A stretch of DNA of 64,000 nt, from the NCBI GenBank assembly GCA_029821755.1, contig JALGSV010000001.1, positions 1 through 64,000 on the forward strand, in the 5' to 3' direction. Shown here in pieces: positions 1 to 64,000 of this stretch; position 1 is the first letter of the stretch; each line of letters begins with the position of its first letter. Origin of the DNA: Candidatus Zipacnadum vermilionense (GTDB lineage: Bacteria; Armatimonadota; Zipacnadia; Zipacnadales; Zipacnadaceae). The notes beneath the pieces are model-generated. The model did not search any database. It had not been told where the DNA came from and worked only from the letters and a program-made list of their open reading frames with translations. The position numbers were made by a program, and so were the translations under genes.

Positions 1-703
1 GTCCGGCGGCTCCGGCCGGGCCAGCCGGCCCCGCGGGCCCGACCGGACCGGCGGCTCCAGCCGGCGCCATGGCAGCGGCCGGCTGACCGGCCGCTGCCGG
101 ATCCGTTCCGGACGCCGGCCCATCCATTGGCGCGGCCCCCGCCGGCTGTTCGGCGGGCATGCCTTGGGCTATCTGCTGGCCCTGCACGTACGCCGCCACG
201 CTATCGTGCCGCGAGAGCACCGTCACCGTCACCAGGAAGCTGGCCATCAGCAGCCCCAGGAGCGCCACCGATCGTCGGCTAAGTGCGGCATCGAGCCACA
301 CGCGCTCCACCCCGCCGGCGTCCGGCAGCGGCGTCTGCCCCCGCATTTGCTTGAGGAAGTGCATCCCCATCAAGAACAGCGCCACGCCCCCCAGCAGCAG
401 GTACAGCCCACCTACGGCGAAGGAGCGGCTGCGGAAGTACTCCCAGCGCAGCTCGTAGTCGAGCTGGCGGATTTGCTGCTTGAGTTGCTCGTTGGCCGGG
501 TCCTGGGTGGCTTGGGCCTGAAGCGAGTCGATCTGGACGGGCTTCATGGGGTCAAGGGTCCGGCTGCGGACCAAGTTGCCCAGCAGAAGCAGGAACACGA
601 CGACGCAGAAGACGGCGGTGACCATGACCGCGCGTGCTAGCGTCCGGTACCACAGCCCGGTGGATCTGCTCTTCTCCACGCTCAAGGTTGCTTCAGCGCT
701 CAT
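1..703 (-). CDS. Membrane protein of unknown function, 3' end outside the window
   Basis: Open minus-strand frame from an ATG at 703 to the window edge, 234 codons with no stop, preceded by GGAGAAGG. The product has a cytoplasmic-looking N-terminus, a hydrophobic segment at about residues 26-46 (AVMVTAVFCVVVFLLLLGN), a polar stretch rich in Gln, and a second hydrophobic segment (SFAVGGLYLLLGGVALFLMG). A third segment (RRSVALLGLLMASFLVTVTV) follows. The visible end is low-complexity Pro/Gly/Ala sequence of PAG/AAG type, collagen-like. No known family recognised. It follows the polyferredoxin gene at 810-2108 after 106 bases that hold a palindromic repeat, so it is probably the next gene of the redox cluster. 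Function is inferred only from context. Confidence 0.75.
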   Translation of the reverse strand, partial: MSAEATLSVEKSRSTGLWYRTLARAVMVTAVFCVVVFLLLLGNLVRSRTLDPMKPVQIDSLQAQATQDPANEQLKQQIRQLDYELRWEYFRSRSFAVGGLYLLLGGVALFLMGMHFLKQMRGQTPLPDAGGVERVWLDAALSRRSVALLGLLMASFLVTVTVLSRHDSVAAYVQGQQIAQGMPAEQPAGAAPMDGPASGTDPAAAGQPAAAMAPAGAAGPVGPAGPAGPAGAAG

Positions 704-720
704 GGGTGACCTTCTCCGTC

Positions 721-796
721 GCGTGGCGCGGGTTATCTAACCCGCGCGGGTGGGATGAAGTGCCTGCGGAGCGCGGGCTAGAAACCCGCGCCACGC
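721..796. repeat. 76-bp palindromic intergenic element
   Basis: The ends are perfect 14-base inverted repeats: GCGTGGCGCGGGTT at 721-734 and its complement at 783-796. Two smaller palindromes lie inside: GCGCGGGTT/AACCCGCGC (726-747) and GCGCGGG/CCCGCGC (771-791, with CTAGAAA between). The same GCGCGGG...CCCGCGC core recurs at 27716-27737 and 57529-57550. It lies between two genes of the minus-strand redox cluster. Confidence 0.8.
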
Positions 797-809
797 GGGA
801 AACGCACCC

Positions 810-2108
810 CTACGTCTCCGCCTCGCCGGCGGCTGCTCTCCACTGCTCAACATCCTCCGCATGTTGCATCGGACAGGCCTCGTAGCACCGGCCGCACAGC
901 AGGCAGGCGCCGGGGTCGGCCTCATAGTCCGTACGATGGCGGCGCACCGACAGTCCGATCAGCTTTAGGCCCAGCACCAGCGCCACCCACGCTCCCAGCA
1001 CCGCCGTACCCGGCGCGAAGCGGGCGCGTAGCGCCGCCGCCGCGGCGTACAGCGTCTCGTTAGGCTGGCCCGTTATATAGAAAGCTTCGCTGGCTAGGGT
1101 GGTTCCCTGGGCGTAGCCCTGCTGCTCCAGCGCGACGCGCTCCGCCAGCGTCACCGTCGGGTGTACGCGCGCCAGAACGCCGCTCGCCCGGTAACCCAAC
1201 CAGCCGCCCAGCGCCAGCATCAAGGGCAGCACGGCCAGCAACGCGGCCAGCCGGGCCTTGCCCTCGCGCCGGGACGTGCCCCGCGGGGCCGGGGTCGGCG
1301 GCTTGATCGCCCCGTAAGGGCAGGCGTCGGCGCACAGGTGGCATTTCACGCAGTCCGTTGGGGTTATCTTAACACGCCACTTGCTCAAAGGCGAGACCAG
1401 TCGTAGTAACGCCCCGTACGGACATAGGAATCGGCAGTACGGCCGGCCCACCACCGTCGCCAGCGCCAGCATCCCTACCCCAAACGCAATCATCCCTCCA
1501 CTTCCTCCCAGACGGAAGAGAGCGATAAAAGGGTCATAGCGACAGATGAGAAAAGTGCTTCCGGTCCAGGCCAGCAAGACCGCGATGCCCAGGTAGAAGA
1601 AGGGGATTAGCCCCAGCGGCTGCTCCAGCCACGCCGGTACGCGCAACGGCCGCAGCAGAACTACCTCCTGCACCGCCCCCAGCGGGCAGACCGCGGCGCA
1701 GAACGCTCGCCCGGCCACTAGCGCCACCATCAATGGCAACAGGAAGAACGCGCCCACCAGGACCGGCAGCTGGTAGCCGCTGTCGGCTAATGCCAGCGCG
1801 ACGTTCTGCGTCGCCCCCACCGGGCAGATGCAGCCGTGCCGGTAGAAGCCGAAGTAGCCCAGCGAGAACAGGGCCAGCAGCCACAGATGCCGCCGCGAGC
1901 GCAGGCGCAGCGCCAGGTAGGCCGCCGCCACCAGCGTCACTACCAGTACCGCCAGGTCGATCCAGCCGAAGATCGCCGCCCGCGGATAAGGCATCTGCAT
2001 CGGCGGAAATTGGTAGCCGCTGGTGAACTGCGGCGGCGGGAAGTTCTCCTCCGCCCCCGCGGCCGCGGGTAGCACCAGGGCCAGGATGTAAAAGGGCAGA
2101 CGCTTCAT
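810..2108 (-). CDS. NapH/NosR-like membrane polyferredoxin (4Fe-4S)
   Basis: A 432-residue protein with an N-terminal signal-like helix (MKRLPFYILALVLPAAAGAE) and several later membrane segments (about 46-66, 115-142, 170-188, 206-222). Paired-Cys motifs of the NapH/CcoG type are at residues 103-105 (CICPVGA), 147-151 (CAAVCPLGA) and 235-239 (CRFLCPYGA). A CxxCxxCxxxCP ferredoxin cluster is at 263-273 and a second one (CLLCGRCYEACP) near the C-terminus. Such proteins pass electrons between the quinone pool and periplasmic partners. The start at 2108 is chosen because the upstream extension to 2225 has no homology-like character and would bury the signal sequence. It lies 25 bases after the ferredoxin gene, so it should be co-transcribed. 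The electron acceptor is not evident. Confidence 0.85.
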   Translation of the reverse strand: MKRLPFYILALVLPAAAGAEENFPPPQFTSGYQFPPMQMPYPRAAIFGWIDLAVLVVTLVAAAYLALRLRSRRHLWLLALFSLGYFGFYRHGCICPVGATQNVALALADSGYQLPVLVGAFFLLPLMVALVAGRAFCAAVCPLGAVQEVVLLRPLRVPAWLEQPLGLIPFFYLGIAVLLAWTGSTFLICRYDPFIALFRLGGSGGMIAFGVGMLALATVVGRPYCRFLCPYGALLRLVSPLSKWRVKITPTDCVKCHLCADACPYGAIKPPTPAPRGTSRREGKARLAALLAVLPLMLALGGWLGYRASGVLARVHPTVTLAERVALEQQGYAQGTTLASEAFYITGQPNETLYAAAAALRARFAPGTAVLGAWVALVLGLKLIGLSVRRHRTDYEADPGACLLCGRCYEACPMQHAEDVEQWRAAAGEAET

Positions 2109-2133
2109 GCTGCACCGACGTACGCGGCGACGC

Positions 2134-2709
2134 TCACCCGCTGGCCTTTCTGGTCTTGAGTATGTATGGCTTGGACCTGGGCACGCGGACGAAAGCCTGG
2201 GCCGGGCAGGCCGTGGCGATGGCACACTGGTTGCAGTTCAGGCAGCGGTCGTGGCGCACCTGTAGGTACAGGGCACCGTTACCGTACGCCTCGCAGCCCT
2301 TGACGCACTTGGCGCAGCCGATGCAGCGCGGTTCGTCGATCATGTACTGGTAGTATGGCTCTTCCACGAAGCGGCGCCGGATGGCATCAGTGGGACACCG
2401 CACATTCTCGGCGCCGGTGCCGTCATCGGGCCGCTGATCGCGGAAGAAGCCGAAGCACAGCTTGCAGTAGCCGCACATGGCGTACTGGTGTACGCACTTG
2501 ACCGCGGAGGGGGTCAGCACGCACTCGGTCGCGCACTGGCCGCACTGGGTGCATTTTTCCGGGTCAATCTGCCAGACCATCTCCTCGGCCTCGCCCCGGC
2601 TGAGCACCGCTCCCAGGCCGCCGCTGAACAGCAGCAGCCCGGCGGCGCGCAGGGCCTCGCGGAGGAATTCGCGCCGGGTTCTTTTCGGGGGGGAGTCGGG
2701 CATGATCAC
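2134..2709 (-). CDS. Tat-exported polyferredoxin, 4Fe-4S
   Basis: 191 residues from a GTG at 2709 that overlaps the previous stop as GTGA. An ATG two codons later (2703), six bases after GAGGG, is an equally good start. A twin-arginine signal is visible at residues 11-16 (TRREFL) followed by a hydrophobic run. Ferredoxin motifs: C53-C56-C59-C63, C72/C79/C82/C85 plus C105, C129-C132-C135-C139, and C156-C159-C162-C168, so four clusters are possible. This resembles NrfC/DmsB-type electron-transfer subunits. It probably works outside the membrane with the NapH-like protein encoded next, carrying electrons to an enzyme not identified here. Confidence 0.85.
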   Translation of the reverse strand: MIMPDSPPKRTRREFLREALRAAGLLLFSGGLGAVLSRGEAEEMVWQIDPEKCTQCGQCATECVLTPSAVKCVHQYAMCGYCKLCFGFFRDQRPDDGTGAENVRCPTDAIRRRFVEEPYYQYMIDEPRCIGCAKCVKGCEAYGNGALYLQVRHDRCLNCNQCAIATACPAQAFVRVPRSKPYILKTRKASG

Positions 2710-2954
2710 CCCTCCCCTCCGGGTAGCGCAGCCTTCCCAGCCGGCGCCGTAGTCTCAATATTGCGGTTCGCCTCGCGTTCCGGCAAGCTGCAGTCGGCAT
2801 AGGCCGGGCATCCCGTGCAGGCCTCCCCGTACAGGCAGCGGCTTCCCGACCGGCCCACCAGCCAGCCGCCACCGAGCAGCAGCGCTCCCAGAACCAAGCT
2901 TCGCGCCAGGCTGCGCAGAAACTCCCGCCGGTCTATCGTGGGCTCCTTGCTCAC
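2706..2954 (-). CDS. Small twin-arginine Cys-motif protein
   Basis: 82 residues from a GTG at 2954 that overlaps the stop of the NHL-repeat gene (GTGA); its own stop overlaps the next start in the same way. The N-terminus carries a Tat-like signal (TIDRREFLRSLARS, then a hydrophobic helix of about 18 residues). After it comes a compact Cys motif, CLYGEACTGCPAYADC (C-x5-C-x2-C-x5-C), which could bind an iron-sulfur cluster or another metal. The rest is short and polar. The back-to-back translational coupling with the flanking genes shows it is a real gene of this redox cluster. Its exact role is unknown. Confidence 0.7.
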   Translation of the reverse strand: MSKEPTIDRREFLRSLARSLVLGALLLGGGWLVGRSGSRCLYGEACTGCPAYADCSLPEREANRNIETTAPAGKAALPGGEG

Positions 2955-3958
2955 TCGCTCGACTCCTGCTTGGGCGCAAATACGCGCACGGTGCGGCGGG
3001 TCGGGTCCAGGACGAAGATGCGTTCCTGCTTGTCGGTGGCCAGACTCAGGCCTTTCGTGTCCGGCTGGAAGGCCTCCGGCCCGGCCACTACGGCGTCCAG
3101 CTTCCCCTCCGGCGTGTAGACCTTGACCCGGGGAGTGCCCTTCTCGGCAGTTACTACCCGGCGGTCGGGCAGCGCCGCCAGGTGGGTCGGGTTGCAGCAT
3201 CCGGCGAAATCCTCCACGGCGCTACCCGCCTGACCCCAGGCTCCGCGGAACACCCCCTCAACCGTCACCAAGTTCACCGTGTGTTCCCCCGGATTGGCGA
3301 TGAGTACCATCCCGTCGCGGCTCAGCGCCAGTCCCAAGTAGGGGCTGGGCACCACCAGTGCCGGCATTCGTCCCCCCGCGCCCTTCCCGCCCAGGCGCGC
3401 CAGAATCTCGCCGCGCGGGTTATACCGCAGGGCCGCCCTGTTGCCCGCGTCGGCCACCCAGACGTTGTGGCCGTCGGTAGCGATGGCGGTCAGGAAAGCT
3501 CGCAGCCCCAGCGGCTCCCACTTGGCTTGCAGGCGGCCGCTTCGGTCGTACACCCCCACGTAGTCGCGGAACCCCACGTAGATCGTCCCGTCCCGCGCCA
3601 CCGTTAGACAGTGGGGTATCGCCGGGAGCGGGTACTCCTCGTCGGACTTGCCCGCCAGGAAGATGCGCAGTTTGCGATCGCCAGCCATGTACAGCCGCTC
3701 GTCCGGACCGACTGCTATCGCCCGCGGTTGCTGCAGGCCGGTCGGGATCTCCGTGCCCTCGGTATACTTGCTCTCTTGCGCCGGTGTGGGCAGGCGCGTC
3801 GAATCGGCGGGGAGGACGGGCGGGTTGGCGATCACTCCTGCGCGCTGGAGGGTCATGTAGGCGGCCAGCGCCCCCAGGATCACCACGACCACGGCCGGTC
3901 CATACCAATGCGCCCTCGCTCCCGAGGGCGTTGGGGCCTTCTTCTTAGGCTCTTCCAT
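2951..3958 (-). CDS. Membrane-anchored NHL-repeat beta-propeller
   Basis: 335 residues. One N-terminal membrane anchor (residues about 20-38, YGPAVVVVILGALAAYMTL) is followed by repeated blades of NHL/YVTN type, for example LQQPRAIAVGPDERLYMA, LTVARDGTIYVG, LTAIATDGHNVWVADAGN, LGLALSRDGMVLIANPG and THLAALPDRRVVTAEKG. The propeller therefore sits outside the cytoplasm, tethered to the membrane. A CC pair in GCCNPTH is a possible metal or haem-independent redox site. Such a pair also occurs in NHL proteins linked to electron-transfer clusters, but this is inference. It lies between the PQQ-propeller gene (33 bases upstream) and the Cys-rich Tat protein (overlap of four bases). Confidence 0.8.
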   Translation of the reverse strand: MEEPKKKAPTPSGARAHWYGPAVVVVILGALAAYMTLQRAGVIANPPVLPADSTRLPTPAQESKYTEGTEIPTGLQQPRAIAVGPDERLYMAGDRKLRIFLAGKSDEEYPLPAIPHCLTVARDGTIYVGFRDYVGVYDRSGRLQAKWEPLGLRAFLTAIATDGHNVWVADAGNRAALRYNPRGEILARLGGKGAGGRMPALVVPSPYLGLALSRDGMVLIANPGEHTVNLVTVEGVFRGAWGQAGSAVEDFAGCCNPTHLAALPDRRVVTAEKGTPRVKVYTPEGKLDAVVAGPEAFQPDTKGLSLATDKQERIFVLDPTRRTVRVFAPKQESSE

Positions 3959-3990
3959 AGTGTTTGACCCCGTGGCGGGGAGTTAGGTTC

Positions 3991-5481
3991 CTACCCCGCC
4001 ACGTTCAGGCACACCATCTTGGTCAGGTCCCGCGCCACCAGCTTCCCGGCGGTCAGCACCAATGGCCCCCAGGCCTCACTGCCGCTCAGGACCTTGGTCG
4101 TGGCTAGTGGCTTGAAGGCGGAGGGACTAACTTCCGCGAGGGTCAACTTCCCGGTATCGTTGAGCAAGTACATCAACCCACCCGGGGCCATGACGTACGG
4201 CCCCAGGCCGAAGCGTTGCGTCGGTCCGCTCTTCCATTGCTCCTTCCCGTCCAGGTCCATGCAGACCAGTTGCCCGTTCTCCAGGACCCCATACAGGTAG
4301 CCGCCGGACAGGATGGGTGTCTGCTGCTTGCTGCTGAAGGTCCCGGTCTTGGTGCGGTAAAGGGTCTGTACCGAGTTGCCCGACACCTTGATCATCATCG
4401 AACCGGCGTTGTAGCCGCCAGTGAGAAACACTCGCCCATCCCCGATGGAGATGGCCGTGGGGATAGTGGCGGTGCTGACCCGCCATTCCCTCGTCTGCCA
4501 CAGAATCTTGCCGGTGGCGGCATCCACGCTGGCCACGCCGCCGTGGGCCACGTAGATGTACTGGTGCTTGCCGCCGATGTCCGCCACGCAGATGGAGGCG
4601 TGGCTCTGCGACCACGGGGGGGGGCCGGTGGAGTTGGGTGTCTCCCACACCACCTTGCCACTGGCCAGGTCCACGGCGATCATCAGGGCGCGTCCGGCGG
4701 GAGCCAGGATGGCTCGATCGCCGTCAATGAGCGGGCACTGCCCGGCGTACCACTCCGGGACCTTCGCCCCGTATTGCTTGACCAGGTCCATCTGCCACCG
4801 CACTTTGCCGCTGTCGGCCTCGGCGCAGACCACCACGGCGCTGGGCCCGAAGGTGACTACGTACTTATCGGTCACTGCCGGGACGGTCCGCGACATCCCG
4901 TGGTTGCGCTTGATGGGGTTTGGATAGGCGTAGGTCCAGATATCTTGGCCGTCGGCGAAGGACATGCAGCGCAGCACGTCTTGGTTGTTGACCCAGTCTA
5001 GGATGTACATCCGTCCCTTGCGGACGGCTGGGGCGGTATAGCCCTCGCCCAATTGCCGTGACCAGACCACGGGCGGCCCGCCCTGCGGCCAGGAGCGCGC
5101 GAGACGCACCTTCTCGGTGCTGATATTGTCCCGGTTAGGCCCGCGGAACCAGGGCCAGAAGCCCGGCACGTTGCTCGCCACTGCTCCCGTGGAGACGGTC
5201 CCGCCCCCGGTCGTGGCCGCCCCTCCGGCCGTCGGGGCCGCCGCGGGACCGGCGGAAGCGGCGGGAGCGGCCAGCGTAGCCTCCGGCTGGGGGGCAGCCG
5301 CCAGCGCTGCTACCTCAGGCTCGGGGGTAGGCATGCGGGCTTGGATATCCGCCGGGGGTGCGCTGCCTCGCATCCAGAACGCAATGGCCACCCCGGCGGC
5401 CAACGCCAGCACCACCGGGAGGCCCACCGTGATGAGCAACTCCACCCGATTCGCATTCCGACTCAGTTTTAGCTTGCTCAT
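3991..5481 (-). CDS. Membrane-anchored PQQ-type beta-propeller protein
   Basis: 496 residues from the ATG at 5481, which has GGGAGAG six bases upstream; the alternative at 5499 has no such site. An N-terminal anchor (VELLITVGLPVVLALAAGVA) is followed by an Ala/Pro/Gly-rich linker to about residue 105, then a propeller with PQQ-like blades (PGFWPWFRGPNRDN, GKVRWQMD, GKVVWETP, TGKILWQT, KEQWKSG). This is the BamB/alcohol-dehydrogenase-like fold. Catalytic residues of true quinoprotein dehydrogenases are not evident, so binding or scaffolding is more likely than enzymatic work. It is the first gene of the minus-strand cluster and lies directly behind a good promoter. Confidence 0.85.
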   Translation of the reverse strand: MSKLKLSRNANRVELLITVGLPVVLALAAGVAIAFWMRGSAPPADIQARMPTPEPEVAALAAAPQPEATLAAPAASAGPAAAPTAGGAATTGGGTVSTGAVASNVPGFWPWFRGPNRDNISTEKVRLARSWPQGGPPVVWSRQLGEGYTAPAVRKGRMYILDWVNNQDVLRCMSFADGQDIWTYAYPNPIKRNHGMSRTVPAVTDKYVVTFGPSAVVVCAEADSGKVRWQMDLVKQYGAKVPEWYAGQCPLIDGDRAILAPAGRALMIAVDLASGKVVWETPNSTGPPPWSQSHASICVADIGGKHQYIYVAHGGVASVDAATGKILWQTREWRVSTATIPTAISIGDGRVFLTGGYNAGSMMIKVSGNSVQTLYRTKTGTFSSKQQTPILSGGYLYGVLENGQLVCMDLDGKEQWKSGPTQRFGLGPYVMAPGGLMYLLNDTGKLTLAEVSPSAFKPLATTKVLSGSEAWGPLVLTAGKLVARDLTKMVCLNVAG

Positions 5482-5492
5482 CGTCTCTCCCG

Positions 5493-5521
5493 TGTACAAT
5501 ACAACGCGCTCTTGATATAAT
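5493..5521 (+). promoter_or_regulatory. Sigma70-like promoter for the 5678 gene
   Basis: TGTACA at 5493-5498 and a perfect TATAAT at 5516-5521, 17 bases apart. It would give a leader of about 150 bases before the PQQ gene. It overlaps the divergent promoter of the minus-strand cluster. Confidence 0.5.
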
Positions 5522-5548
5522 AATGCACGTCGTGCCTATACCTGTCAA
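5520..5548 (-). promoter_or_regulatory. Sigma70-like promoter for the redox cluster
   Basis: On the minus strand, a perfect TTGACA (5543-5548) is followed after 17 bases by CATTAT (5520-5525). An 11-base palindrome, GCACGTCGTGC (5525-5535), lies in the spacer and could be an operator. The start codon served is at 5481. Confidence 0.55.
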
Positions 5549-5677
5549 GCGACGCTGCCCAACGCTGCAAGGACGCCGCCGCCGGTGGGGGCAGCACTCC
5601 GTGTGCTGCCCGCAAGTCGTTGCTGCTGACCACCTGGCCGCTGGCGTTCCTCTGCTGTCTGGGGAGGCAGTCCCCTC

Positions 5678-7099
5678 ATGAAAGGGTCTGATATGCGTAA
5701 CCGATCGTCCTTGTTTACCTGCCTCGCGTTCCTCCTGCTAATTTGTTCCGCCGGCGCCCTCTCGGCCGAAGTGGTCGGCTGGCGTACCGATGGCACGGGC
5801 CGCTATCCCGACGCCACGCCGCCGACCGCGTGGTCGAAGGATACCGGCGTTGTCTGGTCTGTCCCCCTGCCCGGCCCTACCGCCAGCAGCGCCAACAACA
5901 GCCTCCCCGTGATCGTAGGCGACCGCCTGTTTGTCTCCTGCGAACCGACGGATCTGGTCTGCGTGAACCTCGCCGACGGCGAAATCCTCTGGCGGAAGAG
6001 CAACACCTATGAGGAGGCGCTGTCCGCCGAGGAGGTAGCACAGATGAAGGCGGACGAGGCTGCTGCGGTGCCGATCCGGGCCGAATTGAAGGCCCTGGAA
6101 GGGGAACTGGCCAAACTCAAGGACGCCCTCAACGAGGACCCCAACGACGCCGACCTTAAGGCTCAGCAGACCGCCGCGCAAGAGAAGCAGACCGACCTGA
6201 ACAAGCAGCTCCGGCCGCTGCTGCGCTTCGCGCTGCCGATAACGCATTCCTGGAACGGTTATTCCAGTGCTACCCCGGTGACCGACGGACAAAGCGTCTG
6301 GGTGTCGTTCGGCACCGGCGTGGTGGTCTGTTACGACCTGGAGGGCAATCGCAAATGGGCGCGTTTGGTGGAGAAGCCCAGTCACGGCTGGGGTGTGAGT
6401 TCCTCGCCCGTACTGGCCGGCGACCGCCTGCTGGTGAACCTGCTCAACACCACCGCTCTCAACCCGGTCACCGGCGAGACCGTCTGGACCGCCCCCACCA
6501 GCATGTACTGGGGCACCCCGGTGGTCAGCAAGATTGCCGACGTACCCGTTGCTTTCACTCCTTTCGGGCAGATCCTCCGGCTTAGCGATGGGGAGATACT
6601 CCAGAAGGACCTTTTCCGCTTGGACTTCAACTCCCCCATCCTGCAGGGGGATACGGTCTACTACTTCCAGATCCCCGGCGCCGCCAGCCGGGCGGGTCAG
6701 GCCTTGAAGGTCCCGGCCGAAGCCGCCGACGAACTGCAGATCAAGGGCTCCTGGAAGGGCCGCGACGAGCGCTTCTACGGCAGCCCGGTGTTTGACGACG
6801 GATTGCTGTACTGCGCCAACCATCTCAACACCCTGATCTGCGCCGACGCGGTCACGGGCCAGGTGGTGTACTACCAGAAGCTCGGTCTGGGCGGGCAGGT
6901 CTTCGGCAGCGTCTGTTTCGCCGGCGGGCTGCTCTACGTCACTAGCGATAATGGCAACACGGTCATCGTCAAGCCCGGCCGCACTTACGAAGAGGTCGCT
7001 CGCAATTCTTTGGGCGAGACTGTCCGTTCCGTACCGGTCTTCGCCGGCAGCCGCATGTACGTACACGGATACAAGAACCTGTGGTGCATCGGGCAATAA
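5678..7099 (+). CDS. Exported PQQ-type beta-propeller protein with coiled-coil insert
   Basis: 473 residues, with a signal peptide (LFTCLAFLLLICSAGALSAE). An ATG at 5693 preceded by AAAGGG is an alternative start. PQQ-like blades include TGVVWSVPLPG, DGEILWRK, GNRKWARL, TGETVWTAP and TGQVVYYQK. Residues about 110-175 form a long charged helix pair rich in Glu, Lys and Ala that looks like a coiled coil inserted between blades one and two. The ligand is unknown; the family includes BamB and quinoprotein-like proteins. It is divergent from the redox cluster and probably monocistronic. Confidence 0.85.
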   Translation: MKGSDMRNRSSLFTCLAFLLLICSAGALSAEVVGWRTDGTGRYPDATPPTAWSKDTGVVWSVPLPGPTASSANNSLPVIVGDRLFVSCEPTDLVCVNLADGEILWRKSNTYEEALSAEEVAQMKADEAAAVPIRAELKALEGELAKLKDALNEDPNDADLKAQQTAAQEKQTDLNKQLRPLLRFALPITHSWNGYSSATPVTDGQSVWVSFGTGVVVCYDLEGNRKWARLVEKPSHGWGVSSSPVLAGDRLLVNLLNTTALNPVTGETVWTAPTSMYWGTPVVSKIADVPVAFTPFGQILRLSDGEILQKDLFRLDFNSPILQGDTVYYFQIPGAASRAGQALKVPAEAADELQIKGSWKGRDERFYGSPVFDDGLLYCANHLNTLICADAVTGQVVYYQKLGLGGQVFGSVCFAGGLLYVTSDNGNTVIVKPGRTYEEVARNSLGETVRSVPVFAGSRMYVHGYKNLWCIGQ

Positions 7100-7208
7100 C
7101 GGCGGAGGGACGCCTCGGGTGGGAGCGGAGGTGGGGTGCGTCTGAGCACACAATCTCTGCCCTGCCGGGTCGGTGCGCCCCGCGCTTACTCAAGGAGATG
7201 CTCGTCTC

Positions 7209-8243
7209 ATGCAAGCCCTAGTCAAGACCCAAAAGGGCGTCGGATTCCTAGAACTCCGCGAGGTCCCCGAACCGGTCGCCGGCCCCGGGGAGGCGCTGAT
7301 CGAGGTCAAGGCCTGTGGCATCTGTGGCACGGATATCCATGTCAAGCACGATACCTTCCCCTACTGGCCCCCGGTGATCCTGGGCCATGAGTTCGCGGGG
7401 GAGGTCGTGGCGCTCGGGCCAGGTGTGGAGGGTATCGAGGTCGGGGCCCGCGTGGTCGGCGAGCCGCATACGCGGCACTGCGGCCACTGCTACCTTTGCC
7501 GCACCGGCAACATCCAGATATGCGCCGCCAAGCGCTCGCCGGGGTGGGGGATAGACGGGGCCTTCGCCAAGTACGTGGTCATGCCCCCCAAGCTGCTGCA
7601 CCGGATTCCCGACACCATGTCCTACGAGGAAGCGGCTGTGGTGGAGCCGACGGCGAACGTCGTGACCGACTTGATCGAGCGGACCGGCGTGGTGGCCGGC
7701 GACTTCGTGGTAGTCTTGGGTCCCGGTCCCATCGGCCTGCTGGCCGCGATGGCCGCCCGTGCTGCCGGCGCACGCCACGTCGTCATCATCGGCACCCCGG
7801 TGGACGAGGAAGTGCGCCTGTCCAAGGCGCGTGAGCTGGGTATAGATACAGTCCTCAACGTGGGGGAGAGCAATCCGCTGGAGGTGGTCCTGGAGCTGAC
7901 CGGGGGCTGGGGAGCAGACGTGGTGGCCGAGTGCAGCGGGGCCGCTTCGGCCATCGCTTCCGCTGTTGATCTGGTGCGCAAGATGGGTAGACTATGCGCG
8001 ATAGGCTTGTCCGGTAAAGACAAGCTGGACTTCCCCTGGGATAAGGCGATGGCCAAGGTGTGCACCTTGACCTTCAACATGTCCACGCAGTACACCAGTT
8101 GGGACCGCACCATCGCCCTGATCGCCACCGGCCAGATCCCGGTCGCGAAGATCATCTCCCACCGAGAGCCGCTAGCGAACTGGGAGCAGGTATTCGCGGA
8201 CGTCGAGGCGCAAAAGGCGCTGAAGGCTTTGCTGATACCGTAG
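7209..8243 (+). CDS. Zinc-dependent medium-chain alcohol/polyol dehydrogenase
   Basis: 344 residues from the ATG at 7209 (AAGGAG at a good distance). The MDR family is shown by the catalytic-zinc region (CGICGTDIH, then GHEFAGEVV), a structural-zinc Cys set around HCGHCYLCRTGNIQIC, and a Rossmann motif (VLGPGPIGLLAAMAARAAGA). It is closest in style to sorbitol/threonine dehydrogenases, which oxidise a secondary alcohol of a sugar or polyol with NAD(P). Followed 75 bases later by a Gfo/Idh/MocA oxidoreductase, and then by the RuBisCO-like protein gene, so a sugar-catabolic step is likely. The substrate cannot be told from sequence alone. Confidence 0.88.
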   Translation: MQALVKTQKGVGFLELREVPEPVAGPGEALIEVKACGICGTDIHVKHDTFPYWPPVILGHEFAGEVVALGPGVEGIEVGARVVGEPHTRHCGHCYLCRTGNIQICAAKRSPGWGIDGAFAKYVVMPPKLLHRIPDTMSYEEAAVVEPTANVVTDLIERTGVVAGDFVVVLGPGPIGLLAAMAARAAGARHVVIIGTPVDEEVRLSKARELGIDTVLNVGESNPLEVVLELTGGWGADVVAECSGAASAIASAVDLVRKMGRLCAIGLSGKDKLDFPWDKAMAKVCTLTFNMSTQYTSWDRTIALIATGQIPVAKIISHREPLANWEQVFADVEAQKALKALLIP

Positions 8244-8318
8244 GTGCGGGTATTGCGGCGCCGACGGCGCAACATCCGCCCCTACACGGAGGCTCCCCGC
8301 CTCAGGAGGATAGAGATC

Positions 8319-9389
8319 ATGCCCGATTTGCCCATTGGCTTTGGCCTGCTTGGCGCCGGATTGGTGGCGCCCTTCCACGCTAAGGCCCTGAGTAATTCCA
8401 GTAAGGGCAAGCTCATCGCCGTCGCTGATGTGGACGCCGAGCGCGCCCGCAAGCTAGCCGAGGAGTTCGGGTGCAAAGCCTATGGCTCGCTGGAGGACCT
8501 GCTGGCCGACCCCGCGGTCGAGTGCGTCAACGTCCTGACCCCCAATGCCTACCACTACGACGCGGTCATCGCGGCCGCCCAGGCCGGGCGGCACGTGCTG
8601 GTGGAGAAGCCCCCGGCCATGAGCCTGCGCGAGACGGACAGCATGATCGCTACCTGCGCCGAGCACGCGGTGAAGCTGGGGATCGTCCTGCAGTGCCGCG
8701 TACGCAAGCCCATCCAGGCTATGAAGCAGGCGCTCGCCGAGGGCCGTTTCGGCCGGCCCCTGATGTGCTCCGCGCACATGAAGTGGTTCCGGTCCATCGA
8801 GTACTACCAGTCCGACGCCTGGCGCTCCTCGCGCAAGTCCGGGGCGGGCGTCACCATCCAGCACGCCTTCCACTACCTCGACCTGTGCCAGTACCTGATG
8901 GGCCCGGCCAAGCGCGTACTGGCCCGCATGGAGAACCTCGCCCACCCGGAGGTGTCTCTGGAGGACACGCTGGTGGCGACCATCGACTGGGAGAACGGCG
9001 GGATGGGCCTCGTGGAGGCCTCCACGGCGCTGTGGCCGGGTACCGACCTGCGCATCGAACTCAACGGTGTTGACGGCACGGCTATCATGGTCGGGGAGCG
9101 CATGGACACCTGGAAGCTGCGCGAGGATCAGCCCCAGGACGAGGAGATTAGTCAGTACGGCAGCGCCTCGGTAGGGACCGCCGCCACTGGGCCGGCCGAC
9201 TTCGCTTTCTTCGACCACCAGGTGGTGATCGACGACATGGCGGCGGCCATCGTGGAGGACCGGGAGCCCTGCATCCCCGCGGCCTCGGTCCGCCCCACTC
9301 TGGAGATGGCCTTGGCCATGTACCTGTCGGCCAAGGAGGGCCGGCCCGTGGACCTGCCTCTGGAGACAGAAAAAGGAATCTTTGAGTAA
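8319..9389 (+). CDS. Gfo/Idh/MocA family oxidoreductase
   Basis: 356 residues from the ATG at 8319 with AGGAGG upstream; the longer reading from 8244 is rejected because it translates a palindromic spacer. The N-terminal Rossmann fold (GFGLLGAGLVAPFHAKAL) and the EKPP motif (HVLVEKPPAMSL) define the family, and the C-terminal half is the usual alpha/beta substrate domain. The DLCQYLMG segment (after HAFHYL) matches the conserved catalytic-His area of the family. Members oxidise or isomerise sugars and inositols with NAD(P). It lies between a zinc dehydrogenase and a RuBisCO-like gene. Confidence 0.88.
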   Translation: MPDLPIGFGLLGAGLVAPFHAKALSNSSKGKLIAVADVDAERARKLAEEFGCKAYGSLEDLLADPAVECVNVLTPNAYHYDAVIAAAQAGRHVLVEKPPAMSLRETDSMIATCAEHAVKLGIVLQCRVRKPIQAMKQALAEGRFGRPLMCSAHMKWFRSIEYYQSDAWRSSRKSGAGVTIQHAFHYLDLCQYLMGPAKRVLARMENLAHPEVSLEDTLVATIDWENGGMGLVEASTALWPGTDLRIELNGVDGTAIMVGERMDTWKLREDQPQDEEISQYGSASVGTAATGPADFAFFDHQVVIDDMAAAIVEDREPCIPAASVRPTLEMALAMYLSAKEGRPVDLPLETEKGIFE

Positions 9390-9467
9390 GGATCGGTTGT
9401 CTAACCGCCAGACGCTTAAGATCCGCCGCAGTATCGGGAGGGAGTACAGAGAGGGGAGCTGGTTTGT

Positions 9468-9959
9468 GTGAATAGCAATGGCACAGAACGCAGAAGCGGT
9501 GTCGGGACCGGTTTGGGCAGGCGCGTTCCCCTGCTCGTGGTGGTGCTACTCGGCGCCGCGGTGGTCGCCAATGGCTGCGCCGCGCTCCTGGCCCTCGCGT
9601 CGTACGCCGCGGCCGCCAGCACCATCAAGTCGGTGATTGACCGCCTCGACCCGGACGATCCCTCTTACAGCCTGAGCGGCTACGTTTACATCGACCGCGC
9701 GGCTGACAAGATCGCCGTCCAGGCCGACGCCACTCTGCCCGACGGCGGCAACTGGACGCCTTACGCGGACGCCTCGGTGACCGTCGATACCGCGCCTCCG
9801 CGCTCCACTACGACGAACGAGGCGGGGTTCTTCGAGTTCACCGGCCTCCCCGTAACGGAAGCTACGCATATCCTGACCATCCTGACCCCTGAAGACGGCA
9901 AGGTTCAGTTCACGGTACGTCTGGACAAGCCGTCGATCGAGCCGCTATCCAGTCGCTAG
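9468..9959 (+). CDS. Predicted lipoprotein with carboxypeptidase-regulatory-like domain
   Basis: 163 residues from a GTG at 9468. A basic N-terminus and hydrophobic helix end in a lipobox-like VVANGC, so it is probably a lipoprotein. The later part (SLSGYVYIDR, then ASVTVDTAPPRSTTTNEAGFFEFTGLP) resembles a transthyretin-like/CarboxypepD-regulatory beta-sandwich. No enzymatic motif seen. It sits between two metabolic genes with moderate gaps on both sides, so membership of the same operon is uncertain. Confidence 0.6.
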   Translation: MNSNGTERRSGVGTGLGRRVPLLVVVLLGAAVVANGCAALLALASYAAAASTIKSVIDRLDPDDPSYSLSGYVYIDRAADKIAVQADATLPDGGNWTPYADASVTVDTAPPRSTTTNEAGFFEFTGLPVTEATHILTILTPEDGKVQFTVRLDKPSIEPLSSR

Positions 9960-10050
9960 GCTCCCCCGAGAATGGATACGAGGGCGGCCCCGAGCTTGTC
10001 GCGGGGCTGCTCTGCTTGCCCCAGTCGCGGCCAAGGAGGACTCATTCATC

Positions 10051-11205
10051 GTGGCGTCCGACACCCATGACAGCATGATCGCTACCTACTACCTGGAGAC
10101 TGACGGGGACCTGGCGCAGGTAGCCCGGGACGTCATCACCCTCGAGACCACCGGCGGCTGGGATGGTTCCGGTGACCCACCACCCCTCTTCGCCGCCTGT
10201 ACCGGCGAGGTGATCTCCGTGGAGGAGGCCAGCCCCGGCTGCGGCACGGTGCAGGTCGCCTTCCCTCTCCTCAACTTCAACCTGGAGGAATCCGCCTTCG
10301 CCTCCCTGTGGCTGTCCATGGTCGGCGGAGGCACCCACGCCCTGCTGGCCTACCGCAAGTCCCGGCTGGTGGACTTCACCCTCCCCGCGAGTGCCCTGGC
10401 CTACTTCCCCGGCCCGCAGTTCGGGATGGAGGATACCCGCCGCCTGCTCGACCTGGCTCCCGGTACTCCGGTAATCGGGACCATCGTCAAGCCCACCTGC
10501 GGTCTAACCGCCGACGACGTGGCCGATTTGGTCTATCGCATGGCGGCCGGCGGGGTGCGCTTCATCAAAGACGATGAGAAAATGCTCAGCCCCGCGTACT
10601 GCCCCCTGCGCGAACGGGTGGAGAAGGTCTGCGCCGCCTTGCGCCGCGCCGAGGACGAGACCGGCCAGCGGGTGCTCTATGCGCCGCACATCACCACCGG
10701 CCCGCAACGTCTGGAGCGCTACGCGGAGATCGCTCTGGAGGCGGGCGCCAACGCGCTGATGGTCAACTTCCTCGCGGCCGGCTTCCAGTCGCTGGAGGTC
10801 CTCGCCCGCAACTTCGACGTACCCATCTACGCGCACTGCGGCGGCAAGGAGGCCTTTGGCCGCGAGCGGGGCCAGGGGGTGGCGCCGGAGGTGGTGGCCA
10901 AGTTCGCGCGGTTGCTGGGCGGCGACTACTTCCGCACCGGCGTCCTGGGCGGGTACCTGGTAGGCGGGACGACGGAGGAGCTGCACTCGCTGACCGCGGT
11001 GCTGACCGAGGACCTGCCCGGCCTTCGCCCCATGGCTCCGGTGCTCTCCGGTGGTCTCAAGCCGGACAACCTCGCCCACAACCTGCAGGCTTTCGGCTGC
11101 GACGTGCTGGCCCTGGCGGGAACGGGGCTGACTCGCCACCCGCAGGGGATTGCCTTCGCGGTGGCGGAGATGCTGAGGATTGCCGCAGAGGTAGCGAACA
11201 AATAA
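10051..11205 (+). CDS. RuBisCO-like protein (form IV)
   Basis: 384 residues from a GTG with AAGGAGG upstream. The RuBisCO large-chain fold is clear: GTIVKPTCGL (K147 matches the catalytic Lys175 of RuBisCO), GGVRFIKDDE (K173-D174-D175-E176 match the carbamylated-lysine metal site), H262, and SGG at 333-335. But the loop-6 GxxxGKxEG motif reads GVLGGYLVG, the second Lys of KPK is Thr, and the Arg after the active-site His is Cys. It therefore should not fix CO2. RuBisCO-like proteins act as enolases/isomerases or in transcarboxylation/hydrolysis of sugar-acid phosphates (for example OiaX of apionate catabolism, MtnW of methionine salvage). The neighbouring Gfo/Idh/MocA and SIS genes favour sugar catabolism. 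Confidence 0.9.
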   Translation: MASDTHDSMIATYYLETDGDLAQVARDVITLETTGGWDGSGDPPPLFAACTGEVISVEEASPGCGTVQVAFPLLNFNLEESAFASLWLSMVGGGTHALLAYRKSRLVDFTLPASALAYFPGPQFGMEDTRRLLDLAPGTPVIGTIVKPTCGLTADDVADLVYRMAAGGVRFIKDDEKMLSPAYCPLRERVEKVCAALRRAEDETGQRVLYAPHITTGPQRLERYAEIALEAGANALMVNFLAAGFQSLEVLARNFDVPIYAHCGGKEAFGRERGQGVAPEVVAKFARLLGGDYFRTGVLGGYLVGGTTEELHSLTAVLTEDLPGLRPMAPVLSGGLKPDNLAHNLQAFGCDVLALAGTGLTRHPQGIAFAVAEMLRIAAEVANK

Positions 11206-11286
11206 GGGCGGGGTCCCCGCAGGCTACCTTGCAGGACTTGCCCAGGCAGGCGACGAATAGACGAATCAATTGCTGTCCGGCTGCAA

Positions 11287-11312
11287 GAGGTGACGGGAGG
11301 GCCCGTCACCTC
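11287..11312 (+). terminator. Hairpin between the RuBisCO-like and SIS genes
   Basis: GAGGTGACGGG (11287-11297) pairs perfectly with CCCGTCACCTC (11302-11312) across an AGGG loop. There is no clear U-tract after it, so it may be a processing or attenuation hairpin instead of a full terminator. Confidence 0.45.
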
Positions 11313-11379
11313 TGTATTGGTGAGGGCTCGATGATTCGACTTGCTGAAACCCCTCGCGGCCGGAGGAGAGTGGAACGCA

Positions 11380-12000
11380 ATGAGTAATGATGCAGAAGCA
11401 TTCGACGTTGCCGGGGAAGTGGCAACCTACCTGACTACCGAGGCTGACCTGCTCACGCGCCTCCCCCAGGAGCCGGTCGCGATCTTGGTGCAGATGATCA
11501 TCGAGGCCTACGAGAACGGCGGCAAGCTCATCACCATGGGCAATGGGGGGCACGGTGCCACCGCCTCCCACATGGTCAACGACATGGGCAAGCACCTGTT
11601 CGTCACCGACGACCGTACGGCGTTCGTGGTGAAGGAAAAGGGATTTCGCACGCTCTGTTTGAATGACAACTGGGCTACGCTCACCGCCTGGGCCAACGAC
11701 ATGGGTTACGACTCGTGCTTTGCGGCGCCCCTGGCCAACTGGGTAGAGCCGCACGATTTGGTACTGGGCATCAGCGGCAGCGGCAACTCGGCCAACGTCC
11801 TCAGGGCCTTCGAGGTCGCCCGGCAGGCGGGGGCCAAGACCGTCTGCCTCGCCGGCAGCGGCGGCGGACAAGCCCGCGACTTGGCTGATCTGGTCATTAC
11901 GGTGCCTTCCGAGAATGTCCTGCAGGTAGAGGATGTCCACATGACCATCGCCCATCTATGCACCGAGGTCGTGCGCAAATACGTGCAGAGGAACGGATAG
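11380..12000 (+). CDS. SIS-domain sugar-phosphate isomerase-like protein (GmhA-like)
   Basis: 206 residues from the ATG at 11380 with GGAGGAG upstream; the extension to 11341 lacks a ribosome site. The SIS motifs are visible: GKLITMGNGGHGATASHM (phosphosugar binding), GISGSGNSANVLRAFEVA and CLAGSGGGQARDLADL. Overall it resembles GmhA/DiaA-type proteins, which bind or isomerise phosphosugars. It sits four bases before the E1alpha gene, so the pair is co-transcribed. A role in turning over a phosphosugar produced by the upstream enzymes is plausible but not shown. Confidence 0.82.
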   Translation: MSNDAEAFDVAGEVATYLTTEADLLTRLPQEPVAILVQMIIEAYENGGKLITMGNGGHGATASHMVNDMGKHLFVTDDRTAFVVKEKGFRTLCLNDNWATLTAWANDMGYDSCFAAPLANWVEPHDLVLGISGSGNSANVLRAFEVARQAGAKTVCLAGSGGGQARDLADLVITVPSENVLQVEDVHMTIAHLCTEVVRKYVQRNG

Positions 12001-12004
12001 AACC

Positions 12005-12985
12005 ATGCCAGATATGACCGTCCCGCCGCTGCCGCCGGAGACCATGCGCGCCCTCCTGCAAGGGATGATGCGCGTCCGGGCTTTCGAGGAGGCTGTACAC
12101 GACCTCTACCAGCGCAAGCTGCTCCCCGGTATGTCCCCCCACCTCTCCGCCGGTCAGGAGGCTGTCGCTGCTGGCGTGTGCCTGCAACTGCGGCCGGATG
12201 ACTACATGGTCACCACGCATCGCGGCCACGGCCACTCCCTGCTCAAAGGGATGGACGCTCAGCGCATGATGGCGGAGCTGTGCAGCAAGGAGACCGGCTA
12301 CTGCCACGGGCGCGGCGGCACCATGCACATCGCCAGCCCCGAGGTCGGCTGCCTGGGAGCCAATGGCATCGTCGGGGCCGGGTTACCCATCGCCGTCGGA
12401 GCCGGGCTCTCCATCCAGTACCGGGGTACCGATCAGGTCTGCGTGGCGTTCTTCGGGGATGGCGCCAGCAACCAGGGGACCTTCCACGAGTCGGTCAATC
12501 TGGCCACCGCCCGCAAGCTGCCAGTGGTCTTCGTGTGCGAGAATAACATATACGCTCTGTCCACCAACTTTGCCCGCACCGGCGCCACCCCCAATGTGGT
12601 AGACCGCGCTCGGGGCTACGACATACCCGGCGTTACCGTCGACGGGATGGCGGTCGAAGGCGTCTACGCGGCAACTACCACGGCGCTGGAGCGGGCCCGC
12701 AGCGGGCAAGGCCCCACGCTTATCGAGGCCAAGACATACCGCTACTACGGCCACGGCGCCAGCGACCATCGGCCCTACCGCACCAAGGAAGAGGAGGCGC
12801 AGTGGCGCTGCTCGGATGCCATCCAGTGCTATGGCGACCTTTTGATCGAGCGCGGGGTAGCGACCGCCGCCGAGAGGGATGACCTCAGCGCTCGGGCCGC
12901 CGCCGAGGCGCAGGCTGCCGTCGACTTCGCCGTGTCCAGTCCCGACCCCGACCCGGCCCGCGTCGGGGACTACGTCTTCGCTTGA
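12005..12985 (+). CDS. 2-oxoacid/acetoin dehydrogenase E1 alpha subunit
   Basis: 326 residues, the usual length of PDH/acetoin-type E1alpha. The ThDP-binding motif runs from GDGASNQGTFHES (from residue 151) to CENNIYAL (178-185). RGHGHSL and the HIASPEVG region match the phosphorylation-loop/active-site area. With E1beta and E2 it would decarboxylate a 2-oxoacid (or cleave acetoin) and pass an acyl group to lipoyl-E2. The gene begins four bases after the SIS gene and is followed 19 bases later by E1beta. Confidence 0.9.
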   Translation: MPDMTVPPLPPETMRALLQGMMRVRAFEEAVHDLYQRKLLPGMSPHLSAGQEAVAAGVCLQLRPDDYMVTTHRGHGHSLLKGMDAQRMMAELCSKETGYCHGRGGTMHIASPEVGCLGANGIVGAGLPIAVGAGLSIQYRGTDQVCVAFFGDGASNQGTFHESVNLATARKLPVVFVCENNIYALSTNFARTGATPNVVDRARGYDIPGVTVDGMAVEGVYAATTTALERARSGQGPTLIEAKTYRYYGHGASDHRPYRTKEEEAQWRCSDAIQCYGDLLIERGVATAAERDDLSARAAAEAQAAVDFAVSSPDPDPARVGDYVFA

Positions 12986-13004
12986 TCTTTCGAGGTGAAC
13001 CATC

Positions 13005-13979
13005 TTGCCAGTCATGACCTATCGGGATGCCATCAACGCCGCGCTAGCCGAGGAACTTGAGCGTGATGAGCGGGTCTTTTTGCTGGGGGAGGATGTAGGC
13101 CTATTCGGCGGCGCCATGGCCGTAACCAAGGGCCTGTACGAGCGCTTTGGGGAGCGGCGGGTGCAGGATATGCCGATCTCTGAGTCGGCGATTGTGGGAG
13201 GGACGCTCGGCGCTGTCCTCACCGGCCTGCGACCAGTGGCCGAGATCATGTTTATCGATTTCGTGGGCGTGTGCATGGACCAGATCGTCAACCAGATCGC
13301 CAAGGTCCGCTACATGTTGGGCGGGCAGGTGGAGGTGCCGCTGGTCATTCGCACCCAGGGCGGCGGGGGCAAGAGCTATGCCGCCCAGCACTCGCAGAGC
13401 CTGGAGGCCTGGTTCATGCACACCCCGGGCCTTAAGGTCGTCATACCCTCCACTCCGGCCGATGCCAAGGGACTGCTCAAGTCAGCTATTCGCGACAACA
13501 ACCCGGTGCTCTTTATCGAGCACAAATTACTGTACAACGAGAAGGGCGAGGTCCCGGAGGGAGAGCACTTGGTGCCCCTGGGTCAAGCCCGCGTGGTCCG
13601 CGAGGGTTCCGGCCTGACTATCGCCACTTACTCGCGCATGGTGGGGCTCGTGCAGCAAGCCGCGGAGGGCCTGGCGGCCGAGGGTACTGAGGTGGAGATC
13701 GTAGACCTGCGGACGCTTACGCCTCTCGACGAAGAGACCATGTTCGCCTCCGTGCGGAAGACCGGCCGCTTCCTGGCGGTCGAGGAGGGCCACCTGACGG
13801 CCGGGGTCGGGGCTGAACTGGTCGCCCGAGTAACGAAGAACTGCTTTGACTACCTGGACGGGCCGCCCGAACGCGTAGCGGCCCAGGACCGCCCCATCCC
13901 CTGCGCGCCTGCGCTGGAGAAAGCCACGTTGCCTCAGGTCGAGGACATCCTGACGGCCGCCCGCGCGCTGGTTGGGTAG
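13005..13979 (+). CDS. 2-oxoacid/acetoin dehydrogenase E1 beta subunit
   Basis: 324 residues from a TTG at 13005 (GAGGTG seven bases upstream); an ATG at 13014 is possible but too far from the site. Family motifs: LLGEDVG near the N-terminus, PISESAIVGGTLGA, EIMFIDFVGVCMDQIVNQ, HTPGLKVVIPSTPADAKGLL and a C-terminal transketolase domain (VEEGHLTAGVGAELVARV). It pairs with E1alpha into an alpha2beta2 ThDP enzyme. No E3 (lipoamide dehydrogenase) gene is present in this cluster. Confidence 0.9.
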   Translation: MPVMTYRDAINAALAEELERDERVFLLGEDVGLFGGAMAVTKGLYERFGERRVQDMPISESAIVGGTLGAVLTGLRPVAEIMFIDFVGVCMDQIVNQIAKVRYMLGGQVEVPLVIRTQGGGGKSYAAQHSQSLEAWFMHTPGLKVVIPSTPADAKGLLKSAIRDNNPVLFIEHKLLYNEKGEVPEGEHLVPLGQARVVREGSGLTIATYSRMVGLVQQAAEGLAAEGTEVEIVDLRTLTPLDEETMFASVRKTGRFLAVEEGHLTAGVGAELVARVTKNCFDYLDGPPERVAAQDRPIPCAPALEKATLPQVEDILTAARALVG

Positions 13980-14022
13980 AGGGTGGCGGCACGGAGGGCC
14001 GCTAGGGCACGAACACACCATC

Positions 14023-15210
14023 ATGATCACCGAAGTCTTTCTTCCCCAACTCACCAGCACCATGGAAGAGGGGATCGTCGCCAACTGGCTCAAGGCCGAG
14101 GGAGACGCGGTCGCGCTTGACGAACCCCTTGTCGAGATCGAGACCGACAAGGCGGTCATGGAGCTCGAGTCGCCGGCCACGGGCGTGGTCCTGAAGATTC
14201 TGGCTGAGCCGGGGGACACCTGCCTGGTGCTAGCCCCGCTGGCGCTTATCGGGGAACCGGGCGACGACCTCAGCGCCTACGAGCCGCGCGCCACCGCAGC
14301 GCCGGTTCCGGTGAGCGCCCCCGCTCCCGTAGAGGAGTCGGCTGCGCCCGCCGTGGCCGTCCGGCCCGAGGGCCGCATCGTCGCCTCGCCGCGTGCCCGC
14401 CGGGTGGCGAAGGAGTTGGCCGTGGATCTGTCCGGGCTTACTGGCACGGGCCCCGAGGGCCGCATCACCGAAGAGGACGTACGGCGCGCCGCCTCGGCGG
14501 CCACTGCCGCGGCTCCTCCAGCGGCCCCCGGAGAGATCGTCCCCTTCCGCGGCATGCGCAAGGCGGTCGCCGCCGCCATGTCCCGGAGCAAGCGGGAGAT
14601 TCCTCATTTTTACGTGACCTCGCAGGTAGACATGGCCGCTGCGAGTTGCCTGCTCGCCGACCTCAAGCCGGCCTACGCCGAGCAAGGCGTGAAGCTCACC
14701 TATACCGCGCTGGTCGCCAAGGCTACCGCTGGGACCCTCAGTGAGATGCCACAACTCAATGGCTGGTACACAGAGGAAGGCATACAGATGCTGCCTGCGG
14801 TGAATCTGGGGGTAGCCGTGGCGGCGCGCGAGGGGATTGTCGTGCCGGTCCTGCGCGAGGCTTCTTGCCTGGACCTTCTGACGATCGCCCGCACGCTGCA
14901 GGACCTGGTCGAGCGAGCGCGGGGGGGCGTCCTCTCCGCCGCGGCCCTCAGTGACCGCAGCTTTACGCTGTCCAACCTGGGCGGGCTAGCGGTGGACCAG
15001 TTCGCCGCGATCATCAATCCCCCTGAGGTAGCCATTCTCGCCATGGGACGGGTCAAGGAACAGGTGGTGGCCTTCCAGGGAGAGGTGCAGATCCGCTCGC
15101 AGATGAACCTTACCCTCTCCTGCGACCACCGGGCCGTGGACGGCGTGGTGGCGGCGAAGTTCCTGCAGCGGCTGGGGATAATCCTGCAAACGCCCGAGAC
15201 TCTGGCCTGA
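14023..15210 (+). CDS. Dihydrolipoamide acyltransferase E2
   Basis: 395 residues from the ATG at 14023. Domains in order: one lipoyl domain (lipoyl Lys43 in IEIETDKAVMELES-type context), a peripheral subunit-binding domain (ASPRARRVAKELAVDL, then GRITEEDV), and a catalytic acyltransferase domain ending in the active-site CDHRAVDGVVAAKFLQ. Proline/alanine-rich linkers separate them. It forms the core of the complex whose E1 subunits are encoded just upstream. The ribosome site is weak, so coupling to the upstream gene is likely. The acyl group handled (acetyl or other) is not evident. Confidence 0.9.
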   Translation: MITEVFLPQLTSTMEEGIVANWLKAEGDAVALDEPLVEIETDKAVMELESPATGVVLKILAEPGDTCLVLAPLALIGEPGDDLSAYEPRATAAPVPVSAPAPVEESAAPAVAVRPEGRIVASPRARRVAKELAVDLSGLTGTGPEGRITEEDVRRAASAATAAAPPAAPGEIVPFRGMRKAVAAAMSRSKREIPHFYVTSQVDMAAASCLLADLKPAYAEQGVKLTYTALVAKATAGTLSEMPQLNGWYTEEGIQMLPAVNLGVAVAAREGIVVPVLREASCLDLLTIARTLQDLVERARGGVLSAAALSDRSFTLSNLGGLAVDQFAAIINPPEVAILAMGRVKEQVVAFQGEVQIRSQMNLTLSCDHRAVDGVVAAKFLQRLGIILQTPETLA

Positions 15211-15240
15211 GGGCGACGGGTGCAAAGAGGTTGTGTCCAC

Positions 15241-15609
15241 GTGGAAGAGGCACGCAAATCGCTGGAAAACGCTCGGCAGCACGTGGACAAGCCTTGGGGC
15301 GGCTTTGATCGGTACACGCTCAACCAGCCCTCCACGGTCAAGATCCTGACGATAGCCCCCCAGCAGGCGCTCAGCCTGCAGACGCACGAGCAGCGGGACG
15401 AGTTGTGGGTGGTGATCGAGGGAGAGCTTGAGATTCAGGTGGCAGACACGGTCCACGTCGCGACGCCCGGGCAGGAGTTCTTCATCCCCCGCCGCGCTCT
15501 CCACCGCCTCACGACAGGCGCCCAGCCGGTCCGGGTGCTCGAGATCTCCCTCGGCGAGTTCGACGAGCAAGACGTAACGCGCCACGAAGACCGTTACGAC
15601 CGACGGTAG
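15241..15609 (+). CDS. Cupin protein, mannose-6-phosphate isomerase type II-like
   Basis: 122 residues from a GTG at 15241 with AGAGG ten bases upstream; a GTG at 15220 gives seven more residues. Single cupin domain: KPWGGFDRY, then LTIAPQQALSLQTHEQRDELW (His and Glu as metal ligands), FFIPRRALHRL for the second His, and EISLGEFDEQDV at the end. This matches the C-terminal domain of ManC/AlgA and stand-alone ManA type II. It probably isomerises or binds a phosphosugar. It is the last gene of the RuBisCO-like/E1-E2 cluster. Confidence 0.8.
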   Translation: MEEARKSLENARQHVDKPWGGFDRYTLNQPSTVKILTIAPQQALSLQTHEQRDELWVVIEGELEIQVADTVHVATPGQEFFIPRRALHRLTTGAQPVRVLEISLGEFDEQDVTRHEDRYDRR

Positions 15610-15787
15610 TTCCCCAGGCCCCCTTACTTGTCCCTTCTTCCGGGGAGATTAGGCGGGGTGTGAGCCGCCACTGTCCTCAACCGTGCAGGAATCGTGCGCT
15701 TGTGTGTAGAACGGCATTCACTAGACCGGAGGGTCTCCCTGCGCTACCTGGAGAGGTGGCCCAATGACTTCTTGGAGGAACCTAACC

Positions 15788-17005
15788 ATGTTTCAGGCTA
15801 GACATCTTACCGTTGCCGTCTTGCTGTTGGCAGCCGCGGTGGTCCTGGTGTTGGGCGGATGCCCCAAGCCCACTCCGCCACCGCCCCCGCCGGTTGGCCC
15901 CGCGCTGGGCCCCACGGCCCAGGCTCCCTCGGGTGAGCCGATCAAGATCGGTGCCATCCTCAGCCTCTCGGGCCCCGGGGCGCCTTTGGGGACCCCGGAG
16001 CGCGACACGCTCACTATGCTGGAGAAGTCCATCAACGACGCGGGCGGCGTGAACGGTCGTCCGCTGAAGGTCATCGTCGCTGATGACCAGACCGACGAGA
16101 ACCAGGCCCTGGCCGCGGCCAAGCGGTTCGTCGAAAGTGACAAGGTGGTCGCCTGCATTGGTCCTTCCACCAGCCCCACTACCTTGACGATCATGCCGGT
16201 GTTCAAGAAGGCGGAGATTCCCCTGATCTCCTGCGCCGCCGCCGTCAAGATCACTCAGCCGGTGGAGAAGTATGTCTTCTCCACGGCGCAGCCCGATGTG
16301 ATCGCGGTCGCCAAGCTGATGGACTACCTGAAGGCGAAGGGTTTCAAGAAGCTGGCGGTGGTGGCGGACTCGAACGCCTTCGGGCAGAGCGGAGTCGAGG
16401 CTCTCGAAGAGCAGGCCCCGAAGAATGGGATGCAGATCGTGCGTAAGGAGAGCTTCGGCTCCAAGGACACGTCGATGACCACGCAGTTGACCAAGATCAA
16501 GGGCGCCGGCGCCGATGCCATTGTCTGCTGGGGCACTAACCCGGGCCCGGCGATCGTGGCCAAGAATGCTCGAGAGCTAAAGATCACCACACCGCTGTTC
16601 ATGAGCCACGGTGTCTCGAACGCCAAGTTCGTGGAGCTGGCCGGCCCGGCCGCCGACGGGGTCATCTTTCCCAGCGGCCGCATCCTGGTCGCCGACCAAC
16701 TGACCGATACCGACAAGCAGAGGTCGGTCTTGCTGGAGTACACCAAGGCCTTCCAGGCCGCCAACGAGGGCAAGACGCCCGACCACTTCGGCGGACACGC
16801 CTGGGACGCGATGCACATGATCGTCGCGGCCCTCAGGAGCGCCGGTCCCGACCCCAAGGCGCTCGCCGCAGCCCTGGAGCAGACCAGGGATTTCGTCGGC
16901 GTCGGTGGCATCTTCAACCTCAGTCCCACCGACCATAACGGCCTGACCAAGGACGCCTTTGTCCTAGTGACCGTCAAGGAAGGTAAATGGGAGATCGTGA
17001 AGTAG
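15788..17005 (+). CDS. ABC transporter substrate-binding lipoprotein, LivK family (copy 1)
   Basis: 405 residues from the ATG at 15788 (GGAGG nine bases upstream). Lipoprotein signal ends in VLGGC, followed by a proline-rich spacer. The periplasmic type I fold is of branched-chain amino-acid binding protein type: IKIGAILSLSGPGAPLGTP, INDAGGVNGRPLKVIVADDQ, CIGPSTS, CWGTNPGPAIV and SATDHNGL-like ending. It is very similar to the second copy at 17197 and is separated from it by a strong terminator. Ligand not known; aromatic acids or amino acids are the usual range. Confidence 0.9.
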   Translation: MFQARHLTVAVLLLAAAVVLVLGGCPKPTPPPPPPVGPALGPTAQAPSGEPIKIGAILSLSGPGAPLGTPERDTLTMLEKSINDAGGVNGRPLKVIVADDQTDENQALAAAKRFVESDKVVACIGPSTSPTTLTIMPVFKKAEIPLISCAAAVKITQPVEKYVFSTAQPDVIAVAKLMDYLKAKGFKKLAVVADSNAFGQSGVEALEEQAPKNGMQIVRKESFGSKDTSMTTQLTKIKGAGADAIVCWGTNPGPAIVAKNARELKITTPLFMSHGVSNAKFVELAGPAADGVIFPSGRILVADQLTDTDKQRSVLLEYTKAFQAANEGKTPDHFGGHAWDAMHMIVAALRSAGPDPKALAAALEQTRDFVGVGGIFNLSPTDHNGLTKDAFVLVTVKEGKWEIVK

Positions 17006-17042
17006 TACGCGCGCCGCGGTCGGGCCGGGAGACCGTCATGGG

Positions 17043-17088
17043 AACGCGGGGAATCCTTCCATTCACCGAAGGATTCCCCGCGTTTTCT
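17043..17088 (+). terminator. Rho-independent terminator after LivK copy 1
   Basis: A perfect 17-base-pair stem (17043-17059 with 17068-17084) around an 8-base loop, followed by TTCTCT. It isolates the first binding-protein gene from the second, so this gene can be expressed on its own. Confidence 0.88.
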
Positions 17089-17196
17089 CTGCGGGGGGAG
17101 GGATTGGACAGTGCCGTGTCGAAGAAGGTCTAGTCAGGTTGGAGGACCTGATGCGCCGCCCGGAGGGGCTACGACACAACCTGAGGAGGAAGTACC

Positions 17197-18417
17197 ATGT
17201 ATTGGTCTACGTCCCGTGTCGTAGTCGTAGTTTTGGTCTGCCTTGTAGGAGTAGCCCTGATCGCTAGCGGCTGTCCCAAGCCGCCGGCCCCCGTCGTTAC
17301 GCCGCCGATTCCCCCGCCCACCCAGCCCGCCGTGACGCCGCCTTCCGGCGAACCCATCAAGGTGGGCGCCATCTTCAGCGTCACCGGCCCCGGCGCCCCC
17401 CTGGGCACTCCGGAGAAAGAAACCGTGGCACTGGTGGAGAAGATGGTAAATGACTCCGGCGGCATCAACGGCCGCCCCTTGGAGATCATCGTCGCTGACG
17501 ACCAGAGCGATGAGAACCAGGCCCTGGCCGCCGCCAAGCGGCTCATCGACAGGGACAAGGTCGTTGTGGTGGTCGGCCCCACCATCAGCGGCACCAGTCT
17601 GGCGATCATCAAGACCTTCGAGGACGCCAAGCTCCCGCTGGTCTCCTGCGCCGCCTCGATCAAGATCACCCAGCCGGTCAAGGAGTGGGTCTTCTCCACT
17701 GCCCAGCCGGACACTCTGGCCGTCGCCCGCCTGATGGAGTATCTCAAAGCGAAGAAGATCAGCAAGATCGCCGTGGTCTTCGACTCCAACGCCTTCGGCA
17801 AGAGTGGCATGGACGTGCTGGAGAAGCAGGCGCCGGATAGTGGCGTGACCATCGTCGCCAAGGAGAGCTTCGGCTCCAAGGACACGACGGTGAGCTCGCA
17901 GTTGACGAAGCTGAAGTCGGCAAAGCCGGAGGCCGTTATCTGCTGGGGGACCAATCCTGGCCCGGCAGTTGTGGCCAAGGAAATGAAGCAGATGAAGTTT
18001 GACGTGCCACTGTTCATGAGCCACGGCATTGCCAATCGTAAGTTCATCGAGCTGGCTGGCGACGCCGCCAACGGTGTGGTCTTCCCGGCCGGCAAGCTAC
18101 TAGTAGCCGAGACGTTGCCTGCCTCTGAGCCCCAGAAGCAGGTCCTGCTGGACTACACCAAGGCCTTCAACGACAAGTACCAGAAGGGTCCGGATACCTT
18201 CGGCGGCCACGCCTGGGATGCCATGCAGCTCACTGTCCAGGCGCTCAAGGACGCTGGCACCGATCCGACGAAGCTGCGCGCGGCCATCGAGAAGACCACC
18301 AAGTTCGTCGGGGTCACCGGTATCTTCAACCTCAGCGCCACTGACCACAATGGTCTGACCAAGGACTCGTTTGTCATGGTTACGATCAAGGACGGCAACT
18401 GGGTCCTGGCAGAGTAG
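17197..18417 (+). CDS. ABC transporter substrate-binding lipoprotein, LivK family (copy 2)
   Basis: 406 residues with a lipoprotein signal (CLVGVALIASGC) and GAGGAAG ahead of the ATG. It shows the same blocks as copy 1: IKVGAIFSVTGPGAPLGTP, INGRPLEIIVADDQSDENQ, CWGTNPGPAVV, FGGHAWDAMQ, SATDHNGLTKD. The two are clear tandem duplicates. It precedes the permease and ATPase genes across a hairpin at 18463-18489. Together they form a complete Liv-type importer. Confidence 0.9.
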   Translation: MYWSTSRVVVVVLVCLVGVALIASGCPKPPAPVVTPPIPPPTQPAVTPPSGEPIKVGAIFSVTGPGAPLGTPEKETVALVEKMVNDSGGINGRPLEIIVADDQSDENQALAAAKRLIDRDKVVVVVGPTISGTSLAIIKTFEDAKLPLVSCAASIKITQPVKEWVFSTAQPDTLAVARLMEYLKAKKISKIAVVFDSNAFGKSGMDVLEKQAPDSGVTIVAKESFGSKDTTVSSQLTKLKSAKPEAVICWGTNPGPAVVAKEMKQMKFDVPLFMSHGIANRKFIELAGDAANGVVFPAGKLLVAETLPASEPQKQVLLDYTKAFNDKYQKGPDTFGGHAWDAMQLTVQALKDAGTDPTKLRAAIEKTTKFVGVTGIFNLSATDHNGLTKDSFVMVTIKDGNWVLAE

Positions 18418-18462
18418 AGGCGGGCGCACCGGAGGGGCCGATTCCTTCTACCGATACGCACT

Positions 18463-18489
18463 GGGGGCGGCACATATTGTGCCGCCCCC
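18463..18489 (+). terminator. Hairpin between binding-protein and permease genes
   Basis: GGGGGCGGCAC (18463-18473) pairs with GTGCCGCCCCC (18479-18489) around ATATT; no U-tract. Probably a partial terminator or mRNA-stabilising hairpin that lets the binding protein be made in excess. The stem resembles that of the terminator at 26522. Confidence 0.6.
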
Positions 18490-18500
18490 CGGTATGACCT

Positions 18501-19379
18501 ATGCACGGCCCTGAATTGCTCCAATACCTGATAACCGGGCTGACCCAGGGCGCGATCTATGCCTTGGTGGCCGCGGGCTTCAACCTTGTCTACGCCGCTA
18601 CGGGCATCATCAATTTCGCCCAAGGCGAGTTCGTCATGCTCGGCGGCCTACTCGCGGTCACCTTCGTCGCCTGGCATATGCCGCTGGCAGCGGCCGTGCT
18701 GCTGCCCATATTGGTGGTAATGGCCGTGGGTGCTGCGGTGCACTGGTTCGCCATCCGCCCCTTGCGCCGCGCCCATGTCGTTACCCTAATCATGATCACC
18801 ATCGGCGTCTCGGTCGTCCTGCGCGGTGCTGCGCGGCTGATCTGGGGCGCTGACTCTCACCCTCTGCCCCCGTTCACCCCCGGGGACTCGATCGGTCTCG
18901 GGGGGGCTACCGTACAGCCCCAAAGCCTCTGGATTGTCGGCGTCACCGCCGTGGCGGGGGTGGCTCTGGCGCTCTTCTTCCGCCGCACGCTGATGGGCCG
19001 GGCCATGGTCGCCTGCGCCCTTAACTCTCGGGCCGCCCGCCTGGCCGGCATTCGCGTCGACCGCATGAACATGTGGGCCTTCGCCTTCGCCGGCGGCATC
19101 GGTGCCCTGGCCGGCAGCGTCTTGACCCCCATGACCTTCACCTCCTACGACGTGGGCACCTTGCTAGCGCTGAAGGGCTTCTGCGCAGCGGTGCTGGGAG
19201 GGATCGGCAATAACATGGGTGCGGTGCTGGGCGGGCTGATCCTGGGCGTGGTGGAATCCCTAGGGGCCGGGATGTTCTCGGGCTACAAGGACGCTTTCGC
19301 TTTCGTGGTGCTGCTTCTGGTCCTGTTCTTGCGCCCCGCGGGATTGCTGGGAGTGGGCTTGCGGAGGGATGACCAGTGA
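18501..19379 (+). CDS. livH: Branched-chain amino-acid-type ABC permease
   Basis: 292 residues with about eight hydrophobic segments. Family motifs: QYLITGLTQGAIYALVAAGF at the N-terminus, YAATGIINFAQGEFVMLGG, and the EAA-like region GNNMGAVLGGLILGVVESLG near the C-terminus. It is the LivH-type half of the membrane channel. Its stop overlaps the LivM start by four bases. The gene symbol denotes family, not a proven substrate. Confidence 0.9.
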   Translation: MHGPELLQYLITGLTQGAIYALVAAGFNLVYAATGIINFAQGEFVMLGGLLAVTFVAWHMPLAAAVLLPILVVMAVGAAVHWFAIRPLRRAHVVTLIMITIGVSVVLRGAARLIWGADSHPLPPFTPGDSIGLGGATVQPQSLWIVGVTAVAGVALALFFRRTLMGRAMVACALNSRAARLAGIRVDRMNMWAFAFAGGIGALAGSVLTPMTFTSYDVGTLLALKGFCAAVLGGIGNNMGAVLGGLILGVVESLGAGMFSGYKDAFAFVVLLLVLFLRPAGLLGVGLRRDDQ

Positions 19380-20398
19380 GGGGCGGCGGCTGGGCGCGGT
19401 CTCGGATACTCGGACTGACGCTGTTCGCGGCGGCCATCTTCACCTTCGGCCTGACCGTGCACAGCGGCTATCTGCTGGGGATGGCCGTACTCATCGCTCT
19501 GCACGCCTTGGTCGCGCTCGGCCTGGGACTGCTCATGGGTTGGGCCGGTCAAATCTCTCTGGGCCACGCCGGCTTCTACGGCTTGGGCGCTTACGCCTCC
19601 GCCATCCTCACGACCCGCTTCGGCCTCAACCCCTGGCTGGCCCTGGTGCTGGGCGCGGTGGGCACCGGGCTGATCGCCTTCGCGGTCGGCAAGCCCACCC
19701 TGCGGTTGCGCGGGCACTACCTGGCCATGGGTACCCTCGGCCTGGGGCTGATCATCTGGACGGTCTTCAACCAGGCGGCCACCTGGACCGAGGGGCCCTC
19801 GGGCATCCGGGACATCCCGGTTCTGTCCCTGGGCGGCCTGGCGCTAGACAACGACCAACGCTTCTACTGGCTGATCTGGCCGGTGGTCCTGGTCGCGGTT
19901 ATGCTGGCCGGGAATCTCATCAACTCGCGCATGGGGCGGGCGTTGCGGGCGCTGGGGGAGAACGAGGGCGCGGCGGCGGCTGCCGGAGTGGACGTGGCCC
20001 GGGCCAAACTGGGCGTCTTCACGCTCAGTGCGGTGCTGGCCTCAATTGCCGGAAGTTTCTACGCCCACTACGTAACCTTCGTCAATCCCAGCCCCTTTGG
20101 TTTCGCTTTGTCCATTCAGCTCATGACCATGGTGGTAGTCGGTGGGGAGATGACGGTGTGGGGTCCGCTGGTAGGCGCCGGAGTGCTGACGGTCCTGCAT
20201 CAGGTCCTGGCGATCAGCGCCCAGCGCATTCCGGCGATGGAGGGTTTGGAGGTCGTGGCTTACGGCGCGGTGCTGGTCATCTTCCTGCTGTTCCGACCCC
20301 AGGGCCTAGTCGCCCCTCTGCGCCGCCGCGGGGCACCACCGCGAGCCGCTGAGCCTCCGGCCCCGCGAGCTGACGAAGTGGTGGGTGAGGCCTCGTGA
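19376..20398 (+). CDS. livM: Branched-chain amino-acid-type ABC permease
   Basis: 340 residues from a GTG at 19376 that overlaps the livH stop (GTGA). Multiple membrane segments, with LivM motifs GWAGQISLGHAGFYGLGAYA, RLRGHYLAMGTLGLGLI and GPSGIRDIP. The C-terminal tail after FRPQGLVAPL is a short Arg/Pro/Ala-rich cytoplasmic extension. It forms the heterodimeric channel with LivH. Confidence 0.9.
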   Translation: MRGGGWARSRILGLTLFAAAIFTFGLTVHSGYLLGMAVLIALHALVALGLGLLMGWAGQISLGHAGFYGLGAYASAILTTRFGLNPWLALVLGAVGTGLIAFAVGKPTLRLRGHYLAMGTLGLGLIIWTVFNQAATWTEGPSGIRDIPVLSLGGLALDNDQRFYWLIWPVVLVAVMLAGNLINSRMGRALRALGENEGAAAAAGVDVARAKLGVFTLSAVLASIAGSFYAHYVTFVNPSPFGFALSIQLMTMVVVGGEMTVWGPLVGAGVLTVLHQVLAISAQRIPAMEGLEVVAYGAVLVIFLLFRPQGLVAPLRRRGAPPRAAEPPAPRADEVVGEAS

Positions 20399-21165
20399 GC
20401 GTACCACTCCTGCGCATCGAGCGTCTCCGCAAGGACTTCGGCGGCGTCCATGCGCTCAGCGAGGTCTCCTTCAGCGTGCGTGAGGGGGACATCCATGCTC
20501 TCATCGGGCCCAACGGCGCGGGGAAGACGACACTGTTCAACTGCGCCACGGGAGTCTTTTCGCCCAGTGAGGGAGAAGTCTGGTTCCGGGAGCGGCGCCT
20601 CACGGGCCTGGCGCCCCACCGCATTGCCGCCCGGGGGGTGGCTCGGACGGCCCAGAATCTGCGTCCCTGGCGCGAAATGACGGTGTTAGAAAACGTCCTG
20701 GTCGGCTGCCACCTGTTGGGCCACGCGGGGATGGTAGCGGGCGCCCTGCACCTGCCGAGTAGCCTCCGGGAGGAGCGCCGCCTACGCGAGATCACCATGC
20801 GCCGTCTGGAGCAAGCCCATCTGGCCGAATATGCCGACCACCTGGTCGGCGAGTTGGCCCTCGGTCAGCAGCGTATGGTGGAACTGACCCGCGCCCTGGC
20901 CTCCAATCCTCGCATGCTCATGCTCGACGAGCCGGCCGCTGGCCTGCACACCCGCGAGACGCAGGAACTGGGCGGCCTGCTGACCTCCCTGCGCGGGCAG
21001 GGCCTGACTGTCCTGCTGATTGAGCACGACATGAGCCTGGTCATGTCCATTTGCGACCGCGTAGTGGTCCTGGACTACGGGGAGAAGATCGCCGAGGGCG
21101 CCCCCCGCGAGGTGCAGGCCGACCCGCGCGTGGTCGCCGCGTACCTGGGGGAAGAGGTGTCATGA
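20395..21165 (+). CDS. livG: ABC transporter ATP-binding protein, LivG type
   Basis: 256 residues from a GTG at 20395 overlapping the livM stop (GTGA). Walker A GPNGAGKTT, the LivG-specific long insertion after GVARTAQNLRPWREMTVLENV, a signature-like region (LALGQQRMVELTRALASNP), Walker B MLMLDEPAAGL and H-loop IEHDMSLVMSICDRVVVLDYG. The signature reads ALGQQ instead of LSGGQ, as is common in LivG. It energises the importer together with LivF. Confidence 0.92.
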   Translation: MSVPLLRIERLRKDFGGVHALSEVSFSVREGDIHALIGPNGAGKTTLFNCATGVFSPSEGEVWFRERRLTGLAPHRIAARGVARTAQNLRPWREMTVLENVLVGCHLLGHAGMVAGALHLPSSLREERRLREITMRRLEQAHLAEYADHLVGELALGQQRMVELTRALASNPRMLMLDEPAAGLHTRETQELGGLLTSLRGQGLTVLLIEHDMSLVMSICDRVVVLDYGEKIAEGAPREVQADPRVVAAYLGEEVS

Positions 21166-21911
21166 CTCCCGACGGCCGCTCCCTTCTACGTCTGAGCAGC
21201 GTCCGTGTCTTCTACGATAGCGTGGAAGCGCTCAAGGGTGTCTCCTTACACGTCAATGAGGGGGAGATCGTCGCGCTGGTGGGAGCGAACGGGGCGGGCA
21301 AGAGCACCACGCTGAACGCGATCTGCGGCTTGACGCCGGTGCGCGCCGGGGAGATGACACTACAGGGGCAGAGCCTGACGGGGTTGCGGCCGGACCAAGT
21401 GGTGCGTCTGGGCATCACCCAGGTCCCGGAGGGGCGGCAGATCGTGGGGGAGATGACCGTGTTGGACAACCTGGTCCTGGGCGCCTACCTGCGCCTGCGC
21501 GCGCGGGAGAAGGCCGCCGTTCGCGAGGACCTGGAGCGTATCCTGGGCATGTTTCCCATCCTGCAGGAGCGGCGTAATCAGGCTGCGGGGAACCTGTCCG
21601 GCGGTGAGCAGCAGATGCTGGCCGTAGGGCGGGCGCTGATGGCCCGGCCGCGCTTGCTTCTGCTGGACGAACCCACCATCGGCTTAGCTCCGCGCCTGGC
21701 GCACCAGATTCTGGACACCGTCGCCGGTCTGCGTGCCCAGGGCACGACCATCCTGCTGGTGGAGCAGAACGTCCTGGCCAGTCTCCGGGTGGCCGACCGC
21801 GGGTACGTACTGGAAACCGGGCGCGTGGTGCTGGAAGGGCCCTCGGACGAACTGCTGCGCAATCGTGACGTCCAGCGGGCCTACCTGGGTAAGGATTACG
21901 AGGAGGTGTGA
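21162..21911 (+). CDS. livF: ABC transporter ATP-binding protein, LivF type
   Basis: 249 residues from the ATG at 21162 overlapping the livG stop (ATGA). Walker A GANGAGKST, signature NLSGGEQQMLAVGRALMARP, Walker B LLLLDEPTIGLAP, and H-loop region VEQNVLASLRVADRGYVLETG, all typical of LivF. Its stop overlaps the start of the following acyl-CoA ligase gene, so the ligase is translated with the transporter. Confidence 0.92.
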   Translation: MTPDGRSLLRLSSVRVFYDSVEALKGVSLHVNEGEIVALVGANGAGKSTTLNAICGLTPVRAGEMTLQGQSLTGLRPDQVVRLGITQVPEGRQIVGEMTVLDNLVLGAYLRLRAREKAAVREDLERILGMFPILQERRNQAAGNLSGGEQQMLAVGRALMARPRLLLLDEPTIGLAPRLAHQILDTVAGLRAQGTTILLVEQNVLASLRVADRGYVLETGRVVLEGPSDELLRNRDVQRAYLGKDYEEV

Positions 21912-23218
21912 CCGCGATGAGCGCCATCTGGAACCCAGCTGTGGAGACCATGCCGCGGGAGGAACTGCGGCAACTCCAGTGGGAGCGGCTGCAGTCCACC
22001 ATCAATCGCTGCTACCGCTACGTGGCGTACTACGGGAGCGTCTTCAACGAGGTCGGAGTGCAGCCGGAGGACCTCCAGTCCTTTGACGACTTGCGTCGCC
22101 TGCCCTTCACCACCAAGCAAAGCCTGCGAGACAGCTACCCCTACGGCATGTTCGCGGTGCCCCTGCGGGAGGTAGTGCGCTTGCAGTCTTCCTACGGCAC
22201 GACCGGCCACCCCACCGTCGTCGGGTATACCAGCAACGACCTGGACCACTGGACCGACCTGGTCGCCCGCAGCTTCACCGGCGTCGGCATCGGCAAGGAG
22301 GACGTGGTCCAGATCTTCTTCGGCTACGGCCTGTTCACGGGCGGCTTCGGCTTCCATTACGGGGCGGAGGCTGTCGGCGCTGCTGTCATCCCCGTCTCCT
22401 CGGGGGACGTGGAGCGCCAGCTCCGGGTTATGCAGGACTTCCGCACCACCGCCCTGGCCGGCACGCCCAGCCACGCCCTGCACATGGGTCGGATGCTGGA
22501 AAAGCTAGACCTGGACCCGCACTCTCTCAGCGTGCGGGTGGGGTTGTTCGGCGCTGAGCCCTGGAGCGAGAACACCCGGGAGGAGATCGAGCGGCTTCTG
22601 CTACTCACCGCCTACGACTCCTACGGCCTGGCGGAGATCGGCGGCCCGGGGGTCTCGGCGGAGTGTGAGTGCCGCTGCGGTTTGCACTTGGCCGAGGACC
22701 ACTTCTACGTGGAAGTAGTGGACCCCGACAGCGGCGAGCCGGTGCCGGAGGGCGAACTGGGGGAACTGGTCTTCACCACGCTGACCAAGGAGGCCTTCCC
22801 CCTGCTGCGCTACCGCACCGGCGACGTGGCCTCTCTGGATACCTCCCCCTGCGCCTGCGGGCGCACCCTGGCCCGCATGAGCCGGATCAAGCGCCGCACC
22901 GACGAGGTACTGATCATCCAAGGCATCCGCGTGGCTCCCGACGACGTGGGGGAGATCCTGCGTGCTTTCCCCGAGGTGGGGGAGGCCTACCAGCTCGTCG
23001 GCCGGGAGGAAGGTCAGGGCGACGCGCTGGAGGTGCTGGTGGAGGTGGGGGTCATACAGGACCTGTCGCTTCAGTCCCTGGAGCGCCTCCGCGAGCGCCT
23101 GGAGGAGAACCTGCGTCGCACCCTCGGCCTGGAGCTCACCGTCCGCCTGGTGGAACCGCAGACCCTCCACGGCCCCGCCGGCCGCCAGCCGCGTATCCGT
23201 GACGAGCGGGCCCTCTAG
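21908..23218 (+). CDS. Phenylacetate-CoA ligase family enzyme
   Basis: 436 residues from a GTG at 21908 overlapping the livF stop; ATG at 21917 is the alternative. Family hallmarks of PaaK-like adenylate-forming ligases: the P-loop SSYGTTGHPTVVGYT, FFGYGLFTGGFGFHYGAE, ALAGTPSHAL, YDSYGLAEIGGPGV, LRYRTGDV and the C-terminal RRTDEVLIIQGIRVAPDDV. It joins CoA to an aryl acid using ATP. Coupling to a Liv importer suggests uptake and activation of an aromatic acid or an amino-acid-derived aryl acid. The actual substrate is not proven. Confidence 0.88.
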   Translation: MTAMSAIWNPAVETMPREELRQLQWERLQSTINRCYRYVAYYGSVFNEVGVQPEDLQSFDDLRRLPFTTKQSLRDSYPYGMFAVPLREVVRLQSSYGTTGHPTVVGYTSNDLDHWTDLVARSFTGVGIGKEDVVQIFFGYGLFTGGFGFHYGAEAVGAAVIPVSSGDVERQLRVMQDFRTTALAGTPSHALHMGRMLEKLDLDPHSLSVRVGLFGAEPWSENTREEIERLLLLTAYDSYGLAEIGGPGVSAECECRCGLHLAEDHFYVEVVDPDSGEPVPEGELGELVFTTLTKEAFPLLRYRTGDVASLDTSPCACGRTLARMSRIKRRTDEVLIIQGIRVAPDDVGEILRAFPEVGEAYQLVGREEGQGDALEVLVEVGVIQDLSLQSLERLRERLEENLRRTLGLELTVRLVEPQTLHGPAGRQPRIRDERAL

Positions 23219-23343
23219 CGCTGCCGGGGGGGAACGCCAGAGGCGTCCATCTCGTCTCTCTAGTTGTTGACCCTATAACGTGTTTCCCACTCCGTCAGTT
23301 CGGGTAGAATGGTATTAGATAGACCGATAAGGAAGTGATCCAC

Positions 23344-26300
23344 TTGACGTGCCGCCCCGTTTTCCTCGGGGTTTGCCTGGGCGTTTTGTTGATTGCCGGT
23401 TCTGCTGCCTTCGCCCGTGGCTCTCTGGAACCCCTCCAGCCCACTACGGTTCCCGGCCAGATTGTGGTCGGCTACAACCGTACGGCCACCGTCGCCACCA
23501 CGCAGTCCATCAGTGCCCTCGGCGCCATCCAAGTGGTGCGATCTCTAAACCAGATCGGCGCCCAGGTCTGGCGCATCCCGGCCAACGCCGATGCCCGGGC
23601 CTTGTGCGCGAAGCTCCGGGCCGTCCCCGGTGTCCGTTACGCTCGGCCTGTTGTTCGCCGCCATGTGCTCCTGGCTGCACCGAACGACCCCGCGTACAAC
23701 AACGTCGACACCTACGTCGCGCCCTTGGACCCGGACTTCGACCCGTCCGCGGCCGTTGCTTTCCAGTGGGGCCTGCACCGCATCCAGGCTCTGCAGGCCT
23801 GGAGCGTTTGGCCGGGCGCCTACTACACGGCGGCGAATAAGCCCACCAATGCGGTCAAGGTCGCGGTCATCGACACCGGGATCGACGTGGGCGGGCCCGA
23901 TGGTATCCCACACCCTGACTTCATCAACGCCGGTGGCACCAGTCCCGATGCGGCTCTGGGCGGCCAGGTCGACTTGGCCAACGCCCTGAACGTCAACGGT
24001 AACTACGAGGATCCCACCTTCATCGATGACGATTACGGCCATGGCACGGCCACCGCGGGCATCATCGCCGCCGCCACCAACAACGGCGGCACGCCCCAGT
24101 CGCCCAACGTTTCGGGCGCCATGCCTAGCCCTGACGGCATCGCCGGACTGGCTTACAACGCGCAGATCCTTCCCATCAAGGCCATGGATTCCACCGGCAA
24201 CGGCACGGACGCCGAGTTGGCGGCTGGTATTCTCGCCGCCGTCGACCGCGGCGCCCTGATTATCAACATCAGCGCCGGCGAGTACGAGTACTCCCAGGCC
24301 GAGCAAGACGCTGTCGACTACGCGTGGGACCACGGCACCCTAGTAGTCTGCGCCGCCGGTAACGATGGCCCCTCGCCCAACCGCCCCCTGTGGCCCGCGG
24401 CCTGCACCGGGGTCCTGGCCGTTTCGGCCACCGGTTACGACCCGAACGATGCCAGCTACGATCCTCTAGCCTCTTACAGCAACACCGGCTACTACGTGAA
24501 CGTCTCCGCGCCGGGTGGCGATTACTCCCTGTTTCCGCTGGGCTTCTGGGAGATCTGGTGCTCCATGCCCACCGACGGGGTGTCCGGCCAGGTCGTGGGC
24601 TGGCTGCCGTGGGAGGGCGTCGGCGCCGCGCCGCAGTACCAGTACCAGCTTGGCACCTCCCTGGCCTGCCCCTATGTGGCGGGCCTGGCCGCGCTCTATG
24701 CTGGCTATAAGGGCATCACCCAGGAGACCCCCGATGGTGTCTGGCAGATGTGGCGGGCCATCCAGAAGGGGTGTGACAACGCGACGTCCACCACGGGCTG
24801 GAGTCCCAGCTACGGTTGGGGCCGGATCAACGCCTACCAGACCATGCTGGACAACGATAACCGTGAGGCCACCTCCGGCAGCATGACCGGGCAGGTCTAC
24901 GTCCTCGGCACCGTGATGGGCAACGCCATCGTCAGCGCGGTCCCGTCCGCCGGGGGCACTGCCAAGGTTACCAACAGCAAGCTAGCCGACGGCTACTACC
25001 GCCTCAGCGGCCTCAGTCCGGGCACCTGGAACGTCACCGCTACCTATCAAGGAAAATCGGTGACCGTCAATAACGTGGTCGTCGAAGCGGGGGTCGACAC
25101 CCCGCGTGTCTACCTCAACATCAACAGTGGGGGGGGAGGCGCGGCTCTGGCAGTAAGCAGCGCGACGTACGTAGACGCTACCCACGTGGACGTGACCTTC
25201 AACCAGGCTCCTGACGGCGCCACGGTGGCGACCGCGGCCAACTACAGCATCGCCCCCGCCCTGGGGGTGACCGCCGCGGCGATCCAGGCCGATACCAAGG
25301 TGGTACGGCTGACTACCGCCCCCCAGCTGCAGTGGATGATGTACACGGTGACGGTCACGAACGTTACCAGCGGCGGTGGTGCGCCCATCGCCGCGCCGGA
25401 CAACACCGCCGGCTGGCTCGCCCCCGGCACGCCGCTGCTGACTTGGGCGGGGACCGCCGGCTTCTTCCGGGATGGCGTCAACCCCAATGTGGGCAATGTC
25501 GGGAAAACCTTTGTCTTCAAGATCAAGGTTACCCAACCTGATGGCACCGCGCCTTCCTGGGTGAAGCTGCTACTGTGGGACCCGGATGGTAACCCCGTGG
25601 CGGGTAGTCCCTTCGAGATGACCCCCCAGGCCTCGCCCAACTATCTGGTCGGGGCTGTCTTCAACAAGTCGGTGTCCCTCAACGTCCGGGGCAGATATAG
25701 CTACGCGTTCCTCGCGGCTAACGCCACCGGCACCTCCCGACGGCCCCAGCCGGGGGCGCGGAAGAGGGGGCCCACCGTCAACGCACGTCCAATGCTCGAG
25801 TGGACCCTCGAGCCGCATTACGCTATCGCGGGCGTCTACCCCTCGGCGGGTCGAGTAGGGCAGAGCTTCACCTTCCGAGTGCTGTACAGCGACGCCGACG
25901 GCAATGCGCCGCTGTATGTGAAGCTGCGGCTGTACAAGGACGGCGTGCAGATCCCCGGCAGTCCCTTCCTCATGGACAACGACACCGGCGCCACCGACTG
26001 GACCACTGGCGTAGTCTTCACGCTCACCAAGACCATCAACGAGCGCGCGATGTACCGCTATTCGTTCGCGACCAGCGACGGCATGGGCCGGGCCACTCTC
26101 CCCACTCTGGGGAGAAGCAAGGCCGGCCCGCGGGTGGACAATCCTCCGGTGCTGACCTGGGCTGCGATTCCCGGCTATACCACTGGGGGTGTCTCCCCGA
26201 CCAGTGGACCTGCCGGGACCTTCTTCAACTTCATGATCAAGTACAAGGACGCCAATGGGGATGTGCCCGTGTACGTCAAGGTCAGGATCTATGGCCCGGC

Positions 26301-26496
26301 GGGAGGGGAGATCGCCGGCAGCCCCTTCTTGATGACGGCGGTCTCCGGCACCGACTACGTCACGGGCGTCATCTTCGCCCGCATGCTGTCCTTGACCGAA
26401 CCTGGGACATACAGCTACCGCTTCATGGCCAACGACGGGCTGATCCTGCGGGAACGCCCCTACGTCCCGGCCATCGGTCCCACCGTCGTACCCTAG
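23344..26496 (+). CDS. Secreted subtilisin-like (S8) protease with C-terminal repeats
   Basis: 1050 residues from a TTG at 23344, ten bases after AAGGA; a GTG at 23335 is the other candidate. Order: signal peptide (VFLGVCLGVLLIAGSAAFA); an I9-like propeptide to about residue 100; the S8 domain with catalytic Asp177 (VAVIDTG), His233 (GHGTATAG) and Ser439 (LGTSLACPYVAGL). Next come a carboxypeptidase-regulatory-like beta-sandwich (about 515-595) and a CopC/SbsC-like Ig domain (about 600-695). Three tandem modules of about 119 residues follow, each opening with P-x-L-x-W (near 697, 815 and 935) and carrying GSPF and YSYRF-like blocks. It is probably a cell-surface or extracellular protease. No sorting signal recognised. 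Confidence 0.9.
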   Translation: MTCRPVFLGVCLGVLLIAGSAAFARGSLEPLQPTTVPGQIVVGYNRTATVATTQSISALGAIQVVRSLNQIGAQVWRIPANADARALCAKLRAVPGVRYARPVVRRHVLLAAPNDPAYNNVDTYVAPLDPDFDPSAAVAFQWGLHRIQALQAWSVWPGAYYTAANKPTNAVKVAVIDTGIDVGGPDGIPHPDFINAGGTSPDAALGGQVDLANALNVNGNYEDPTFIDDDYGHGTATAGIIAAATNNGGTPQSPNVSGAMPSPDGIAGLAYNAQILPIKAMDSTGNGTDAELAAGILAAVDRGALIINISAGEYEYSQAEQDAVDYAWDHGTLVVCAAGNDGPSPNRPLWPAACTGVLAVSATGYDPNDASYDPLASYSNTGYYVNVSAPGGDYSLFPLGFWEIWCSMPTDGVSGQVVGWLPWEGVGAAPQYQYQLGTSLACPYVAGLAALYAGYKGITQETPDGVWQMWRAIQKGCDNATSTTGWSPSYGWGRINAYQTMLDNDNREATSGSMTGQVYVLGTVMGNAIVSAVPSAGGTAKVTNSKLADGYYRLSGLSPGTWNVTATYQGKSVTVNNVVVEAGVDTPRVYLNINSGGGGAALAVSSATYVDATHVDVTFNQAPDGATVATAANYSIAPALGVTAAAIQADTKVVRLTTAPQLQWMMYTVTVTNVTSGGGAPIAAPDNTAGWLAPGTPLLTWAGTAGFFRDGVNPNVGNVGKTFVFKIKVTQPDGTAPSWVKLLLWDPDGNPVAGSPFEMTPQASPNYLVGAVFNKSVSLNVRGRYSYAFLAANATGTSRRPQPGARKRGPTVNARPMLEWTLEPHYAIAGVYPSAGRVGQSFTFRVLYSDADGNAPLYVKLRLYKDGVQIPGSPFLMDNDTGATDWTTGVVFTLTKTINERAMYRYSFATSDGMGRATLPTLGRSKAGPRVDNPPVLTWAAIPGYTTGGVSPTSGPAGTFFNFMIKYKDANGDVPVYVKVRIYGPAGGEIAGSPFLMTAVSGTDYVTGVIFARMLSLTEPGTYSYRFMANDGLILRERPYVPAIGPTVVP

Positions 26497-26521
26497 AGTC
26501 GGGATGCCCTCAGGTACACAC

Positions 26522-26550
26522 AGGGGCGGCACACTCGTGCCGCCCCTTTT
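26522..26550 (+). terminator. Rho-independent terminator of the S8 protease gene
   Basis: AGGGGCGGCAC (26522-26532) pairs with GTGCCGCCCCT (26537-26547) around ACTC, followed by TTT and then CTTT. The stem is nearly the same as that of the hairpin at 18463. Confidence 0.85.
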
Positions 26551-26649
26551 CTTTGACGGGGGGCGGGGGGCAGGCCTTCTATCCCGCCCTCGACGTCGCG
26601 TATCTCAGACAGCGCGGACCTGGCAGGCCCGCGCCCCACCGGACCCCGC

Positions 26650-27689
26650 CTACAACCCTCCCACCCCCAACCCCTCCGCATACAGCGCCAGGACATTCTC
26701 CAGGGGTGTATCGGGCTGGATACAATGCGCCGGGGACAGTATGTATCCGCCTCCTCGGCCAACGATCTCCAGTCGCTCGCGCACCTCCCGCCGCACGTCC
26801 TGCGCGGTTCCGTGAGGGAGTGTCTGCTGGGTGCTGATCAGCCCGCAAAAGGTCAGCTTGTCACCGTACAGGCGCTTGATCTCCGGCGGGTTCATCCCCG
26901 CTGGCTCCGGCTGCATGGCGTCCAGGATGTCCAGCCCCATCTCGATGAAAGTGGGCATGATCTCGTGCGTGTCGCCGCAGGAGTGTGGGCCAGGTCGATG
27001 AAGGCTTTCAGCCGGGGCACAAAGAAGCGGTCGAAGCAAGCCGGTGAGAACATCCGCCCGTTCTGGTTGCCGCAGTCCTCGCCCAGGCACAGGATGTCCA
27101 CGCCGCCGCCCGCTGCCTCCAGCCCGCGCCGGCAGTACTGATAGTAGTGCTCCACCCGCCGGTCGATAATCGCCAGCCCCACCGGGTCCTCGGTGGCGAT
27201 GTCGATCATCACCCGCTCCATCCCCCGCCCCCGGGAGACGCCGTTGAGGATGTCCGGTATCCCCGCCCCGCCGTAGCAGACGGCGTAGTCAGTCACTGCC
27301 TCGCAGGCCGCCGGCAGGACCGAGTAGTCGTAGTCATGGGGCGAGGGCCAGGGGTAGTTCTCTACGTCCTGCAGCGTCTTGATCTCGGCGAGGGCGAACT
27401 CGCGGGCCTCGCTGTAGGCCCCGCCCGAGGGGTTCTCCTGGATGACGTACCCCGTGCCCCACTCGTCGTAGTCATCCGCCTTTCCCGGCACGCCCGGCCC
27501 GGGTCGGCTCTCGCCGTGGAAGGGCGCCCCCACCCCCCGGAAATCCACGCCCAGGCACTCCAGGATGTCCCGGTCGCCGAAATGCTCCTGCAACCGGGCA
27601 TGAATCTCCGGCGTCAGATAGGTCTGGATCGGCGCCCGATCCGGCTGCTCATGCCGGCAGGCAGTGAGGACTCGTTCTCTGGAGATCAT
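26650..27689 (-). pseudogene. URO-D family methyltransferase-like gene with an internal frameshift
   Basis: Two minus-strand frames read as one protein. The first (27689 to about 26990) begins MISRERVLTACRHEQPDRAP and carries YGGAGIPDILNGV, ILCLGEDCGNQNG and FFVPRLKAFIDLAH. The second (about 26990 to 26650) continues with HSCGDTHEIMPTFIEMGLDI, KLTFCGLISTQQ and GGYILSPAHCIQPDTP. This matches the uroporphyrinogen-decarboxylase superfamily (MtaA/CmuA-type methyltransferases), about 350 residues. At 26981-26990 the sequence jumps from DLAH to HSCGD. Family members normally have about eight residues there, so a deletion that is not a multiple of three is likely. It is either a real pseudogene or an assembly error. 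The lost residues precede the His-Ser-Cys motif. Confidence 0.8.
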
Positions 27690-27710
27690 GAGAGGAGGTC
27701 CGTTCCTTCC

Positions 27711-27737
27711 GCGTGGCGCGGGCTTCCTATCCCGCGC
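27711..27737. repeat. GCGCGGG palindromic repeat
   Basis: GCGTGGCGCGGG, eight bases (CTTCCTAT), then CCCGCGC. This is the same core as in the element at 721-796, upstream of the URO-D-like gene. Confidence 0.7.
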
Positions 27738-27827
27738 TCCGACGTGTCCTTGCTTGATCCGCGTGCCGCCACTGCAGAACCGGCTTATTCAGGGGATACT
27801 CGTTTGCCCTGGGTGCGGCCCCTGTCC

Positions 27828-28304
27828 TCACGGTACTTGCCAGATGGCACCAGCGCCGTCCTTGAACAGGGTTATCCAGGGGCTGCCGTTCTCGACGTTG
27901 AGGTTTAGGAGTGCCCGCATTACGCCGTCGGCATCGCACAGCACCAGGTGAGGGCCGAAGTCGGCAGTGAGGCTCAGTTGGACGCGCGTTTTGCCCGCGG
28001 CATCGCACAACGCTAGGCCAGGAGTGCCGTCGGCACTGAGGCTTAGGTCCGCCCGCGTCTTGCCGGCGGCATCGCACAGCAATAGGGCAGGGCCGCCATC
28101 GGCGAGTGCCGTGAGGTTCGCCCGCGCCTTGCCGGTAGCGTCCACTAGCACGAACCTCCGGGCCGACACGACCTCCTGCACTTCCGCTTCCGCCGTCTGG
28201 GTCGCAGCCGCGGTGCCCCCGAGCAGTAGGCTGGAAGCCGCGCCTCCCAGAAAACCGGATACTACCGTCAGCACGATCAGGATACGGAACTGGCTTCTGG
28301 TCAT
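27828..28304 (-). CDS. Signal-anchored protein with 22-residue tandem repeats
   Basis: 158 residues with an N-terminal anchor (ILIVLTVVSGFLGGAASSLLL). From about residue 48 the protein consists of about five tandem copies of a unit close to LCDAAGKTRADLSLSADGTP, for example LVDATGKARANLTALADGGP and LCDADGVMRALLNLNVENGS. The regular period suggests a small beta-solenoid or beta-stack outside the membrane. Function unknown. The repeats make the DNA look like a direct-repeat array, but the reading frame is intact. GGAGGAGACACC precedes the ATG. Confidence 0.75.
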   Translation of the reverse strand: MTRSQFRILIVLTVVSGFLGGAASSLLLGGTAAATQTAEAEVQEVVSARRFVLVDATGKARANLTALADGGPALLLCDAAGKTRADLSLSADGTPGLALCDAAGKTRVQLSLTADFGPHLVLCDADGVMRALLNLNVENGSPWITLFKDGAGAIWQVP

Positions 28305-28520
28305 GGTGTCTCCTCCTGAGCTATCCTGGCGGTTGGCCTCGGTACCGCGGACCTTTCCTCCAGTGCCGTCCGCTAGTCGGCCTCAACGTCGAAGTCGGGC
28401 GCAACCATCGATGCTCCCTCGGCCTCACGGCAGTTCCCGACGCGAAGGCGAACCCCCACGGTCGTCCGGTGACGATGACGACTTAGCCGGACATGGCGAC
28501 GCCTGGCAGCTTGAGTGGAT

Positions 28521-29282
28521 CTATCCCTGTTCGCCGGTGAGTCGCCGTCCTTGCTCTGCAACGAACTTGGTGGCTCGGACCCGGACCGAGCTCAGTATTG
28601 ATGCCCCCTGGTCGCTGTCGATGGTCAGGGCCAGGTCTCCATCCTCTGACGCCATTTGCGCAAACTCGTCTGCGTGCTCGCCCAGGGCACAAAGCGGATA
28701 GCGCTCGCGCAGTTCGGCGCCTCTGGGCGCCACTCGCTCTATGTGCGGGATTGCCCTCCAGCAAAACACCTTTGGACCCGTCGAGTGGGCGCCATGATAA
28801 CCGGACCTATCCGAGTACGTGTGGGATACCTTGGTTGTGACAAACCTGTAATACGCGTTCGTGTAGAGGTCACGCTCCTCGTCTGACGGAGCGGCCTTGG
28901 GGCCGGGGTATCCATAGAGTTCGGCCTCGAGCCACTCCTGCGCGGCTCGGTCATCTACTGCGATGGCCAGCTCGAGGCACTTGAGAAGACCGTCGGCGAG
29001 GGGGAGGGTGATGTTGTACAGGTGGAGCGCTGCACGGGCGTCTTCGATGAGGCGGGCGAGGGTCTCGTCTGCGGCGGCGGCGGGGCTTGGCTCCGAAGGG
29101 GGCGGATGTACTATCGTGACATTCGTGCCCTGGATGTTATCCCCGTGGACGTCCCCTGCGGTTTGGGCTTGGACTCCGCGGCCGATCGCTGCAGCGTGAC
29201 GGGATGTGCCACTCCCGCGTGAGAGCAGGCGCCCCACCGTCCCGACCGCACTCAGCAGCCATTGGAAAGCCGGATGAGACAT
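28521..29282 (-). CDS. AbiTii-domain-like protein, possible defence gene
   Basis: 253 residues from an ATG with GGAGGGG upstream. After a short hydrophobic start comes a Gly/Asp strand motif (AGDVHGDNIQGTNVTIV, residues 42-58), seen next to effector domains in other immune proteins. Residues 75-225 resemble the AbiTii domain: LIEDA, then ITLPLADGLLKCLELA, DRAAQEWLEAELYGYP and a Tyr/Arg-rich region. AbiTii is found in abortive-infection-type proteins, but its biochemical activity is not known to me. The gene begins 25 bases after hisG ends and is probably co-transcribed with it. Bases 28801-28860 contain 31 G+C by my count, well below the surroundings, which hints at transfer. Confidence 0.65.
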   Translation of the reverse strand: MSHPAFQWLLSAVGTVGRLLSRGSGTSRHAAAIGRGVQAQTAGDVHGDNIQGTNVTIVHPPPSEPSPAAAADETLARLIEDARAALHLYNITLPLADGLLKCLELAIAVDDRAAQEWLEAELYGYPGPKAAPSDEERDLYTNAYYRFVTTKVSHTYSDRSGYHGAHSTGPKVFCWRAIPHIERVAPRGAELRERYPLCALGEHADEFAQMASEDGDLALTIDSDQGASILSSVRVRATKFVAEQGRRLTGEQG

Positions 29283-29307
29283 CTTTCCCCTCCGTGCGAT
29301 TACCGGA

Positions 29308-30192
29308 TTACAGAATCACCTTGTTTAGCGGATACTCAATAATCCCCTGTGCCCCGGCCGCCTTGAGGGCCGGGATTAGCTTCACCACCACACCTGTATC
29401 CACGATCGTCTCCACCGCCACCCAGCCCTCCCCCGACAGGGGCGAGACCGTGGGGCTGTTGAGCGCCGGGAGCAGTGCCAGGACCGCCGGCAGATTGGCC
29501 GGCGCCACGTTCATTTTCAGACCGACTTTCGTCTCCGCCGCCAGGGCCGCGTTGAGCATCAGCGAAATGGATTCGATCTTCTCACGCTTCCAAGGGTCCG
29601 CCCAGGCGGCCTGGTTGGCGATGAATTTGGTCGTGGACTCGAAGAGCACGTCCACGATGCGGAGATTGTTGGCCCGCAGAGTGCTGCCCGTCTCGGTGCC
29701 CTCTACGATGGCGTCCACCAGCGTGGGGCACTTGGCCTCGGTGGCGCCCCAGGAGAACTCCACCTCCGCCTGCACGCCGTGCTGAGTCAGATATTTGCGC
29801 GTCGCCTCCACCAGCTCGGTGGCCACGCGCTTGCCCTGCAGGTCCTGGGGGCCGTGGATATCCGAGGACTCGTGCGCCGCCAGCACCCACTTGTAGGGTC
29901 GCATCCCCTGCTTGGCGTAGATGAGGTCCGTGACTTCGACCACCTCGTTCTCCACGCCCCGCTCCAGGATCCAGTCCCAGCCGGTCAGGCCGCAGTCCAG
30001 CTCCCCATGCGCCACATACAGCGGCATCTCCTGCGCCCGGAGCAGCACACCCTCCAACTCCTCGTCGGCGAAATGCGGCTTATACTGGCGCTCATCGACG
30101 CTTATCTTGTAGCCGGCCTTGGTCAACATGGCCAAGGTGGCGTTCTGCAGGCTTCCCTTGGGAAGACCGATTCTGACGGTTCGTTCAGACAA
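29308..30192 (-). CDS. hisG: ATP phosphoribosyltransferase, long form
   Basis: 294 residues, starting with TTG at 30192, eight bases after AAGGAG. First step of histidine synthesis: ATP + PRPP gives phosphoribosyl-ATP. N-terminal RIGLPKGSLQNATLAML, HGELDCGLTGWDWI, and the PRPP loop region IVEGTETGSTLRANNLRIVD are typical. The C-terminal ACT-like regulatory domain (about 215-294, ending in GIIEYPLNKVIL) marks the long, HisZ-independent, histidine-inhibited form. Other his genes are not in the window. Confidence 0.95.
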   Translation of the reverse strand: MSERTVRIGLPKGSLQNATLAMLTKAGYKISVDERQYKPHFADEELEGVLLRAQEMPLYVAHGELDCGLTGWDWILERGVENEVVEVTDLIYAKQGMRPYKWVLAAHESSDIHGPQDLQGKRVATELVEATRKYLTQHGVQAEVEFSWGATEAKCPTLVDAIVEGTETGSTLRANNLRIVDVLFESTTKFIANQAAWADPWKREKIESISLMLNAALAAETKVGLKMNVAPANLPAVLALLPALNSPTVSPLSGEGWVAVETIVDTGVVVKLIPALKAAGAQGIIEYPLNKVIL

Positions 30193-30224
30193 CGTAAGTC
30201 ACTCCTTCTGCGCGAAATCGCGAC

Positions 30225-30233
30225 ATTATAACA
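30225..30233 (-). promoter_or_regulatory. Extended -10 promoter of hisG
   Basis: Minus strand TGTTATAAT: a perfect TATAAT (30225-30230) with an extended TG. No good -35 seen. It would start transcription about 25 bases before the TTG start. Confidence 0.5.
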
Positions 30234-30447
30234 TAGGTACGAGCAGGGCGGAAGCTGCTAGGGAGGGACGGAGGGGGTTCGCTTTCCTAAAGAGGGCCGC
30301 GATAGGTTGCACACGAAGTGCGCCGCGAATCCGACCCGCTCCCCTGCGCAGCGTAGCTACATCGAACAATCGGCGGGTTGGGTTGCTTGCGTGCAGCCAC
30401 GCTGGGCGCGCTGGCGCGCCAGGTTCAGCCGGCCCCTCCCTAGGTGC

Positions 30448-30476
30448 TTGCGCCTCTGCTTGTCGCCGGGTATAAT
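30448..30476 (+). promoter_or_regulatory. Promoter of tRNA-Met
   Basis: TTGCGC (30448-30453), 17 bases, then perfect TATAAT (30471-30476), about 20 bases before the mature tRNA. Confidence 0.55.
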
Positions 30477-30496
30477 CCTCCTTGCGCAACCCATCC

Positions 30497-30571
<75 letters not shown>

Positions 30572-30677
30572 TACCTTTCGGATTCGCAACCACTCCCTGT
30601 CCGCCTGTCGCTAGGCATCTAGGCTGGGAGTGGCTTTAGCGTGCGGGGGCGGTGTACGCCCCGGCCTCTTCCGCTGC

Positions 30678-30700
30678 GCCCTCGCCTGCAAGGAGAGGGC
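30678..30700. repeat. CTCTCC-TTGCA-GGAGAG family repeat (inverted copy)
   Basis: GCCCTC, CCTGCAAGG core and GAGGGC form a near-perfect palindrome. It is the reverse complement of copies at 45260, 46608 and 55532. Located between tRNA-Met and the STAND gene. Confidence 0.65.
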
Positions 30701-30732
30701 GGCCGGGTGGTGAGGCTCCGCGGTGACTCATC

Positions 30733-33700
30733 ATGGTTGGAATAGTCGCTGATTACCTCAAAGTTCGGCGCCACCGGCGCGGTCGCCACGTGCTGTTCAT
30801 CGGCAGTGGCGCGAAGATTCCCCCGGACGAGGTCCCCCTGGGCGTGTACCTGCAGAACCTCGCTGCCGCCAAGGTGGGGGATAACTTCGCGCACCTCGCC
30901 GCGGAGGCCCGGCCTCTGGCCCAACTGGAGGCCTTCGCCCAGCGCGTGCCCGATCCCGCCGAGCGCTGCCGCAGTCTGCGGGCCTTGCTGGGCAACCCCC
31001 GCCCGGCCGAGGGCCACGTCCGCCTGGCCAGCCTGGTCAAGGATGGCTACTTCCCCGCCATCTTCACCATGGAGCCCCATGCCCTGCTGGAGCAGGCGCT
31101 GCACAACAACTTCATGGAGTCCGGCACCGACTACAACCTGGTGGTGCTGGGCGTGGACGAGCCCGAGGCGCTCAACGCCGCCCTGCAGCACTCCGTCCGG
31201 GTCACCGTGGTTAAGTGTGGCGGGGACCTGGAGAACCAATTACTCCCCCTGACCGAGACCGAGCTGACCAAACTGCTGGCTCCCTACGAGCCTTTGATCG
31301 CTGATGCTTTCTCGGTGCTGGTGACCTTCCTGGCCTACAGTGACCGCGACCGTCCGCTGCTGCGGCACGTGCCCCACACCGGCGGCAAGGTCTTCTGGGT
31401 CAGCCCGACCATCCCGCTCAGCGACCGGGCCGCCTTCGAAGAACTTCGCGCCGATGAGCCCGCGGTCGCCGAGTACCACAAGCTCCAGCCCGAGGTCACC
31501 TCCCTGCTGGAAAGTCGCCAGTCCCAGCGTCACATCCTGGCGCGCGAGGCGGGGTCCTTCAACGAGTTTCTCGCGGCCCTTAGCACTCAGCTCAAGGCGC
31601 ATGCCCGCCGGCGCATCCATGGCCGGCGCCGGGAGCTGAGCGTGCTACGCGGCGGGCCTTACCGCTTCCTGGACTACTTCGATGCCGAGGACACTGAATT
31701 CTTCTTTGGTCGCGAGGACGATACCGAGTGCCTGCTGGAGCTGGTGAACCGCCACCCCCTCAGCGTCCTCTTCGGTCACTCGGCGGTGGGGAAGACCTCC
31801 CTGCTTCGAGCCGGGCTCATTCCGCGTTTGCGGGAGTTAGATGAGGAGTGGTCCGACGAGGGCCCCCGTCCGCTGCTGCCCGTCTACGCCACCTGCGGTG
31901 ACGACCCGGAGTACCGGCTCAAGCAAGCCCTGTTGGTCCGCGCCGAGACCGAGGGCGTGCCCCTGCCTCCCGAGGTCGCTACGGGCTCTTGCCGCGAGGT
32001 GGCTATCGCCTTAGCCGAGGCCTCGGAGCGCAACCTGCTGCTTATCATGGACCACTTCGCCGAGATCTTTGTAAAGGTCGGCGCTCGGGTCCGCGAACAG
32101 TTCATGGAGACCGTACACGCGTGCCTGGACGACGATCGGCTGCACTTCCTGTTCTGCTTGCGAGAGGACTACCTGGGGGAGCTGTTCGAACTGCGCGAGG
32201 AGCTCCCCGGCGTCATGGAGAACATGTACCGGTTGCGCCGGCTGAACCGCGAGCAGACCGAGGCGGCTATCACCAAACCGGCCAGCAACTTCAACCTGCA
32301 GATCGATCGCGACCTGGTCGACCGCTTGCTGGAGGACCTCTCCCGCGAGGGCGTGCAGCCCGCGGAATTGCAGATCGTCATGTACCGCCTCTACGAGGAT
32401 ATGGAGCCGCCCTCCAAGCTGATCGGCCAGCGCCTATACGACCAGCTGGGCGGCGCGACCAAGATCCTTGCCAGCTACCTGGACAAGGCCCTCAGCCAAC
32501 TCCCCATGGCCGAACGCCCCGTGGCCCGCGACATCTTGGGCGCCATGATCGCTTCCAGTGAACTGCCCGGCCGCTGGCCGCTGGAGCGGATTCTGCGCGA
32601 GGTGGACGACCCCCGCGAGAGCGTGGAGAAGGTACTGGCGCATCTCATGGACCACCGCCTGGTGCGGGTGGTGGATGAGGAGGGTCGCCGCAGCTACGAG
32701 CTTGCCCACGAGTATCTTGCGGAAGGCCTGCGCCGCCAACTGGGTACACAGGTTCGAAGCCACCGGGATATCCAGGACCTGCTCACCCGGGAGCTGAACA
32801 ACTACGAGAAGTTTGGGTTGCTCATCGACGAGGAGCGGGTGCGCATCATCAGCGACCACGCGGACGAGCTGCGCATCTCCCCGGAGGAGTTGGAGCTGAT
32901 CCTGCGCAGCGCCGCCACCCACGGCGTCCGCGCCGACTACTGGATAGGGCAAGCCTCCAAGTTGGGCGAGCGCCGCGACTCCGTGCTCATCTCACTGCTG
33001 TCCGACTCCTCCCCGCAGGTGCGCCTGGCCGTCTATCAGGGCCTGCCGCACGACCTGTCGGCGGGCTGTATGCGCGCCTTGGCCCACGGGCTGAGCGATG
33101 AGGTGCCGGAGATTCGCGCGCTCGCTGCCAAGGCCCTCTCCGGCATGGAGCGCCAGTTGGTGGCCTTCCTGCAGTCCAGTGACGGCAAGCGCCGGCGCCT
33201 GGCCGCAACCGCTATCGGCGCGCTGCGCCTGCGCCGCCAGGGTCGGCGTCTACTGGATGCTCTCACCGATGACGACCCGGTCTCCGCGGAGGCGATAGTC
33301 CAGGCCATTCGCTCGCTGGATGACCCCCGACTGCTCGCCCAGCTCCGTCGGCGGGTGGAGGCGACAGTCGGAGTCCCCTGGGCCGCGGCGGCGGCGCTGG
33401 GGTGCTTGTCGTACACGGACCAGGACGTGGAGCAACTCCGCCGGCGGGTGGCCCAGCAGCCCGGGAACGTCCGCCTGCTGTATGCCTGGGCCGAGGCGGA
33501 GCGGGGCGCCCATGACTATGCGCAGGCTGCGCTCCTGCTGGAGCGCGCCCTGGAGGTCGCCGACGACCCGCACGGGCGCGAGTTGATTGGCGGTCTCTTG
33601 GTGGAAGTACAGGAGTTGGCCGATCGATCTGAGTCGGAGGGTGACCGCTGGTTGACCTTCGGCGGCTCACCCCGCCACGAGGCCTGCTCCGCCGTCGCCG

Positions 33701-34674
33701 TGCGTCCGCCCTTGGAGGAGGTCTGGTCCACCCGCACCGGCGGCCCCGTGGTCGCCTCCCCAGTCGTGGGCCGCAACCTGGTTTACATCGGCTCGCGGGA
33801 TGGTACTTTCTACGCGTTGGACAGTACCCGGGGCGACGTGCGCTGGTCAGTTGCCACCCAAGGGCGCATCGAGGGTACGGCCGCCCTGAGCGAGGAGGCT
33901 GTCATCTTCGGCTCCACCGACCGCGTGCTATACGCGGTGGAGCCGGCCCGCGGTCAGATCCTCTGGCGCCGCGACTTGGCCGGGCCCCTGCGCGCGGCCT
34001 GTACCCTCACCGACAAGCATGTCCTCATCGGCGATATGGCCGGCTACCTGCATGCCGTAAACCGGTCTAACGGCCGCCCTGCCTGGCGCTTCCCCACTCA
34101 GGGCGAGATCTTCTCCGCTCCCGCCCTGGCTGAGGGGTTGGTGCTCTTCGGCTCCTGGGATGCGCATCTTTACGCGGTGGAGGCCGAGAGCGGCCGGGAG
34201 GTCTGGCGCCTGGCCGTGGGCGCCCCCGTGGCCGCCTCGCCCACGATCGGGGAGGGCCTGGGGTGGTGTGGCTCTGACGACGGCTATCTGTACGCGGTCT
34301 CTCTGGAGACCGGGGAGGTCGAGTGGCGTACCTCCTTGGGCGGCCGCGTTCGTTCCACGCCCGCTCTCTGGAACGACCGGCTGGTGGTCGGCGCGGGTGA
34401 CGGCGGCATCTACTGCCTGGACGCTGCCGACGGCACCGTGCTCTGGCGCGTCCAGACCGGCGACGAGGTCCTGGCCTCCGCCGCCCTGGCGGAGAATATC
34501 GTCTACGTCGGCTCCAAGGACGGTTCGCTCTACGCTCTGAGTGTCGAGAACGGCGAGACTCTCTGGACCCATTCGACTTCCTATGGCATCTACTCCTCGC
34601 CGGCCCTCGCCAACGACAGCCTGCACATCGGATGGGCTTACTATTATGTCGCGGCATTCCGCTCGGCGGGATAA
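30733..34674 (+). CDS. SIR2-like / STAND NTPase / HEAT / PQQ-propeller protein (Avs-like)
   Basis: 1313 residues. 1-290: SIR2-like region with RHVLFIGSGA (18-27), an SLVKDGYFPAIFTMEPHALLE block (100-120), VVKCGGDLENQ (159-169) and LAYSDRD (200-206), aligned with the GAGxS, TTNxDxLLE, LHGDL and GYSxxD blocks of SIR2 effectors. The canonical Asn and His appear replaced (Glu, Gly). 309-670: STAND NTPase, with the lead-in FFFGREDD, Walker A GHSAVGKTS (348-356), Walker B LLLIMDHFAE (435-444), a FCLREDYLGEL sensor (474-484) and a winged-helix end (SYELAHEYLAEGL). About 750-900: HEAT-like repeats, then a TPR-like pair (910-965). 975-1313: eight PQQ-type blades about 41 residues apart (e.g. GTFYALDSTRGDVRW). 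The layout is that of antiviral STAND proteins, with the propeller as likely sensor. It overlaps the next gene. Confidence 0.88.
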   Translation: MVGIVADYLKVRRHRRGRHVLFIGSGAKIPPDEVPLGVYLQNLAAAKVGDNFAHLAAEARPLAQLEAFAQRVPDPAERCRSLRALLGNPRPAEGHVRLASLVKDGYFPAIFTMEPHALLEQALHNNFMESGTDYNLVVLGVDEPEALNAALQHSVRVTVVKCGGDLENQLLPLTETELTKLLAPYEPLIADAFSVLVTFLAYSDRDRPLLRHVPHTGGKVFWVSPTIPLSDRAAFEELRADEPAVAEYHKLQPEVTSLLESRQSQRHILAREAGSFNEFLAALSTQLKAHARRRIHGRRRELSVLRGGPYRFLDYFDAEDTEFFFGREDDTECLLELVNRHPLSVLFGHSAVGKTSLLRAGLIPRLRELDEEWSDEGPRPLLPVYATCGDDPEYRLKQALLVRAETEGVPLPPEVATGSCREVAIALAEASERNLLLIMDHFAEIFVKVGARVREQFMETVHACLDDDRLHFLFCLREDYLGELFELREELPGVMENMYRLRRLNREQTEAAITKPASNFNLQIDRDLVDRLLEDLSREGVQPAELQIVMYRLYEDMEPPSKLIGQRLYDQLGGATKILASYLDKALSQLPMAERPVARDILGAMIASSELPGRWPLERILREVDDPRESVEKVLAHLMDHRLVRVVDEEGRRSYELAHEYLAEGLRRQLGTQVRSHRDIQDLLTRELNNYEKFGLLIDEERVRIISDHADELRISPEELELILRSAATHGVRADYWIGQASKLGERRDSVLISLLSDSSPQVRLAVYQGLPHDLSAGCMRALAHGLSDEVPEIRALAAKALSGMERQLVAFLQSSDGKRRRLAATAIGALRLRRQGRRLLDALTDDDPVSAEAIVQAIRSLDDPRLLAQLRRRVEATVGVPWAAAAALGCLSYTDQDVEQLRRRVAQQPGNVRLLYAWAEAERGAHDYAQAALLLERALEVADDPHGRELIGGLLVEVQELADRSESEGDRWLTFGGSPRHEACSAVAVRPPLEEVWSTRTGGPVVASPVVGRNLVYIGSRDGTFYALDSTRGDVRWSVATQGRIEGTAALSEEAVIFGSTDRVLYAVEPARGQILWRRDLAGPLRAACTLTDKHVLIGDMAGYLHAVNRSNGRPAWRFPTQGEIFSAPALAEGLVLFGSWDAHLYAVEAESGREVWRLAVGAPVAASPTIGEGLGWCGSDDGYLYAVSLETGEVEWRTSLGGRVRSTPALWNDRLVVGAGDGGIYCLDAADGTVLWRVQTGDEVLASAALAENIVYVGSKDGSLYALSVENGETLWTHSTSYGIYSSPALANDSLHIGWAYYYVAAFRSAG

Positions 34675-35539
34675 CCAGTCAGGGCGTTTCCTCTCCCCGG
34701 AGGCACCGGCGGTTCGCCGAGGGCCCGCGGGCGGGGCGCGGCTCGCCGGCCTGCTAGTCCTCGCCCTCCTGATCGCCGGCTGCTCGCCTCTGCAGACGGC
34801 GGATGCCATGCGGCGCGATTTCATGGCCCAGTCACTGGTCAAGCAAGCCGCCGCGCGCGCCGCTGCCGGACGGGCCGACGGGCGTGCCGTCCAACTCGCT
34901 GCCTGGGCCACCCGCCTGGCTCCCGACGATCTCCCGGTCCTACGCCTGGCCAGTGCTGTCTTCCTCCAGGGGCAGGCCTGGGACCGCGCGCTGGAGGGGC
35001 TACTGACGCTGCAGCAGAAGACGGGCGTGGCCGACGCTTACCACTTGGGTACCTGCTACCTATTCCTGGGCCAGGAAGCGAAGGGGGTGGTCTTGTTGGA
35101 GGCCTCCCTGGGAGCTGCGCGCTCGCGCTACGCCACGCACCAGATCAGCAGCTTGGCCCTGGCGACTACCTTTAACAACGTCGGCTACACTTACGCCGAC
35201 GCTGGCGTGCGTCTGTCGGAAGCCGTTGAGCTCACCCAGGAGGCGGTGCGTCTCGCCCCGGCAACTCCCAGTTTCCTCGACAGTCTGGGCTGGGCTTACC
35301 ACCGCGTCGGCCAGAACAGGGCGGCGGCCTTTGCCCTGGAGCAGGCCCTGCGCCTGCAGCGCCGCCCCGACGCCATTATCTTCTACCATGCCGGCGTGGT
35401 GCACGCCCGGATGGGCCAGTTGCGCCTGGCCCGCGTCGAGCTGCGGCGGGCCCTTTCCCTGCGCGGGGGTGACTTCCCGGAGGCGGCCGACGCCTTTCAT
35501 CGGATGCACTGGCAACTCCCACCGCCCGAGACGGTGTAA
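34646..35539 (+). CDS. TPR-repeat lipoprotein
   Basis: 297 residues from the ATG at 34646, which lies inside the last 29 bases of the STAND gene in another frame. After a basic region the helix GLLVLALLIAGC ends in a lipobox, so the protein should be a lipoprotein. TPR-like helical pairs run to the end: QLAAWATRLAPDDLPVLRLA, DAYHLGTCYLFLGQEAKGV, ATTFNNVGYTYADAGVRLSE, FLDSLGWAYHRVGQNRAAAF and IFYHAGVVHARMGQLRLARV. The overlap points to co-transcription with the STAND protein; whether it works with it is open. The start is less sure because no strong ribosome site is seen. Confidence 0.78.
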   Translation: MSRHSARRDNQSGRFLSPEAPAVRRGPAGGARLAGLLVLALLIAGCSPLQTADAMRRDFMAQSLVKQAAARAAAGRADGRAVQLAAWATRLAPDDLPVLRLASAVFLQGQAWDRALEGLLTLQQKTGVADAYHLGTCYLFLGQEAKGVVLLEASLGAARSRYATHQISSLALATTFNNVGYTYADAGVRLSEAVELTQEAVRLAPATPSFLDSLGWAYHRVGQNRAAAFALEQALRLQRRPDAIIFYHAGVVHARMGQLRLARVELRRALSLRGGDFPEAADAFHRMHWQLPPPETV

Positions 35540-35578
35540 GCTGAGACGCCCATGTTTGCCACTAACCCGGAGGATACC

Positions 35579-36763
35579 ATGAAGATCTCACAACGTGCCC
35601 TCGCTATCGCCCCCTCGCCTACCATTGCCATGTCCTCGCGCGCCAAGGCCATGCGGGCCCAGGGGCAAGACGTCATCTCCTTCGACGTAGGCGAGCCGGA
35701 TTTCCCCACCCCGGAGAACATCTGCCGCGCCGCTTGCGACGCCATCGCCGCCGGCCACACCAAGTACACCCCCGCCGCGGGGCTCCCCAAGCTCAAAGAG
35801 GCCATCGTCCAGGCCACCGCCCGCGACGTGGGGCTGCAGTACGACCCGGCCCAGGTTGTCGTCTCCAACGGCGGCAAGCACGCCCTGATGAACATCTGGG
35901 AGTCCATCGTCGACCCGGGCGATGAGGTCATCGTCTTCGCGCCCTATTGGGTCAGCTACCCGGCCCAGATCGAGTTGTGTGGCGGTCGCGCGGTCGTCAT
36001 CCCTACCCGCGGGGAGGACGACTTCCAGCCGGACCTCGACCAGGTCCGTACGGCGCTTTCCGACCGCACTATCGCTCTGCTGATCAACAGCCCCTCCAAC
36101 CCCGCCGGCGCCATCTTCACCGAGGCGACCATGCGTGGTCTGGCGGAAATCGCGGTTGAGGGCGACCTGCTGATCATCTCCGACGAGATCTACAAGCACA
36201 TCCTCTTTGATGGCCGGAAGCACCTGAGCACCGCCCAGTTAGGTGAGGAGGTCAAGTCCCGCACCATCCTCGCCGACGGCGTGGCCAAGACCTACGCCAT
36301 GACCGGCTGGCGCATCGGCTGGCTGATCGCACCGAAGGAGATCGCCAAGCGGGCGGGGGACATCCAGAGTCAGGAGACCTCCAATCCCAACACCCCGGCG
36401 CAGTACGCCGCCATCGAGGCGCTACTGGGGCCGCAAGATTCGGTGGCGACGATGCGGGCGGAGTTCGAGCGTCGTCGCGACTACCTGGTGCCGGCGCTCT
36501 GCGAGATGGCGGGGATTAAGTGCAACAAGCCGGGCGGCGCTTTCTACGTCTTCCCGGACATTTCGGCCCACGTCGGTCGCACCCTGAACGGCACGCCGAT
36601 CCCGACCGACCTGGCCCTGGCCGAGTACCTGCTGGAGAAGGCCCTAATCAGCGCCGTTCCCGGGTCCGCCTTCGGGAGCGACGGGTACATTCGCTTCAGC
36701 TTCGCGACGTCGATGGAGCTCTTGCAGGAGGGAATGCGGAGGCTGAGGGAGGCCTTGAGCTAG
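35579..36763 (+). CDS. Class I aspartate/aromatic aminotransferase (PLP)
   Basis: 394 residues from the ATG at 35579 (GGAGG five bases upstream). Fold-type I motifs: ISFDVGEPDFPTPE, HTKYTPAAG, NSPSNPAGAIF, ISDEIYKH, and the PLP lysine in GVAKTYAMTGWRIGW, followed by QETSNPNTPAQYAA. This is the AspB group (aspartate, or aspartate/prephenate). It transfers amino groups between aspartate and 2-oxoglutarate. It starts 39 bases after the TPR lipoprotein gene but looks like ordinary housekeeping. Confidence 0.9.
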   Translation: MKISQRALAIAPSPTIAMSSRAKAMRAQGQDVISFDVGEPDFPTPENICRAACDAIAAGHTKYTPAAGLPKLKEAIVQATARDVGLQYDPAQVVVSNGGKHALMNIWESIVDPGDEVIVFAPYWVSYPAQIELCGGRAVVIPTRGEDDFQPDLDQVRTALSDRTIALLINSPSNPAGAIFTEATMRGLAEIAVEGDLLIISDEIYKHILFDGRKHLSTAQLGEEVKSRTILADGVAKTYAMTGWRIGWLIAPKEIAKRAGDIQSQETSNPNTPAQYAAIEALLGPQDSVATMRAEFERRRDYLVPALCEMAGIKCNKPGGAFYVFPDISAHVGRTLNGTPIPTDLALAEYLLEKALISAVPGSAFGSDGYIRFSFATSMELLQEGMRRLREALS

Positions 36764-36832
36764 CGCCCGTTGCGTCGGGACCCTCCCGCCCGAGCCAAGC
36801 GAGAGAGAGGGGCAGGGGGTGAGACTCTGCGA

Positions 36833-37531
36833 CTACCCACCGAGCCCTGGCCACCAGAGTCCGTAAGTAAGACGCGGAAGCTCCGGCGCATACAGCCACC
36901 AATGGTACGGGGCGAACAGGAGCGCCTTGACGGTCAGCAGCGCGAAGAGCAGCAACACCCAGGCGGCCAGTTCCGTCGCGTTGCTCCCGCGGGCACGCTC
37001 CCAGGAGAAGTAGGTAGGGCAGCGGTAGCGCCGTCGCCAGGGTTGCGGCACCAGCCGCGGCACCGCCCTTCGGTAGGCCTCGAAATCCTCCCCGAACAGC
37101 CCCAGCAGGACGTTCTCCTCGGAGCGCACGGTGAAGATGTAGACGAACACCGCCGCGAAGGCGCCCACCGCGGTCAGGTACACGTTGTTGGCTGCCACGC
37201 ACACCCCGGCGAGGATGAACAGGCTGCCCAAGTACAGCGGATTGCGCGTGTAGGCATAGGGCCCGGAGGTGCAAAGCGCCGCGTCTTTGGTCAGGTAGCC
37301 CAGGGCCCAGGTGCGGATCACAACGCCGATGACCACTAACGGAAGGCCCCACAGCAGGTACGGCCAGCGCGGCACAGCTATCACCAGGGCCGCCACGTAG
37401 CCCAGAGCATGCAGCTTGGTCCGATGCCGCGCCCAGAAGCCCCGCCGATCTCGGGGCGGGGCGGAAGATTCGCTCTCAATCTGACTCAAGGTTTCCACCT
37501 CAACGGCGGGGAAATAGAGGACGGGGGCCAT
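36833..37531 (-). CDS. Isoprenylcysteine/phospholipid methyltransferase-like membrane protein
   Basis: 232 residues from the ATG at 37531 (GGGAG eight bases upstream). At least four membrane segments, with the ICMT/PEMT-type signature LCTSGPYAYTRNPLYLGSLF and the downstream RSEENVLLGLFGEDFEAYRR that binds S-adenosylmethionine. Such bacterial proteins methylate a membrane-bound or isoprenoid acceptor; the substrate here is unknown. It is divergent from the isocitrate dehydrogenase gene. Confidence 0.82.
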   Translation of the reverse strand: MAPVLYFPAVEVETLSQIESESSAPPRDRRGFWARHRTKLHALGYVAALVIAVPRWPYLLWGLPLVVIGVVIRTWALGYLTKDAALCTSGPYAYTRNPLYLGSLFILAGVCVAANNVYLTAVGAFAAVFVYIFTVRSEENVLLGLFGEDFEAYRRAVPRLVPQPWRRRYRCPTYFSWERARGSNATELAAWVLLLFALLTVKALLFAPYHWWLYAPELPRLTYGLWWPGLGG

Positions 37532-37608
37532 TGTATCGTCTCCCGCCAACAGCGGCAAGTCCGCCCGCAAGCGAAGTACCCGGCCCACGGCCTCAAGGAG
37601 AATGAACC

Positions 37609-38688
37609 ATGCACAAAGTAACCTTCATCCCCGGCGATGGCACGGGCCCCGAAGTGGCCTGGGCCATGCGCCGCTGTGTGGACGCCACCGGCGTCGCCAT
37701 TGAGTGGGAAGAGCAGCACGCCGGCGTAGACGCCATGGAGGAGAAGGGCACACCCCTTCCCCCCGAGGTGCTCGAGTCCATCCGCCGCAACAAGGTCGCC
37801 ATCAAGGGGCCCATCACCACCCCCATCGGCAGCGGTTTCCGCAGCGTCAACGTCGCTCTGCGCAAGGAGCTTGACCTCTACGTCTGCCTGCGCCCGTGCA
37901 AGTATTACCCCGGTGTTCGCGGCCACTACGACAACGTGGATCTGGTGATCGTCCGCGAGAACACCGAAGACCTCTACTCCGGCATCGAGTTCGACCACGG
38001 CACGCCCGAGTGCGACGAGGTGCTCGAGGCCATTCAGCGCCTGTCGGGGAAGCAAGTCTGGCCCGGTTCCTCGCTGAGCATCAAGCCTATCTCGGAGTTT
38101 GCCACCGAGCGTATCGTCCGCTACGCCTTCGACTACGCGGTCAAGCACGGCCGCCAGAAAGTCACGGCGGTGCACAAGGCCAACATCATGAAGTACACCG
38201 ACGGCCTGTTCCTGTCCGTGGCGCGGCGGGTAGGGGAGGAGTACGCGGGCAGCGGCGTGGAGTTCGAGGACCGCATCGTGGACAACATGTGCATGCAGCT
38301 CGTGCAGAAGCCCGAGCTGTACGAGGTGCTGGTCCTGCCCAACCTCTACGGGGATATCCTCAGCGATCTGGCCTGCGGGCTGGTGGGAGGTCTGGGGGTG
38401 GCGCCGGGGGCCAACCTAGGGGAGGGCCTCGCCGTCTTCGAGCCTACCCATGGTTCCGCGCCCAAGTACAAGGGGCAGAACAAGGTCAACCCGGTGGCGA
38501 CAATCCTGTCCGGAGTGCTGATGCTCGACTACCTGGGGGAGAAGGACGCGGCGAAGCGGCTGGAGAGTGCGGTAGCGGCGGTTATCCGCGAGGGGAAAGA
38601 CGTCACCTATGACATGAAGTCCTACCGCGACGACCCCACCGCCGTGGGTACCAGCGAAATGGCTGACGCGATCATCCGGCGATTGTAG
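37609..38688 (+). CDS. NAD-dependent isocitrate dehydrogenase family protein
   Basis: 359 residues from the ATG with AAGGAG upstream. Motifs: [13 protein letters not shown], a substrate region [36 protein letters not shown], the [16 protein letters not shown] lysine region, [20 protein letters not shown] and [14 protein letters not shown]. This is the beta-decarboxylating dehydrogenase family. The Ser in the first substrate block and the YSGIEF element favour NAD-isocitrate dehydrogenase over isopropylmalate dehydrogenase. With malate dehydrogenase at 39628 it suggests TCA-cycle function. Confidence 0.88.
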
Positions 38689-38739
38689 GGCAGCGCAGAT
38701 TCCCCAGCCTGCGAGGCGGCTTGTAGGGCGCGATTGCCT

Positions 38740-39522
38740 CTACCCTCGGGCGGTCCGCAACATGGAGGCGGGCAGGAAGGTGATCACGATCACTGCTGCT
38801 GTGGTCACGATGGCGCAACTGAATGCCCGGCTCATCCAGGCCAGACCATGCGTGACTTGGTGGATTGCCGCCACCCGCAGCGGCGCGTCTGGCGCCAGTT
38901 GGTACACGCCCAGCAGTACCGCCACCGTCAGCGCCCCTACCGCCAGCAAGGCCGGCACGCCCAGCCTGACGTCGGTGCTGCTCGGGGCCAGTTCTGCGCC
39001 GATGGTGAAGGCCAGGTAGAGGAAGAGCCAGGTGCGGGGCGAATGGTAGTCGAGGGCCAGCAGCGCGTGGTACAGGCCCTGTAACACCGACCGCCCCGGG
39101 GTAGCAGCCGACAGCGACTGTTCGTCTAGGGGGAGATGCATCCACTGCGCCACCCCGTAGAGTACCAGCGACCCCACGATCAGCGGTGCCAGCGCCGCCA
39201 GACCGGTGGCTAGCCAGGGCACTGCCAGCGGGGACCACGCCCGTCCCGGCCGGCAGGCCCCGGCGCCGGCCTTGTCGAATATGCACGGTATCAGGCGCCG
39301 CACTCGGTACCCGCACACCAGGAAGCCCAGCGCGTGGCTGATCTCATGGACGAGGTTGCCCGGCAGTCGTACCAGCAGCACTAGCCACCCGCCGCGGCGG
39401 CGCGGGTTGCGGCTGGCCAGGGCCTGCAGCGCCCAGGCAAATAGCGCCCGCGACAGCATAAACAACAGTACGCCCTGGCCCGCCACCAGCGCCAGCCTCT
39501 CGAACAGTTGATCCGGTGCCAT
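38740..39522 (-). CDS. M50-like membrane metalloprotease
   Basis: 260 residues with about five to six hydrophobic segments. The catalytic motif NLVHEISHALGF holds an HExxH inside a membrane segment, as in site-2/M50 proteases and their relatives. The NPDG-type third-ligand motif is not obvious, so activity is uncertain. A perfect -10 (TATAAT on the minus strand, 39532-39537) lies so close to the ATG at 39522 that the message could be leaderless. Convergent with the isocitrate dehydrogenase gene. Confidence 0.72.
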   Translation of the reverse strand: MAPDQLFERLALVAGQGVLLFMLSRALFAWALQALASRNPRRRGGWLVLLVRLPGNLVHEISHALGFLVCGYRVRRLIPCIFDKAGAGACRPGRAWSPLAVPWLATGLAALAPLIVGSLVLYGVAQWMHLPLDEQSLSAATPGRSVLQGLYHALLALDYHSPRTWLFLYLAFTIGAELAPSSTDVRLGVPALLAVGALTVAVLLGVYQLAPDAPLRVAAIHQVTHGLAWMSRAFSCAIVTTAAVIVITFLPASMLRTARG

Positions 39523-39627
39523 AGCGCGGGCATTATAGCAGATTTGTCTAGCCTTGGGCGCATATTGCGCTCATCTCTGCGCAGATGGAGGGGCCGCCCT
39601 GTACGCGGCAATCGGAGGACTCACACC

Positions 39628-40560
39628 ATGAAAGTAACCGTAGTCGGAGCCGGCAACGTCGGCGCCACCTGTGCCCAGCGACTCGTCGAGGGAGACCTCG
39701 CTGACGTCTATCTCGTCGACGTTGTCGAGGGCCTCGCCCGCGGTAAGGCCCTCGACCTGGCCCAGGCCGCGGCCCTGGTGCGCCATGCTCGACGGATCGA
39801 GGGCGGCGAGGAATATGCCGGAGCCGAGGGCTCCGATATCGTCGTCATTACCGCCGGCATCGCGCGCAAGCCCGGTATGTCCCGCGATGATCTGCTCGCC
39901 ATCAACGGCAAGATCGTCACCGAGGTCAGTGAGAATTTGAGGCGCGTCTGCCCGGAGGCGATGATAATCATGATCTCCAACCCGCTGGACGTGACCACCT
40001 ACCTCGCCGCGCAGGTCTTCGGCACGCCGCGCGAACGGATCATGGGCATGGCGGGTGGGCTGGATACCGCCCGCTACCAGACCTTCATTGCCGGGGAGGT
40101 GGGCTGCGCCCCGTACGAGGTGGAGGCGATGGTCCTGGGCGGCCACGGCGACAGCATGGTTCCCCTACCACGCCTGACCGCGGTCAATGGCACCCCGTTT
40201 GAGGAGCTGTTGCCGCCGGAGAAGATCAAGGCCATAGTCGAGCGCACCCGCAACGGCGGCGCGGAGATCGTGTCGCACCTGAAGACGGGCAGCGCCTTCT
40301 ACGCGCCCTCCGCCGCGGTGGTGGATATGGTCCAGGCCGTGGCTCGCGACGAGCACCGGATCATCCCCTGCGCGGTGCAGCTTCAGGGCGAGTACGGCCT
40401 GGAGGGGCTCTTCCTGGGCGTGCCCTGCCGCCTGGGCGCGAGTGGGGTAGAGGAGGTCGTGGAGATCTACTTGAACGAGGAGGAGATGGGCGCTCTGCAC
40501 GCCTCCGCCCAGCACGTCCGTGAGACGGTCGCGGCTTGGGAGAACCTGCCGAAGGGCTAG
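39628..40560 (+). CDS. mdh: Malate dehydrogenase
   Basis: 310 residues from the ATG at 39628 (GGAGG nine bases upstream); the longer frame from 39508 is not coding. The LDH-like MDH pattern: MKVTVVGAGNVGATCAQRL, the substrate Arg in ITAGIARKPGMSRDD, ISNPLDVTTYLA, and the active-site GGHGDSMVPLPRLT. It oxidises malate to oxaloacetate with NAD. Confidence 0.94.
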   Translation: MKVTVVGAGNVGATCAQRLVEGDLADVYLVDVVEGLARGKALDLAQAAALVRHARRIEGGEEYAGAEGSDIVVITAGIARKPGMSRDDLLAINGKIVTEVSENLRRVCPEAMIIMISNPLDVTTYLAAQVFGTPRERIMGMAGGLDTARYQTFIAGEVGCAPYEVEAMVLGGHGDSMVPLPRLTAVNGTPFEELLPPEKIKAIVERTRNGGAEIVSHLKTGSAFYAPSAAVVDMVQAVARDEHRIIPCAVQLQGEYGLEGLFLGVPCRLGASGVEEVVEIYLNEEEMGALHASAQHVRETVAAWENLPKG

Positions 40561-40575
40561 GGCGTCTGTGCGCGT

Positions 40576-40650
40576 AGGGTGGGTTCTCTATCCCGCCCTC
40601 TCATGAACGAGCGTTACCGTGCGCGGGCAAGAGAGCCGGCGCCACGCGGA
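40576..40650. repeat. Degenerate palindromic intergenic repeat
   Basis: GGGTGGG TTCTCTAT CCCGCCC followed by GCGCGGGCAAGAGAGCC and GCGCCACGCGG. It looks like a decayed version of the 721-796 element, in the gap between mdh and the MBL-fold gene. Confidence 0.45.
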
Positions 40651-40671
40651 ACGTCCGGGAGGCTAACAATC

Positions 40672-41325
40672 ATGCCCACGATCAAGTACGAAGGCCACTC
40701 CTGCTTCCTGATCACCAGCGAGGCCGGTCTGCGGATCATGCTGGACCCATACGACTTCGGCGCGTACGGGGAAAGCTTCGGCTACGGGCCGATCACCGAT
40801 CCCGCCGACGTGGTGCTCATCACCCACGAGCACCGCGACCATAACGGGGCGGAGGGCGTGCCGGGCTCGCCGGTGGTATTGCGGGAGACGGCCACGGCGG
40901 CGGGGGTGTACTTCCAGGTAGTGGAGGCCTCGCACGGCCGGTCGGACGGACAGGACCGTGGCAACATCCGCATCTTCTCCTGGGAGGTCGACGGCCTGCG
41001 CTTCTGCCATCTGGGCGATCTGGGCGTTCCGCTCACGCCCGCGCAGGTGGAGGCCATCGGGCCGGTGGACGTCCTCTTCGTCCCGGTCGGCGGGCATTTC
41101 ACCCTCGACGCCGCCGGCGCGCACCAAGTGGCGGGGCAACTACAGGCGCGGGTGATCCTTCCAATGCACTACCGGACGGAGCGGACCACCCTCCCGATAG
41201 CGCCAGTGGGGGAGTTCCTCCAGGGAGCCGCGCAGGTGCTGGAGGTGGGTGGCTCCGAGTGGAGGGTCACGGCGGAGACGGTGCCCGAAGCGGCCACGGT
41301 GGTGGTTCTGCAACCCGCCAACTGA
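40672..41325 (+). CDS. MBL-fold metal-dependent hydrolase (UPF0173-like)
   Basis: 217 residues from the ATG at 40672 (GGGAGG upstream). Metallo-beta-lactamase fold with the key motif LITHEHRDHNGAEG, an earlier GHSCFLI strand, FCHLGDLGVPLT and a late His (VILPMHYRTE). It resembles the UPF0173/YtkL group of small metal hydrolases and lactonase-like proteins. The natural substrate is unknown. It is the last gene before the parS-like site. Confidence 0.85.
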   Translation: MPTIKYEGHSCFLITSEAGLRIMLDPYDFGAYGESFGYGPITDPADVVLITHEHRDHNGAEGVPGSPVVLRETATAAGVYFQVVEASHGRSDGQDRGNIRIFSWEVDGLRFCHLGDLGVPLTPAQVEAIGPVDVLFVPVGGHFTLDAAGAHQVAGQLQARVILPMHYRTERTTLPIAPVGEFLQGAAQVLEVGGSEWRVTAETVPEAATVVVLQPAN

Positions 41326-41341
41326 GCTTGGCGGCCAGAAG

Positions 41342-41357
41342 TGTTTCACGTGAAACA
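41342..41357. promoter_or_regulatory. parS centromere-like site (ParB binding)
   Basis: TGTTTCACGTGAAACA, a perfect 16-base palindrome that matches the near-universal chromosomal parS consensus. It lies in an intergenic gap between a plus-strand and a minus-strand gene. No parA, parB, rsmG or mnmG gene is in the window. parS sites usually cluster near the replication origin. Confidence 0.85.
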
Positions 41358-41447
41358 AACGATCTACCAGTGGCTAGAGAGACTCGGCGGCAGAAAGGCC
41401 GGGAAGGTCCCCCGCTCTTTGGTACTGCCCGGGGTGCCGGGCTGACC

Positions 41448-43913
41448 CTATCCGTCGCCAAGGTTGCCCGGGGGCGGCAGGGACATCCACATCGTGCCCA
41501 GATCCCGCAGGGCGTTGATAAGCATGTCACCGTCCTCCGGAAGGGTATTGGGCAGGTCGCCAAGTTGAAAATCAAGCGCCCGCTGGCGGAAGGCCTGTAT
41601 CTGCGCCGCGGTCAGCCCCAGCCGCCGGAAGGCCTCCTGGCGGCCCGGGGAGAAGCCCTCGGCTCGCAGCCAGTCTCGGGCCGCGTTGACTTCTTCAGGC
41701 GTGAACGCTACCGCGGCGGTCGGGAACGCGGCGCGGTCGATCGGCGCAACCAGCGCCTCCAGCTTGTCGGCCAGGACCAGCATGGCCTGCCCGGATTGGC
41801 GCTTGAGGCTGACGAGCGCCTGCGCCTGCCGGTCGGCGGCCGCCTGGTTGTCCGCGGCCAGCGCCCCGCCCAGGCGATCGCGGGTGATCTGCGCGGCGAG
41901 CAGCTTGCTGTACAGGTCCGCCAACGCCCGCACCATTTCGTTCGCCACGGTGACCCTCTCGGCTGACAGATCCTCGTTCGCCTCGTAGAGCACTACCTCC
42001 ACGGGCTGGGGCAGGGCGATCTGGTCGAAATCCGGACGAGGCGGGTCACCACCCAGCGCCTGGCTGATCCCGCCGGCAAGAGTAAGGATGGTGCCGAGGA
42101 GCCCGTCCCGCAGCCCCCCCTGGAAGTCCATGCCCGCCGCACCTACGGCCTTGTTCACCAGCCACATGGCTGGCCCGCCGCCAACCAAGTCCCCGAGGCT
42201 GCACCATCCCGACCACATGTCCATGGCTTCCTTGGTGCGCTTGAGGATGTCCTTGCTGTGATAGGTGTCCTGGTAGGCGGGAGTGTCGTCGTCGCGTTTT
42301 GGCTTGGGCTTAGGGACGAAGGTGGGCAGCCCCCGGCCGGACTGAGCCAGGCGTTGGCGGCCGGTGGCGCCGGGCTGGGCGACCGAGCGCGCAGGCCTGA
42401 AGTCGCGTAGCCGCCGCGCGCCATAGATGGTGTGGGTGAGGGCGGCTAGCGCCAGGGGGGTAGAGGACGAGGCGAAACCGAGGGCCCATCGGAACGAGGG
42501 GCGGCGTGCGGTGCGGGGTGCGGAGGCCAGGGCCTCGGGAACCTGGCCCTGACCGAGGTCCATCACCAGCGCCTGCCAGGCCTCGTAGGCGGGGTTGGCG
42601 AGCAGGAGGTTGGTCTGGTCCTCCTGCTCGGCACGAGCGGCGAGCGCTTCCCGGGCGGCCTCGGCGAAGTTGCCCAAGTCCACCAACCGGGCGAGGGCCC
42701 TGGCCTTGACATCCGCCGAAACGGGGCTGCCGACGCTCTGGCAGACCTTCCCGACCAAGTCCTCCACTTCCCTACGATGGGCCACACTCCAGGCGTACCG
42801 GGCGGGCAGGCCGGCCGTGGAGGCGGAGGGGCTGCCCTTCCCGGAGGGGAGGCCAGTGAGGACGTAGCCGGGTGTAGGGAGCTCGAGGCGACGCCCGGCG
42901 GCGTCGCTGAACTGCAGGCCGGTGAGGTTGGAGATTTTCACACCGGTATCGCCGGCGACGGCGGAGGGGTCGCCCTGGTACTGAGCGGAGATCTGGTCGC
43001 CGCGCTGATTGATGATCTTGGTGATGCGGCCCGCCGGGTCGGTCCCCACGGTGAGCGGGCCCGGGCAGGAGACTTGCGTAAGAGTGGACGTATAGCCTGC
43101 CGGGAAGTAGGCGACGAAATAGCCGGCAGGGCTGTAGGACCAGCGGCCGGAGGGGACCTCACGGTCGTCCCTGCTGGGAGGGGGATCGCCGTCCACCACT
43201 GCCACGTCCTCGAAACGGGTATAGTCATCAATCTTGTCCGCGAACAGGTTGCGGAGATTGGCCTCAGCTTCCAGTATCTGCCGCAGTTCCGGCGGGACCT
43301 TCAGGAAGGCCGTGCCCACCTTGGCGCCGGGAATACGCTCCAGGAAGCTGCCCCGCAAGGTCTTGATTTCGTCCGGGCTGAGCAGTGTGGTGGCCGTCTC
43401 TTGGAGTCGGGGGGAGAGGTCGTCGAACTTGGTCCGGGCAAGCAGAGCCCAGAGCAGGAGCTGAATGTCGCGCTGCGGAACCTCGGGATGGTCAGCGGAA
43501 TTGGCTAGGATGTGGGTGGCCAAGGCGCCGCCGGGACCCTTGAGCGGGGCGTACAGGTAGCCGTTGCCGTGGCCGGGGGCGTGGCTGCCGGCGTGCAGAC
43601 AGTACGACTGGCCCCAGAAGTCGTAGGCGCCGGGGAGCAACAGGAAGGAGCCGCCGGGCCCGGGCGGCATCTCCGCCAGTGGGGTGACCACACGAGGGTC
43701 GTAGTGGTCAAGGAAGGGGACCCCGGTGGTCGCGTCAGCGAGGCCGGTCGTGATCCACGGTTCTTCCTTGAGAATGCGGTCCAGGCCGGGGATAGCTATC
43801 GGGATCGTGGGTTCGTCCGGAATAGGCAAAGATATGCCGCCGGGCAGGTCTAGGGCAGCGGAGAAACTCGCGCATACCAGTGAGAGGAGTAACACACTGA
43901 CCAGATTGCGCAT
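41448..43913 (-). CDS. Large exported protein of unknown function
   Basis: 821 residues from the ATG at 43913 (GGAGG upstream), with a signal peptide (LVSVLLLSLVCASFSA). The N-terminal part has YDFWGQSYCLHAGSHAPGHG (Cys105) and EVPQRDIQLLLWALL (Gln151), a spacing and context that could form a Cys-Gln thioester or simply a conserved pocket. The middle is beta-rich, with a YD/RHS-flavoured GTDPAGRITKIINQRGDQI stretch. The C-terminal half holds a hydrophobic segment and long charged helices, including ATGRQRLAQSGRG and a last helical bundle from about 690. No family recognised. The extension upstream to 44225 is not coding. Confidence 0.7.
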   Translation of the reverse strand: MRNLVSVLLLSLVCASFSAALDLPGGISLPIPDEPTIPIAIPGLDRILKEEPWITTGLADATTGVPFLDHYDPRVVTPLAEMPPGPGGSFLLLPGAYDFWGQSYCLHAGSHAPGHGNGYLYAPLKGPGGALATHILANSADHPEVPQRDIQLLLWALLARTKFDDLSPRLQETATTLLSPDEIKTLRGSFLERIPGAKVGTAFLKVPPELRQILEAEANLRNLFADKIDDYTRFEDVAVVDGDPPPSRDDREVPSGRWSYSPAGYFVAYFPAGYTSTLTQVSCPGPLTVGTDPAGRITKIINQRGDQISAQYQGDPSAVAGDTGVKISNLTGLQFSDAAGRRLELPTPGYVLTGLPSGKGSPSASTAGLPARYAWSVAHRREVEDLVGKVCQSVGSPVSADVKARALARLVDLGNFAEAAREALAARAEQEDQTNLLLANPAYEAWQALVMDLGQGQVPEALASAPRTARRPSFRWALGFASSSTPLALAALTHTIYGARRLRDFRPARSVAQPGATGRQRLAQSGRGLPTFVPKPKPKRDDDTPAYQDTYHSKDILKRTKEAMDMWSGWCSLGDLVGGGPAMWLVNKAVGAAGMDFQGGLRDGLLGTILTLAGGISQALGGDPPRPDFDQIALPQPVEVVLYEANEDLSAERVTVANEMVRALADLYSKLLAAQITRDRLGGALAADNQAAADRQAQALVSLKRQSGQAMLVLADKLEALVAPIDRAAFPTAAVAFTPEEVNAARDWLRAEGFSPGRQEAFRRLGLTAAQIQAFRQRALDFQLGDLPNTLPEDGDMLINALRDLGTMWMSLPPPGNLGDG

Positions 43914-44101
43914 AGGGCACCTCCAGGGCAAAGTGCGGGTATATCTTTTGTCTACTTTCGCCGTGAAGCGATCATCCTCCTGCCGAATGACCGAGAAAGC
44001 CCGTGAAGAGAAGAGAGAGGAATGTACAGAGTCACCGGGCCATTGTTGCACAACGCTAGGCCGACTGGAGGTGTTTCTTCCGGTGACGCCAAACTTCTTG
44101 C

Positions 44102-44130
44102 TTGACGACGGCGGCGGGTGATGGTAAAGT
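44102..44130 (+). promoter_or_regulatory. Promoter of the cobalamin riboswitch transcript
   Basis: TTGACG (44102-44107), 17 bases, TAAAGT (44125-44130). It is about 18 bases upstream of the riboswitch P1 stem. Confidence 0.6.
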
Positions 44131-44154
44131 ACACGCACAATCGAATAGAGGTTC

Positions 44155-44346
44155 GCTTGCGCAGGGCTCAGCCCCGGAGGGGGCTGTCCAAAGGAAGACG
44201 GTGCAAATCCGTCACTGCCCCGCAACTGTAAGCGGCGACGAAACCCGCATGTAAGCCACTCGGCTGGACAGGCCGGAGCCTGTCCTTAGGCTGAGCAAGG
44301 CGCGGGAAGTAGGATGACCCGCAAGTCAGGAGACTGCTGCGCAAGC
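44155..44346 (+). promoter_or_regulatory. Cobalamin (AdoCbl-type) riboswitch
   Basis: Conserved blocks in order: GGAAGACGGTGCAAATCCGT, CACTGCCCCGCAACTGTAAG, GTAAGCCACTCGG, GCGGGAAGTAGGATGACCCG, and the B12 box AAGTCAGGAGACTGC. The outer P1 stem pairs 44155-44164 with 44337-44346 (ten base pairs). Cobalamin binding would change folding of the downstream terminator at 44399. It is upstream of a pilin-like gene and the btuF-cobUTS genes. Confidence 0.93.
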
Positions 44347-44398
44347 CGTCGGCTCATTCCTCTCGAGGGCGGAGGATAGGTCTTTTTTGTCTTTACAG

Positions 44399-44437
44399 GA
44401 CCGCCACCCTCAGAGGAGGAGTGGCGGTCTTTTTTTG
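44399..44437 (+). terminator. Riboswitch-controlled terminator
   Basis: GACCGCCAC (44399-44407) pairs with GTGGCGGTC (44421-44429), followed by TTTTTTT. Its position straight after the riboswitch indicates control by transcription termination. A second U-run (44381-44388) precedes it and may belong to the alternative fold. Confidence 0.9.
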
Positions 44438-44524
44438 TTCCAGGGAGGCACCGGCGAGACGCCGGTGCCACCGCGAACTCCGCCGGCGGGACGCCGGCAC
44501 ACCGACAATTGGAGGTACAGTCAC

Positions 44525-45241
44525 ATGTCAGGTTCTCGTCGCTCTGGTTTCACGCTGATCGAATTGCTGGTCGTGATCGCCATTATCGCGATCCTGGCCG
44601 CCATCTTGTTCCCCGTCTTCGCCCGCGCCCGCGCCAAAGCCCAGCAGGCGAGCTGTCTCTCCAACCAGAAGCAACTGGCGCTGGCCTTCCTGATGTACGC
44701 ACAGGACTATGACGACACCATGGCCCCGGCCTACTACTTCACCGGCGGCTGGGGCATCGAGCATGGCTGGGACTTTACCATTGAGTACGCCGCCTGGAGC
44801 TTCACCCCGGGTCTGATCGGCCCCTATACGAAGAACACGCAGATCAACGCCTGCCCGACGGCCATCGGAATCGCCACTTACGATCGGCAGACCACTGGGT
44901 ACTCCTACAATGTCTCCTACGTCGGCGCTAGCTGGGACGAGGGGAACCAGCCCGCTCGGTTGGGGGCCATCAGCTATCCGGTCGAGACGGTCATGCTGAC
45001 CGACGGCGCTTACTGGGACGGTATGGGCGGCGCGGTCACGGCCACCAACTACCTGCGGGCGCCGGGCGATCCCTACTACTCCTACGTCGGTCCCAACGTA
45101 CACTTTCGCCACAACGGGGTGGCCAACGTGGCTTACTGCGACGGGCATGTGAAGGCGGCGACGCAGAAGTTCAACGCGAGCGGGAGCAGTGCGGATCTCG
45201 CGGACCTGTCGGCGGACGATTCAGCGTATGACTTGGACTAG
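44525..45241 (+). CDS. Type II pseudopilin-like protein with H-x9-DG motif (DUF1559-like)
   Basis: 238 residues from the ATG at 44525 (GGAGG nine bases upstream). Class III prepilin leader with cleavage before [16 protein letters not shown], then [17 protein letters not shown]. The C-terminal [18 protein letters not shown] carries the H-x9-DG motif. Such proteins are assembled or exported by type II secretion/type IV pilus machinery. It is the first gene after the cobalamin riboswitch, an unexpected place for a pilin. The region 44447-44500 upstream has GC-rich hairpins (GGCACCGGC/GCCGGTGCC). Confidence 0.88.
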
Positions 45242-45259
45242 GGAGAGCTTCCCCCCCGG

Positions 45260-45284
45260 GCCCCTCTTCTTGCAGGAGAGGGGG
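45260..45284. repeat. CTCTCC-TTGCA-GGAGAG family repeat
   Basis: CCCCTCTTCTTGCAGGAGAGGGG, a near-perfect palindrome (one G-T pair) with flanking GGAATGAGGG sequence. Lies between the pilin-like and btuF genes. Confidence 0.7.
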
Positions 45285-45454
45285 AATGAGGGAAGGGGGT
45301 TCGGAGATAGGGAACGGATTTGGGGAGAGCGTCTTGCGTTTCGGGAGTGAAAAGGCCTGGGACGGACTGGCGCGGGTGAAGGGGCGGGCCGATGAAGCCG
45401 AACCTGCGCATCGGTGAACTGACCGGTACCCGAGAGGGAGAGGGGAGCCCCCAC

Positions 45455-46492
45455 ATGGGCAAGAAGCGATATTATGTGGTGCTGCTGATTCTGGCAGTGG
45501 CTCTGGGGGCGCTGGTCCTCCTGTTTCAGCCGAGCGTTATGCCCCCGCCCGGAGGCGGAGAGGCGCCCGCCCTGGCCAGTTCCCCCTCCCTCGACGGTTG
45601 GCCCCGGACCTTCACGGATTCGCTGGGGCAAAGTGTCACTTTCCAGCGCCCGGTGCAGCGGGTGGTGACGATGTCGCCGAACCTGGCGGAGATTGTCTGT
45701 GCGGTGGGGGCGGCGGATTGCCTGGTGGGGGTGGATGACTTCACCACCTACCCCCCCGAGGTCGCAACGAAGCCCAAGATAGGCGGAATCATCAACCCCA
45801 ATCTGGAGAGCGTGCTGGTGGTGCGGCCGGAGGTAGTGCTGGTGGCGCGGGGTGTCGATAAGCAGGTGTTGCGGCGGCTGCAGGAGGTGGGCGAGCTGCA
45901 GACGCTCTCCTACGATGCGCAGACGCTGGACGAGGTGCTGGACTTGATCAGCGAGATCGGGCGGCTGTGCGGGAAGGACGCCGAGGCCCAGCGGCTGGTG
46001 CAGTCGCTACGGGCGCGGAAACAGGCGGTGGAGCAGCGGGTGGCGGCCACGGGAGGACCGCGGCCGCGGGTGATGCTGGTGGTTTCCTGGGACGGGCTTT
46101 TCGTGGCGGGGGAGGAGAGCTTCGGCAACGACCTAATCGAGACCGCCGGGGGCGAGAACGTGGTGAAGAAGATGCCGGGGGTCAAGCTGGCCCCCTGGCC
46201 CGGCATCACGCGCGAGCTGGTGGTGATGGGCGACCCGCAGGTGATGATCTTCGCGGGCAAGCACGCGCTGCCGGTAGCAAACGAAGAGCAAGGCATTCTG
46301 AAGTGGCTGCGTCGCGACGGGGCCTGGCGGGAACTGTCGGCAGTCAAGCACGCCCAGGTGCTGATCGTGGATGAGGACTTGGTGACGCTGCCCAGTCCGC
46401 GGTTGTTTGACGGACTCGAGAAGATGGCGGAGGCCGTGGCGGGGGTGGGACCTACCCCGCCGGCGACTGCGTCGCCGGCACCCCTCCCCTGA
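45455..46492 (+). CDS. btuF: Corrinoid ABC transporter substrate-binding protein
   Basis: 345 residues from the ATG at 45455 (GGGGAG seven bases upstream). N-terminal membrane anchor or uncleaved signal (YYVVLLILAVALGALVLLF), then a proline-rich linker. The class III binding-protein fold is shown by PVQRVVTMSPNLAEIVCAVGA, GVDDFTTYPPEV, NPNLESVLVVRPEVVL and GTPAPWPG-like KLAPWPGITRELV. This family binds haem, siderophores or cobalamin. The riboswitch and cob genes around it point to corrinoids. A Pro/Ala-rich tail follows. Confidence 0.85.
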   Translation: MGKKRYYVVLLILAVALGALVLLFQPSVMPPPGGGEAPALASSPSLDGWPRTFTDSLGQSVTFQRPVQRVVTMSPNLAEIVCAVGAADCLVGVDDFTTYPPEVATKPKIGGIINPNLESVLVVRPEVVLVARGVDKQVLRRLQEVGELQTLSYDAQTLDEVLDLISEIGRLCGKDAEAQRLVQSLRARKQAVEQRVAATGGPRPRVMLVVSWDGLFVAGEESFGNDLIETAGGENVVKKMPGVKLAPWPGITRELVVMGDPQVMIFAGKHALPVANEEQGILKWLRRDGAWRELSAVKHAQVLIVDEDLVTLPSPRLFDGLEKMAEAVAGVGPTPPATASPAPLP

Positions 46493-46589
46493 TGGGGAGG
46501 GGCGATGAGGAAATGGGGTCTCGAGAAGGGGAATCGGGTCTGGGAGATGGGGAATGGGTTCCAGGACGCGGCCACAGCTTGCCTCACCC

Positions 46590-46628
46590 GGCGCGCTATG
46601 CGCGCCGACCTCTCCTTGCAGGAGAGGT
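46590..46628. repeat. Two adjacent palindromes, incl. CTCTCC-TTGCA-GGAGAG family
   Basis: GGCGCGC TAT GCGCGCC (46590-46606) and ACCTCTCCT TGC AGGAGAGGT (46608-46628). Both are perfect. Intergenic between btuF and cobU. Confidence 0.75.
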
Positions 46629-46694
46629 GGGGAGGAGAGTGACAGTGGCTCTGAGTAACGGGGTGGGGAAGGTCTCAGGGGAGAGAGACGGTCT

Positions 46695-47231
46695 ATGGCG
46701 AAGATCATGCTGATAACTGGGGGGGCGCGAAGTGGGAAGAGCCGGTATGCGCAGGCGCGGGCGGAGGAGTTGCCGGCGCCGCGGCTGTATGTGGCTACGA
46801 TGCCGGTGATTGACGAGGAAATGCGCGAGCGGGTCGACAAGCACCGTGCGAACCGGGCGGGCCAGGGCTGGGAGACGGTGGAGGAGCAGTGCGACCTGGA
46901 GGGGGTGTTGGTGGGGAGTGGGGAGTTCTCGGCGCGGCTGGTGGACTGTCTGACCGCGTGGATCAGCAACCTGATGTACCACGCGGAACAGGTGGGGCGA
47001 GGGGTGAGCGAGGAGGAGATCGCCGAGCGCTGCCGGCGGGTGGCGGGAGTGTGCCAGGGGTTGCCGGGGACCGTCATCTTCGTGACCAACGAGGTAGGGA
47101 TGGGGCTGGTGCCCGATAGTCCGGTGGGGAGGCGATTCCGCGACCTGGCAGGGCGGTGTAATCAGGTGTTGGCCGGGGAGGCCGATAGCGTGGTGCTGCT
47201 GGTTTGCGGTTGTCCGGTGGTGGTGAAGTAG
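46695..47231 (+). CDS. cobU: Adenosylcobinamide kinase / GTP:cobinamide-P guanylyltransferase
   Basis: 178 residues, the usual size. P-loop GGARSGKSRYAQ, LYVATMPVIDEEM, a nucleotide-binding His in KHRANR, DCLTAWISNL, and VTNEVGMGLVP are diagnostic. It phosphorylates adenosylcobinamide and adds GMP, the first step of nucleotide-loop assembly on a corrinoid ring. Next in line is cobT. Confidence 0.93.
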   Translation: MAKIMLITGGARSGKSRYAQARAEELPAPRLYVATMPVIDEEMRERVDKHRANRAGQGWETVEEQCDLEGVLVGSGEFSARLVDCLTAWISNLMYHAEQVGRGVSEEEIAERCRRVAGVCQGLPGTVIFVTNEVGMGLVPDSPVGRRFRDLAGRCNQVLAGEADSVVLLVCGCPVVVK

Positions 47232-47316
47232 AGGGCGGGGCGGGCCGGATTCGCTACGTTCATCGCGGCCTGCTCACCGAGCGGGTTTCCGACTCATTGG
47301 AAGGGATGGTTGGTCC

Positions 47317-48381
47317 ATGTCGTTGCTACAGCAGACGATTGCAGCTATGGAGGGACAGGACCAGGCGTGGCGGGAGAGGGCGCATGCGCGACTGGGGCAG
47401 CTTACTATGCCCTACTGGGCGCTGGGGCGGTTGATGGACCTGGCCGAGGACCTAGCGGGGATGACGCGGTCGCTGGGGCCGTCGGTGAGCAGCCGGACTA
47501 TCGTGACCATGGCTGGGGACCACGGGGTGACCGAGGAGGGGGTCAGCAAGTATCCCTCGGCGGTGACGATGCAGATGGTGTACAACATCGTGGCCGGAGG
47601 AGCGGGGATCAATGCTCTGGCGCGAGTGGTGGGGGCGCGGGTGGTTGTGGTGGATATGGGGGTGGCCGGGGACTTGAGCGAGCTGGTGCGGGAGCGGAAG
47701 ATCCTGTCGAGGAAGGTGGCGGCGGGGACGCGGAATATGGCGGTGGGGCCGGCGATGAGCGCGGAGGAAGCGGTGCGGAGCCTGGAGGCGGGCATCGAAA
47801 TTGCGCAGGAACTGGCGCCCCTGACTGAGGTTTACGGGACGGGGGAGATGGGGATTGGGAATACCACCCCGGCCTCGGCAATTGTGACGGTGATGACCGG
47901 CTGCCCGGTGGAGCAAGTGACAGGGCGGGGAACGGGGCTGGAGGAGGAGCAGAGACGGCACAAGGGGGGGGTCATCCAACGGGCGCTGGAGGTCAACGAG
48001 CCGAACGCGGCCGACGGGCTAGACGTGCTGGCGAAGGTGGGTGGGTTTGAGATCGGGGGACTGGCGGGGCTGATCTTGGGGGCGGCGGGTCTGCGCAAGC
48101 CGGTGGTGGTGGATGGGTTCATCTCTACGGCGGCGGCGCTGATCGCGCAGGCCCTATGCCCCGCCGCGGCCGACTACATGATTGCCGCGCACCGCAGCGA
48201 GGAGCCAGGGCACGTGGCGATGCTGGAGAAGCTGGGGAAACAGCCGCTGATGGACCTGAACATGCGATTGGGCGAGGGCACCGGAGCGGCGCTGGCGATG
48301 GCGTTTGTGGAGGGCGCGGCGCGGCTGCTGACCGACGTGGCGACCTTTGGCGAGGCCGAGGTATCAGGGGCGGACAAATGA
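47317..48381 (+). CDS. cobT: Nicotinate-nucleotide:dimethylbenzimidazole phosphoribosyltransferase
   Basis: 354 residues. Motifs: MAGDHGVTEEGVSKYP, the invariant EMGIGNTTPASAI, LGAAGLRKPVVVDGFIST and the C-terminal LNMRLGEGTGAALAM. It activates the lower-ligand base (DMB or analog) to alpha-ribazole phosphate. Ends by overlapping cobS by four bases (ATGA). Confidence 0.95.
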   Translation: MSLLQQTIAAMEGQDQAWRERAHARLGQLTMPYWALGRLMDLAEDLAGMTRSLGPSVSSRTIVTMAGDHGVTEEGVSKYPSAVTMQMVYNIVAGGAGINALARVVGARVVVVDMGVAGDLSELVRERKILSRKVAAGTRNMAVGPAMSAEEAVRSLEAGIEIAQELAPLTEVYGTGEMGIGNTTPASAIVTVMTGCPVEQVTGRGTGLEEEQRRHKGGVIQRALEVNEPNAADGLDVLAKVGGFEIGGLAGLILGAAGLRKPVVVDGFISTAAALIAQALCPAAADYMIAAHRSEEPGHVAMLEKLGKQPLMDLNMRLGEGTGAALAMAFVEGAARLLTDVATFGEAEVSGADK

Positions 48382-49124
48382 GGGGCCTGGCCACGGCCCT
48401 GCGGTTCCTGACGGTGCTGCCCCTGCCGGGGAGGCTGGGCGCGAGCGCGGAGGAACTGGCGGGCAGCGTGTTCTGGTTCCCAGTGGTCGGGGTACTCATT
48501 GGTCTGGGCAGCGGGGGTTTGGCCTGGGTGGCGTTCCGGTTCGCGCCGCCGGCGGTGGCGGCGGTGGTGGTGGTGATCGCCCTGGCCGCAGTGTCAAAGG
48601 GTCTACACCTGGATGGGCTGGCAGATGCCGCGGACGGCCTGCTGAGCTCCCGCAGCCGGGAGCGGATGCTGGAGATAATGAAGGACAGCCACGTGGGGGT
48701 GATGGGGGTGCTGGCGCTGCTGGCGGTACTGGGGCTGAAGGTTACGGCGCTGGCCTCGTTGGGAGCGGAGTGGGCCTGGGTTGCGGCGCTGCTCATGCCG
48801 GTGGCTGGGCGCGGCGCGATGACGATGCTGATGGGGACGCTGCCGTACGCGCGGCCGGAGGGCGGGCTAGGGGCGCTGTTTGCGCTGGGCAAGGACCCGG
48901 TAGTGGCGGGCTGGGCGCTGGTGGTGCTGCTGGGGGTGGGATTGGTGGCCGGTCGCGAGATGGGCCTGATGGCGGGGGGCCTGACCGCAGGCGTGGCGGC
49001 GGTCTTTGGCTGGCACGTGCGGCGGGTGCTGGGTGGGATGACTGGGGACACGCTGGGGGCGGTGTGCGAGCTGGGAGAGGTAGTGCCGGTGGTGACGATG
49101 GCGATATGGGTAGGGGCATACTGA
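48378..49124 (+). CDS. cobS: Adenosylcobinamide-GDP ribazoletransferase (cobalamin synthase)
   Basis: 248 residues from the ATG at 48378 overlapping the cobT stop. An integral membrane protein with about six helices. Family motifs: ALRFLTVLPLP near the N-terminus, the GLHLDGLADAADGL acid cluster (here KGLHLDGLADAADGLLSSRS), KDSHVGVMGVLAL and MPVAGRGAMTML. It joins adenosylcobinamide-GDP to alpha-ribazole. With CobU and CobT it completes the loop-assembly trio. Confidence 0.94.
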   Translation: MRGLATALRFLTVLPLPGRLGASAEELAGSVFWFPVVGVLIGLGSGGLAWVAFRFAPPAVAAVVVVIALAAVSKGLHLDGLADAADGLLSSRSRERMLEIMKDSHVGVMGVLALLAVLGLKVTALASLGAEWAWVAALLMPVAGRGAMTMLMGTLPYARPEGGLGALFALGKDPVVAGWALVVLLGVGLVAGREMGLMAGGLTAGVAAVFGWHVRRVLGGMTGDTLGAVCELGEVVPVVTMAIWVGAY

Positions 49125-49183
49125 TGGTGGTGGGTTGGCAGGTGTGTAGCGGCCCGAGCAGCCTCATCGATCGCCGGTAGGGC

Positions 49184-49993
49184 CTATCCCGGCGCGAACT
49201 CACCGAGGTAGGGGCGGAGTACCTCCAGCGATTGGAGGAAGTCCGACTGGCTGAAGACCTCTAGAGTGACCACGCGATCTTCGGGGTGGTGGGTGGAGGC
49301 AGCCTGGAGGATGGCCCGGAGGTCGGCGGGGTGCAGGCCGCGGAGGTCTTTGTGGTCGGTCCCGTCCAGGAGGCCGTGGAGGTGGATGAGGCGGCAGCGG
49401 GACATGTAGGTGGCGAGGTGCTCGCGCAGGTCGTAACCGCCCATCAGGAGATGGCCGATGTCCAGGCATACGGACAGGGGGTAGGCGGCGAGCAGAGGCG
49501 CGAGATAGCTGAAGGGATAGTCCAGGTTTTCCACGCAGAGGCGCTCGGGGGGCAGGCTGGCGGATAGGAGGCAGTCGAGGGACTCCTGCAGGCGGCCGAG
49601 CCAGGGGGCGAGGTCGGAGGCGTCGGGCGGGTCGGGTAAATGGAGGACGTAGGCGAAGGGCGCCAGGCTGGCGACCGTGTCCTGGACGCGCGCACACATG
49701 TCGAGGGAGCGGCGGCGGCTAGGCTCGTCCAGGCTGCCGAAATCGAGGTCGAGCGGAAAGTGGATGGTGTAGGTGAGGCTGAACTCCGCGGCCAGGGAGC
49801 GGAGGCGCTCTACCGTAGCCGGGGAGGGGAGATTGGTGAAGTCGGGCGACTCGAAGAGAACCAGCTCCACGTCGTCGACGAGAGGAGCAAGGTACTCGAC
49901 GTTGGGGAGGATATCCGCGGGAAGGATGTAGGAGGAAGTCCCCAGCCGGAAGGGCCAGGCCTGCTTGAGCGAGGGGGAGGAGGGGTCGGGCAC
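49184..49993 (-). CDS. cbiR: Cobamide-remodelling phosphodiesterase-like TIM barrel
   Basis: 269 residues from a GTG at 49993 (AGGTGA upstream). Fold of the sugar-phosphate-isomerase/AP-endonuclease type, with PFRLGTSSYILPADILPNV, DDVELVLFES, YTIHFPLDLDFG, CVENLDYPF and CLDIGHLLMGG supplying metal ligands. I recognise these blocks as those of CbiR, the enzyme that cleaves the nucleotide loop of cobamides so that they can be rebuilt. The setting among cobUTS and btuFCD agrees. The name rests on motif memory without alignment. The longer reading to 50071 is rejected because it crosses the promoter-like region. Confidence 0.75.
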   Translation of the reverse strand: MPDPSSPSLKQAWPFRLGTSSYILPADILPNVEYLAPLVDDVELVLFESPDFTNLPSPATVERLRSLAAEFSLTYTIHFPLDLDFGSLDEPSRRRSLDMCARVQDTVASLAPFAYVLHLPDPPDASDLAPWLGRLQESLDCLLSASLPPERLCVENLDYPFSYLAPLLAAYPLSVCLDIGHLLMGGYDLREHLATYMSRCRLIHLHGLLDGTDHKDLRGLHPADLRAILQAASTHHPEDRVVTLEVFSQSDFLQSLEVLRPYLGEFAPG

Positions 49994-50135
49994 GGTGTCA
50001 CCTGTGGAAGGGCGTTGGGGGGAGTATAGCACAATCGGGTGCGGCGTCCAGAGGAATTGTCTCCGCCCCACGCGGAAAAGGCGCTTCTGAACGCGGCGAT
50101 AATTCGCGGCCTATGGAATCAGCGCCGTTGGATGG

Positions 50136-50963
50136 GTGAATTGGGTGTCGTCACCGCTAATGCTGGAAATCAGGCAGGTGCATGGGGGCTATGAGGGGCG
50201 GCCGGTGCTGCAGGGAGTGGACCTGCGGGTGGCCGCTGGTGACTTTCTGGGGATCATCGGCCCGAACGGAGCGGGGAAGAGCACGCTGCTGCGAGTGATG
50301 GCCGGGGTGTTGGCACCGACCCAGGGGGAGACGCTGCTCATGGGGCGGCCGCTGGCGCAGCAGCGTCGGCGGGAGGTGGCGCGACTGCTGGCGGTGGTGC
50401 CGGCGCCCAGTACGCCACTGTTCTCGTTCACCGTGCGCGAGTTCGTGACCATGGGGCGGACGCCGTACCTGGGGCGGCTGCAGAGCGACCGCCCGGAGGA
50501 CCGGCGGGTGGTGGACGAGGCCCTGGTCGCCGCGGACAGCGGTGCCCTGGCCGATCGGCCGATCACCGAGATCTCGGCGGGCGAGTGGCAGCGTGTCAAC
50601 GTCGCTCGAGCCCTGGCCCAGCAGCCCCACCTGCTGCTGCTGGACGAGCCCACGGCCTTCCTCGACCTCGGGCACCAGAGAGAGATATTTGAGCTGCTGG
50701 CGCGCTTGAACCGCGAGCAGGGCCTGACGGTGGTCTGCGTTTCCCACGATCTGAACCTGGCGGCGGAGTACTGCCCGCGGCTGGCGGTGCTGGCCGAGGG
50801 GCGCATCTTCGCGGAAGGATCGCCGGAGGCGGTGGTAACAGAAGCGATCATCACCGAGGTCTACCGGGCGCCGGTGCAAATAGATCGGGGACCGGCGGGG
50901 AGGCCGCGGGTGACGCTGCTGTCGGAGGCGGCGCTGGCGCGGGGACAGGAGGGGCGGCTATGA
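50136..50963 (+). CDS. btuD: Corrinoid ABC transporter ATP-binding protein
   Basis: 275 residues from a GTG at 50136; an ATG at 50160 is a shorter alternative and neither has a strong ribosome site. Walker A GPNGAGKST, LLRVMAGVLAPTQGETLLMG, signature EISAGEWQRVNVARALAQQP, Walker B LLLLDEPTAFLDLGHQ, switch VSHDLNLAAEYCPRLAVLAEG. FecE/BtuD group. Overlaps btuC by four bases. Confidence 0.88.
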   Translation: MNWVSSPLMLEIRQVHGGYEGRPVLQGVDLRVAAGDFLGIIGPNGAGKSTLLRVMAGVLAPTQGETLLMGRPLAQQRRREVARLLAVVPAPSTPLFSFTVREFVTMGRTPYLGRLQSDRPEDRRVVDEALVAADSGALADRPITEISAGEWQRVNVARALAQQPHLLLLDEPTAFLDLGHQREIFELLARLNREQGLTVVCVSHDLNLAAEYCPRLAVLAEGRIFAEGSPEAVVTEAIITEVYRAPVQIDRGPAGRPRVTLLSEAALARGQEGRL

Positions 50964-51988
50964 GGGGCTGGCGTGTGTGGGCGGTGAGCATTGCGCTGGT
51001 GGTGCTGATCGCGGAGGCCACGGCGCTGTCGCTGGCGACCGGACCGGCGCCGCTGCCCCCGGGGAAGGCTTTCCGAGTGTTGCTGTCGCCGCTGCCCGGG
51101 CTGCATCATCTGGCCGACGACGCTAACGCACGAGAGCGGCAGATCATCTGGGAGGTGCGCCTGCCCCAATTCCTGCTGGCCTTCCTGGTGGGAGCCGCCC
51201 TGGCGGTGGCTGGGGTCGTACTGCAGAGCCTCTTCCAGAATCCCATGGCGGAGTCCTCGATCATCGGGGTGTCGTCGGGGGCGGCGCTGGGGGCGACCTC
51301 GGCGATCATTCTGGGCTGGGATTTCGTGGCGTGGGGTTTGTCCGGGCGGACGGTGGCGGCGTTCGTGGGGGCGATGGGGATTACGGCGCTGGTCTATGTG
51401 CTCTCCCGGCGCGGCGGGCGGACGCCCGTGGGGTTGTTGCTGCTGACGGGGCTGGCGGTGGCCTCCCTGTGCTCGTCGGTGGCCTCGCTCATCCTGCTGC
51501 TGGGGCGGAACCACCAGGTAACCGATGTGGTGATCTGGATGATGGGCAGCGTGTCGTACCAGGGCTGGCAGGAGGTGAAGATGATCGTCCCCTGGGCGCT
51601 CATAGGCTCGGCAGTGGCGTATGTCTATTCGCGCGAGCTAAATGCACTGCTGCTGGGGGACGAACAAGCGGCGTTCTTGGGGGTGCCGGTGGAGCGGGTG
51701 AAGCTGGTGCTGTTGGGGTGTGGGGCGCTGCTGGCGGCGTCGTCAGTGGCGGTAGCGGGGATCGTGGGGTTTGTGGGGCTGGTGGTACCGCACGTCATGC
51801 GGCTGCTGGTCGGTCCGGAGCATCGGGTGCTGGTGCCGCTGAGCTTCCTCGCCGGAGGATTGGTGGTGACCCTATCCGCCCTCGTCTCCACGCTGCTGGG
51901 CGCGGTCCCGCTGGGGATAATCACGGCGCTGATCGGAGCGCCGTTCTTCCTGTATCTGCTGCACCGGCAGGGCAGTTACAGGTTCTAG
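50960..51988 (+). CDS. btuC: Corrinoid ABC transporter permease
   Basis: 342 residues with about ten membrane helices. FecCD motifs: VRLPQFLLAFLVGAALAVAG, FQNPMAESSIIGVSSGAALG, AGIVGFVGLVVPHVMRLLVG and the C-terminal GAPFFLYLLHRQGSYRF. Together with BtuD and BtuF it would import corrinoids (iron-siderophore transport is the alternative by homology alone). Confidence 0.88.
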   Translation: MRGWRVWAVSIALVVLIAEATALSLATGPAPLPPGKAFRVLLSPLPGLHHLADDANARERQIIWEVRLPQFLLAFLVGAALAVAGVVLQSLFQNPMAESSIIGVSSGAALGATSAIILGWDFVAWGLSGRTVAAFVGAMGITALVYVLSRRGGRTPVGLLLLTGLAVASLCSSVASLILLLGRNHQVTDVVIWMMGSVSYQGWQEVKMIVPWALIGSAVAYVYSRELNALLLGDEQAAFLGVPVERVKLVLLGCGALLAASSVAVAGIVGFVGLVVPHVMRLLVGPEHRVLVPLSFLAGGLVVTLSALVSTLLGAVPLGIITALIGAPFFLYLLHRQGSYRF

Positions 51989-52028
51989 CTGAACGGCGGC
52001 TGAACGACAGGGAAGAGAAGGAAAGGAA

Positions 52029-52059
52029 AGGGGCGACCTTCGTGGAGGAGGTCGCCCCT
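52029..52059. terminator. Bidirectional terminator between btuC and rne/rng
   Basis: AGGGGCGACCT (52029-52039) pairs with AGGTCGCCCCT (52049-52059). On the minus strand it is followed by TTTCCTTTCC, giving a U-rich end for the ribonuclease gene; the plus strand has only GTTGGG after it. Confidence 0.75.
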
Positions 52060-52079
52060 GTTGGGTTCTGGAGGTTAGT

Positions 52080-54716
52080 CTACTCCGAGGAGTCCGGAGG
52101 AGTCTCCTCCGTCTTCTTCCGGCGAGCGGAGCGTCGACGCGGCCGCTTAGCCGGGGCGGGGGCAGCGGGTGTCTCAACGGGCGCCGCTGGGGAGCTCGCC
52201 TCGGAAGCCGCCTCGGGTGTGGGCGCTTCGGTCTTCTTCCGCGGGGAACGGCGGCGCGGCCGCTTGGCCGAAGCTTGCGCGGGGGCCTTGACGGGCGCCC
52301 CCTCGACAGTCACCTCGGGAGCCGCCTCGGGAGCGGGGGCCTCAGTTTTCCTCCGCGGGGAACGCCGGCGCGGCTGCCGGGCCGGGGGTCCGGCGGGGGG
52401 CTCAACGGACGTCGCCTCGGGAGTGCCCTCGGGAGCCGCCTCGGGAGCGGGAGTCTCGGCCTTCCTCCGCGGCGAACGGCGGCGCCGTCGCTTGGCGGGA
52501 GCCGGCTTGGGCTCCGGGGCCGGGGGCTCGGGCGCAGGAGGCGCCTCGACCTCGCGCGTTGGGGCAGCTTCGGGCTCGGGAGCAGCCTCGGGCGGCGCCG
52601 GGGTCCGGTGAGTCGCTTGCTGGCGGCCACCATGGCGCGGGCGCTTCTTTGGCGGGATGTAGCCGGGCACCATGCCGAAGGTGTCCGGGGGAGTGACAGG
52701 GGCGACAGTCTCGGCGACCACCTCCGCTGGGGCGACCTGCTGGACTACCGGGGTGGCCTCGGTGGCCGGGGCGGTGGTCTCTTCGGTTGCCGGCTTGCGG
52801 CTGCGGCGGCGTCCTCCGCGGCGACGACGGGACCGAGATGAAGATGGTTTCTCCTCGGGAACCGGGGAGGCGGTTGCACTCTGTAGCTCGGAAGCCGGCT
52901 CGGCCTCCGCGGCCTCCATTGCCTCCTCGGCCCAACTGAGCACGGGGACGGGCTCGCCCTCGGTCGGGAGAGGCGCGACGCGCTTGACGCCCGCGCTCTT
53001 CTTCCGCCGACGGCGCGACTTACTGGCGGGTTTCTCGGGGAGGCCCTCAGAGGGTGTGCCGCGCAGATAGGAGTTCTCGACGCACGTCAGGCGGATCTTC
53101 ACTGCCGCCTCCAGGCGGGAGGAGATCTCCGGAACCTCCAGCACACACCCTTGCACCAGGGCGAGCATAGCGCCGTGCTGGCCGACGAGGGCGTCCTGAG
53201 GAGTTATTTCAACGATGTCGTCGACGTGGAAGGGGCGGTAAGCCTTGGTGAGTTCGGCGGGGTCGCCGAGAGAGATGGTGCAGACCTCCGGATGGGTCTC
53301 GTACGTGGCTCGTGCGAAGACGGGAACGCCCAGTTCCTGCTCCAGAGCCGCGGCCTCCGTGCCGTGGGGGCCGAGGAGGGCGAGGGTGCAAGCGGGGTCG
53401 GCCAGGAAGAGTACGGCCTTGTCTGGCTCCTGGACCAGGCGGCTGCGCACGGAGTTAATGGCGCGCTGGGCGACGGTCTCGGGGGCGAGAATCTGGCCGC
53501 TGCCGACGCAGCAGGGGCACTTGGTCTGCAACTTTGCCACCAGGCTCTCCCCGGTACGCTTGCGCGTCATCTCGATCAGGCCCAGACGCGTCAAGTGCAT
53601 GATACGAGTGCGCATGCGGTCGTCGGCGAAGGCATTGCGCAGGGCGGTGGTGACCTCCTTGCGGTGCCGGGGCTTGTCCATGTCGATGAAGTCGATGACG
53701 ATGATGCCGCCGATGTCACGCAAGCGCAGTTGCCGCGCCACTTCCTGGCAGGCGTCCAGGTTGGTCTTGAAGACGGTCTCTTCCAGGTTGCCCGCTCCGG
53801 TGAACTTCCCGCTGTTAACGTCGATGGTCGTCAGGGCGATGGTTGACTCGATGTTCAGGTGCCCGCCGTGGGCGAGGGGGACCTTGGACTGGATGGCCCG
53901 CTCGATCTCCTGCTCGACCCCGAAGTGCTCAAAGATGGGCTTCTCGCCGCGGTAGAACTCCACGCGGTCGCGCAGCTCTGGGGCGGTGGTCTGCAGGAGG
54001 TTGAGCACCTGGTCGTAGGTAAGCTTGTCGTCGATCACCATGCGGTGCACTTCAGCGTTGAAGATGTCGCGCACGACGGCGAAGACCAGGCTGATGTCGG
54101 CATGGATCAGGGCGGGGGCCTTGGACTGCTTGGCCTTGGCCTCCAGCGCTTTCCACACCTTGGTGAGGAACTTGATGTCCCGCTCGAAGTCGTCAGCGTG
54201 GGCGCCCTCGCCGCGGGTGCGGACGATGAGGCCGAAGCCCTCGGGACGCAGCTTGGAGGCGATGTCGCGCAGGCGTCGGCGCTCGTGGTCGTCCTCGATT
54301 TTCTTGGAGACGCCGACCTTGTCGCCGTCGGTGGTGAGGACCAGGCAGCGGCCGGCGAGGGAGATGTGGCGGGTGGCACGAGCGCCCTTGGTATCAAGAG
54401 GACCCTTGGTGACTTGAACCAGGAACTCGTCGCGGCTTTTGACCACATCGGCGACGCGGGCGACTGCGGTGCGACGGTGGGGGCCACGGGGCCTGTCGGG
54501 AATGGCGTCGGAGACGTGCAGGAATGCGTTCTTCTCAATGCCAACATTGATGAAGCAAGCGTCCAGGCCGGGGACTACATCGGTGACCTTACCGAGGTAG
54601 ATATTGCCGACCACGTCCTCTTCTGTCTCGTGCTTGAGTTCCAGCAGCCGGGTGCCCTCCATGATGGCGACCCGCGTCTGCCGGCGGTCTACGTTCGCGA
54701 TAATTGTTACGGGCAT
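52080..54716 (-). CDS. Ribonuclease E/G with Arg-rich repeat tail
   Basis: 878 residues from the ATG at 54716 (AGAGG upstream); the frame to 55190 is read-through of a repeat-rich gap. S1 domain GNIYLGKVTDVVPGLDACFI, NAFLHVSDAI, catalytic GGIIVIDFIDMDKPRHRKEV and the Zn-link TKCPCCVGSGQIL are clear for Rne/Rng. From about residue 570 the protein becomes a disordered Ala/Pro/Glu tail with four Arg-rich blocks (RRRRRSPRRK, RRRSPRRKTE, RRRSPRKKTE, RRRSARRKKTE) about 33 residues apart, probably RNA-binding. The usual rplU-rpmA neighbours are absent. Confidence 0.93.
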   Translation of the reverse strand: MPVTIIANVDRRQTRVAIMEGTRLLELKHETEEDVVGNIYLGKVTDVVPGLDACFINVGIEKNAFLHVSDAIPDRPRGPHRRTAVARVADVVKSRDEFLVQVTKGPLDTKGARATRHISLAGRCLVLTTDGDKVGVSKKIEDDHERRRLRDIASKLRPEGFGLIVRTRGEGAHADDFERDIKFLTKVWKALEAKAKQSKAPALIHADISLVFAVVRDIFNAEVHRMVIDDKLTYDQVLNLLQTTAPELRDRVEFYRGEKPIFEHFGVEQEIERAIQSKVPLAHGGHLNIESTIALTTIDVNSGKFTGAGNLEETVFKTNLDACQEVARQLRLRDIGGIIVIDFIDMDKPRHRKEVTTALRNAFADDRMRTRIMHLTRLGLIEMTRKRTGESLVAKLQTKCPCCVGSGQILAPETVAQRAINSVRSRLVQEPDKAVLFLADPACTLALLGPHGTEAAALEQELGVPVFARATYETHPEVCTISLGDPAELTKAYRPFHVDDIVEITPQDALVGQHGAMLALVQGCVLEVPEISSRLEAAVKIRLTCVENSYLRGTPSEGLPEKPASKSRRRRKKSAGVKRVAPLPTEGEPVPVLSWAEEAMEAAEAEPASELQSATASPVPEEKPSSSRSRRRRGGRRRSRKPATEETTAPATEATPVVQQVAPAEVVAETVAPVTPPDTFGMVPGYIPPKKRPRHGGRQQATHRTPAPPEAAPEPEAAPTREVEAPPAPEPPAPEPKPAPAKRRRRRSPRRKAETPAPEAAPEGTPEATSVEPPAGPPARQPRRRSPRRKTEAPAPEAAPEVTVEGAPVKAPAQASAKRPRRRSPRKKTEAPTPEAASEASSPAAPVETPAAPAPAKRPRRRSARRKKTEETPPDSSE

Positions 54717-54752
54717 GCAAACCTCTCTCTGGCGAGAGGGAGCGCTGGGTAG

Positions 54753-54807
54753 CGCAGGCTGCGGAGCCTGCGTCTCCGCGCTAAGCGCATAGGCTGGTAA
54801 GCCTATG
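54753..54807. repeat. Two AGGCT-N4-AGCCT hairpin repeats
   Basis: CGCAGGCT GCGG AGCCTGCG (54753-54772) and CATAGGCT GGTA AGCCTATG (54788-54807). The outer arm bases differ between the copies but still pair. Same family as the units at 57464-57550. Confidence 0.8.
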
Positions 54808-54849
54808 GTACCCCCTCGAATGACCCCCCGGAGGGGGGGTGAAATTGAC

Positions 54850-55515
54850 TCAGCGTAGATACGTGCGTACCTGCCGCTGGACCGACAAATTGGCTCCGGA
54901 CAACTCGGCCAGGGCGCGGAGAAGCTCCTCCGGTTTGACCAGAGTGTCCAGTTGCAGCGAGAGTTCGGCCACCAGGCGCGGCCTCTCGCTGGGTAAGAAT
55001 ACCAGTTCCCTAACGCCGGGGCGAATATCAACCCCGATAGTCCTGGATTTGGTCTCGCGGGTGACGAGCCAGTCGCACGCGGCCAGGAAGCCGGTGACGG
55101 CGCACTCCACCGCGGGAGGCTGCTGCACGTCGGCCAGGTCGAACTCCCAGCCCGCCCAAGCCAGGTCGGCCAGGGGTGAGCGGCGGCCACGGTCGGTCAC
55201 CTCCAGGGATACCAGGTCCAGGCCGCGCGGCATCTGGTGCGCGAGGGCACGGAGCATCTCCGCGGGAGGCTCGACGCGGGCGAGGTCCAGGCAGGCCAAC
55301 TCGCGCAGGCCCTCCACGCCCAGGGGGAGCGGCGGGCCGAAACTGATCTCGGCGTGCGGATGAAACCCTGCGCTGTAGGCGACCGGAAGCTTGGTGCGGC
55401 GCACCGCTCGGTCTAGCGCGCGCGCCAGGTCCAGGTGCGACAGGAACTTCATCCGGCCCAACTTGCCAAAAACCATTATAGCACAAGGACGGCGGCCGGG
55501 GGGGAGACTTTTCAC
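54850..55515 (-). CDS. TIGR03936-type radical-SAM-linked protein (DUF2344-like)
   Basis: 221 residues from a GTG at 55515 that overlaps the stop of the radical-SAM gene (GTGA); an ATG at 55476 is the next start. The hallmark KLGRMKFLSHLDLARALDRA is followed by LPVAYSAGFHPHAEISFGPP, the family's characteristic block. This family is normally fused to or next to a B12-binding-type radical-SAM protein, as here. Its job in RNA or ribosome metabolism is suspected from neighbour RNase E/G but not established. Confidence 0.88.
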   Translation of the reverse strand: MKSLPPGRRPCAIMVFGKLGRMKFLSHLDLARALDRAVRRTKLPVAYSAGFHPHAEISFGPPLPLGVEGLRELACLDLARVEPPAEMLRALAHQMPRGLDLVSLEVTDRGRRSPLADLAWAGWEFDLADVQQPPAVECAVTGFLAACDWLVTRETKSRTIGVDIRPGVRELVFLPSERPRLVAELSLQLDTLVKPEELLRALAELSGANLSVQRQVRTYLR

Positions 55516-57440
55516 TGGGCCTCACCCCCTGCCCCCTCTCCTTGCAGGAGAGGGGGTTCCGAAGGAGAGGCGTGCGCATCGGAAGGCGCGTGCATGTTCT
55601 CCTCCTCTCCCGCGAGGGAGAGGGGGCTGGGGGGTGAGGCGCAATCCGCGCCCAGTCTGCCCATCCCGCAAGCGTGGCAGCCGCCCGTGCGGCAGTCGGG
55701 GGTCTCGAGGCCCTGGCCGGCGGCCTCCCACTCGCGCCAGAGGAAGTCCTTGGTCACGCCCAAGTCAATATGGTCCCAGGGGAGGCGCTGGTCGCGGGTC
55801 CACTCGCGGAGGGTTTCCTGCTCCAGGTCCAGGCCGGATTCAGCGCACGCGGCGTGCCAGCGGTCGAGGACGAAATGCTCCGACCAGGCTTCTAGAACGC
55901 CCCCTCGGCGGTAGACACTCTCGAGCACCGCACCCAGACGGCGGTCGCCGCGAGCCAGGAGGCGCTCGGCCAGGCCCATGTGCGGAGCGTGCAAGGCGAG
56001 CTTGACCTTCGGGGGGATGCCCTCGCGCACGAGGTTCTGCCGCCGGCGGAGTTCCTCGAGAGAGCAGCCGGAGAACCACTGGAAGGGGGTATGGGCCTTG
56101 GGAACGAGGGAGGCGACGCTGACGGAGATGTCCAGGCGCATCTCCCGCCACAGACGTGCGACCAGGTCGGCGAGGCCAGCGAGATCCTCGTCATGCTCGT
56201 AGGGGAGGCCGAGCATGAAGTACAGCTTGATGCGGCGCCAGCCGTGCTGGCGCGCGGCGCCGACGGCGGCGAAGAGGTGCTCCTCGGTGACGCCTTTGTT
56301 GATGATGCGGCGCATGCGCTCGGTACCGGCCTCCGGGGCGAAGGTGAGGCCGGTCTTGCGGACACGCTGCAGGCGCTGGGCGAGGCCAACGCTGAAGCTG
56401 TCGGTGCGTAGGGAGGAGAGGGCGACCGCGACAGCCTCCTCGGCCAGCTCCTCGTGGAGGGCGTCGAGCAGCTCCTCGATGTGGGAGTAGTCCGGGCAGT
56501 TGAGCGAGGCCAGGGAGATCTGGTCGAAGCCGGTGTGGTCGATCAGTTCCCGAGCCTGGCGGCGGAGGGTCGCCACCGAGCGTTCGCGGACGGGGCGGTA
56601 AAGCATCCCGGCGGCGCAGAAGCGGCAGCCGCGCGTGCAGCCGCGGGAGATCTCGATCTGGGCGCGGTCATGTACGGCCTCCACCCACGGTATCACCGGT
56701 GCGGTGGGGAAGGGGGCGGAGTCCAGGTCGGCCAGTACTCGACGGCGGATGGTGGGGGGGACGCCCTCCTCCGCAGGCACCGGGCAGAGCAAGCCCTCGG
56801 GGGTTTCCTCCAGGCGGTAAAGGGCCGGGACGTAGACGCCCTCCAGCCGGGCGAGGTCGCGCAGGAGAGCCGCGCGGTTCTCGGCGGTGCGGTCGGTCAG
56901 CCAGGAGGAGGCGGCTAGGGTGTCTAGGACCTCCGGAAGGGCCTCCTCCCCGTCGCCCAGCACGAAGGCGTCGAAGAAGTCGCCCAGGGGCTCGGGATTG
57001 GCCGCACCGGGACCGCCGGCGATCACCAGGGGCTCCTCGGGGCGTCGGTTGGCGGAGCGGAGGGTGACGCCGCCGAGGTCGAGCATGGCGAGGATGGTTG
57101 TGTAGGTCAGCTCATACTGGAGGGTGAAGCCGACCACGTCGAAGGCCGACAAGGGGCGGTCGGTCTCCAGGGAGGTCAGGGGGAGGCACCGCTCACGCAG
57201 CAGCGCAACGGCGTCGGGGCGCGGGTAGTAGACACGCTCGCAGGCGTAGTCCGGCAGGCGATTGACGACGTGGTAGAGGATGTGAGAGCCGAGGTGGGAC
57301 ATGCCCACCTCGTACAGGTCCGGGAAGGCCAGGGCCATCCGCACGCGCACCGAGGCGTCGGGCTTGACCACGGCATTGACTTCCCCGCCGATGTAGCGGG
57401 CAGGTTTCTCTACGGAGGGGAGGAGGTTGTCAGGTAACAT
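55512..57440 (-). CDS. TIGR03960-type B12-binding-domain radical-SAM protein
   Basis: 642 residues from the ATG at 57440; no strong ribosome site, and the frame to 57524 would translate a hairpin repeat. Cobalamin-binding-like N-terminus (VRMALAFPDLYEVGMSHLG), ADP-like AGGPGAANPEPLGDFFDAFV, then the radical-SAM cluster EISRGCTRGCRFCAAGMLYRP and FAPEAGTERMRRIINK. The C-terminus has GGCHACGMGRLGADCA. After that the last about 45 residues are a translation of intergenic repeat sequence, so the natural end was probably earlier. It is coupled to the DUF2344-like gene. Confidence 0.88.
   Translation of the reverse strand: MLPDNLLPSVEKPARYIGGEVNAVVKPDASVRVRMALAFPDLYEVGMSHLGSHILYHVVNRLPDYACERVYYPRPDAVALLRERCLPLTSLETDRPLSAFDVVGFTLQYELTYTTILAMLDLGGVTLRSANRRPEEPLVIAGGPGAANPEPLGDFFDAFVLGDGEEALPEVLDTLAASSWLTDRTAENRAALLRDLARLEGVYVPALYRLEETPEGLLCPVPAEEGVPPTIRRRVLADLDSAPFPTAPVIPWVEAVHDRAQIEISRGCTRGCRFCAAGMLYRPVRERSVATLRRQARELIDHTGFDQISLASLNCPDYSHIEELLDALHEELAEEAVAVALSSLRTDSFSVGLAQRLQRVRKTGLTFAPEAGTERMRRIINKGVTEEHLFAAVGAARQHGWRRIKLYFMLGLPYEHDEDLAGLADLVARLWREMRLDISVSVASLVPKAHTPFQWFSGCSLEELRRRQNLVREGIPPKVKLALHAPHMGLAERLLARGDRRLGAVLESVYRRGGVLEAWSEHFVLDRWHAACAESGLDLEQETLREWTRDQRLPWDHIDLGVTKDFLWREWEAAGQGLETPDCRTGGCHACGMGRLGADCASPPSPLSLAGEEENMHAPSDAHASPSEPPLLQGEGAGGEAQ
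55532..55556. repeat. CTCTCC-TTGCA-GGAGAG family repeat inside a CDS tail
   Basis: CCCCCTCTCCT TGC AGGAGAGGGGG, a perfect palindrome with 11-base arms. It is translated as part of the C-terminal tail of the radical-SAM protein. A related CCTCTCCCGCGAGGGAGAGG unit lies nearby at about 55604. Confidence 0.8.
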
Positions 57441-57463
57441 CAGGAAAGGTTGGGTGTGCAGGA

Positions 57464-57550
57464 GCACAGGCTTTCCAGCCTGTGCGTTTGCCTCGGGCCG
57501 GGACAGGATAGAAAGCCTGTCCACCTGTGCGCGGGCTAGAAAGCCCGCGC
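57464..57550. repeat. Cluster of three hairpin repeats
   Basis: GCACAGGCT TTCC AGCCTGTGC (57464-57485), GGACAGG ATAGAAAG CCTGTCC (57501-57522) and GCGCGGGCT AGAA AGCCCGCGC (57529-57550). Each is a perfect palindrome with a short central loop. Sits between the dapL-type gene and the radical-SAM gene. Confidence 0.85.
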
Positions 57551-57563
57551 CACGCGTAGGCTT

Positions 57564-58754
57564 CTACCCCCACAGCCCCGGCATGCGCTGGCCGATGCGG
57601 CTGATGGCCTCGCGAATCTGGCCCAGCTTGTCGGCGCCGTTGAGGGTCAGGGACATGCGGAACCAGCCCTCGCCGGCGTCGCCATAGGTGGTGCCGGGAA
57701 TAGCGAGGACCTCGCACTTCTGGAGCAGGGCGGCGCAGAACTCAGCGCTGGTGGCGAAGTTGGGCGGCACCGGGGCCCAGATGTAGAAGGTCGCCTGCGG
57801 TCTGGCCAGGTTCCAGCCGAGTGAGTTGAGGCCGTCTACTAGGGCGTCGCGACGGGCCTGGTACTCGGCGCGCATGGTGGGGGCGAATTGGTCGTAGTGG
57901 CTCAGGGCCACGGCGCCGGCGCGCTGGACGGCCATGAAGGTGCCGGAGTCCACGTTGGCCTTGACCTTGGACAGGGCGCCGACCGGCTGCTCCCCGCCCC
58001 AGGCCCAGGCGACGCGCCAGCCGGTCATGTTGAAGCTCTTGCTGAACGAGTGCATCTCGATGCAGACGTCCTTGGCGCCTTCTATCTCCAGCAGGCTGGA
58101 GGGGAGGTAGTCCTCGTAGTAGACCTCCGAGTAGGCGGCATCCTGGACGATGATGAGATCCCACTGGTGCGCGAAGGCCACGGCTTTCTCGTAGAACTCC
58201 CGGGTGGCCACCGCGCCGGTGGGGTTGTTGGGGTAGTTGAGGAAGAGCAGCTTGGCCGCGTTGGCAACCGAACTGGGGATGGCGCTGAGGTCGGGCAGGA
58301 AAGCGGCGGCCGGGTCGAGCGGCAGGGGGAAGGGCGCCCCCCCACACCAGGTGGTCTGGACCTTGTACACCGAGTAGGCTGGCTCGGGCACCAGCACCAC
58401 GTCGGAGGGGTCCACGTAGGCCCAAATGATGTGGGCCAGGGCCTCCTTGGAGCCCAGGCAGCACTGGATCTCGTTGTCGGTGCTGACCTCGATCCCAAAG
58501 CGGCGCTGGCCGAAGTCGGCGACGGCCTGCTTGAACTCGGGAATCCCAAAGCCGCTCTCGTCGTAGGGGTGGGTGGCCGGGTCTTGAGCGGCCTCGTAGA
58601 GCGCCTCAATGACGAAGGGAGGGGTGGGCATGTCCGGGTCGCCGATACCGAAGTCAATCGGCTCGACGCCCTGCTCGGCCATAGCCCGCTTGATCGCGGC
58701 GATCTCCCGGAAGGGATAGGGCGGGATCCTCTGCAGTCTTTGGGCGACTTCCAC
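57564..58754 (-). CDS. dapL: LL-diaminopimelate aminotransferase-type PLP enzyme
   Basis: 396 residues. Class I aminotransferase with IDFGIGDPDMPTPPFVIEAL, THPYDESGFGIPEFKQAVA, NYPNNPTGAVA, QDAAYSEVYY and the PLP lysine in HSFSKSFNMTGWRVAWAWGG. This motif set is that of DapL/MTH52-like enzymes, which make LL-diaminopimelate from tetrahydrodipicolinate in one step. The dapF gene directly upstream agrees. An alternative is an alanine or aspartate aminotransferase of the same group. Confidence 0.85.
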   Translation of the reverse strand: MEVAQRLQRIPPYPFREIAAIKRAMAEQGVEPIDFGIGDPDMPTPPFVIEALYEAAQDPATHPYDESGFGIPEFKQAVADFGQRRFGIEVSTDNEIQCCLGSKEALAHIIWAYVDPSDVVLVPEPAYSVYKVQTTWCGGAPFPLPLDPAAAFLPDLSAIPSSVANAAKLLFLNYPNNPTGAVATREFYEKAVAFAHQWDLIIVQDAAYSEVYYEDYLPSSLLEIEGAKDVCIEMHSFSKSFNMTGWRVAWAWGGEQPVGALSKVKANVDSGTFMAVQRAGAVALSHYDQFAPTMRAEYQARRDALVDGLNSLGWNLARPQATFYIWAPVPPNFATSAEFCAALLQKCEVLAIPGTTYGDAGEGWFRMSLTLNGADKLGQIREAISRIGQRMPGLWG

Positions 58755-58793
58755 GAAGCAGACCTCCTGGGGGAATTGGTGATCGGTTGCAGA

Positions 58794-59672
58794 CTACGAC
58801 TGGCTGCTTTGCCTCGCGCCTATCAGCAGCTCGGGCACTACTACTCCCGTGAAGACCTCGGCGGCGGGGCCGGTAACCATTACGTGATCGTCGGCGGCCC
58901 AATCAATGTCGAGGCTGCCGCCCAGGAGTTGGACCTGCGTCTGACGGCCGGTGCGGCCGGTGAGGACTCCGGCGACGACGGTGGCCGAGGCGCCGGTGCC
59001 ACAGGCCATGGTCTCGCCCGAGCCCCGTTCCCACACGCGCATCTCCACATGCGAGTGGTCAATGACCCGCACGAACTCGGTGTTGGTGCGGTTGGGGAAG
59101 AGCTCGTGGTTCTCCACCAACGGCCCGACCTCGGTTACCGGGAAGTTGGCGACTTCGGGCAGGAAGACAACGCAGTGGGGGTTGCCCATGGATACGCAAG
59201 TGATCGGGAAGAGGTACTTGCCCACCGTGAGCGGCTCAGCGATAACCTGGCCATCGGCCGGCTCGCCGCGCATAGGGATCTCCGAGCGCTGGAGACGGGG
59301 CACACCCATGTCGGCGCGTACGGCGGCGACCTTGCCGCGCTTTACCATAAGCTGTAGGCCAATCTGACCGGCCTGGGTCTCGACGGTCAGCTCGCGCTTC
59401 TGGGTCAGCCCGTGGTCGCAGACGTACTTGCCGAAACCCCGGACGCCATTGCCGCACATCTCGGCCTCAGAGCCGTCGGCGTTGAATATCCTCATGCGGA
59501 AATCGGCATGGGCGGAGGGCTCAACCAGGATGATGCCGTCGGCGCCTACGCCGAAATGGCGATCGGACATGACCCGCGCCAGCTCCGGCAGGGAGTAGGC
59601 AGAGAGGTCTTGCGCCAGGGTGTCGAGGTATAGGTAGTCGTTACCCAGACCGTGTAGTTTGGTGAATTCCAT
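58794..59672 (-). CDS. dapF: Diaminopimelate epimerase
   Basis: 292 residues from the ATG at 59672; the longer frame runs over the miaA end. The two active-site Cys regions are visible: GSEAEMCGNGVRGFGKYV and SGETMACGTGASATVVAG. TKLHGLGNDYLYLD opens the protein as usual. It converts LL- to meso-diaminopimelate for lysine and peptidoglycan. Confidence 0.95.
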   Translation of the reverse strand: MEFTKLHGLGNDYLYLDTLAQDLSAYSLPELARVMSDRHFGVGADGIILVEPSAHADFRMRIFNADGSEAEMCGNGVRGFGKYVCDHGLTQKRELTVETQAGQIGLQLMVKRGKVAAVRADMGVPRLQRSEIPMRGEPADGQVIAEPLTVGKYLFPITCVSMGNPHCVVFLPEVANFPVTEVGPLVENHELFPNRTNTEFVRVIDHSHVEMRVWERGSGETMACGTGASATVVAGVLTGRTGRQTQVQLLGGSLDIDWAADDHVMVTGPAAEVFTGVVVPELLIGARQSSQS

Positions 59673-59719
59673 GAGAGTGTTCCGCGGCAGGGGCGCTCTC
59701 TGGAGCGGCGGGGCCGCCT

Positions 59720-60685
59720 CTAGTGACCGCCGAGTGTCGTTTCTGCCGCCCCGATGAGGTGTCGCGCGAAGCCGTCGTACTCGGCGGGAGTGGACCAGGT
59801 CATCCAGGCGAAGCCCCACTCGCGGCGCAGCCAGGTCAACTGGCGCTTGGCGTAGTTGCGGGTCTCGCGCTGGATCTGCTCGGCGGCCTGGCCCAGGCTC
59901 TTCTCCCCCCGCAGGACGCTGAAGAGGGCGGTGTAACCGAGGGCGCGGAGGGCCGGGAGAGTGGGGGAGAGGCCGCGCTCCTGCAGGGCGCGAGCCTCCG
60001 CCAGCCAGTCGGCAGCCAACATCGCCTCCACCCGCCGCTCGATGCGCTCGTAGAGCAGGGCGCGCGGACAGGTTAGCAGATAAGTCCCCGCATTATAGCG
60101 AAGCCGAGGGGTACGGTCAACGCCGGCGGACTCGCTCAAGGTACGGCCGGTCAGCTCCCAGACCTCCAGCGCACGGACGATTCGGCGCTGGTCCTGGGGA
60201 GCGAGACGCGCGGCGGCGGCGGGGTCGACTTGCTGGAGGCGCTGATGGAGAGCGGTCGGGCCCTGCTCGGTGGCCTCGCGCCGCAGGCGAGCACGGATCT
60301 CGCGCTGGGCCTCGGGGTCGGTAGGGGGGATGTCAAAATGGCGCAGAACAGCCCGCAGGTAGAGGCCGGTGCCCCCGCACAGGATAGGCAGGCGACGGCG
60401 GGCCCAGATGCCGGAGATAGCCTCCTCCGCGCAGCGCTGGAAGTCGGCGACGGTGAAGGGCTGAGCGGGGTCCAGCTCGGCGACGAGATGGAAGGGGACG
60501 CGGGCGCGCTCGTCGGGCGTGGGCTGGGCGGTACCGAGGGCCATGCCGCGGTAGATCTGGAAGGCATCCGCCGAGACGACCTCGCCGCCGACCGCCTCAG
60601 CGACGCGGAGGGCCATCTCCGTCTTGCCAGTGGCGGTCGGTCCCGCGAGGACCAGGAGGGGGATGGGGGCGGCGCCGGGGGTCAT
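59720..60685 (-). CDS. miaA: tRNA dimethylallyltransferase
   Basis: 321 residues, usual size. P-loop VLAGPTATGKTEMAL, VSADAFQIYRGM, GGTGLYLRAVL, and the C-terminal QIQRETRNYAKRQLTWLRR. It adds the isopentenyl group to A37 of tRNAs reading UNN codons. Its ATG overlaps the mutL stop by four bases, the common mutL-miaA arrangement. Confidence 0.95.
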   Translation of the reverse strand: MTPGAAPIPLLVLAGPTATGKTEMALRVAEAVGGEVVSADAFQIYRGMALGTAQPTPDERARVPFHLVAELDPAQPFTVADFQRCAEEAISGIWARRRLPILCGGTGLYLRAVLRHFDIPPTDPEAQREIRARLRREATEQGPTALHQRLQQVDPAAAARLAPQDQRRIVRALEVWELTGRTLSESAGVDRTPRLRYNAGTYLLTCPRALLYERIERRVEAMLAADWLAEARALQERGLSPTLPALRALGYTALFSVLRGEKSLGQAAEQIQRETRNYAKRQLTWLRREWGFAWMTWSTPAEYDGFARHLIGAAETTLGGH

Positions 60686-62469
60686 CGGTTGAATCGCCTG
60701 TCTACCTGGGAGGCGGGGAAGTCCACGATGATGGGGTCGCCGTGCGGGCAGACGGCGGGGGCTTGGGTGGCGAGGAGGGCTCGGAGCAGCTCCTCCATTT
60801 CGGCCTGGCGCAGGCGCTGGCCGGCGGTGATGGCCCCGTGGCAGGCCACGCGGGCGAGAATTTCCTGTCGGGCGGCCGCCAGTTCGCCGGGAAGGCTGGT
60901 CTCGGCGAGGTCCGCCGCGAGGTCGCGGAGCATCCCCAGAGGCTCGCGGTAGGTCACCGCCGCGGGGACCGCCCGTATCAACAGGCTGGTGCCGCCGAAG
61001 TCCTCCAATTGGTAGCCCAAGCGCTCCAACACCTCACGGCTTTCCAGGAGTGCGGCGGATTCAGGGCCGGACAGCTCCAGGCTCTGCGGGATGGCCAGCA
61101 GTTGCGACGCGACCCGCTGGTCCTTGCGCTGCAGGTGCTCGAAGAGGACGCGCTCGGCGGCGCGGTGCTGGTCGATGAGCAGGAGGCGGTCGCCGGTGGC
61201 CGTCACCAAGTAACGGTTCCAGAGCTGCCCGAGGAGAGCGACCTCGTCCGTCAGTGGAACGGCGGCAGAGCCGGGGGAGGTGGCGACCGAAAGCGGGGTT
61301 TCAGCGTGGACCTCCACCCCGGCGTCACGCTCGTCCACCTCATCAAAGAAGGGGTTGATGCGCAGGCGCTCGATCTGGCCGCGGCGATCAGAATCGGGTA
61401 GGTCCAAGCGTCCGGCCGGGAGTAGTCCTGGGCCGCGGCGGGGTTCTGCCGAGGTAGACGGCCGGTCGAGGGAACGGTAGCCGGCGGTGGCCAGGGCCTC
61501 GGCGACCGCGCGCTCGGTGAGGGAAAAGATCTCGCCGGGGCGACGGAAGCGGACCTCAATCTTGGTGGGGTGAACGTTGGGGTCCACCTCGTTCGCGCCG
61601 ATCTCCAGGCGCAGGGCGCACAGCGGTTGGCGGCCGGCGGGAAGGAGCATGCCGTAGGCCTTGGTCAGTGCCGCGCCCAGCGCCCGGGAGCGGACGTAGC
61701 GGCTGTTGACGTAGAAGAACTGATGGGCGCGGGTGGCGCGCAGCAGGCGGGGAGAGGAGACGACGCCGCGGAGACGCAGGGCGCCGATTTGCAGATCCAC
61801 GGGGAGCAGCTCCCGGGCGGTGTCGCTGCCGAAGGTGGCGGCTAGGACCTCCCGGAGGTCGCCGGTGCCGCCGGTGGCCAGGACCTGCGCGTCGTTGTGC
61901 AGCAGGCGAAAGGAAACGTGGGGATAGGCCAGCGCCAGGCGGACGATCCAGTCGGCGCAGTGCCCGCGCTCGGTAGCGGTGGTGGCGAGGAACTTGCGGC
62001 GGGCGGGGGTGTTGTAAAAGAGGTCGGAGATGGTGACGGTGGTGCCCGGCGCGCACCCGACCTCTTCCAACGCGGTGATCTCGCCGCCCTCCACCAGGAT
62101 AGCGGTGCCGCCCTCCTGGCCCACCGGGCGGGTGGCGATCTTCAGCCGCGCCACGGCGCCTATGGAAGGCAAGGCCTCGCCACGGAAGCCGAGGGTGGTG
62201 ATGGCGTCGAGGTCCTGGGCCTCGGCAATCTTGGAGGTGGCGAAGCGATGCACGGCCAGGACCAGGTCCTCGGCGGTCATGCCGCAGCCGTCATCCACCA
62301 CTTGAATCAATTCCCGCCCGCCCTCGCGCAGCCGCACCTCAACACGCCGGGCTCCGGCGTCGAGGGCGTTCTCGACCAGCTCCTTCACCGCGGAGGCGGG
62401 GCGTTCGACGACCTCACCGGCGGCGATACGGTTGGCTAGATTGTCGGGGAGGATGCGGATGGTTGGCAT
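60682..62469 (-). CDS. mutL: DNA mismatch repair protein MutL
   Basis: 595 residues. GHKL ATPase: IRILPDNLANRIAAGEVVERP, VDDGCGMTAEDL, TLGFRGEALPSIGAV, GTTVTISDLFYNTPARRKFL. The C-terminal dimerisation domain contains LLLIDQHRAAERVLFE and ends at CPHGDPIIVDF. The endonuclease motif DQHA(x)2E(x)4E reads DQHRAAERVLFE, so the nicking site appears altered (Ala to Arg). mutS is not in the window. Confidence 0.94.
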   Translation of the reverse strand: MPTIRILPDNLANRIAAGEVVERPASAVKELVENALDAGARRVEVRLREGGRELIQVVDDGCGMTAEDLVLAVHRFATSKIAEAQDLDAITTLGFRGEALPSIGAVARLKIATRPVGQEGGTAILVEGGEITALEEVGCAPGTTVTISDLFYNTPARRKFLATTATERGHCADWIVRLALAYPHVSFRLLHNDAQVLATGGTGDLREVLAATFGSDTARELLPVDLQIGALRLRGVVSSPRLLRATRAHQFFYVNSRYVRSRALGAALTKAYGMLLPAGRQPLCALRLEIGANEVDPNVHPTKIEVRFRRPGEIFSLTERAVAEALATAGYRSLDRPSTSAEPRRGPGLLPAGRLDLPDSDRRGQIERLRINPFFDEVDERDAGVEVHAETPLSVATSPGSAAVPLTDEVALLGQLWNRYLVTATGDRLLLIDQHRAAERVLFEHLQRKDQRVASQLLAIPQSLELSGPESAALLESREVLERLGYQLEDFGGTSLLIRAVPAAVTYREPLGMLRDLAADLAETSLPGELAAARQEILARVACHGAITAGQRLRQAEMEELLRALLATQAPAVCPHGDPIIVDFPASQVDRRFNR

Positions 62470-62541
62470 GATGGCAGCTGAACGGCGGTTTGGGGGCGTG
62501 GGGCAGCCGCGTCGTGCGCCAGTCTCTTGTCGGAGGCGTCC

Positions 62542-63351
62542 TTACGCCTCCGCTATCCACCCCCGCAGCGCTCCCGCGGCCTGGGGGAGGATCTCCTCCG
62601 CCGGATAGTCGCCGATCCATTCCCCGCTCAGGGCACCCTCGTAGCCCACGGACTTGAGCAGGCGGAGGTCCTCGGCGTGGGGGACCATGCCCTCTCCCAT
62701 GTAGGCCTTCTGGAGGTCCTCGCCGTTCTCCGGGGGCCAGGTGTAGTCGTGGACGTGGCAGTGGTAGACGCGGCCGGCTACGTGCTGCCAGGACTGCTCC
62801 GGGGTCTCGCTGGCGCGGGCGGAGTGCAGGAAGTCCCAGTTGAAGCCGAGGCGGGGGTGGTTGACGGCGTCGACCACCGCGGCGGCGTGCTCGGCGCGGC
62901 AGAAGTAGTCGTGGGTCTCCAGGCACAGGTTAACGCCGCAAGAGGCGGCGGTCTTCACGCACTGCGCGAGACCTTCGGCGACGCGGGCGGCAGCTTGCTC
63001 GCGGGTGACGCCCTCGTCCGGTGCGTTCCCGCCGAAGACCCGGAGGTTGGGCGCGCCGAGGTCGGCAGCTAGCTGCAGGTATTTCTTGGTCTCCTCGACC
63101 ATCTCCGTCCGCTCGGCGTCCGGGAGGTTGTACTTCGTCGAGGTGGCCAGACAGGGCAGGGCCACGCCGCAGTCGTCGCACTGGGCGCGGAGGTCCTTGC
63201 GCTGGGCCTTGGTGGTGGTCAGCTCGATACCGTGCTGGTGCCCGGCAGCGCAGCGCGGCTCGAGGCCGTCATAGCCATAGCGGATGGCGGCGGTGAGGTG
63301 CTGCTCGAGGGTCCAGTCAGGGGCTACGAAAGTCATGAAGGCGATGGTCAT
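62542..63351 (-). CDS. Sugar-phosphate isomerase/epimerase, xylose-isomerase-like TIM barrel
   Basis: 269 residues, ATG with AAGGAG upstream. TIM barrel of the AP_endonuc_2 superfamily: YGYDGLEPRC, NLCLETHDYFCRAEHAAAVV, HPRLGFNWDFLHS, VYHCHVHDYTW and GALSGEWIGDYPAE supply metal-binding His, Glu and Asp residues. Typical roles are sugar or inosose isomerisation. Substrate unknown. A GGAGGCGT/ACGCCTCC hairpin overlaps its stop. Confidence 0.85.
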   Translation of the reverse strand: MTIAFMTFVAPDWTLEQHLTAAIRYGYDGLEPRCAAGHQHGIELTTTKAQRKDLRAQCDDCGVALPCLATSTKYNLPDAERTEMVEETKKYLQLAADLGAPNLRVFGGNAPDEGVTREQAAARVAEGLAQCVKTAASCGVNLCLETHDYFCRAEHAAAVVDAVNHPRLGFNWDFLHSARASETPEQSWQHVAGRVYHCHVHDYTWPPENGEDLQKAYMGEGMVPHAEDLRLLKSVGYEGALSGEWIGDYPAEEILPQAAGALRGWIAEA

Positions 63352-63393
63352 GGGTCACTCCTTGGATCGGTAGTAGGTCGTAGTGAGTGCGAC

Positions 63394-63996
63394 TCAGAAT
63401 CTTCTCGATAGGTATTCGCTTCCGGTCAGGCCGAAGCGCAGGGGCAGCTCGTCGCCCTGGCCGGGCGGGAGGCCGATGCGGGGGCCGAGGTGGTGGTCGG
63501 CCAAGCTGCGACTCCAGTGGGCTACGAAGAGCGGGGGAGAGGTGATGTCTCCCCAGTTGGCCGCGTCGGTGAGGCCGAGAGCCTGGCTGAGCTTACCGGG
63601 ACCGCTGCACAGGTCCCGCGGGCGCTCCACGCCACGGCGCTGGCGCATCAGGTCCACGCCTGCTACCGGCTCCAGGGCGCGGATCAGGACCGCCTCGGGC
63701 GTGCCCTCGGGCTGTGTGACGAGATTCAGGCACCAGTGGACGCCGTAGATGCGGTAGATGTAGATGGTGCCGGGCCGGGCGAACATTACGGCGTTGCGGG
63801 CGGTGCGACCGTGGTGGGCGTGGGAGCCGGGGTCGCCGACGAGGTAGGCCTCGGTCTCGACGATCACCCCGGTCGTGAGGCCCTCGAGTTCGTCATGGAC
63901 GAGTAGTTGACCGAGCAGCCCGCGCGCCACCTGTACCGTGGGCTGCCGGTAGAAGCGCCGCGGGAGGGGCAGAAGCCGCGCCAGGTCTAAAGTCAA
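63394..63996 (-). CDS. DNA-3-methyladenine glycosylase (AAG/MPG family)
   Basis: 200 residues from a TTG at 63996 four bases from the window edge; the true start may lie outside, but the protein is complete in family terms. Motifs: RFYRQPTVQVARGLLGQLLV, IVETEAYLVGDPGSHAHHGR (catalytic Glu region), YIYRIYGVHWCLNLVT, AVLIRALEPVAG and LCSGPGKLSQALGL. It removes alkylated purines in base-excision repair. Confidence 0.92.
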   Translation of the reverse strand: MTLDLARLLPLPRRFYRQPTVQVARGLLGQLLVHDELEGLTTGVIVETEAYLVGDPGSHAHHGRTARNAVMFARPGTIYIYRIYGVHWCLNLVTQPEGTPEAVLIRALEPVAGVDLMRQRRGVERPRDLCSGPGKLSQALGLTDAANWGDITSPPLFVAHWSRSLADHHLGPRIGLPPGQGDELPLRFGLTGSEYLSRRF

Positions 63997-64000
63997 CTCC

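Follow-up and report, generated by a model that had tools for sequence, protein, structure and literature searches.

A predicted non-carboxylating RuBisCO-like protein of Armatimonadota and its relatives: a candidate superclade whose gene neighbours point to an undescribed route of sugar breakdown

To our knowledge, only a handful of reactions of RuBisCO-like proteins (RLPs) are known, and most RLP branches are without an assigned function. The substrate of MtnW is a diketone, and RuBisCO too yields diketones, in a beta-elimination side reaction. The DeepYkr RLPs of R. rubrum and R. palustris are 1,3-isomerases of a ketose-1-phosphate, 5-methylthioribulose-1-phosphate (PMC5893883), and the OiaX/OiaC enzymes act on 3-oxo-isoapionate-4-phosphate as decarboxylase or transcarboxylase/hydrolase (PMC6302742). 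The view that most RLPs are isomerases and/or epimerases is cited in PMC7325909, where a Hakuba actinobacterium is proposed to have an RLP with an epimerase role and relatives in Planctomycetes are mentioned.

Here we describe an RLP encoded in a window of 64,000 nucleotides (the whole stretch of DNA analysed), which belongs to a metagenome-assembled genome (MAG) of 4.39 Mb from the Armatimonadota. No further RuBisCO-family gene was found in this genome. The RLP gene and its surroundings comprise the following features.

7173..8243, plus strand: zinc-dependent dehydrogenase, nearest to the threonine 3-dehydrogenase and scyllo-inosose 3-dehydrogenase families, under cut-off
8244..9389, plus strand: Gfo/Idh/MocA oxidoreductase, true start probably internal
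9468..9959, plus strand: lipoprotein-like ORF between the Gfo/Idh and RLP genes, sub-threshold carboxypeptidase-regulatory-like match
10051..11205, plus strand: RLP, 384 amino acids, core group of the superclade described below
11287..11312, no strand: perfect 11-bp inverted repeat with a 4-nt loop and no T-run, between the RLP and SIS genes (read from the sequence)
11380..12000, plus strand: SIS-domain aldose-ketose isomerase, GmhA type (Pfam/NCBIfam)
12005..12985, plus strand: TPP-dependent dehydrogenase E1 alpha (Pfam/NCBIfam)
13005..13979, plus strand: E1 beta, 63% identical to the E1 beta of genome G272 and at most 55% to its own paralogues
13972..15210, plus strand: E2 acyltransferase with lipoyl and E3-binding domains (Pfam/NCBIfam)
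15220..15609, plus strand: small cupin, mannose-6-phosphate isomerase C-terminal type (Pfam/NCBIfam)
15764..21911, plus strand: two LivK-like binding proteins and a LivHMGF ABC transporter (LivHMGF named from sequence)

The RLP reading frame opens with GTG, preceded by AAGGAGG. Its sole strong Pfam match is PF00016 (RuBisCO_large; residues 127-381, 155.8 bits, cut-off 30.1), and it scores far under the cut-off of every NCBIfam equivalog for RuBisCO or RLPs: 197.6 bits for form III RuBisCO (cut-off 497), 170 for OiaX (NF042437, cut-off 700), and 111.8 and 151.3 for the MtnW models (cut-offs 513.6 and 409). An AlphaFold2 model computed with 18 relatives as input (pLDDT 90.8, pTM 0.90) superposes over its full length on form III RuBisCO 2cwx (Z 44.7, 377 residues, 2.2 A), the best match both in fold and in PDB sequence, and on MtnW 2oem (Z 44.2). 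The protein is thereby a full-length member of the RuBisCO fold, with an N-terminal alpha/beta domain and a TIM barrel carrying the KDDE metal site.

In RuBisCO numbering, which is used throughout, the RLP retains K175, K201, D203, E204, H294, S379, G380, G381 and G403. It shares the Mg-carbamate ligands of 2cwx but lacks K177, R295, H327 and K334; the full set of changes is K177 to T, R295 to C, H298 to K, H327 to R, K334 to Y and G404 to T. A reading made earlier from the sequence only had described an intact metal site and a lost loop-6 lysine, as borne out by the conserved KDDE and SGG motifs and by loop 6 itself (RTGVLGGYLVGG), where Tyr occupies the K334 position. It had counted loop 6 and two other positions as altered; the loop 6 change holds, but the extent was understated, since there are six substitutions. 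The signature T177, C295, K/R298, R327, Y334 and T404 occurs in all nine core-group sequences (K or R at 298), which come from at least four phyla (Armatimonadota, Chloroflexota, Acidobacteriota and Planctomycetota), and the six fixed substitutions are therefore not a one-off mutation. Both the core group and the distant RLPk group have lost K177, R295, H327 and K334 while keeping the metal ligands, K175 and H294 invariant. Under established RuBisCO enzymology the loss of these four residues excludes carboxylation, so the RLP is predicted to be a non-carboxylase that should not fix CO2. A CO2-fixing RuBisCO of forms I-III is ruled out by K177T, R295C, H327R and K334Y together with a placement apart from the form I/III references. 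The retained metal ligands and K175 would instead predict enolate chemistry. No conserved Lys was seen at the general-base position of the MtnW type.

Two maximum-likelihood trees were built from the RLP, its relatives and references, the latter without DeepYkr, IV-GOS, IV-AMC or Hakuba/Moorella-type RLPs. The RLP falls in a superclade of 26 rows (support 100/99) with relatives from Armatimonadota, Chloroflexota, Acidobacteriota and Planctomycetota. It is composed of the core group, to which the window RLP belongs and which a branch supported at 95/83 separates from the remaining rows, of sister groups with YAHSGGRS or a similar motif, and of the divergent group RLPk, with KEDEN and HNGGIS-like motifs. 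The MtnW, IV-Photo, form I/III and OiaX-containing clades all lie outside it; for IV-Photo, the RLP stands apart from 1tel and 2qyg (C. tepidum RLP and R. palustris RLP2). Placement within MtnW or another assigned clade, which would have undone the idea of an unassigned enzyme, was thus found for none of these four. No description of the superclade was found among open-licence papers, and we regard it, with a signature and gene contexts of its own, as previously unassigned and, at the level of sequence, distinct from the clades compared.

The OiaX-containing clade (17 rows, 100/100) includes 3nwr and RLPs encoded beside four-carbon-acid-sugar kinases; in the alignment it keeps R295 and K334, with S380 in 15/15. 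The window RLP resembles the OiaX/OiaC type in its RuBisCO fold, K175, KDDEKM metal site and H294, and in a sugar-catabolic context with dehydrogenases and kinases. However, it is only ~30-37% identical to the OiaX/OiaC-type and kinase-associated RLPs, lies in a separate clade, lacks R295, K334 and S380 and has other neighbour genes; a four-carbon-acid-sugar kinase (PF07005) was not found in the window genome. An OiaX or apionate-type RLP is ruled out by these residues, the separate 100/100 clade, the score of 170/700 bits and the PF07005 result, and the sugar-acid route similar to apionate degradation once suggested for this locus finds no support in the same clade, residue and kinase evidence. 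MtnW, the 2,3-diketo-5-methylthiopentyl-1-phosphate enolase (2oek, 2zvi), is alike in fold (Z 43-44) and metal site, but the RLP sits in a separate clade, lacks the MtnW base and has no salvage genes adjacent. The trees, the scores of 111.8/513.6 and 151.3/409 bits and the absence of mtn genes among the annotated window neighbours rule out MtnW (IV-YkrW) and agree with the earlier statement that the cluster is unlike methionine salvage. An MtnA-type gene does exist in the window genome, but since it lies on a different contig from the RLP and such genes also match in E. coli, its presence is uninformative for methionine salvage. The DeepYkr RLP is comparable as a non-carboxylating ketose-phosphate isomerase (the role proposed here) and in the small cupin encoded beside RLPs in cassette A, described below. 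The window RLP differs in having no immediate mtnP/mtnA neighbours and a cupin of the phosphomannose-isomerase type. The R. palustris structure 3qfw, which we take to be Rlp1, was not among the best 60 PDB matches of the RLP, and the tree holds no DeepYkr sequence.

Within the sister groups, one subgroup (L019 and L095, from genomes G058 and G256 of family f23) carries K201S and has Glu for H294, and its metal chemistry may be lost or changed; its RLP gene adjoins one for a GH141-like beta-helix protein. MtnP- and MtnA-like genes, named by eye from sequence, were also seen ~7-8 kb from a sister-group RLP in two congeneric genomes (L095:11692-12998 and L096:2-1419).

At the window locus, the neighbours listed earlier (zinc dehydrogenase, Gfo/Idh/MocA, SIS protein, E1/E2 and cupin) were correctly named according to Pfam. 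The lipoprotein-like ORF ends 91 bp before the RLP gene and probably has no part in the pathway. Downstream, 174 bp separate the RLP from the SIS gene, and the 11-bp hairpin in this gap is a possible transcript end or attenuation site; a promoter scan gave nothing exceeding chance. No kinase was found near the window RLP by homology. The E1/E2 set scores highest against pyruvate-dehydrogenase models, and three close E1 beta paralogues in the same genome rule out that it is the sole, housekeeping set. Whether the LivK/LivHMGF genes belong to the RLP route is uncertain, though they may. A phenylacetate-CoA-ligase-like gene and the Liv genes (15764-23218) run codirectionally downstream of SIS-E1-E2-cupin and may serve import and activation of a related acid. 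Elsewhere in the window, a cobalamin riboswitch was recognized at 44145-44355 (90.8 bits).

Because the gap and hairpin before the SIS gene leave the window ambiguous when taken alone, the neighbourhoods of the relatives are decisive. The DNA around the RLP relatives was therefore taken, and the neighbouring genes were mapped and assigned to families. Most loci come from MAGs, some on short contigs, and a single neighbourhood may hold assembly errors; the argument rests on recurrence. Three cassettes recur, each beside RLPs of both the core and RLPk subgroups, which are deeply split. Cassette A combines an MtlD-like dehydrogenase of the mannitol-1-phosphate 5-dehydrogenase family (3h2z) with a small cupin and mostly a UxaC-like amidohydrolase, whose nearest solved structures are 4i6v and the BH0493 uronate isomerase; it occurs at L017, L030 and L043 in the core group and at L022, L024, L025, L143, L144 and L147 in RLPk, and an IlvD/EDD dehydratase is additionally present at L030 and L148. 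Cassette B consists of Gfo/Idh, xylose-isomerase-like, alpha/beta-hydrolase and ribulose-phosphate-3-epimerase-like genes, at L033 (Acidobacteriota) and L039 (Pirellulales) in the core group and at L145 in RLPk. Cassette C, the GmhA-like SIS isomerase with E1 alpha and E1 beta, is shared by the window (core) and L146 of genome G272 (RLPk); both SIS copies retain H64, D68, E184 and H192, presumably the GmhA metal-ligand positions.

The earlier reading had proposed a search for co-occurring kinase or isomerase genes, and both are present beside the relatives' RLPs. A PfkB gene overlaps the RLP stop codon at L031, ends 3 bp upstream at L143 and is in the cluster at L147; PfkB, FGGY and a LacD-type (tagatose-bisphosphate-type) aldolase lie directly upstream of the RLP at L032; and a PPi-PFK kinase occurs at L044. 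An acetolactate-synthase (ALS)-like TPP enzyme is encoded beside the RLP at L025 and in the cluster at L148. The closest relatives of the window RLP, L017 and L030, the latter from a 'Candidatus Zipacnadia' MAG (G012) of the same family as the window genome, have neighbours other than those of the window. The window genome itself encodes a UxaC-like amidohydrolase (L103:7295-8635, on its contig C58) that shares 65% identity with the cassette A protein, but the RLP is absent there and no MtlD or cupin gene was found alongside; the sole MtlD-like gene of this genome is a distant one (34%). The window genome is thereby ruled out as a carrier of a cassette A set.

Several damaged RLP genes were encountered. 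At L148:9962-10408 (G008) only about the first 35 codons of the RLP remain, fused in frame to the cupin, with the rest of the IlvD/EDD-cupin-MtlD-TPP-enzyme cluster intact, either a natural deletion or an assembly collapse. The window's own family contains a truncated remnant (L150:9217-9759, G003) and a frameshifted RLP (L075:2-635, G007), suggesting repeated gene decay or assembly errors.

Linkage of this kind would be rare by chance. MtlD-type genes occur in 154/291 genomes of the phylum, mostly once per genome of several Mb, and in G021, G045, G025, G275, G276, G242 and G055 one lies within ~1.3 kb of the RLP; we estimate, rather than compute, that chance would produce this with a probability on the order of 1/1000 in each genome. 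Among the compared loci, the SIS proteins of the window and of G272 match each other best (199 bits; no other exceeds 157); scores from a separate profile, built from these two sequences, are inflated for that reason. None of 18 other loci with the best SIS matches has such E1 genes within 1.5-kb flanks. The recurrence of RLP, E1 alpha, E1 beta and SIS in a second genome, beside a divergent RLP, makes the earlier suggestion of an uncharacterised route with a 2-oxoacid dehydrogenase plausible and better supported than before.

We tentatively prefer, at a little short of even weight, the reading that the RLP is a non-carboxylating, enolising isomerase or epimerase of a phosphorylated keto-sugar (or keto-sugar acid). 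The recurrent sugar-phosphate neighbours point to an undescribed sugar-breakdown route, of which we infer reaction type, substrate class and direction as follows. The RLP would be a Mg-dependent, probably dimeric member of the RuBisCO superfamily, in which an alpha-hydroxyketone would be held through its carbonyl and hydroxyl groups by the D/E metal ligands and by the lysine at position 201 in carbamylated form. Abstraction of a proton would give an enediolate, and the proton would return at another face or another carbon; the likely acid/base is K175. One phosphate would still be bound at the glycine-rich site formed by SGG and AGTG, and K/R298, R327 and Y334 in place of H298, H327 and K334 would re-tailor the site for the other substrate end. 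Around this step, the catabolic route may draw on isomerases of the aldose-ketose type, a dehydrogenase for a sugar or sugar phosphate and a sugar kinase. The enzyme that cleaves the carbon-carbon bond would differ by genome, being the E1/E2 complex in the window and an aldolase or another TPP enzyme elsewhere. Phosphorylated sugars are argued for by the kinases, isomerases and LacD-type aldolase of the clusters, and the DeepYkr RLP gives a precedent for isomerising a ketose phosphate (PMC5893883); as the neighbours vary between genomes, a single substrate is not fixed. Against the isomerase reading stand the 174 bp and hairpin between the window RLP and SIS-E1-E2, the lack of a kinase found nearby and the missing conserved Lys at the base position of the MtnW type. 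Most cassettes also contain other isomerases, so that an RLP of this activity would be redundant in part if it did not act at a different step.

The main rival, which we judge unlikely though deserving serious weight, is that the RLP decarboxylates (or acts as a transcarboxylase/hydrolase on) a 3-oxo-sugar-acid phosphate other than the substrate of the apionate RLPs: an MtlD-like, Gfo/Idh or zinc dehydrogenase would make the 3-oxo acid, from which the RLP would free CO2 via a metal-bound enolate. A dehydrogenase gene does accompany the RLP in cassettes A and B and in the window, the uronate-isomerase-like and sugar-acid-dehydratase-family genes of cassette A point to sugar acids, and the RLP shares the FIKDDEKM motif with OiaX, which together with OiaC shows the RuBisCO fold to be capable of such chemistry (PMC6302742). 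However, R295, S380 and K334, fixed in the apionate-type RLPs, are absent, the clade is separate, and the kinases beside these RLPs are PfkB, FGGY and PFK rather than the four-carbon-acid type.

It is rather improbable that the RLP lies beside its window neighbours by accident, as its own transcription unit with partners elsewhere in the genome or with a non-metabolic role. The gap and hairpin before SIS, the 91 bp to an unrelated lipoprotein-like ORF upstream and the differing neighbours of L017 and L030 would fit, but in G272 orthologues of E1 alpha, E1 beta and SIS are again associated with an RLP, a divergent one, and the remaining cassettes are equally sugar-metabolic. Elimination or tautomerisation by the RLP to a 1-deoxy-diulose or other alpha-diketone or acyloin, then cleaved by TPP enzymes (acetoin-dehydrogenase-like E1/E2 giving acyl-CoA in the window, the ALS-like enzyme at L025 and L148), seems improbable as well. 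TPP enzymes recur by the RLP in the window and G272 (E1 alpha/E1 beta) and at L025 and L148 (ALS-like), and the diketone substrate of MtnW and diketone side products of RuBisCO lend some precedent, but most clusters have no TPP enzyme and the E1/E2 scores are nearest to pyruvate-dehydrogenase models, even though other E1 sets exist in the genome. The more specific proposal, that acetoin-dehydrogenase-like E1/E2 thiolytically cleaves to acyl-CoA a sugar phosphate of the diketo or acyloin type made by the RLP, we hold to be very doubtful; we know of no RLP with this reaction, which, if true, would mean a novel way of breaking down phosphorylated sugars.

The fixed signature of the core group and the recurrent neighbourhoods of the superclade reduce the question of RLP function to a short list of enzyme assays. 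The superclade would show how the RuBisCO fold is re-tailored, its metal site kept while the contacts to CO2 and to the second phosphate are replaced, to serve sugar chemistry without CO2 fixation.

Follow-up and report, generated by a model that had tools for sequence, protein, structure and literature searches.

What does a STAND protein do when its SIR2 domain carries none of the catalytic residues? Among known antiphage systems are SIR2-STAND proteins, which work by NAD loss. In the window (the whole stretch of DNA analysed here, 64,000 nucleotides from the start of contig JALGSV010000001.1 of Candidatus Zipacnadum vermilionense), a gene at 30733..34674 encodes a protein of 1313 amino acids that joins a SIR2 fold, an nSTAND1 NTPase, HEAT repeats and a PQQ propeller, as seen from its open reading frame and Pfam matches. 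A sequence-only reading had described it as an Avs-like antiviral protein with an altered SIR2 domain, and its open reading frame, coordinates and quoted motifs all proved correct when the frame was re-read. We followed this gene through the Armatimonadota class to which the genome belongs, whose records are partly named Ca. Zipacnadia or WS1. All features described below lie on the forward strand.

The centre of the protein is an nSTAND1 NTPase (residues 309-690, 31657..32802; Pfam PF20703, 3.9e-55). The match itself, at residues 309-687, scores 188.5 bits against a curated cut-off of 27.1, and together with both Walker motifs it places the domain in the nSTAND1 family. In Walker A (GHSAVGKTS, residues 348-356, 31774..31800) G348, G353, K354 and S356 are invariant among 36 sequences, and in Walker B (LLLIMDHFAE, residues 435-444, 32035..32064) D440 is found in 36/36 and E444 in 34/36, counts that omit five partial rows of the 41-copy alignment. 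The NTPase is followed by a HEAT and TPR-like alpha solenoid (residues 691-985, 32803..33687), with a HEAT_2 match at E 2.3e-9 in the full protein and a weak TPR signal (TPR_20, E 0.011, under its cut-off), and by a PQQ-type propeller (residues 986-1313, 33688..34671; Pfam PQQ_2 and Beta-prop_ACSF4). AlphaFold2 modelled residues 690-1313 as an alpha solenoid and a propeller (pLDDT 93.8), for which we infer eight blades from a period of 40 residues. We found no pseudo-SIR2 STAND or PQQ-STAND protein described in the titles and abstract openings of open PubMed Central papers.

The N-terminal domain (residues 1-300, 30733..31632; AlphaFold2, VIA and PADLOC) was modelled at pLDDT 94.2. Its best structural match in VIA is the SIR2 subunit of SPARSA, a short Argonaute system (8y80_E, Z 21.0, rmsd 3.1 over 258 aligned residues), followed by ThsA (Z 17.7), the KomBC complex (16.8), DSR2 (15.3), EfAvs5 (14.5) and a classical sirtuin (14.3); ranks 1-36 are all defence SIR2 domains, and classical sirtuins appear from rank 39. 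The predicted structure is therefore a true SIR2 fold, as had been proposed for residues 1-290. This assignment comes from the structure model, the comparison with the PDB by sequence being nearly empty: the N-domain of the window protein had no match there at E <= 10, a profile of the N-domain matched ThsA alone (E 0.6), and a profile of residues 1-690 retrieved no Avs chain at E <= 1, which does not indicate a difference in fold. The window copy's N-domain by itself also had no Pfam match at E <= 1. Among 38 relatives the N-domain matched SIR2_2 of Pfam in 7, the candidate defence model PDC-S65 of PADLOC in 33, and an Argonaute-associated SIR2 model of PADLOC in 37; we take the Aga_SIR2 models, from their label, to represent Argonaute-associated SIR2 proteins.

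The catalytic residues of this fold are gone. At the place of the sirtuin GAGxS motif the protein reads GSGAK (residues 24-28, 30802..30816); in alignment rows with a letter, G24 occurs in 38/38 and S25 in 33/38, and S is absent from position 28, where R, V, K, P, I, N or A is found. TTNxD is replaced by TMEPH (residues 112-116, 31066..31080), with E114 for the Asn, and 39 rows carry E (19), D (10), S (3), G (3), C (2), A (1) or T (1) at this position, with E, S and E in three more copies. KxHG is replaced by KCGG (residues 161-164, 31213..31224), with G163 for the His; the 39 rows carry G (19), A (12), L (4), C (3) or P (1), four more copies have G, G, G and C, and K161 and G164 are invariant (39 rows). 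The catalytic Asn was thus present in 0/42 and the catalytic His in 0/43 of the sequences read, leaving the protein without the residues of an NADase. These counts cover 41 aligned class copies, among them L041 and L073, which are blank at the catalytic motifs. G252, G253, G262, G278 and G279 were outside the alignment; all but G253, which ends before the domain, were read by motif, G279 at the His position only. Four other SIR2 proteins, one from a class genome (L095) and three from outside the class (L096-L098), retain TTNFD or TFNFD plus LHG; a fifth comparison protein (L099) was dropped, as on reading it is not a SIR2 protein. The altered residues first noticed in the window copy are therefore common to all class copies read, so the loss is inherited, and a decay of the active site local to this genome is ruled out.

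The STAND gene was found in all 46 class genomes examined, including 22/22 of high quality, and in all 24 genera. Other SIR2_2 genes occur in 16/46 (17 were found, one of which, in G250, is the STAND gene itself). The tree of the STAND protein tracks family labels with 12 changes, the fewest possible among 13 groups. Its backbone is poorly resolved, with good support on 25 of the 45 inner branches, and two class families, f9 and f10, group at low support with f39 and f40, families from outside the class, so that a single clade for the class copies is not established. Pairwise distances of the STAND gene correlate with those of the aminotransferase encoded nearby (Spearman 0.76, 30 taxa), more closely than distances of the aminotransferase do with those of the neighbouring isocitrate dehydrogenase (0.55, 25 taxa), each computed solely from loci having both genes.

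Codon comparisons gave dN/dS of 0.06-0.19 for the pseudo-SIR2 domain (six pairs) and 0.04-0.32 for every domain comparison that spanned over 11 codons; judging from these values, every domain is under purifying selection. Long open frames of the gene are found in most genomes, and interrupted copies in the assemblies of four of the 46, two with in-frame stops (G286, G289) and two with split or shifted frames (G262, G251). In G251 the STAND gene and the TPR gene downstream share one frame of 1599 codons; we rejected it as evidence since the reading frame is shifted in the last blade, which an assembly indel would explain more simply. Relatives of the N-domain were not found in plasmids, phages or IMG/VR, the last searched by one peptide pattern. 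A scan of species genomes by one peptide pattern gave 16 relatives, 16/16 in class genomes; the pattern missed most class members, so that relatives may exist in other phyla.

The usual locus runs from a tRNA-Met through the STAND gene, a TPR membrane protein or lipoprotein and an aminotransferase to an isocitrate dehydrogenase. The window has tRNA-Met(CAT) directly upstream (30497..30571, ARAGORN), a position shared by 17 of 20 related loci scanned out of 40 collected. The TPR gene (34646..35539, start codon chosen by us; Pfam TPR_2, 1e-9) overlaps the 3' end of the preceding STAND gene, and its product has a lipobox-like signal. One TPR family accounts for 32 of 36 downstream ORFs collected, the window's included (L040 and L063 are omitted from this count), and its members carry a lipobox-like pattern (19/32) or a hydrophobic segment, which leaves direct contact with a cytosolic STAND protein uncertain. 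Further downstream are a class I/II, aspartate aminotransferase-like gene (35552..36763, Pfam 7.1e-67; 31 of the 40 loci) and a gene of the isocitrate/isopropylmalate dehydrogenase family (37609..38688, Pfam 6e-102; 24 of 40), and 14 of 40 loci have a malate dehydrogenase-like gene. The metabolic neighbours are not universal, since in three class genomes (f9 and f10) the STAND gene is sited elsewhere, with mreC immediately downstream in both copies tested with Pfam. In a search for an empty site outside the class, 25 of 30 genomes gave an rpoD-like match; the surroundings of this match in ten non-class loci contained no STAND, TPR, aminotransferase or isocitrate dehydrogenase gene, which falls short of showing an empty site. 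The labels rpoD, dnaG, M50, malate dehydrogenase, hisG and UroD were given by reading, and M50 had no Pfam match.

The same core was found outside the class. In f39 and f40 the NTPase, HEAT and propeller regions are collinear with the STAND protein (over the full length in three proteins and over part of it in two) and 29-35% identical to it, and the N-terminus is an HD-CE-like domain unrelated to the pseudo-SIR2 domain (profile-profile probability 0.2%); none of the class locus genes were seen alongside. The effector position has therefore been exchanged on a shared core, in keeping with the effector-switch-sensor modularity first read from the window copy. The sensor had also been read as resembling, and perhaps captured from, the PQQ proteins encoded at 3991-7099 of the window. 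The best local matches to these are weak (29-34% identity, E 1e-5 to 3e-5), a whole-genome search did not return them at E <= 0.001, and a propeller already present outside the class makes capture from nearby genes unlikely; we rejected it. Other PQQ-propeller proteins are encoded in the same genome, so a much older acquisition is possible. The whole propeller is 39-68% identical to that of six relatives, against a mean of 33% between five blades within the protein, a pattern from which the blades are judged old and collinear and the sensor slow to evolve.

How does this protein compare with known systems? It shares an N-terminal SIR2 fold and a central STAND ATPase with Avs5 (AVAST type 5), but unlike Avs5 it lacks TTNxD, has an nSTAND1-type NTPase with HEAT repeats and a PQQ propeller, and is a core gene; six PADLOC families matched at E <= 1, none Avs-named, in a library that may or may not cover Avs5. 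The SPARSA subunit offers the nearest fold and the nearest sequence models, whereas the class SIR2 domain is fused to a STAND NTPase and has lost its catalytic residues, and no Argonaute was matched among the ten neighbours of the window copy (PADLOC) or as a domain of the STAND protein. A STAND switch with a C-terminal propeller is also found in WRAP-type (WD40) ATPases, whose propellers are reported to turn over rapidly by recent blade amplification (PMC9218822), unlike the old, collinear blades of the class.

The Avs-like antiviral role first suggested for this gene is not supported by its presence in 46/46 class genomes and its conserved locus. Of the ten window neighbours PADLOC matched a single one, an upstream AbiTii-like ORF that does not belong to the conserved gene set. 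To the extent that sequence can tell, the homologs lie in conserved settings without defence neighbours, which the sequence-only reading had itself named as speaking against it, and neither patchiness, mobile relatives nor a defence neighbourhood, the marks of an antiphage gene, was found. The main text of a paper on class Zipacnadia (PMC10290634) does not contain phage, defen or CRISPR. Since core immune genes are conceivable, universality is compatible with defence, and a class-wide constitutive antiphage STAND protein might block phage without NAD hydrolysis, its pseudo-SIR2 domain being a decoy, a dominant-negative or an effector-recruiting scaffold. Variation of the N-terminal domain over one core, as seen with f39 and f40, is typical of conflict systems, the N-domain finds its best structural matches among defence SIR2 domains, PDC-S65 matches most relatives and the AbiTii-like ORF lies near the window copy; inactive enzyme domains are described as effectors in other bacterial conflict systems (PMC7159879). 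We nevertheless consider this unlikely for a gene that is not patchy, has no mobile relatives that we could find, and keeps a conserved locus and a sensor that is not fast-evolving.

It is quite unlikely that the SIR2 domain has kept an enzyme activity of changed chemistry, with an acidic residue standing in for the Asn. Position 114 is acidic (E or D) in 29 of 39 rows, and the SIR2 His is not essential, many Avs5 proteins having Asn there (PMC12931631); against this, the other 10 rows have S, G, C, A or T at position 114, all 39 rows have G, A, L, C or P in place of the His, and the same source reports that N110A abolished Avs5 immunity. We are equally doubtful that the N-domain senses NAD(H) or ADP-ribose without catalysis and that the protein regulates neighbouring dehydrogenases in this way: the invariant nucleotide-motif residues G24, K161 and G164 and the dehydrogenase genes at the related loci would fit, but f9 and f10 lack such neighbours and f39 and f40 manage without the pseudo-SIR2 domain. 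A slowly decaying defence relic would explain the missing catalytic residues and the four interrupted copies, but is very improbable, being largely refuted by purifying selection; frames that are mostly long and open also speak against it.

We propose, with a probability of about 55%, that the gene encodes a STAND switch fixed by vertical inheritance, in which the pseudo-SIR2 domain serves a cellular function as a module for assembly or ligand binding, without catalysis. In this view a switch resembling an immune receptor has settled into the core genome of the class and is passed on vertically. Its HEAT solenoid and slowly evolving propeller may bind an endogenous cue or partner, which would free the nSTAND1 ATPase for assembly into an oligomer; the pseudo-SIR2 domain, rather than burning NAD, might then self-assemble or bind a partner, ADP-ribose or NAD(H). 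The resulting output would be cellular, with a possible tie to central metabolism and to the TPR membrane protein encoded alongside. A narrower version, in which SIR2 has become a non-catalytic, NAD(H)- or ADP-ribose-responsive assembly domain of an NLR-like receptor that is fixed class-wide as a core regulator linking redox state to the envelope or central metabolism, with the HD-CE-like domain at the same place outside the class, is in our view unlikely.

These results suggest that a protein designed like an immune receptor acts as an everyday regulator in this class. A class-wide SIR2-STAND protein kept by selection without its catalytic residues is a natural experiment, in which the switch and the SIR2 fold are separated from NAD hydrolysis, and the role of a STAND receptor outside defence becomes directly testable. 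The N-terminus of f39 and f40 shows that the effector position changes on a scaffold that is apparently stable and non-mobile.

The STAND gene occupies a 1313-codon open frame at 30733-34674 on the forward strand, in which Pfam matched an nSTAND1 domain (residues 309-687, 3.9e-55) along with HEAT repeats and a propeller of the PQQ type. We could not find a Pfam match in the first 300 residues of this copy; among 38 relatives, this N-domain matched SIR2_2 of Pfam in 7, an Argonaute-associated SIR2 model of PADLOC in 37, and PDC-S65, a PADLOC candidate defence model, in 33. The sequence-only reading had proposed a SIR2-like N-terminus, and structure prediction bears this out: the AlphaFold2 model of the N-domain (38 sequences, pLDDT 94.2) has a SIR2 fold, with the best structural match to SPARSA (Z 21.0) and further matches to ThsA (17.7), KomBC (16.8), DSR2 (15.3), Avs5 (14.5) and a classical sirtuin (14.3). 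A solenoid and propeller are predicted for residues 690-1313 (pLDDT 93.8). Five blades within this propeller are on average 33% alike, and the propeller as a whole shares 39-68% identity with its counterparts in six relatives; propellers of immune-type STAND proteins are reported in PMC9218822 to be fast in turnover.

Using a profile of residues 1-690, we found the gene in all 46 genomes examined of the class Zipacnadia, including 22 of 22 high-quality genomes and 24 of 24 genera, with one gene in each (the G262 copy, in two pieces, was counted as one). The N-domain alone matched 45 of 291 Armatimonadota genomes, every one in the class; the copy in genome G253 is truncated short of the SIR2 domain. 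A more sensitive profile gave four additional weak matches outside the class, three of them SIR2 proteins whose catalytic residues are the usual ones; the fourth was rejected, on reading, as an unrelated protein. We infer that the 16 relatives from a scan of species genomes all belong to class genomes. No relative was found in plasmids and phages, nor in IMG/VR searched with one peptide pattern. SIR2_2 genes besides the STAND gene occur in 16 of the 46 class genomes; the genome studied here has a separate SIR2_2 protein (G000:C49:3475-3900, reverse strand, 627-codon frame).

An IQ-TREE tree of the NTPase plus HEAT region (48 rows) agrees with the family labels, requiring 12 changes for 13 groups, which is the minimum, with family f1 and two distant f18 rows not resolved as single clades. 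Only 25 of its 45 inner branches are well supported, which leaves the backbone weak, and class families f9 and f10 fall, with low support, beside f39 and f40 from outside the class, so that the tree does not establish a single clade of all class copies. Pairwise distances of the STAND gene and the aminotransferase downstream of it correlate with a Spearman coefficient of 0.76, and those of the aminotransferase and isocitrate dehydrogenase with 0.55. In six pairs dN/dS was 0.06-0.19 for the SIR2-like domain and 0.04-0.32 for the other domains, except for an 11-codon fragment at 0.53. Interruptions in the assembled sequence affect four of the 46 copies (G286, G289, G262 and G251). In the G251 locus (L063), a 1599-codon frame runs from the STAND gene into the TPR gene with the last blade frame-shifted, reflecting an indel or a fusion.

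Outside the class, the NTPase was matched in 8 of 245 phylum genomes (E <= 1e-10). Five of them (G213-G217, families f39 and f40) share with the window protein a collinear NTPase-HEAT-propeller half at 29-35% identity, complete in three and partial in two. Their N-terminus, visible in four copies (the G214 frame begins within the NTPase), forms one family of 31-74% identity and is not related to the SIR2-like domain (0.2% probability by profile comparison), which points to an exchange of the N-terminal domain. The Pfam HD-CE domain was matched solely in locus L146, at 24.5 bits, slightly below the cut-off of 27; by reading, the other three N-termini retain the H and HD residues and L146 lacks them. 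None of the genes of the window's locus was found beside the f39/f40 copies. In two f40 loci, the gene immediately 5' of the HD-CE-like STAND gene encodes a long protein (L147:5227-7821 and L149:3827-6514); the L147 protein has a Pfam cold-shock domain, and its L149 counterpart is similar by reading.

The surroundings within the class are largely shared. A tRNA-Met immediately precedes the gene in the window, as it does in 17 of the 20 loci scanned; rpoD and dnaG, so labelled by reading, are located farther upstream (19 of 41 loci each). The gene is followed by a TPR protein carrying either a lipobox-like pattern or a hydrophobic segment (of 36 ORFs, 32 belong to one family) and by an aminotransferase (31 of 40 loci); part of the missing downstream genes is explained by short contigs. 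In the three f9 and f10 genomes the STAND gene sits at another location; in both genomes tested, the gene that directly follows it is mreC. Among ten window neighbours scanned with PADLOC, the sole match was an AbiTii-like ORF (28521-29282, reverse strand; PADLOC 7.5e-8, Pfam 25.0 bits, below the cut-off of 27.6). A core antiphage function acting without NAD hydrolysis appears unlikely. By reading, the forward-strand gene at 23335-26496 encodes a large, secreted, subtilase-like protein. Isocitrate dehydrogenase and a malate dehydrogenase-like gene also follow downstream (24 and 14 of 40 loci); that the protein would sense NAD in concert with these adjoining dehydrogenases seems quite improbable.

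The earlier suspicion of altered catalytic residues proved correct, as both Asn and His are gone from every class copy read. At the Asn position of TTNxD the 39-row class alignment has E in 19 rows, D in 10, S and G in 3 each, C in 2, and A and T in 1 each; at the His position it has G in 19, A in 12, L in 4, C in 3 and P in 1. Extra class copies read by motif concur (three at the Asn and four at the His position), and the loss is common to all class families read. Four further SIR2 proteins, of which one comes from a class genome and the others from outside the class, keep both residues. In Avs5 the Asn is required, but the His may be Asn (PMC12931631); this, together with the absence of both residues from class copies, makes the N-domain very probably a pseudoenzyme. 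Residues G24, K161 and G164 of the SIR2 nucleotide motifs are invariant in the class alignment, as are the Walker residues G348, G353, K354, S356 and D440. A SIR2 domain with altered chemistry seems quite improbable. We propose, with a probability of about 0.55, that the protein is a cellular regulatory switch carrying a non-catalytic SIR2-fold module. It has the anatomy of a STAND receptor and the evolutionary behaviour of a core gene.
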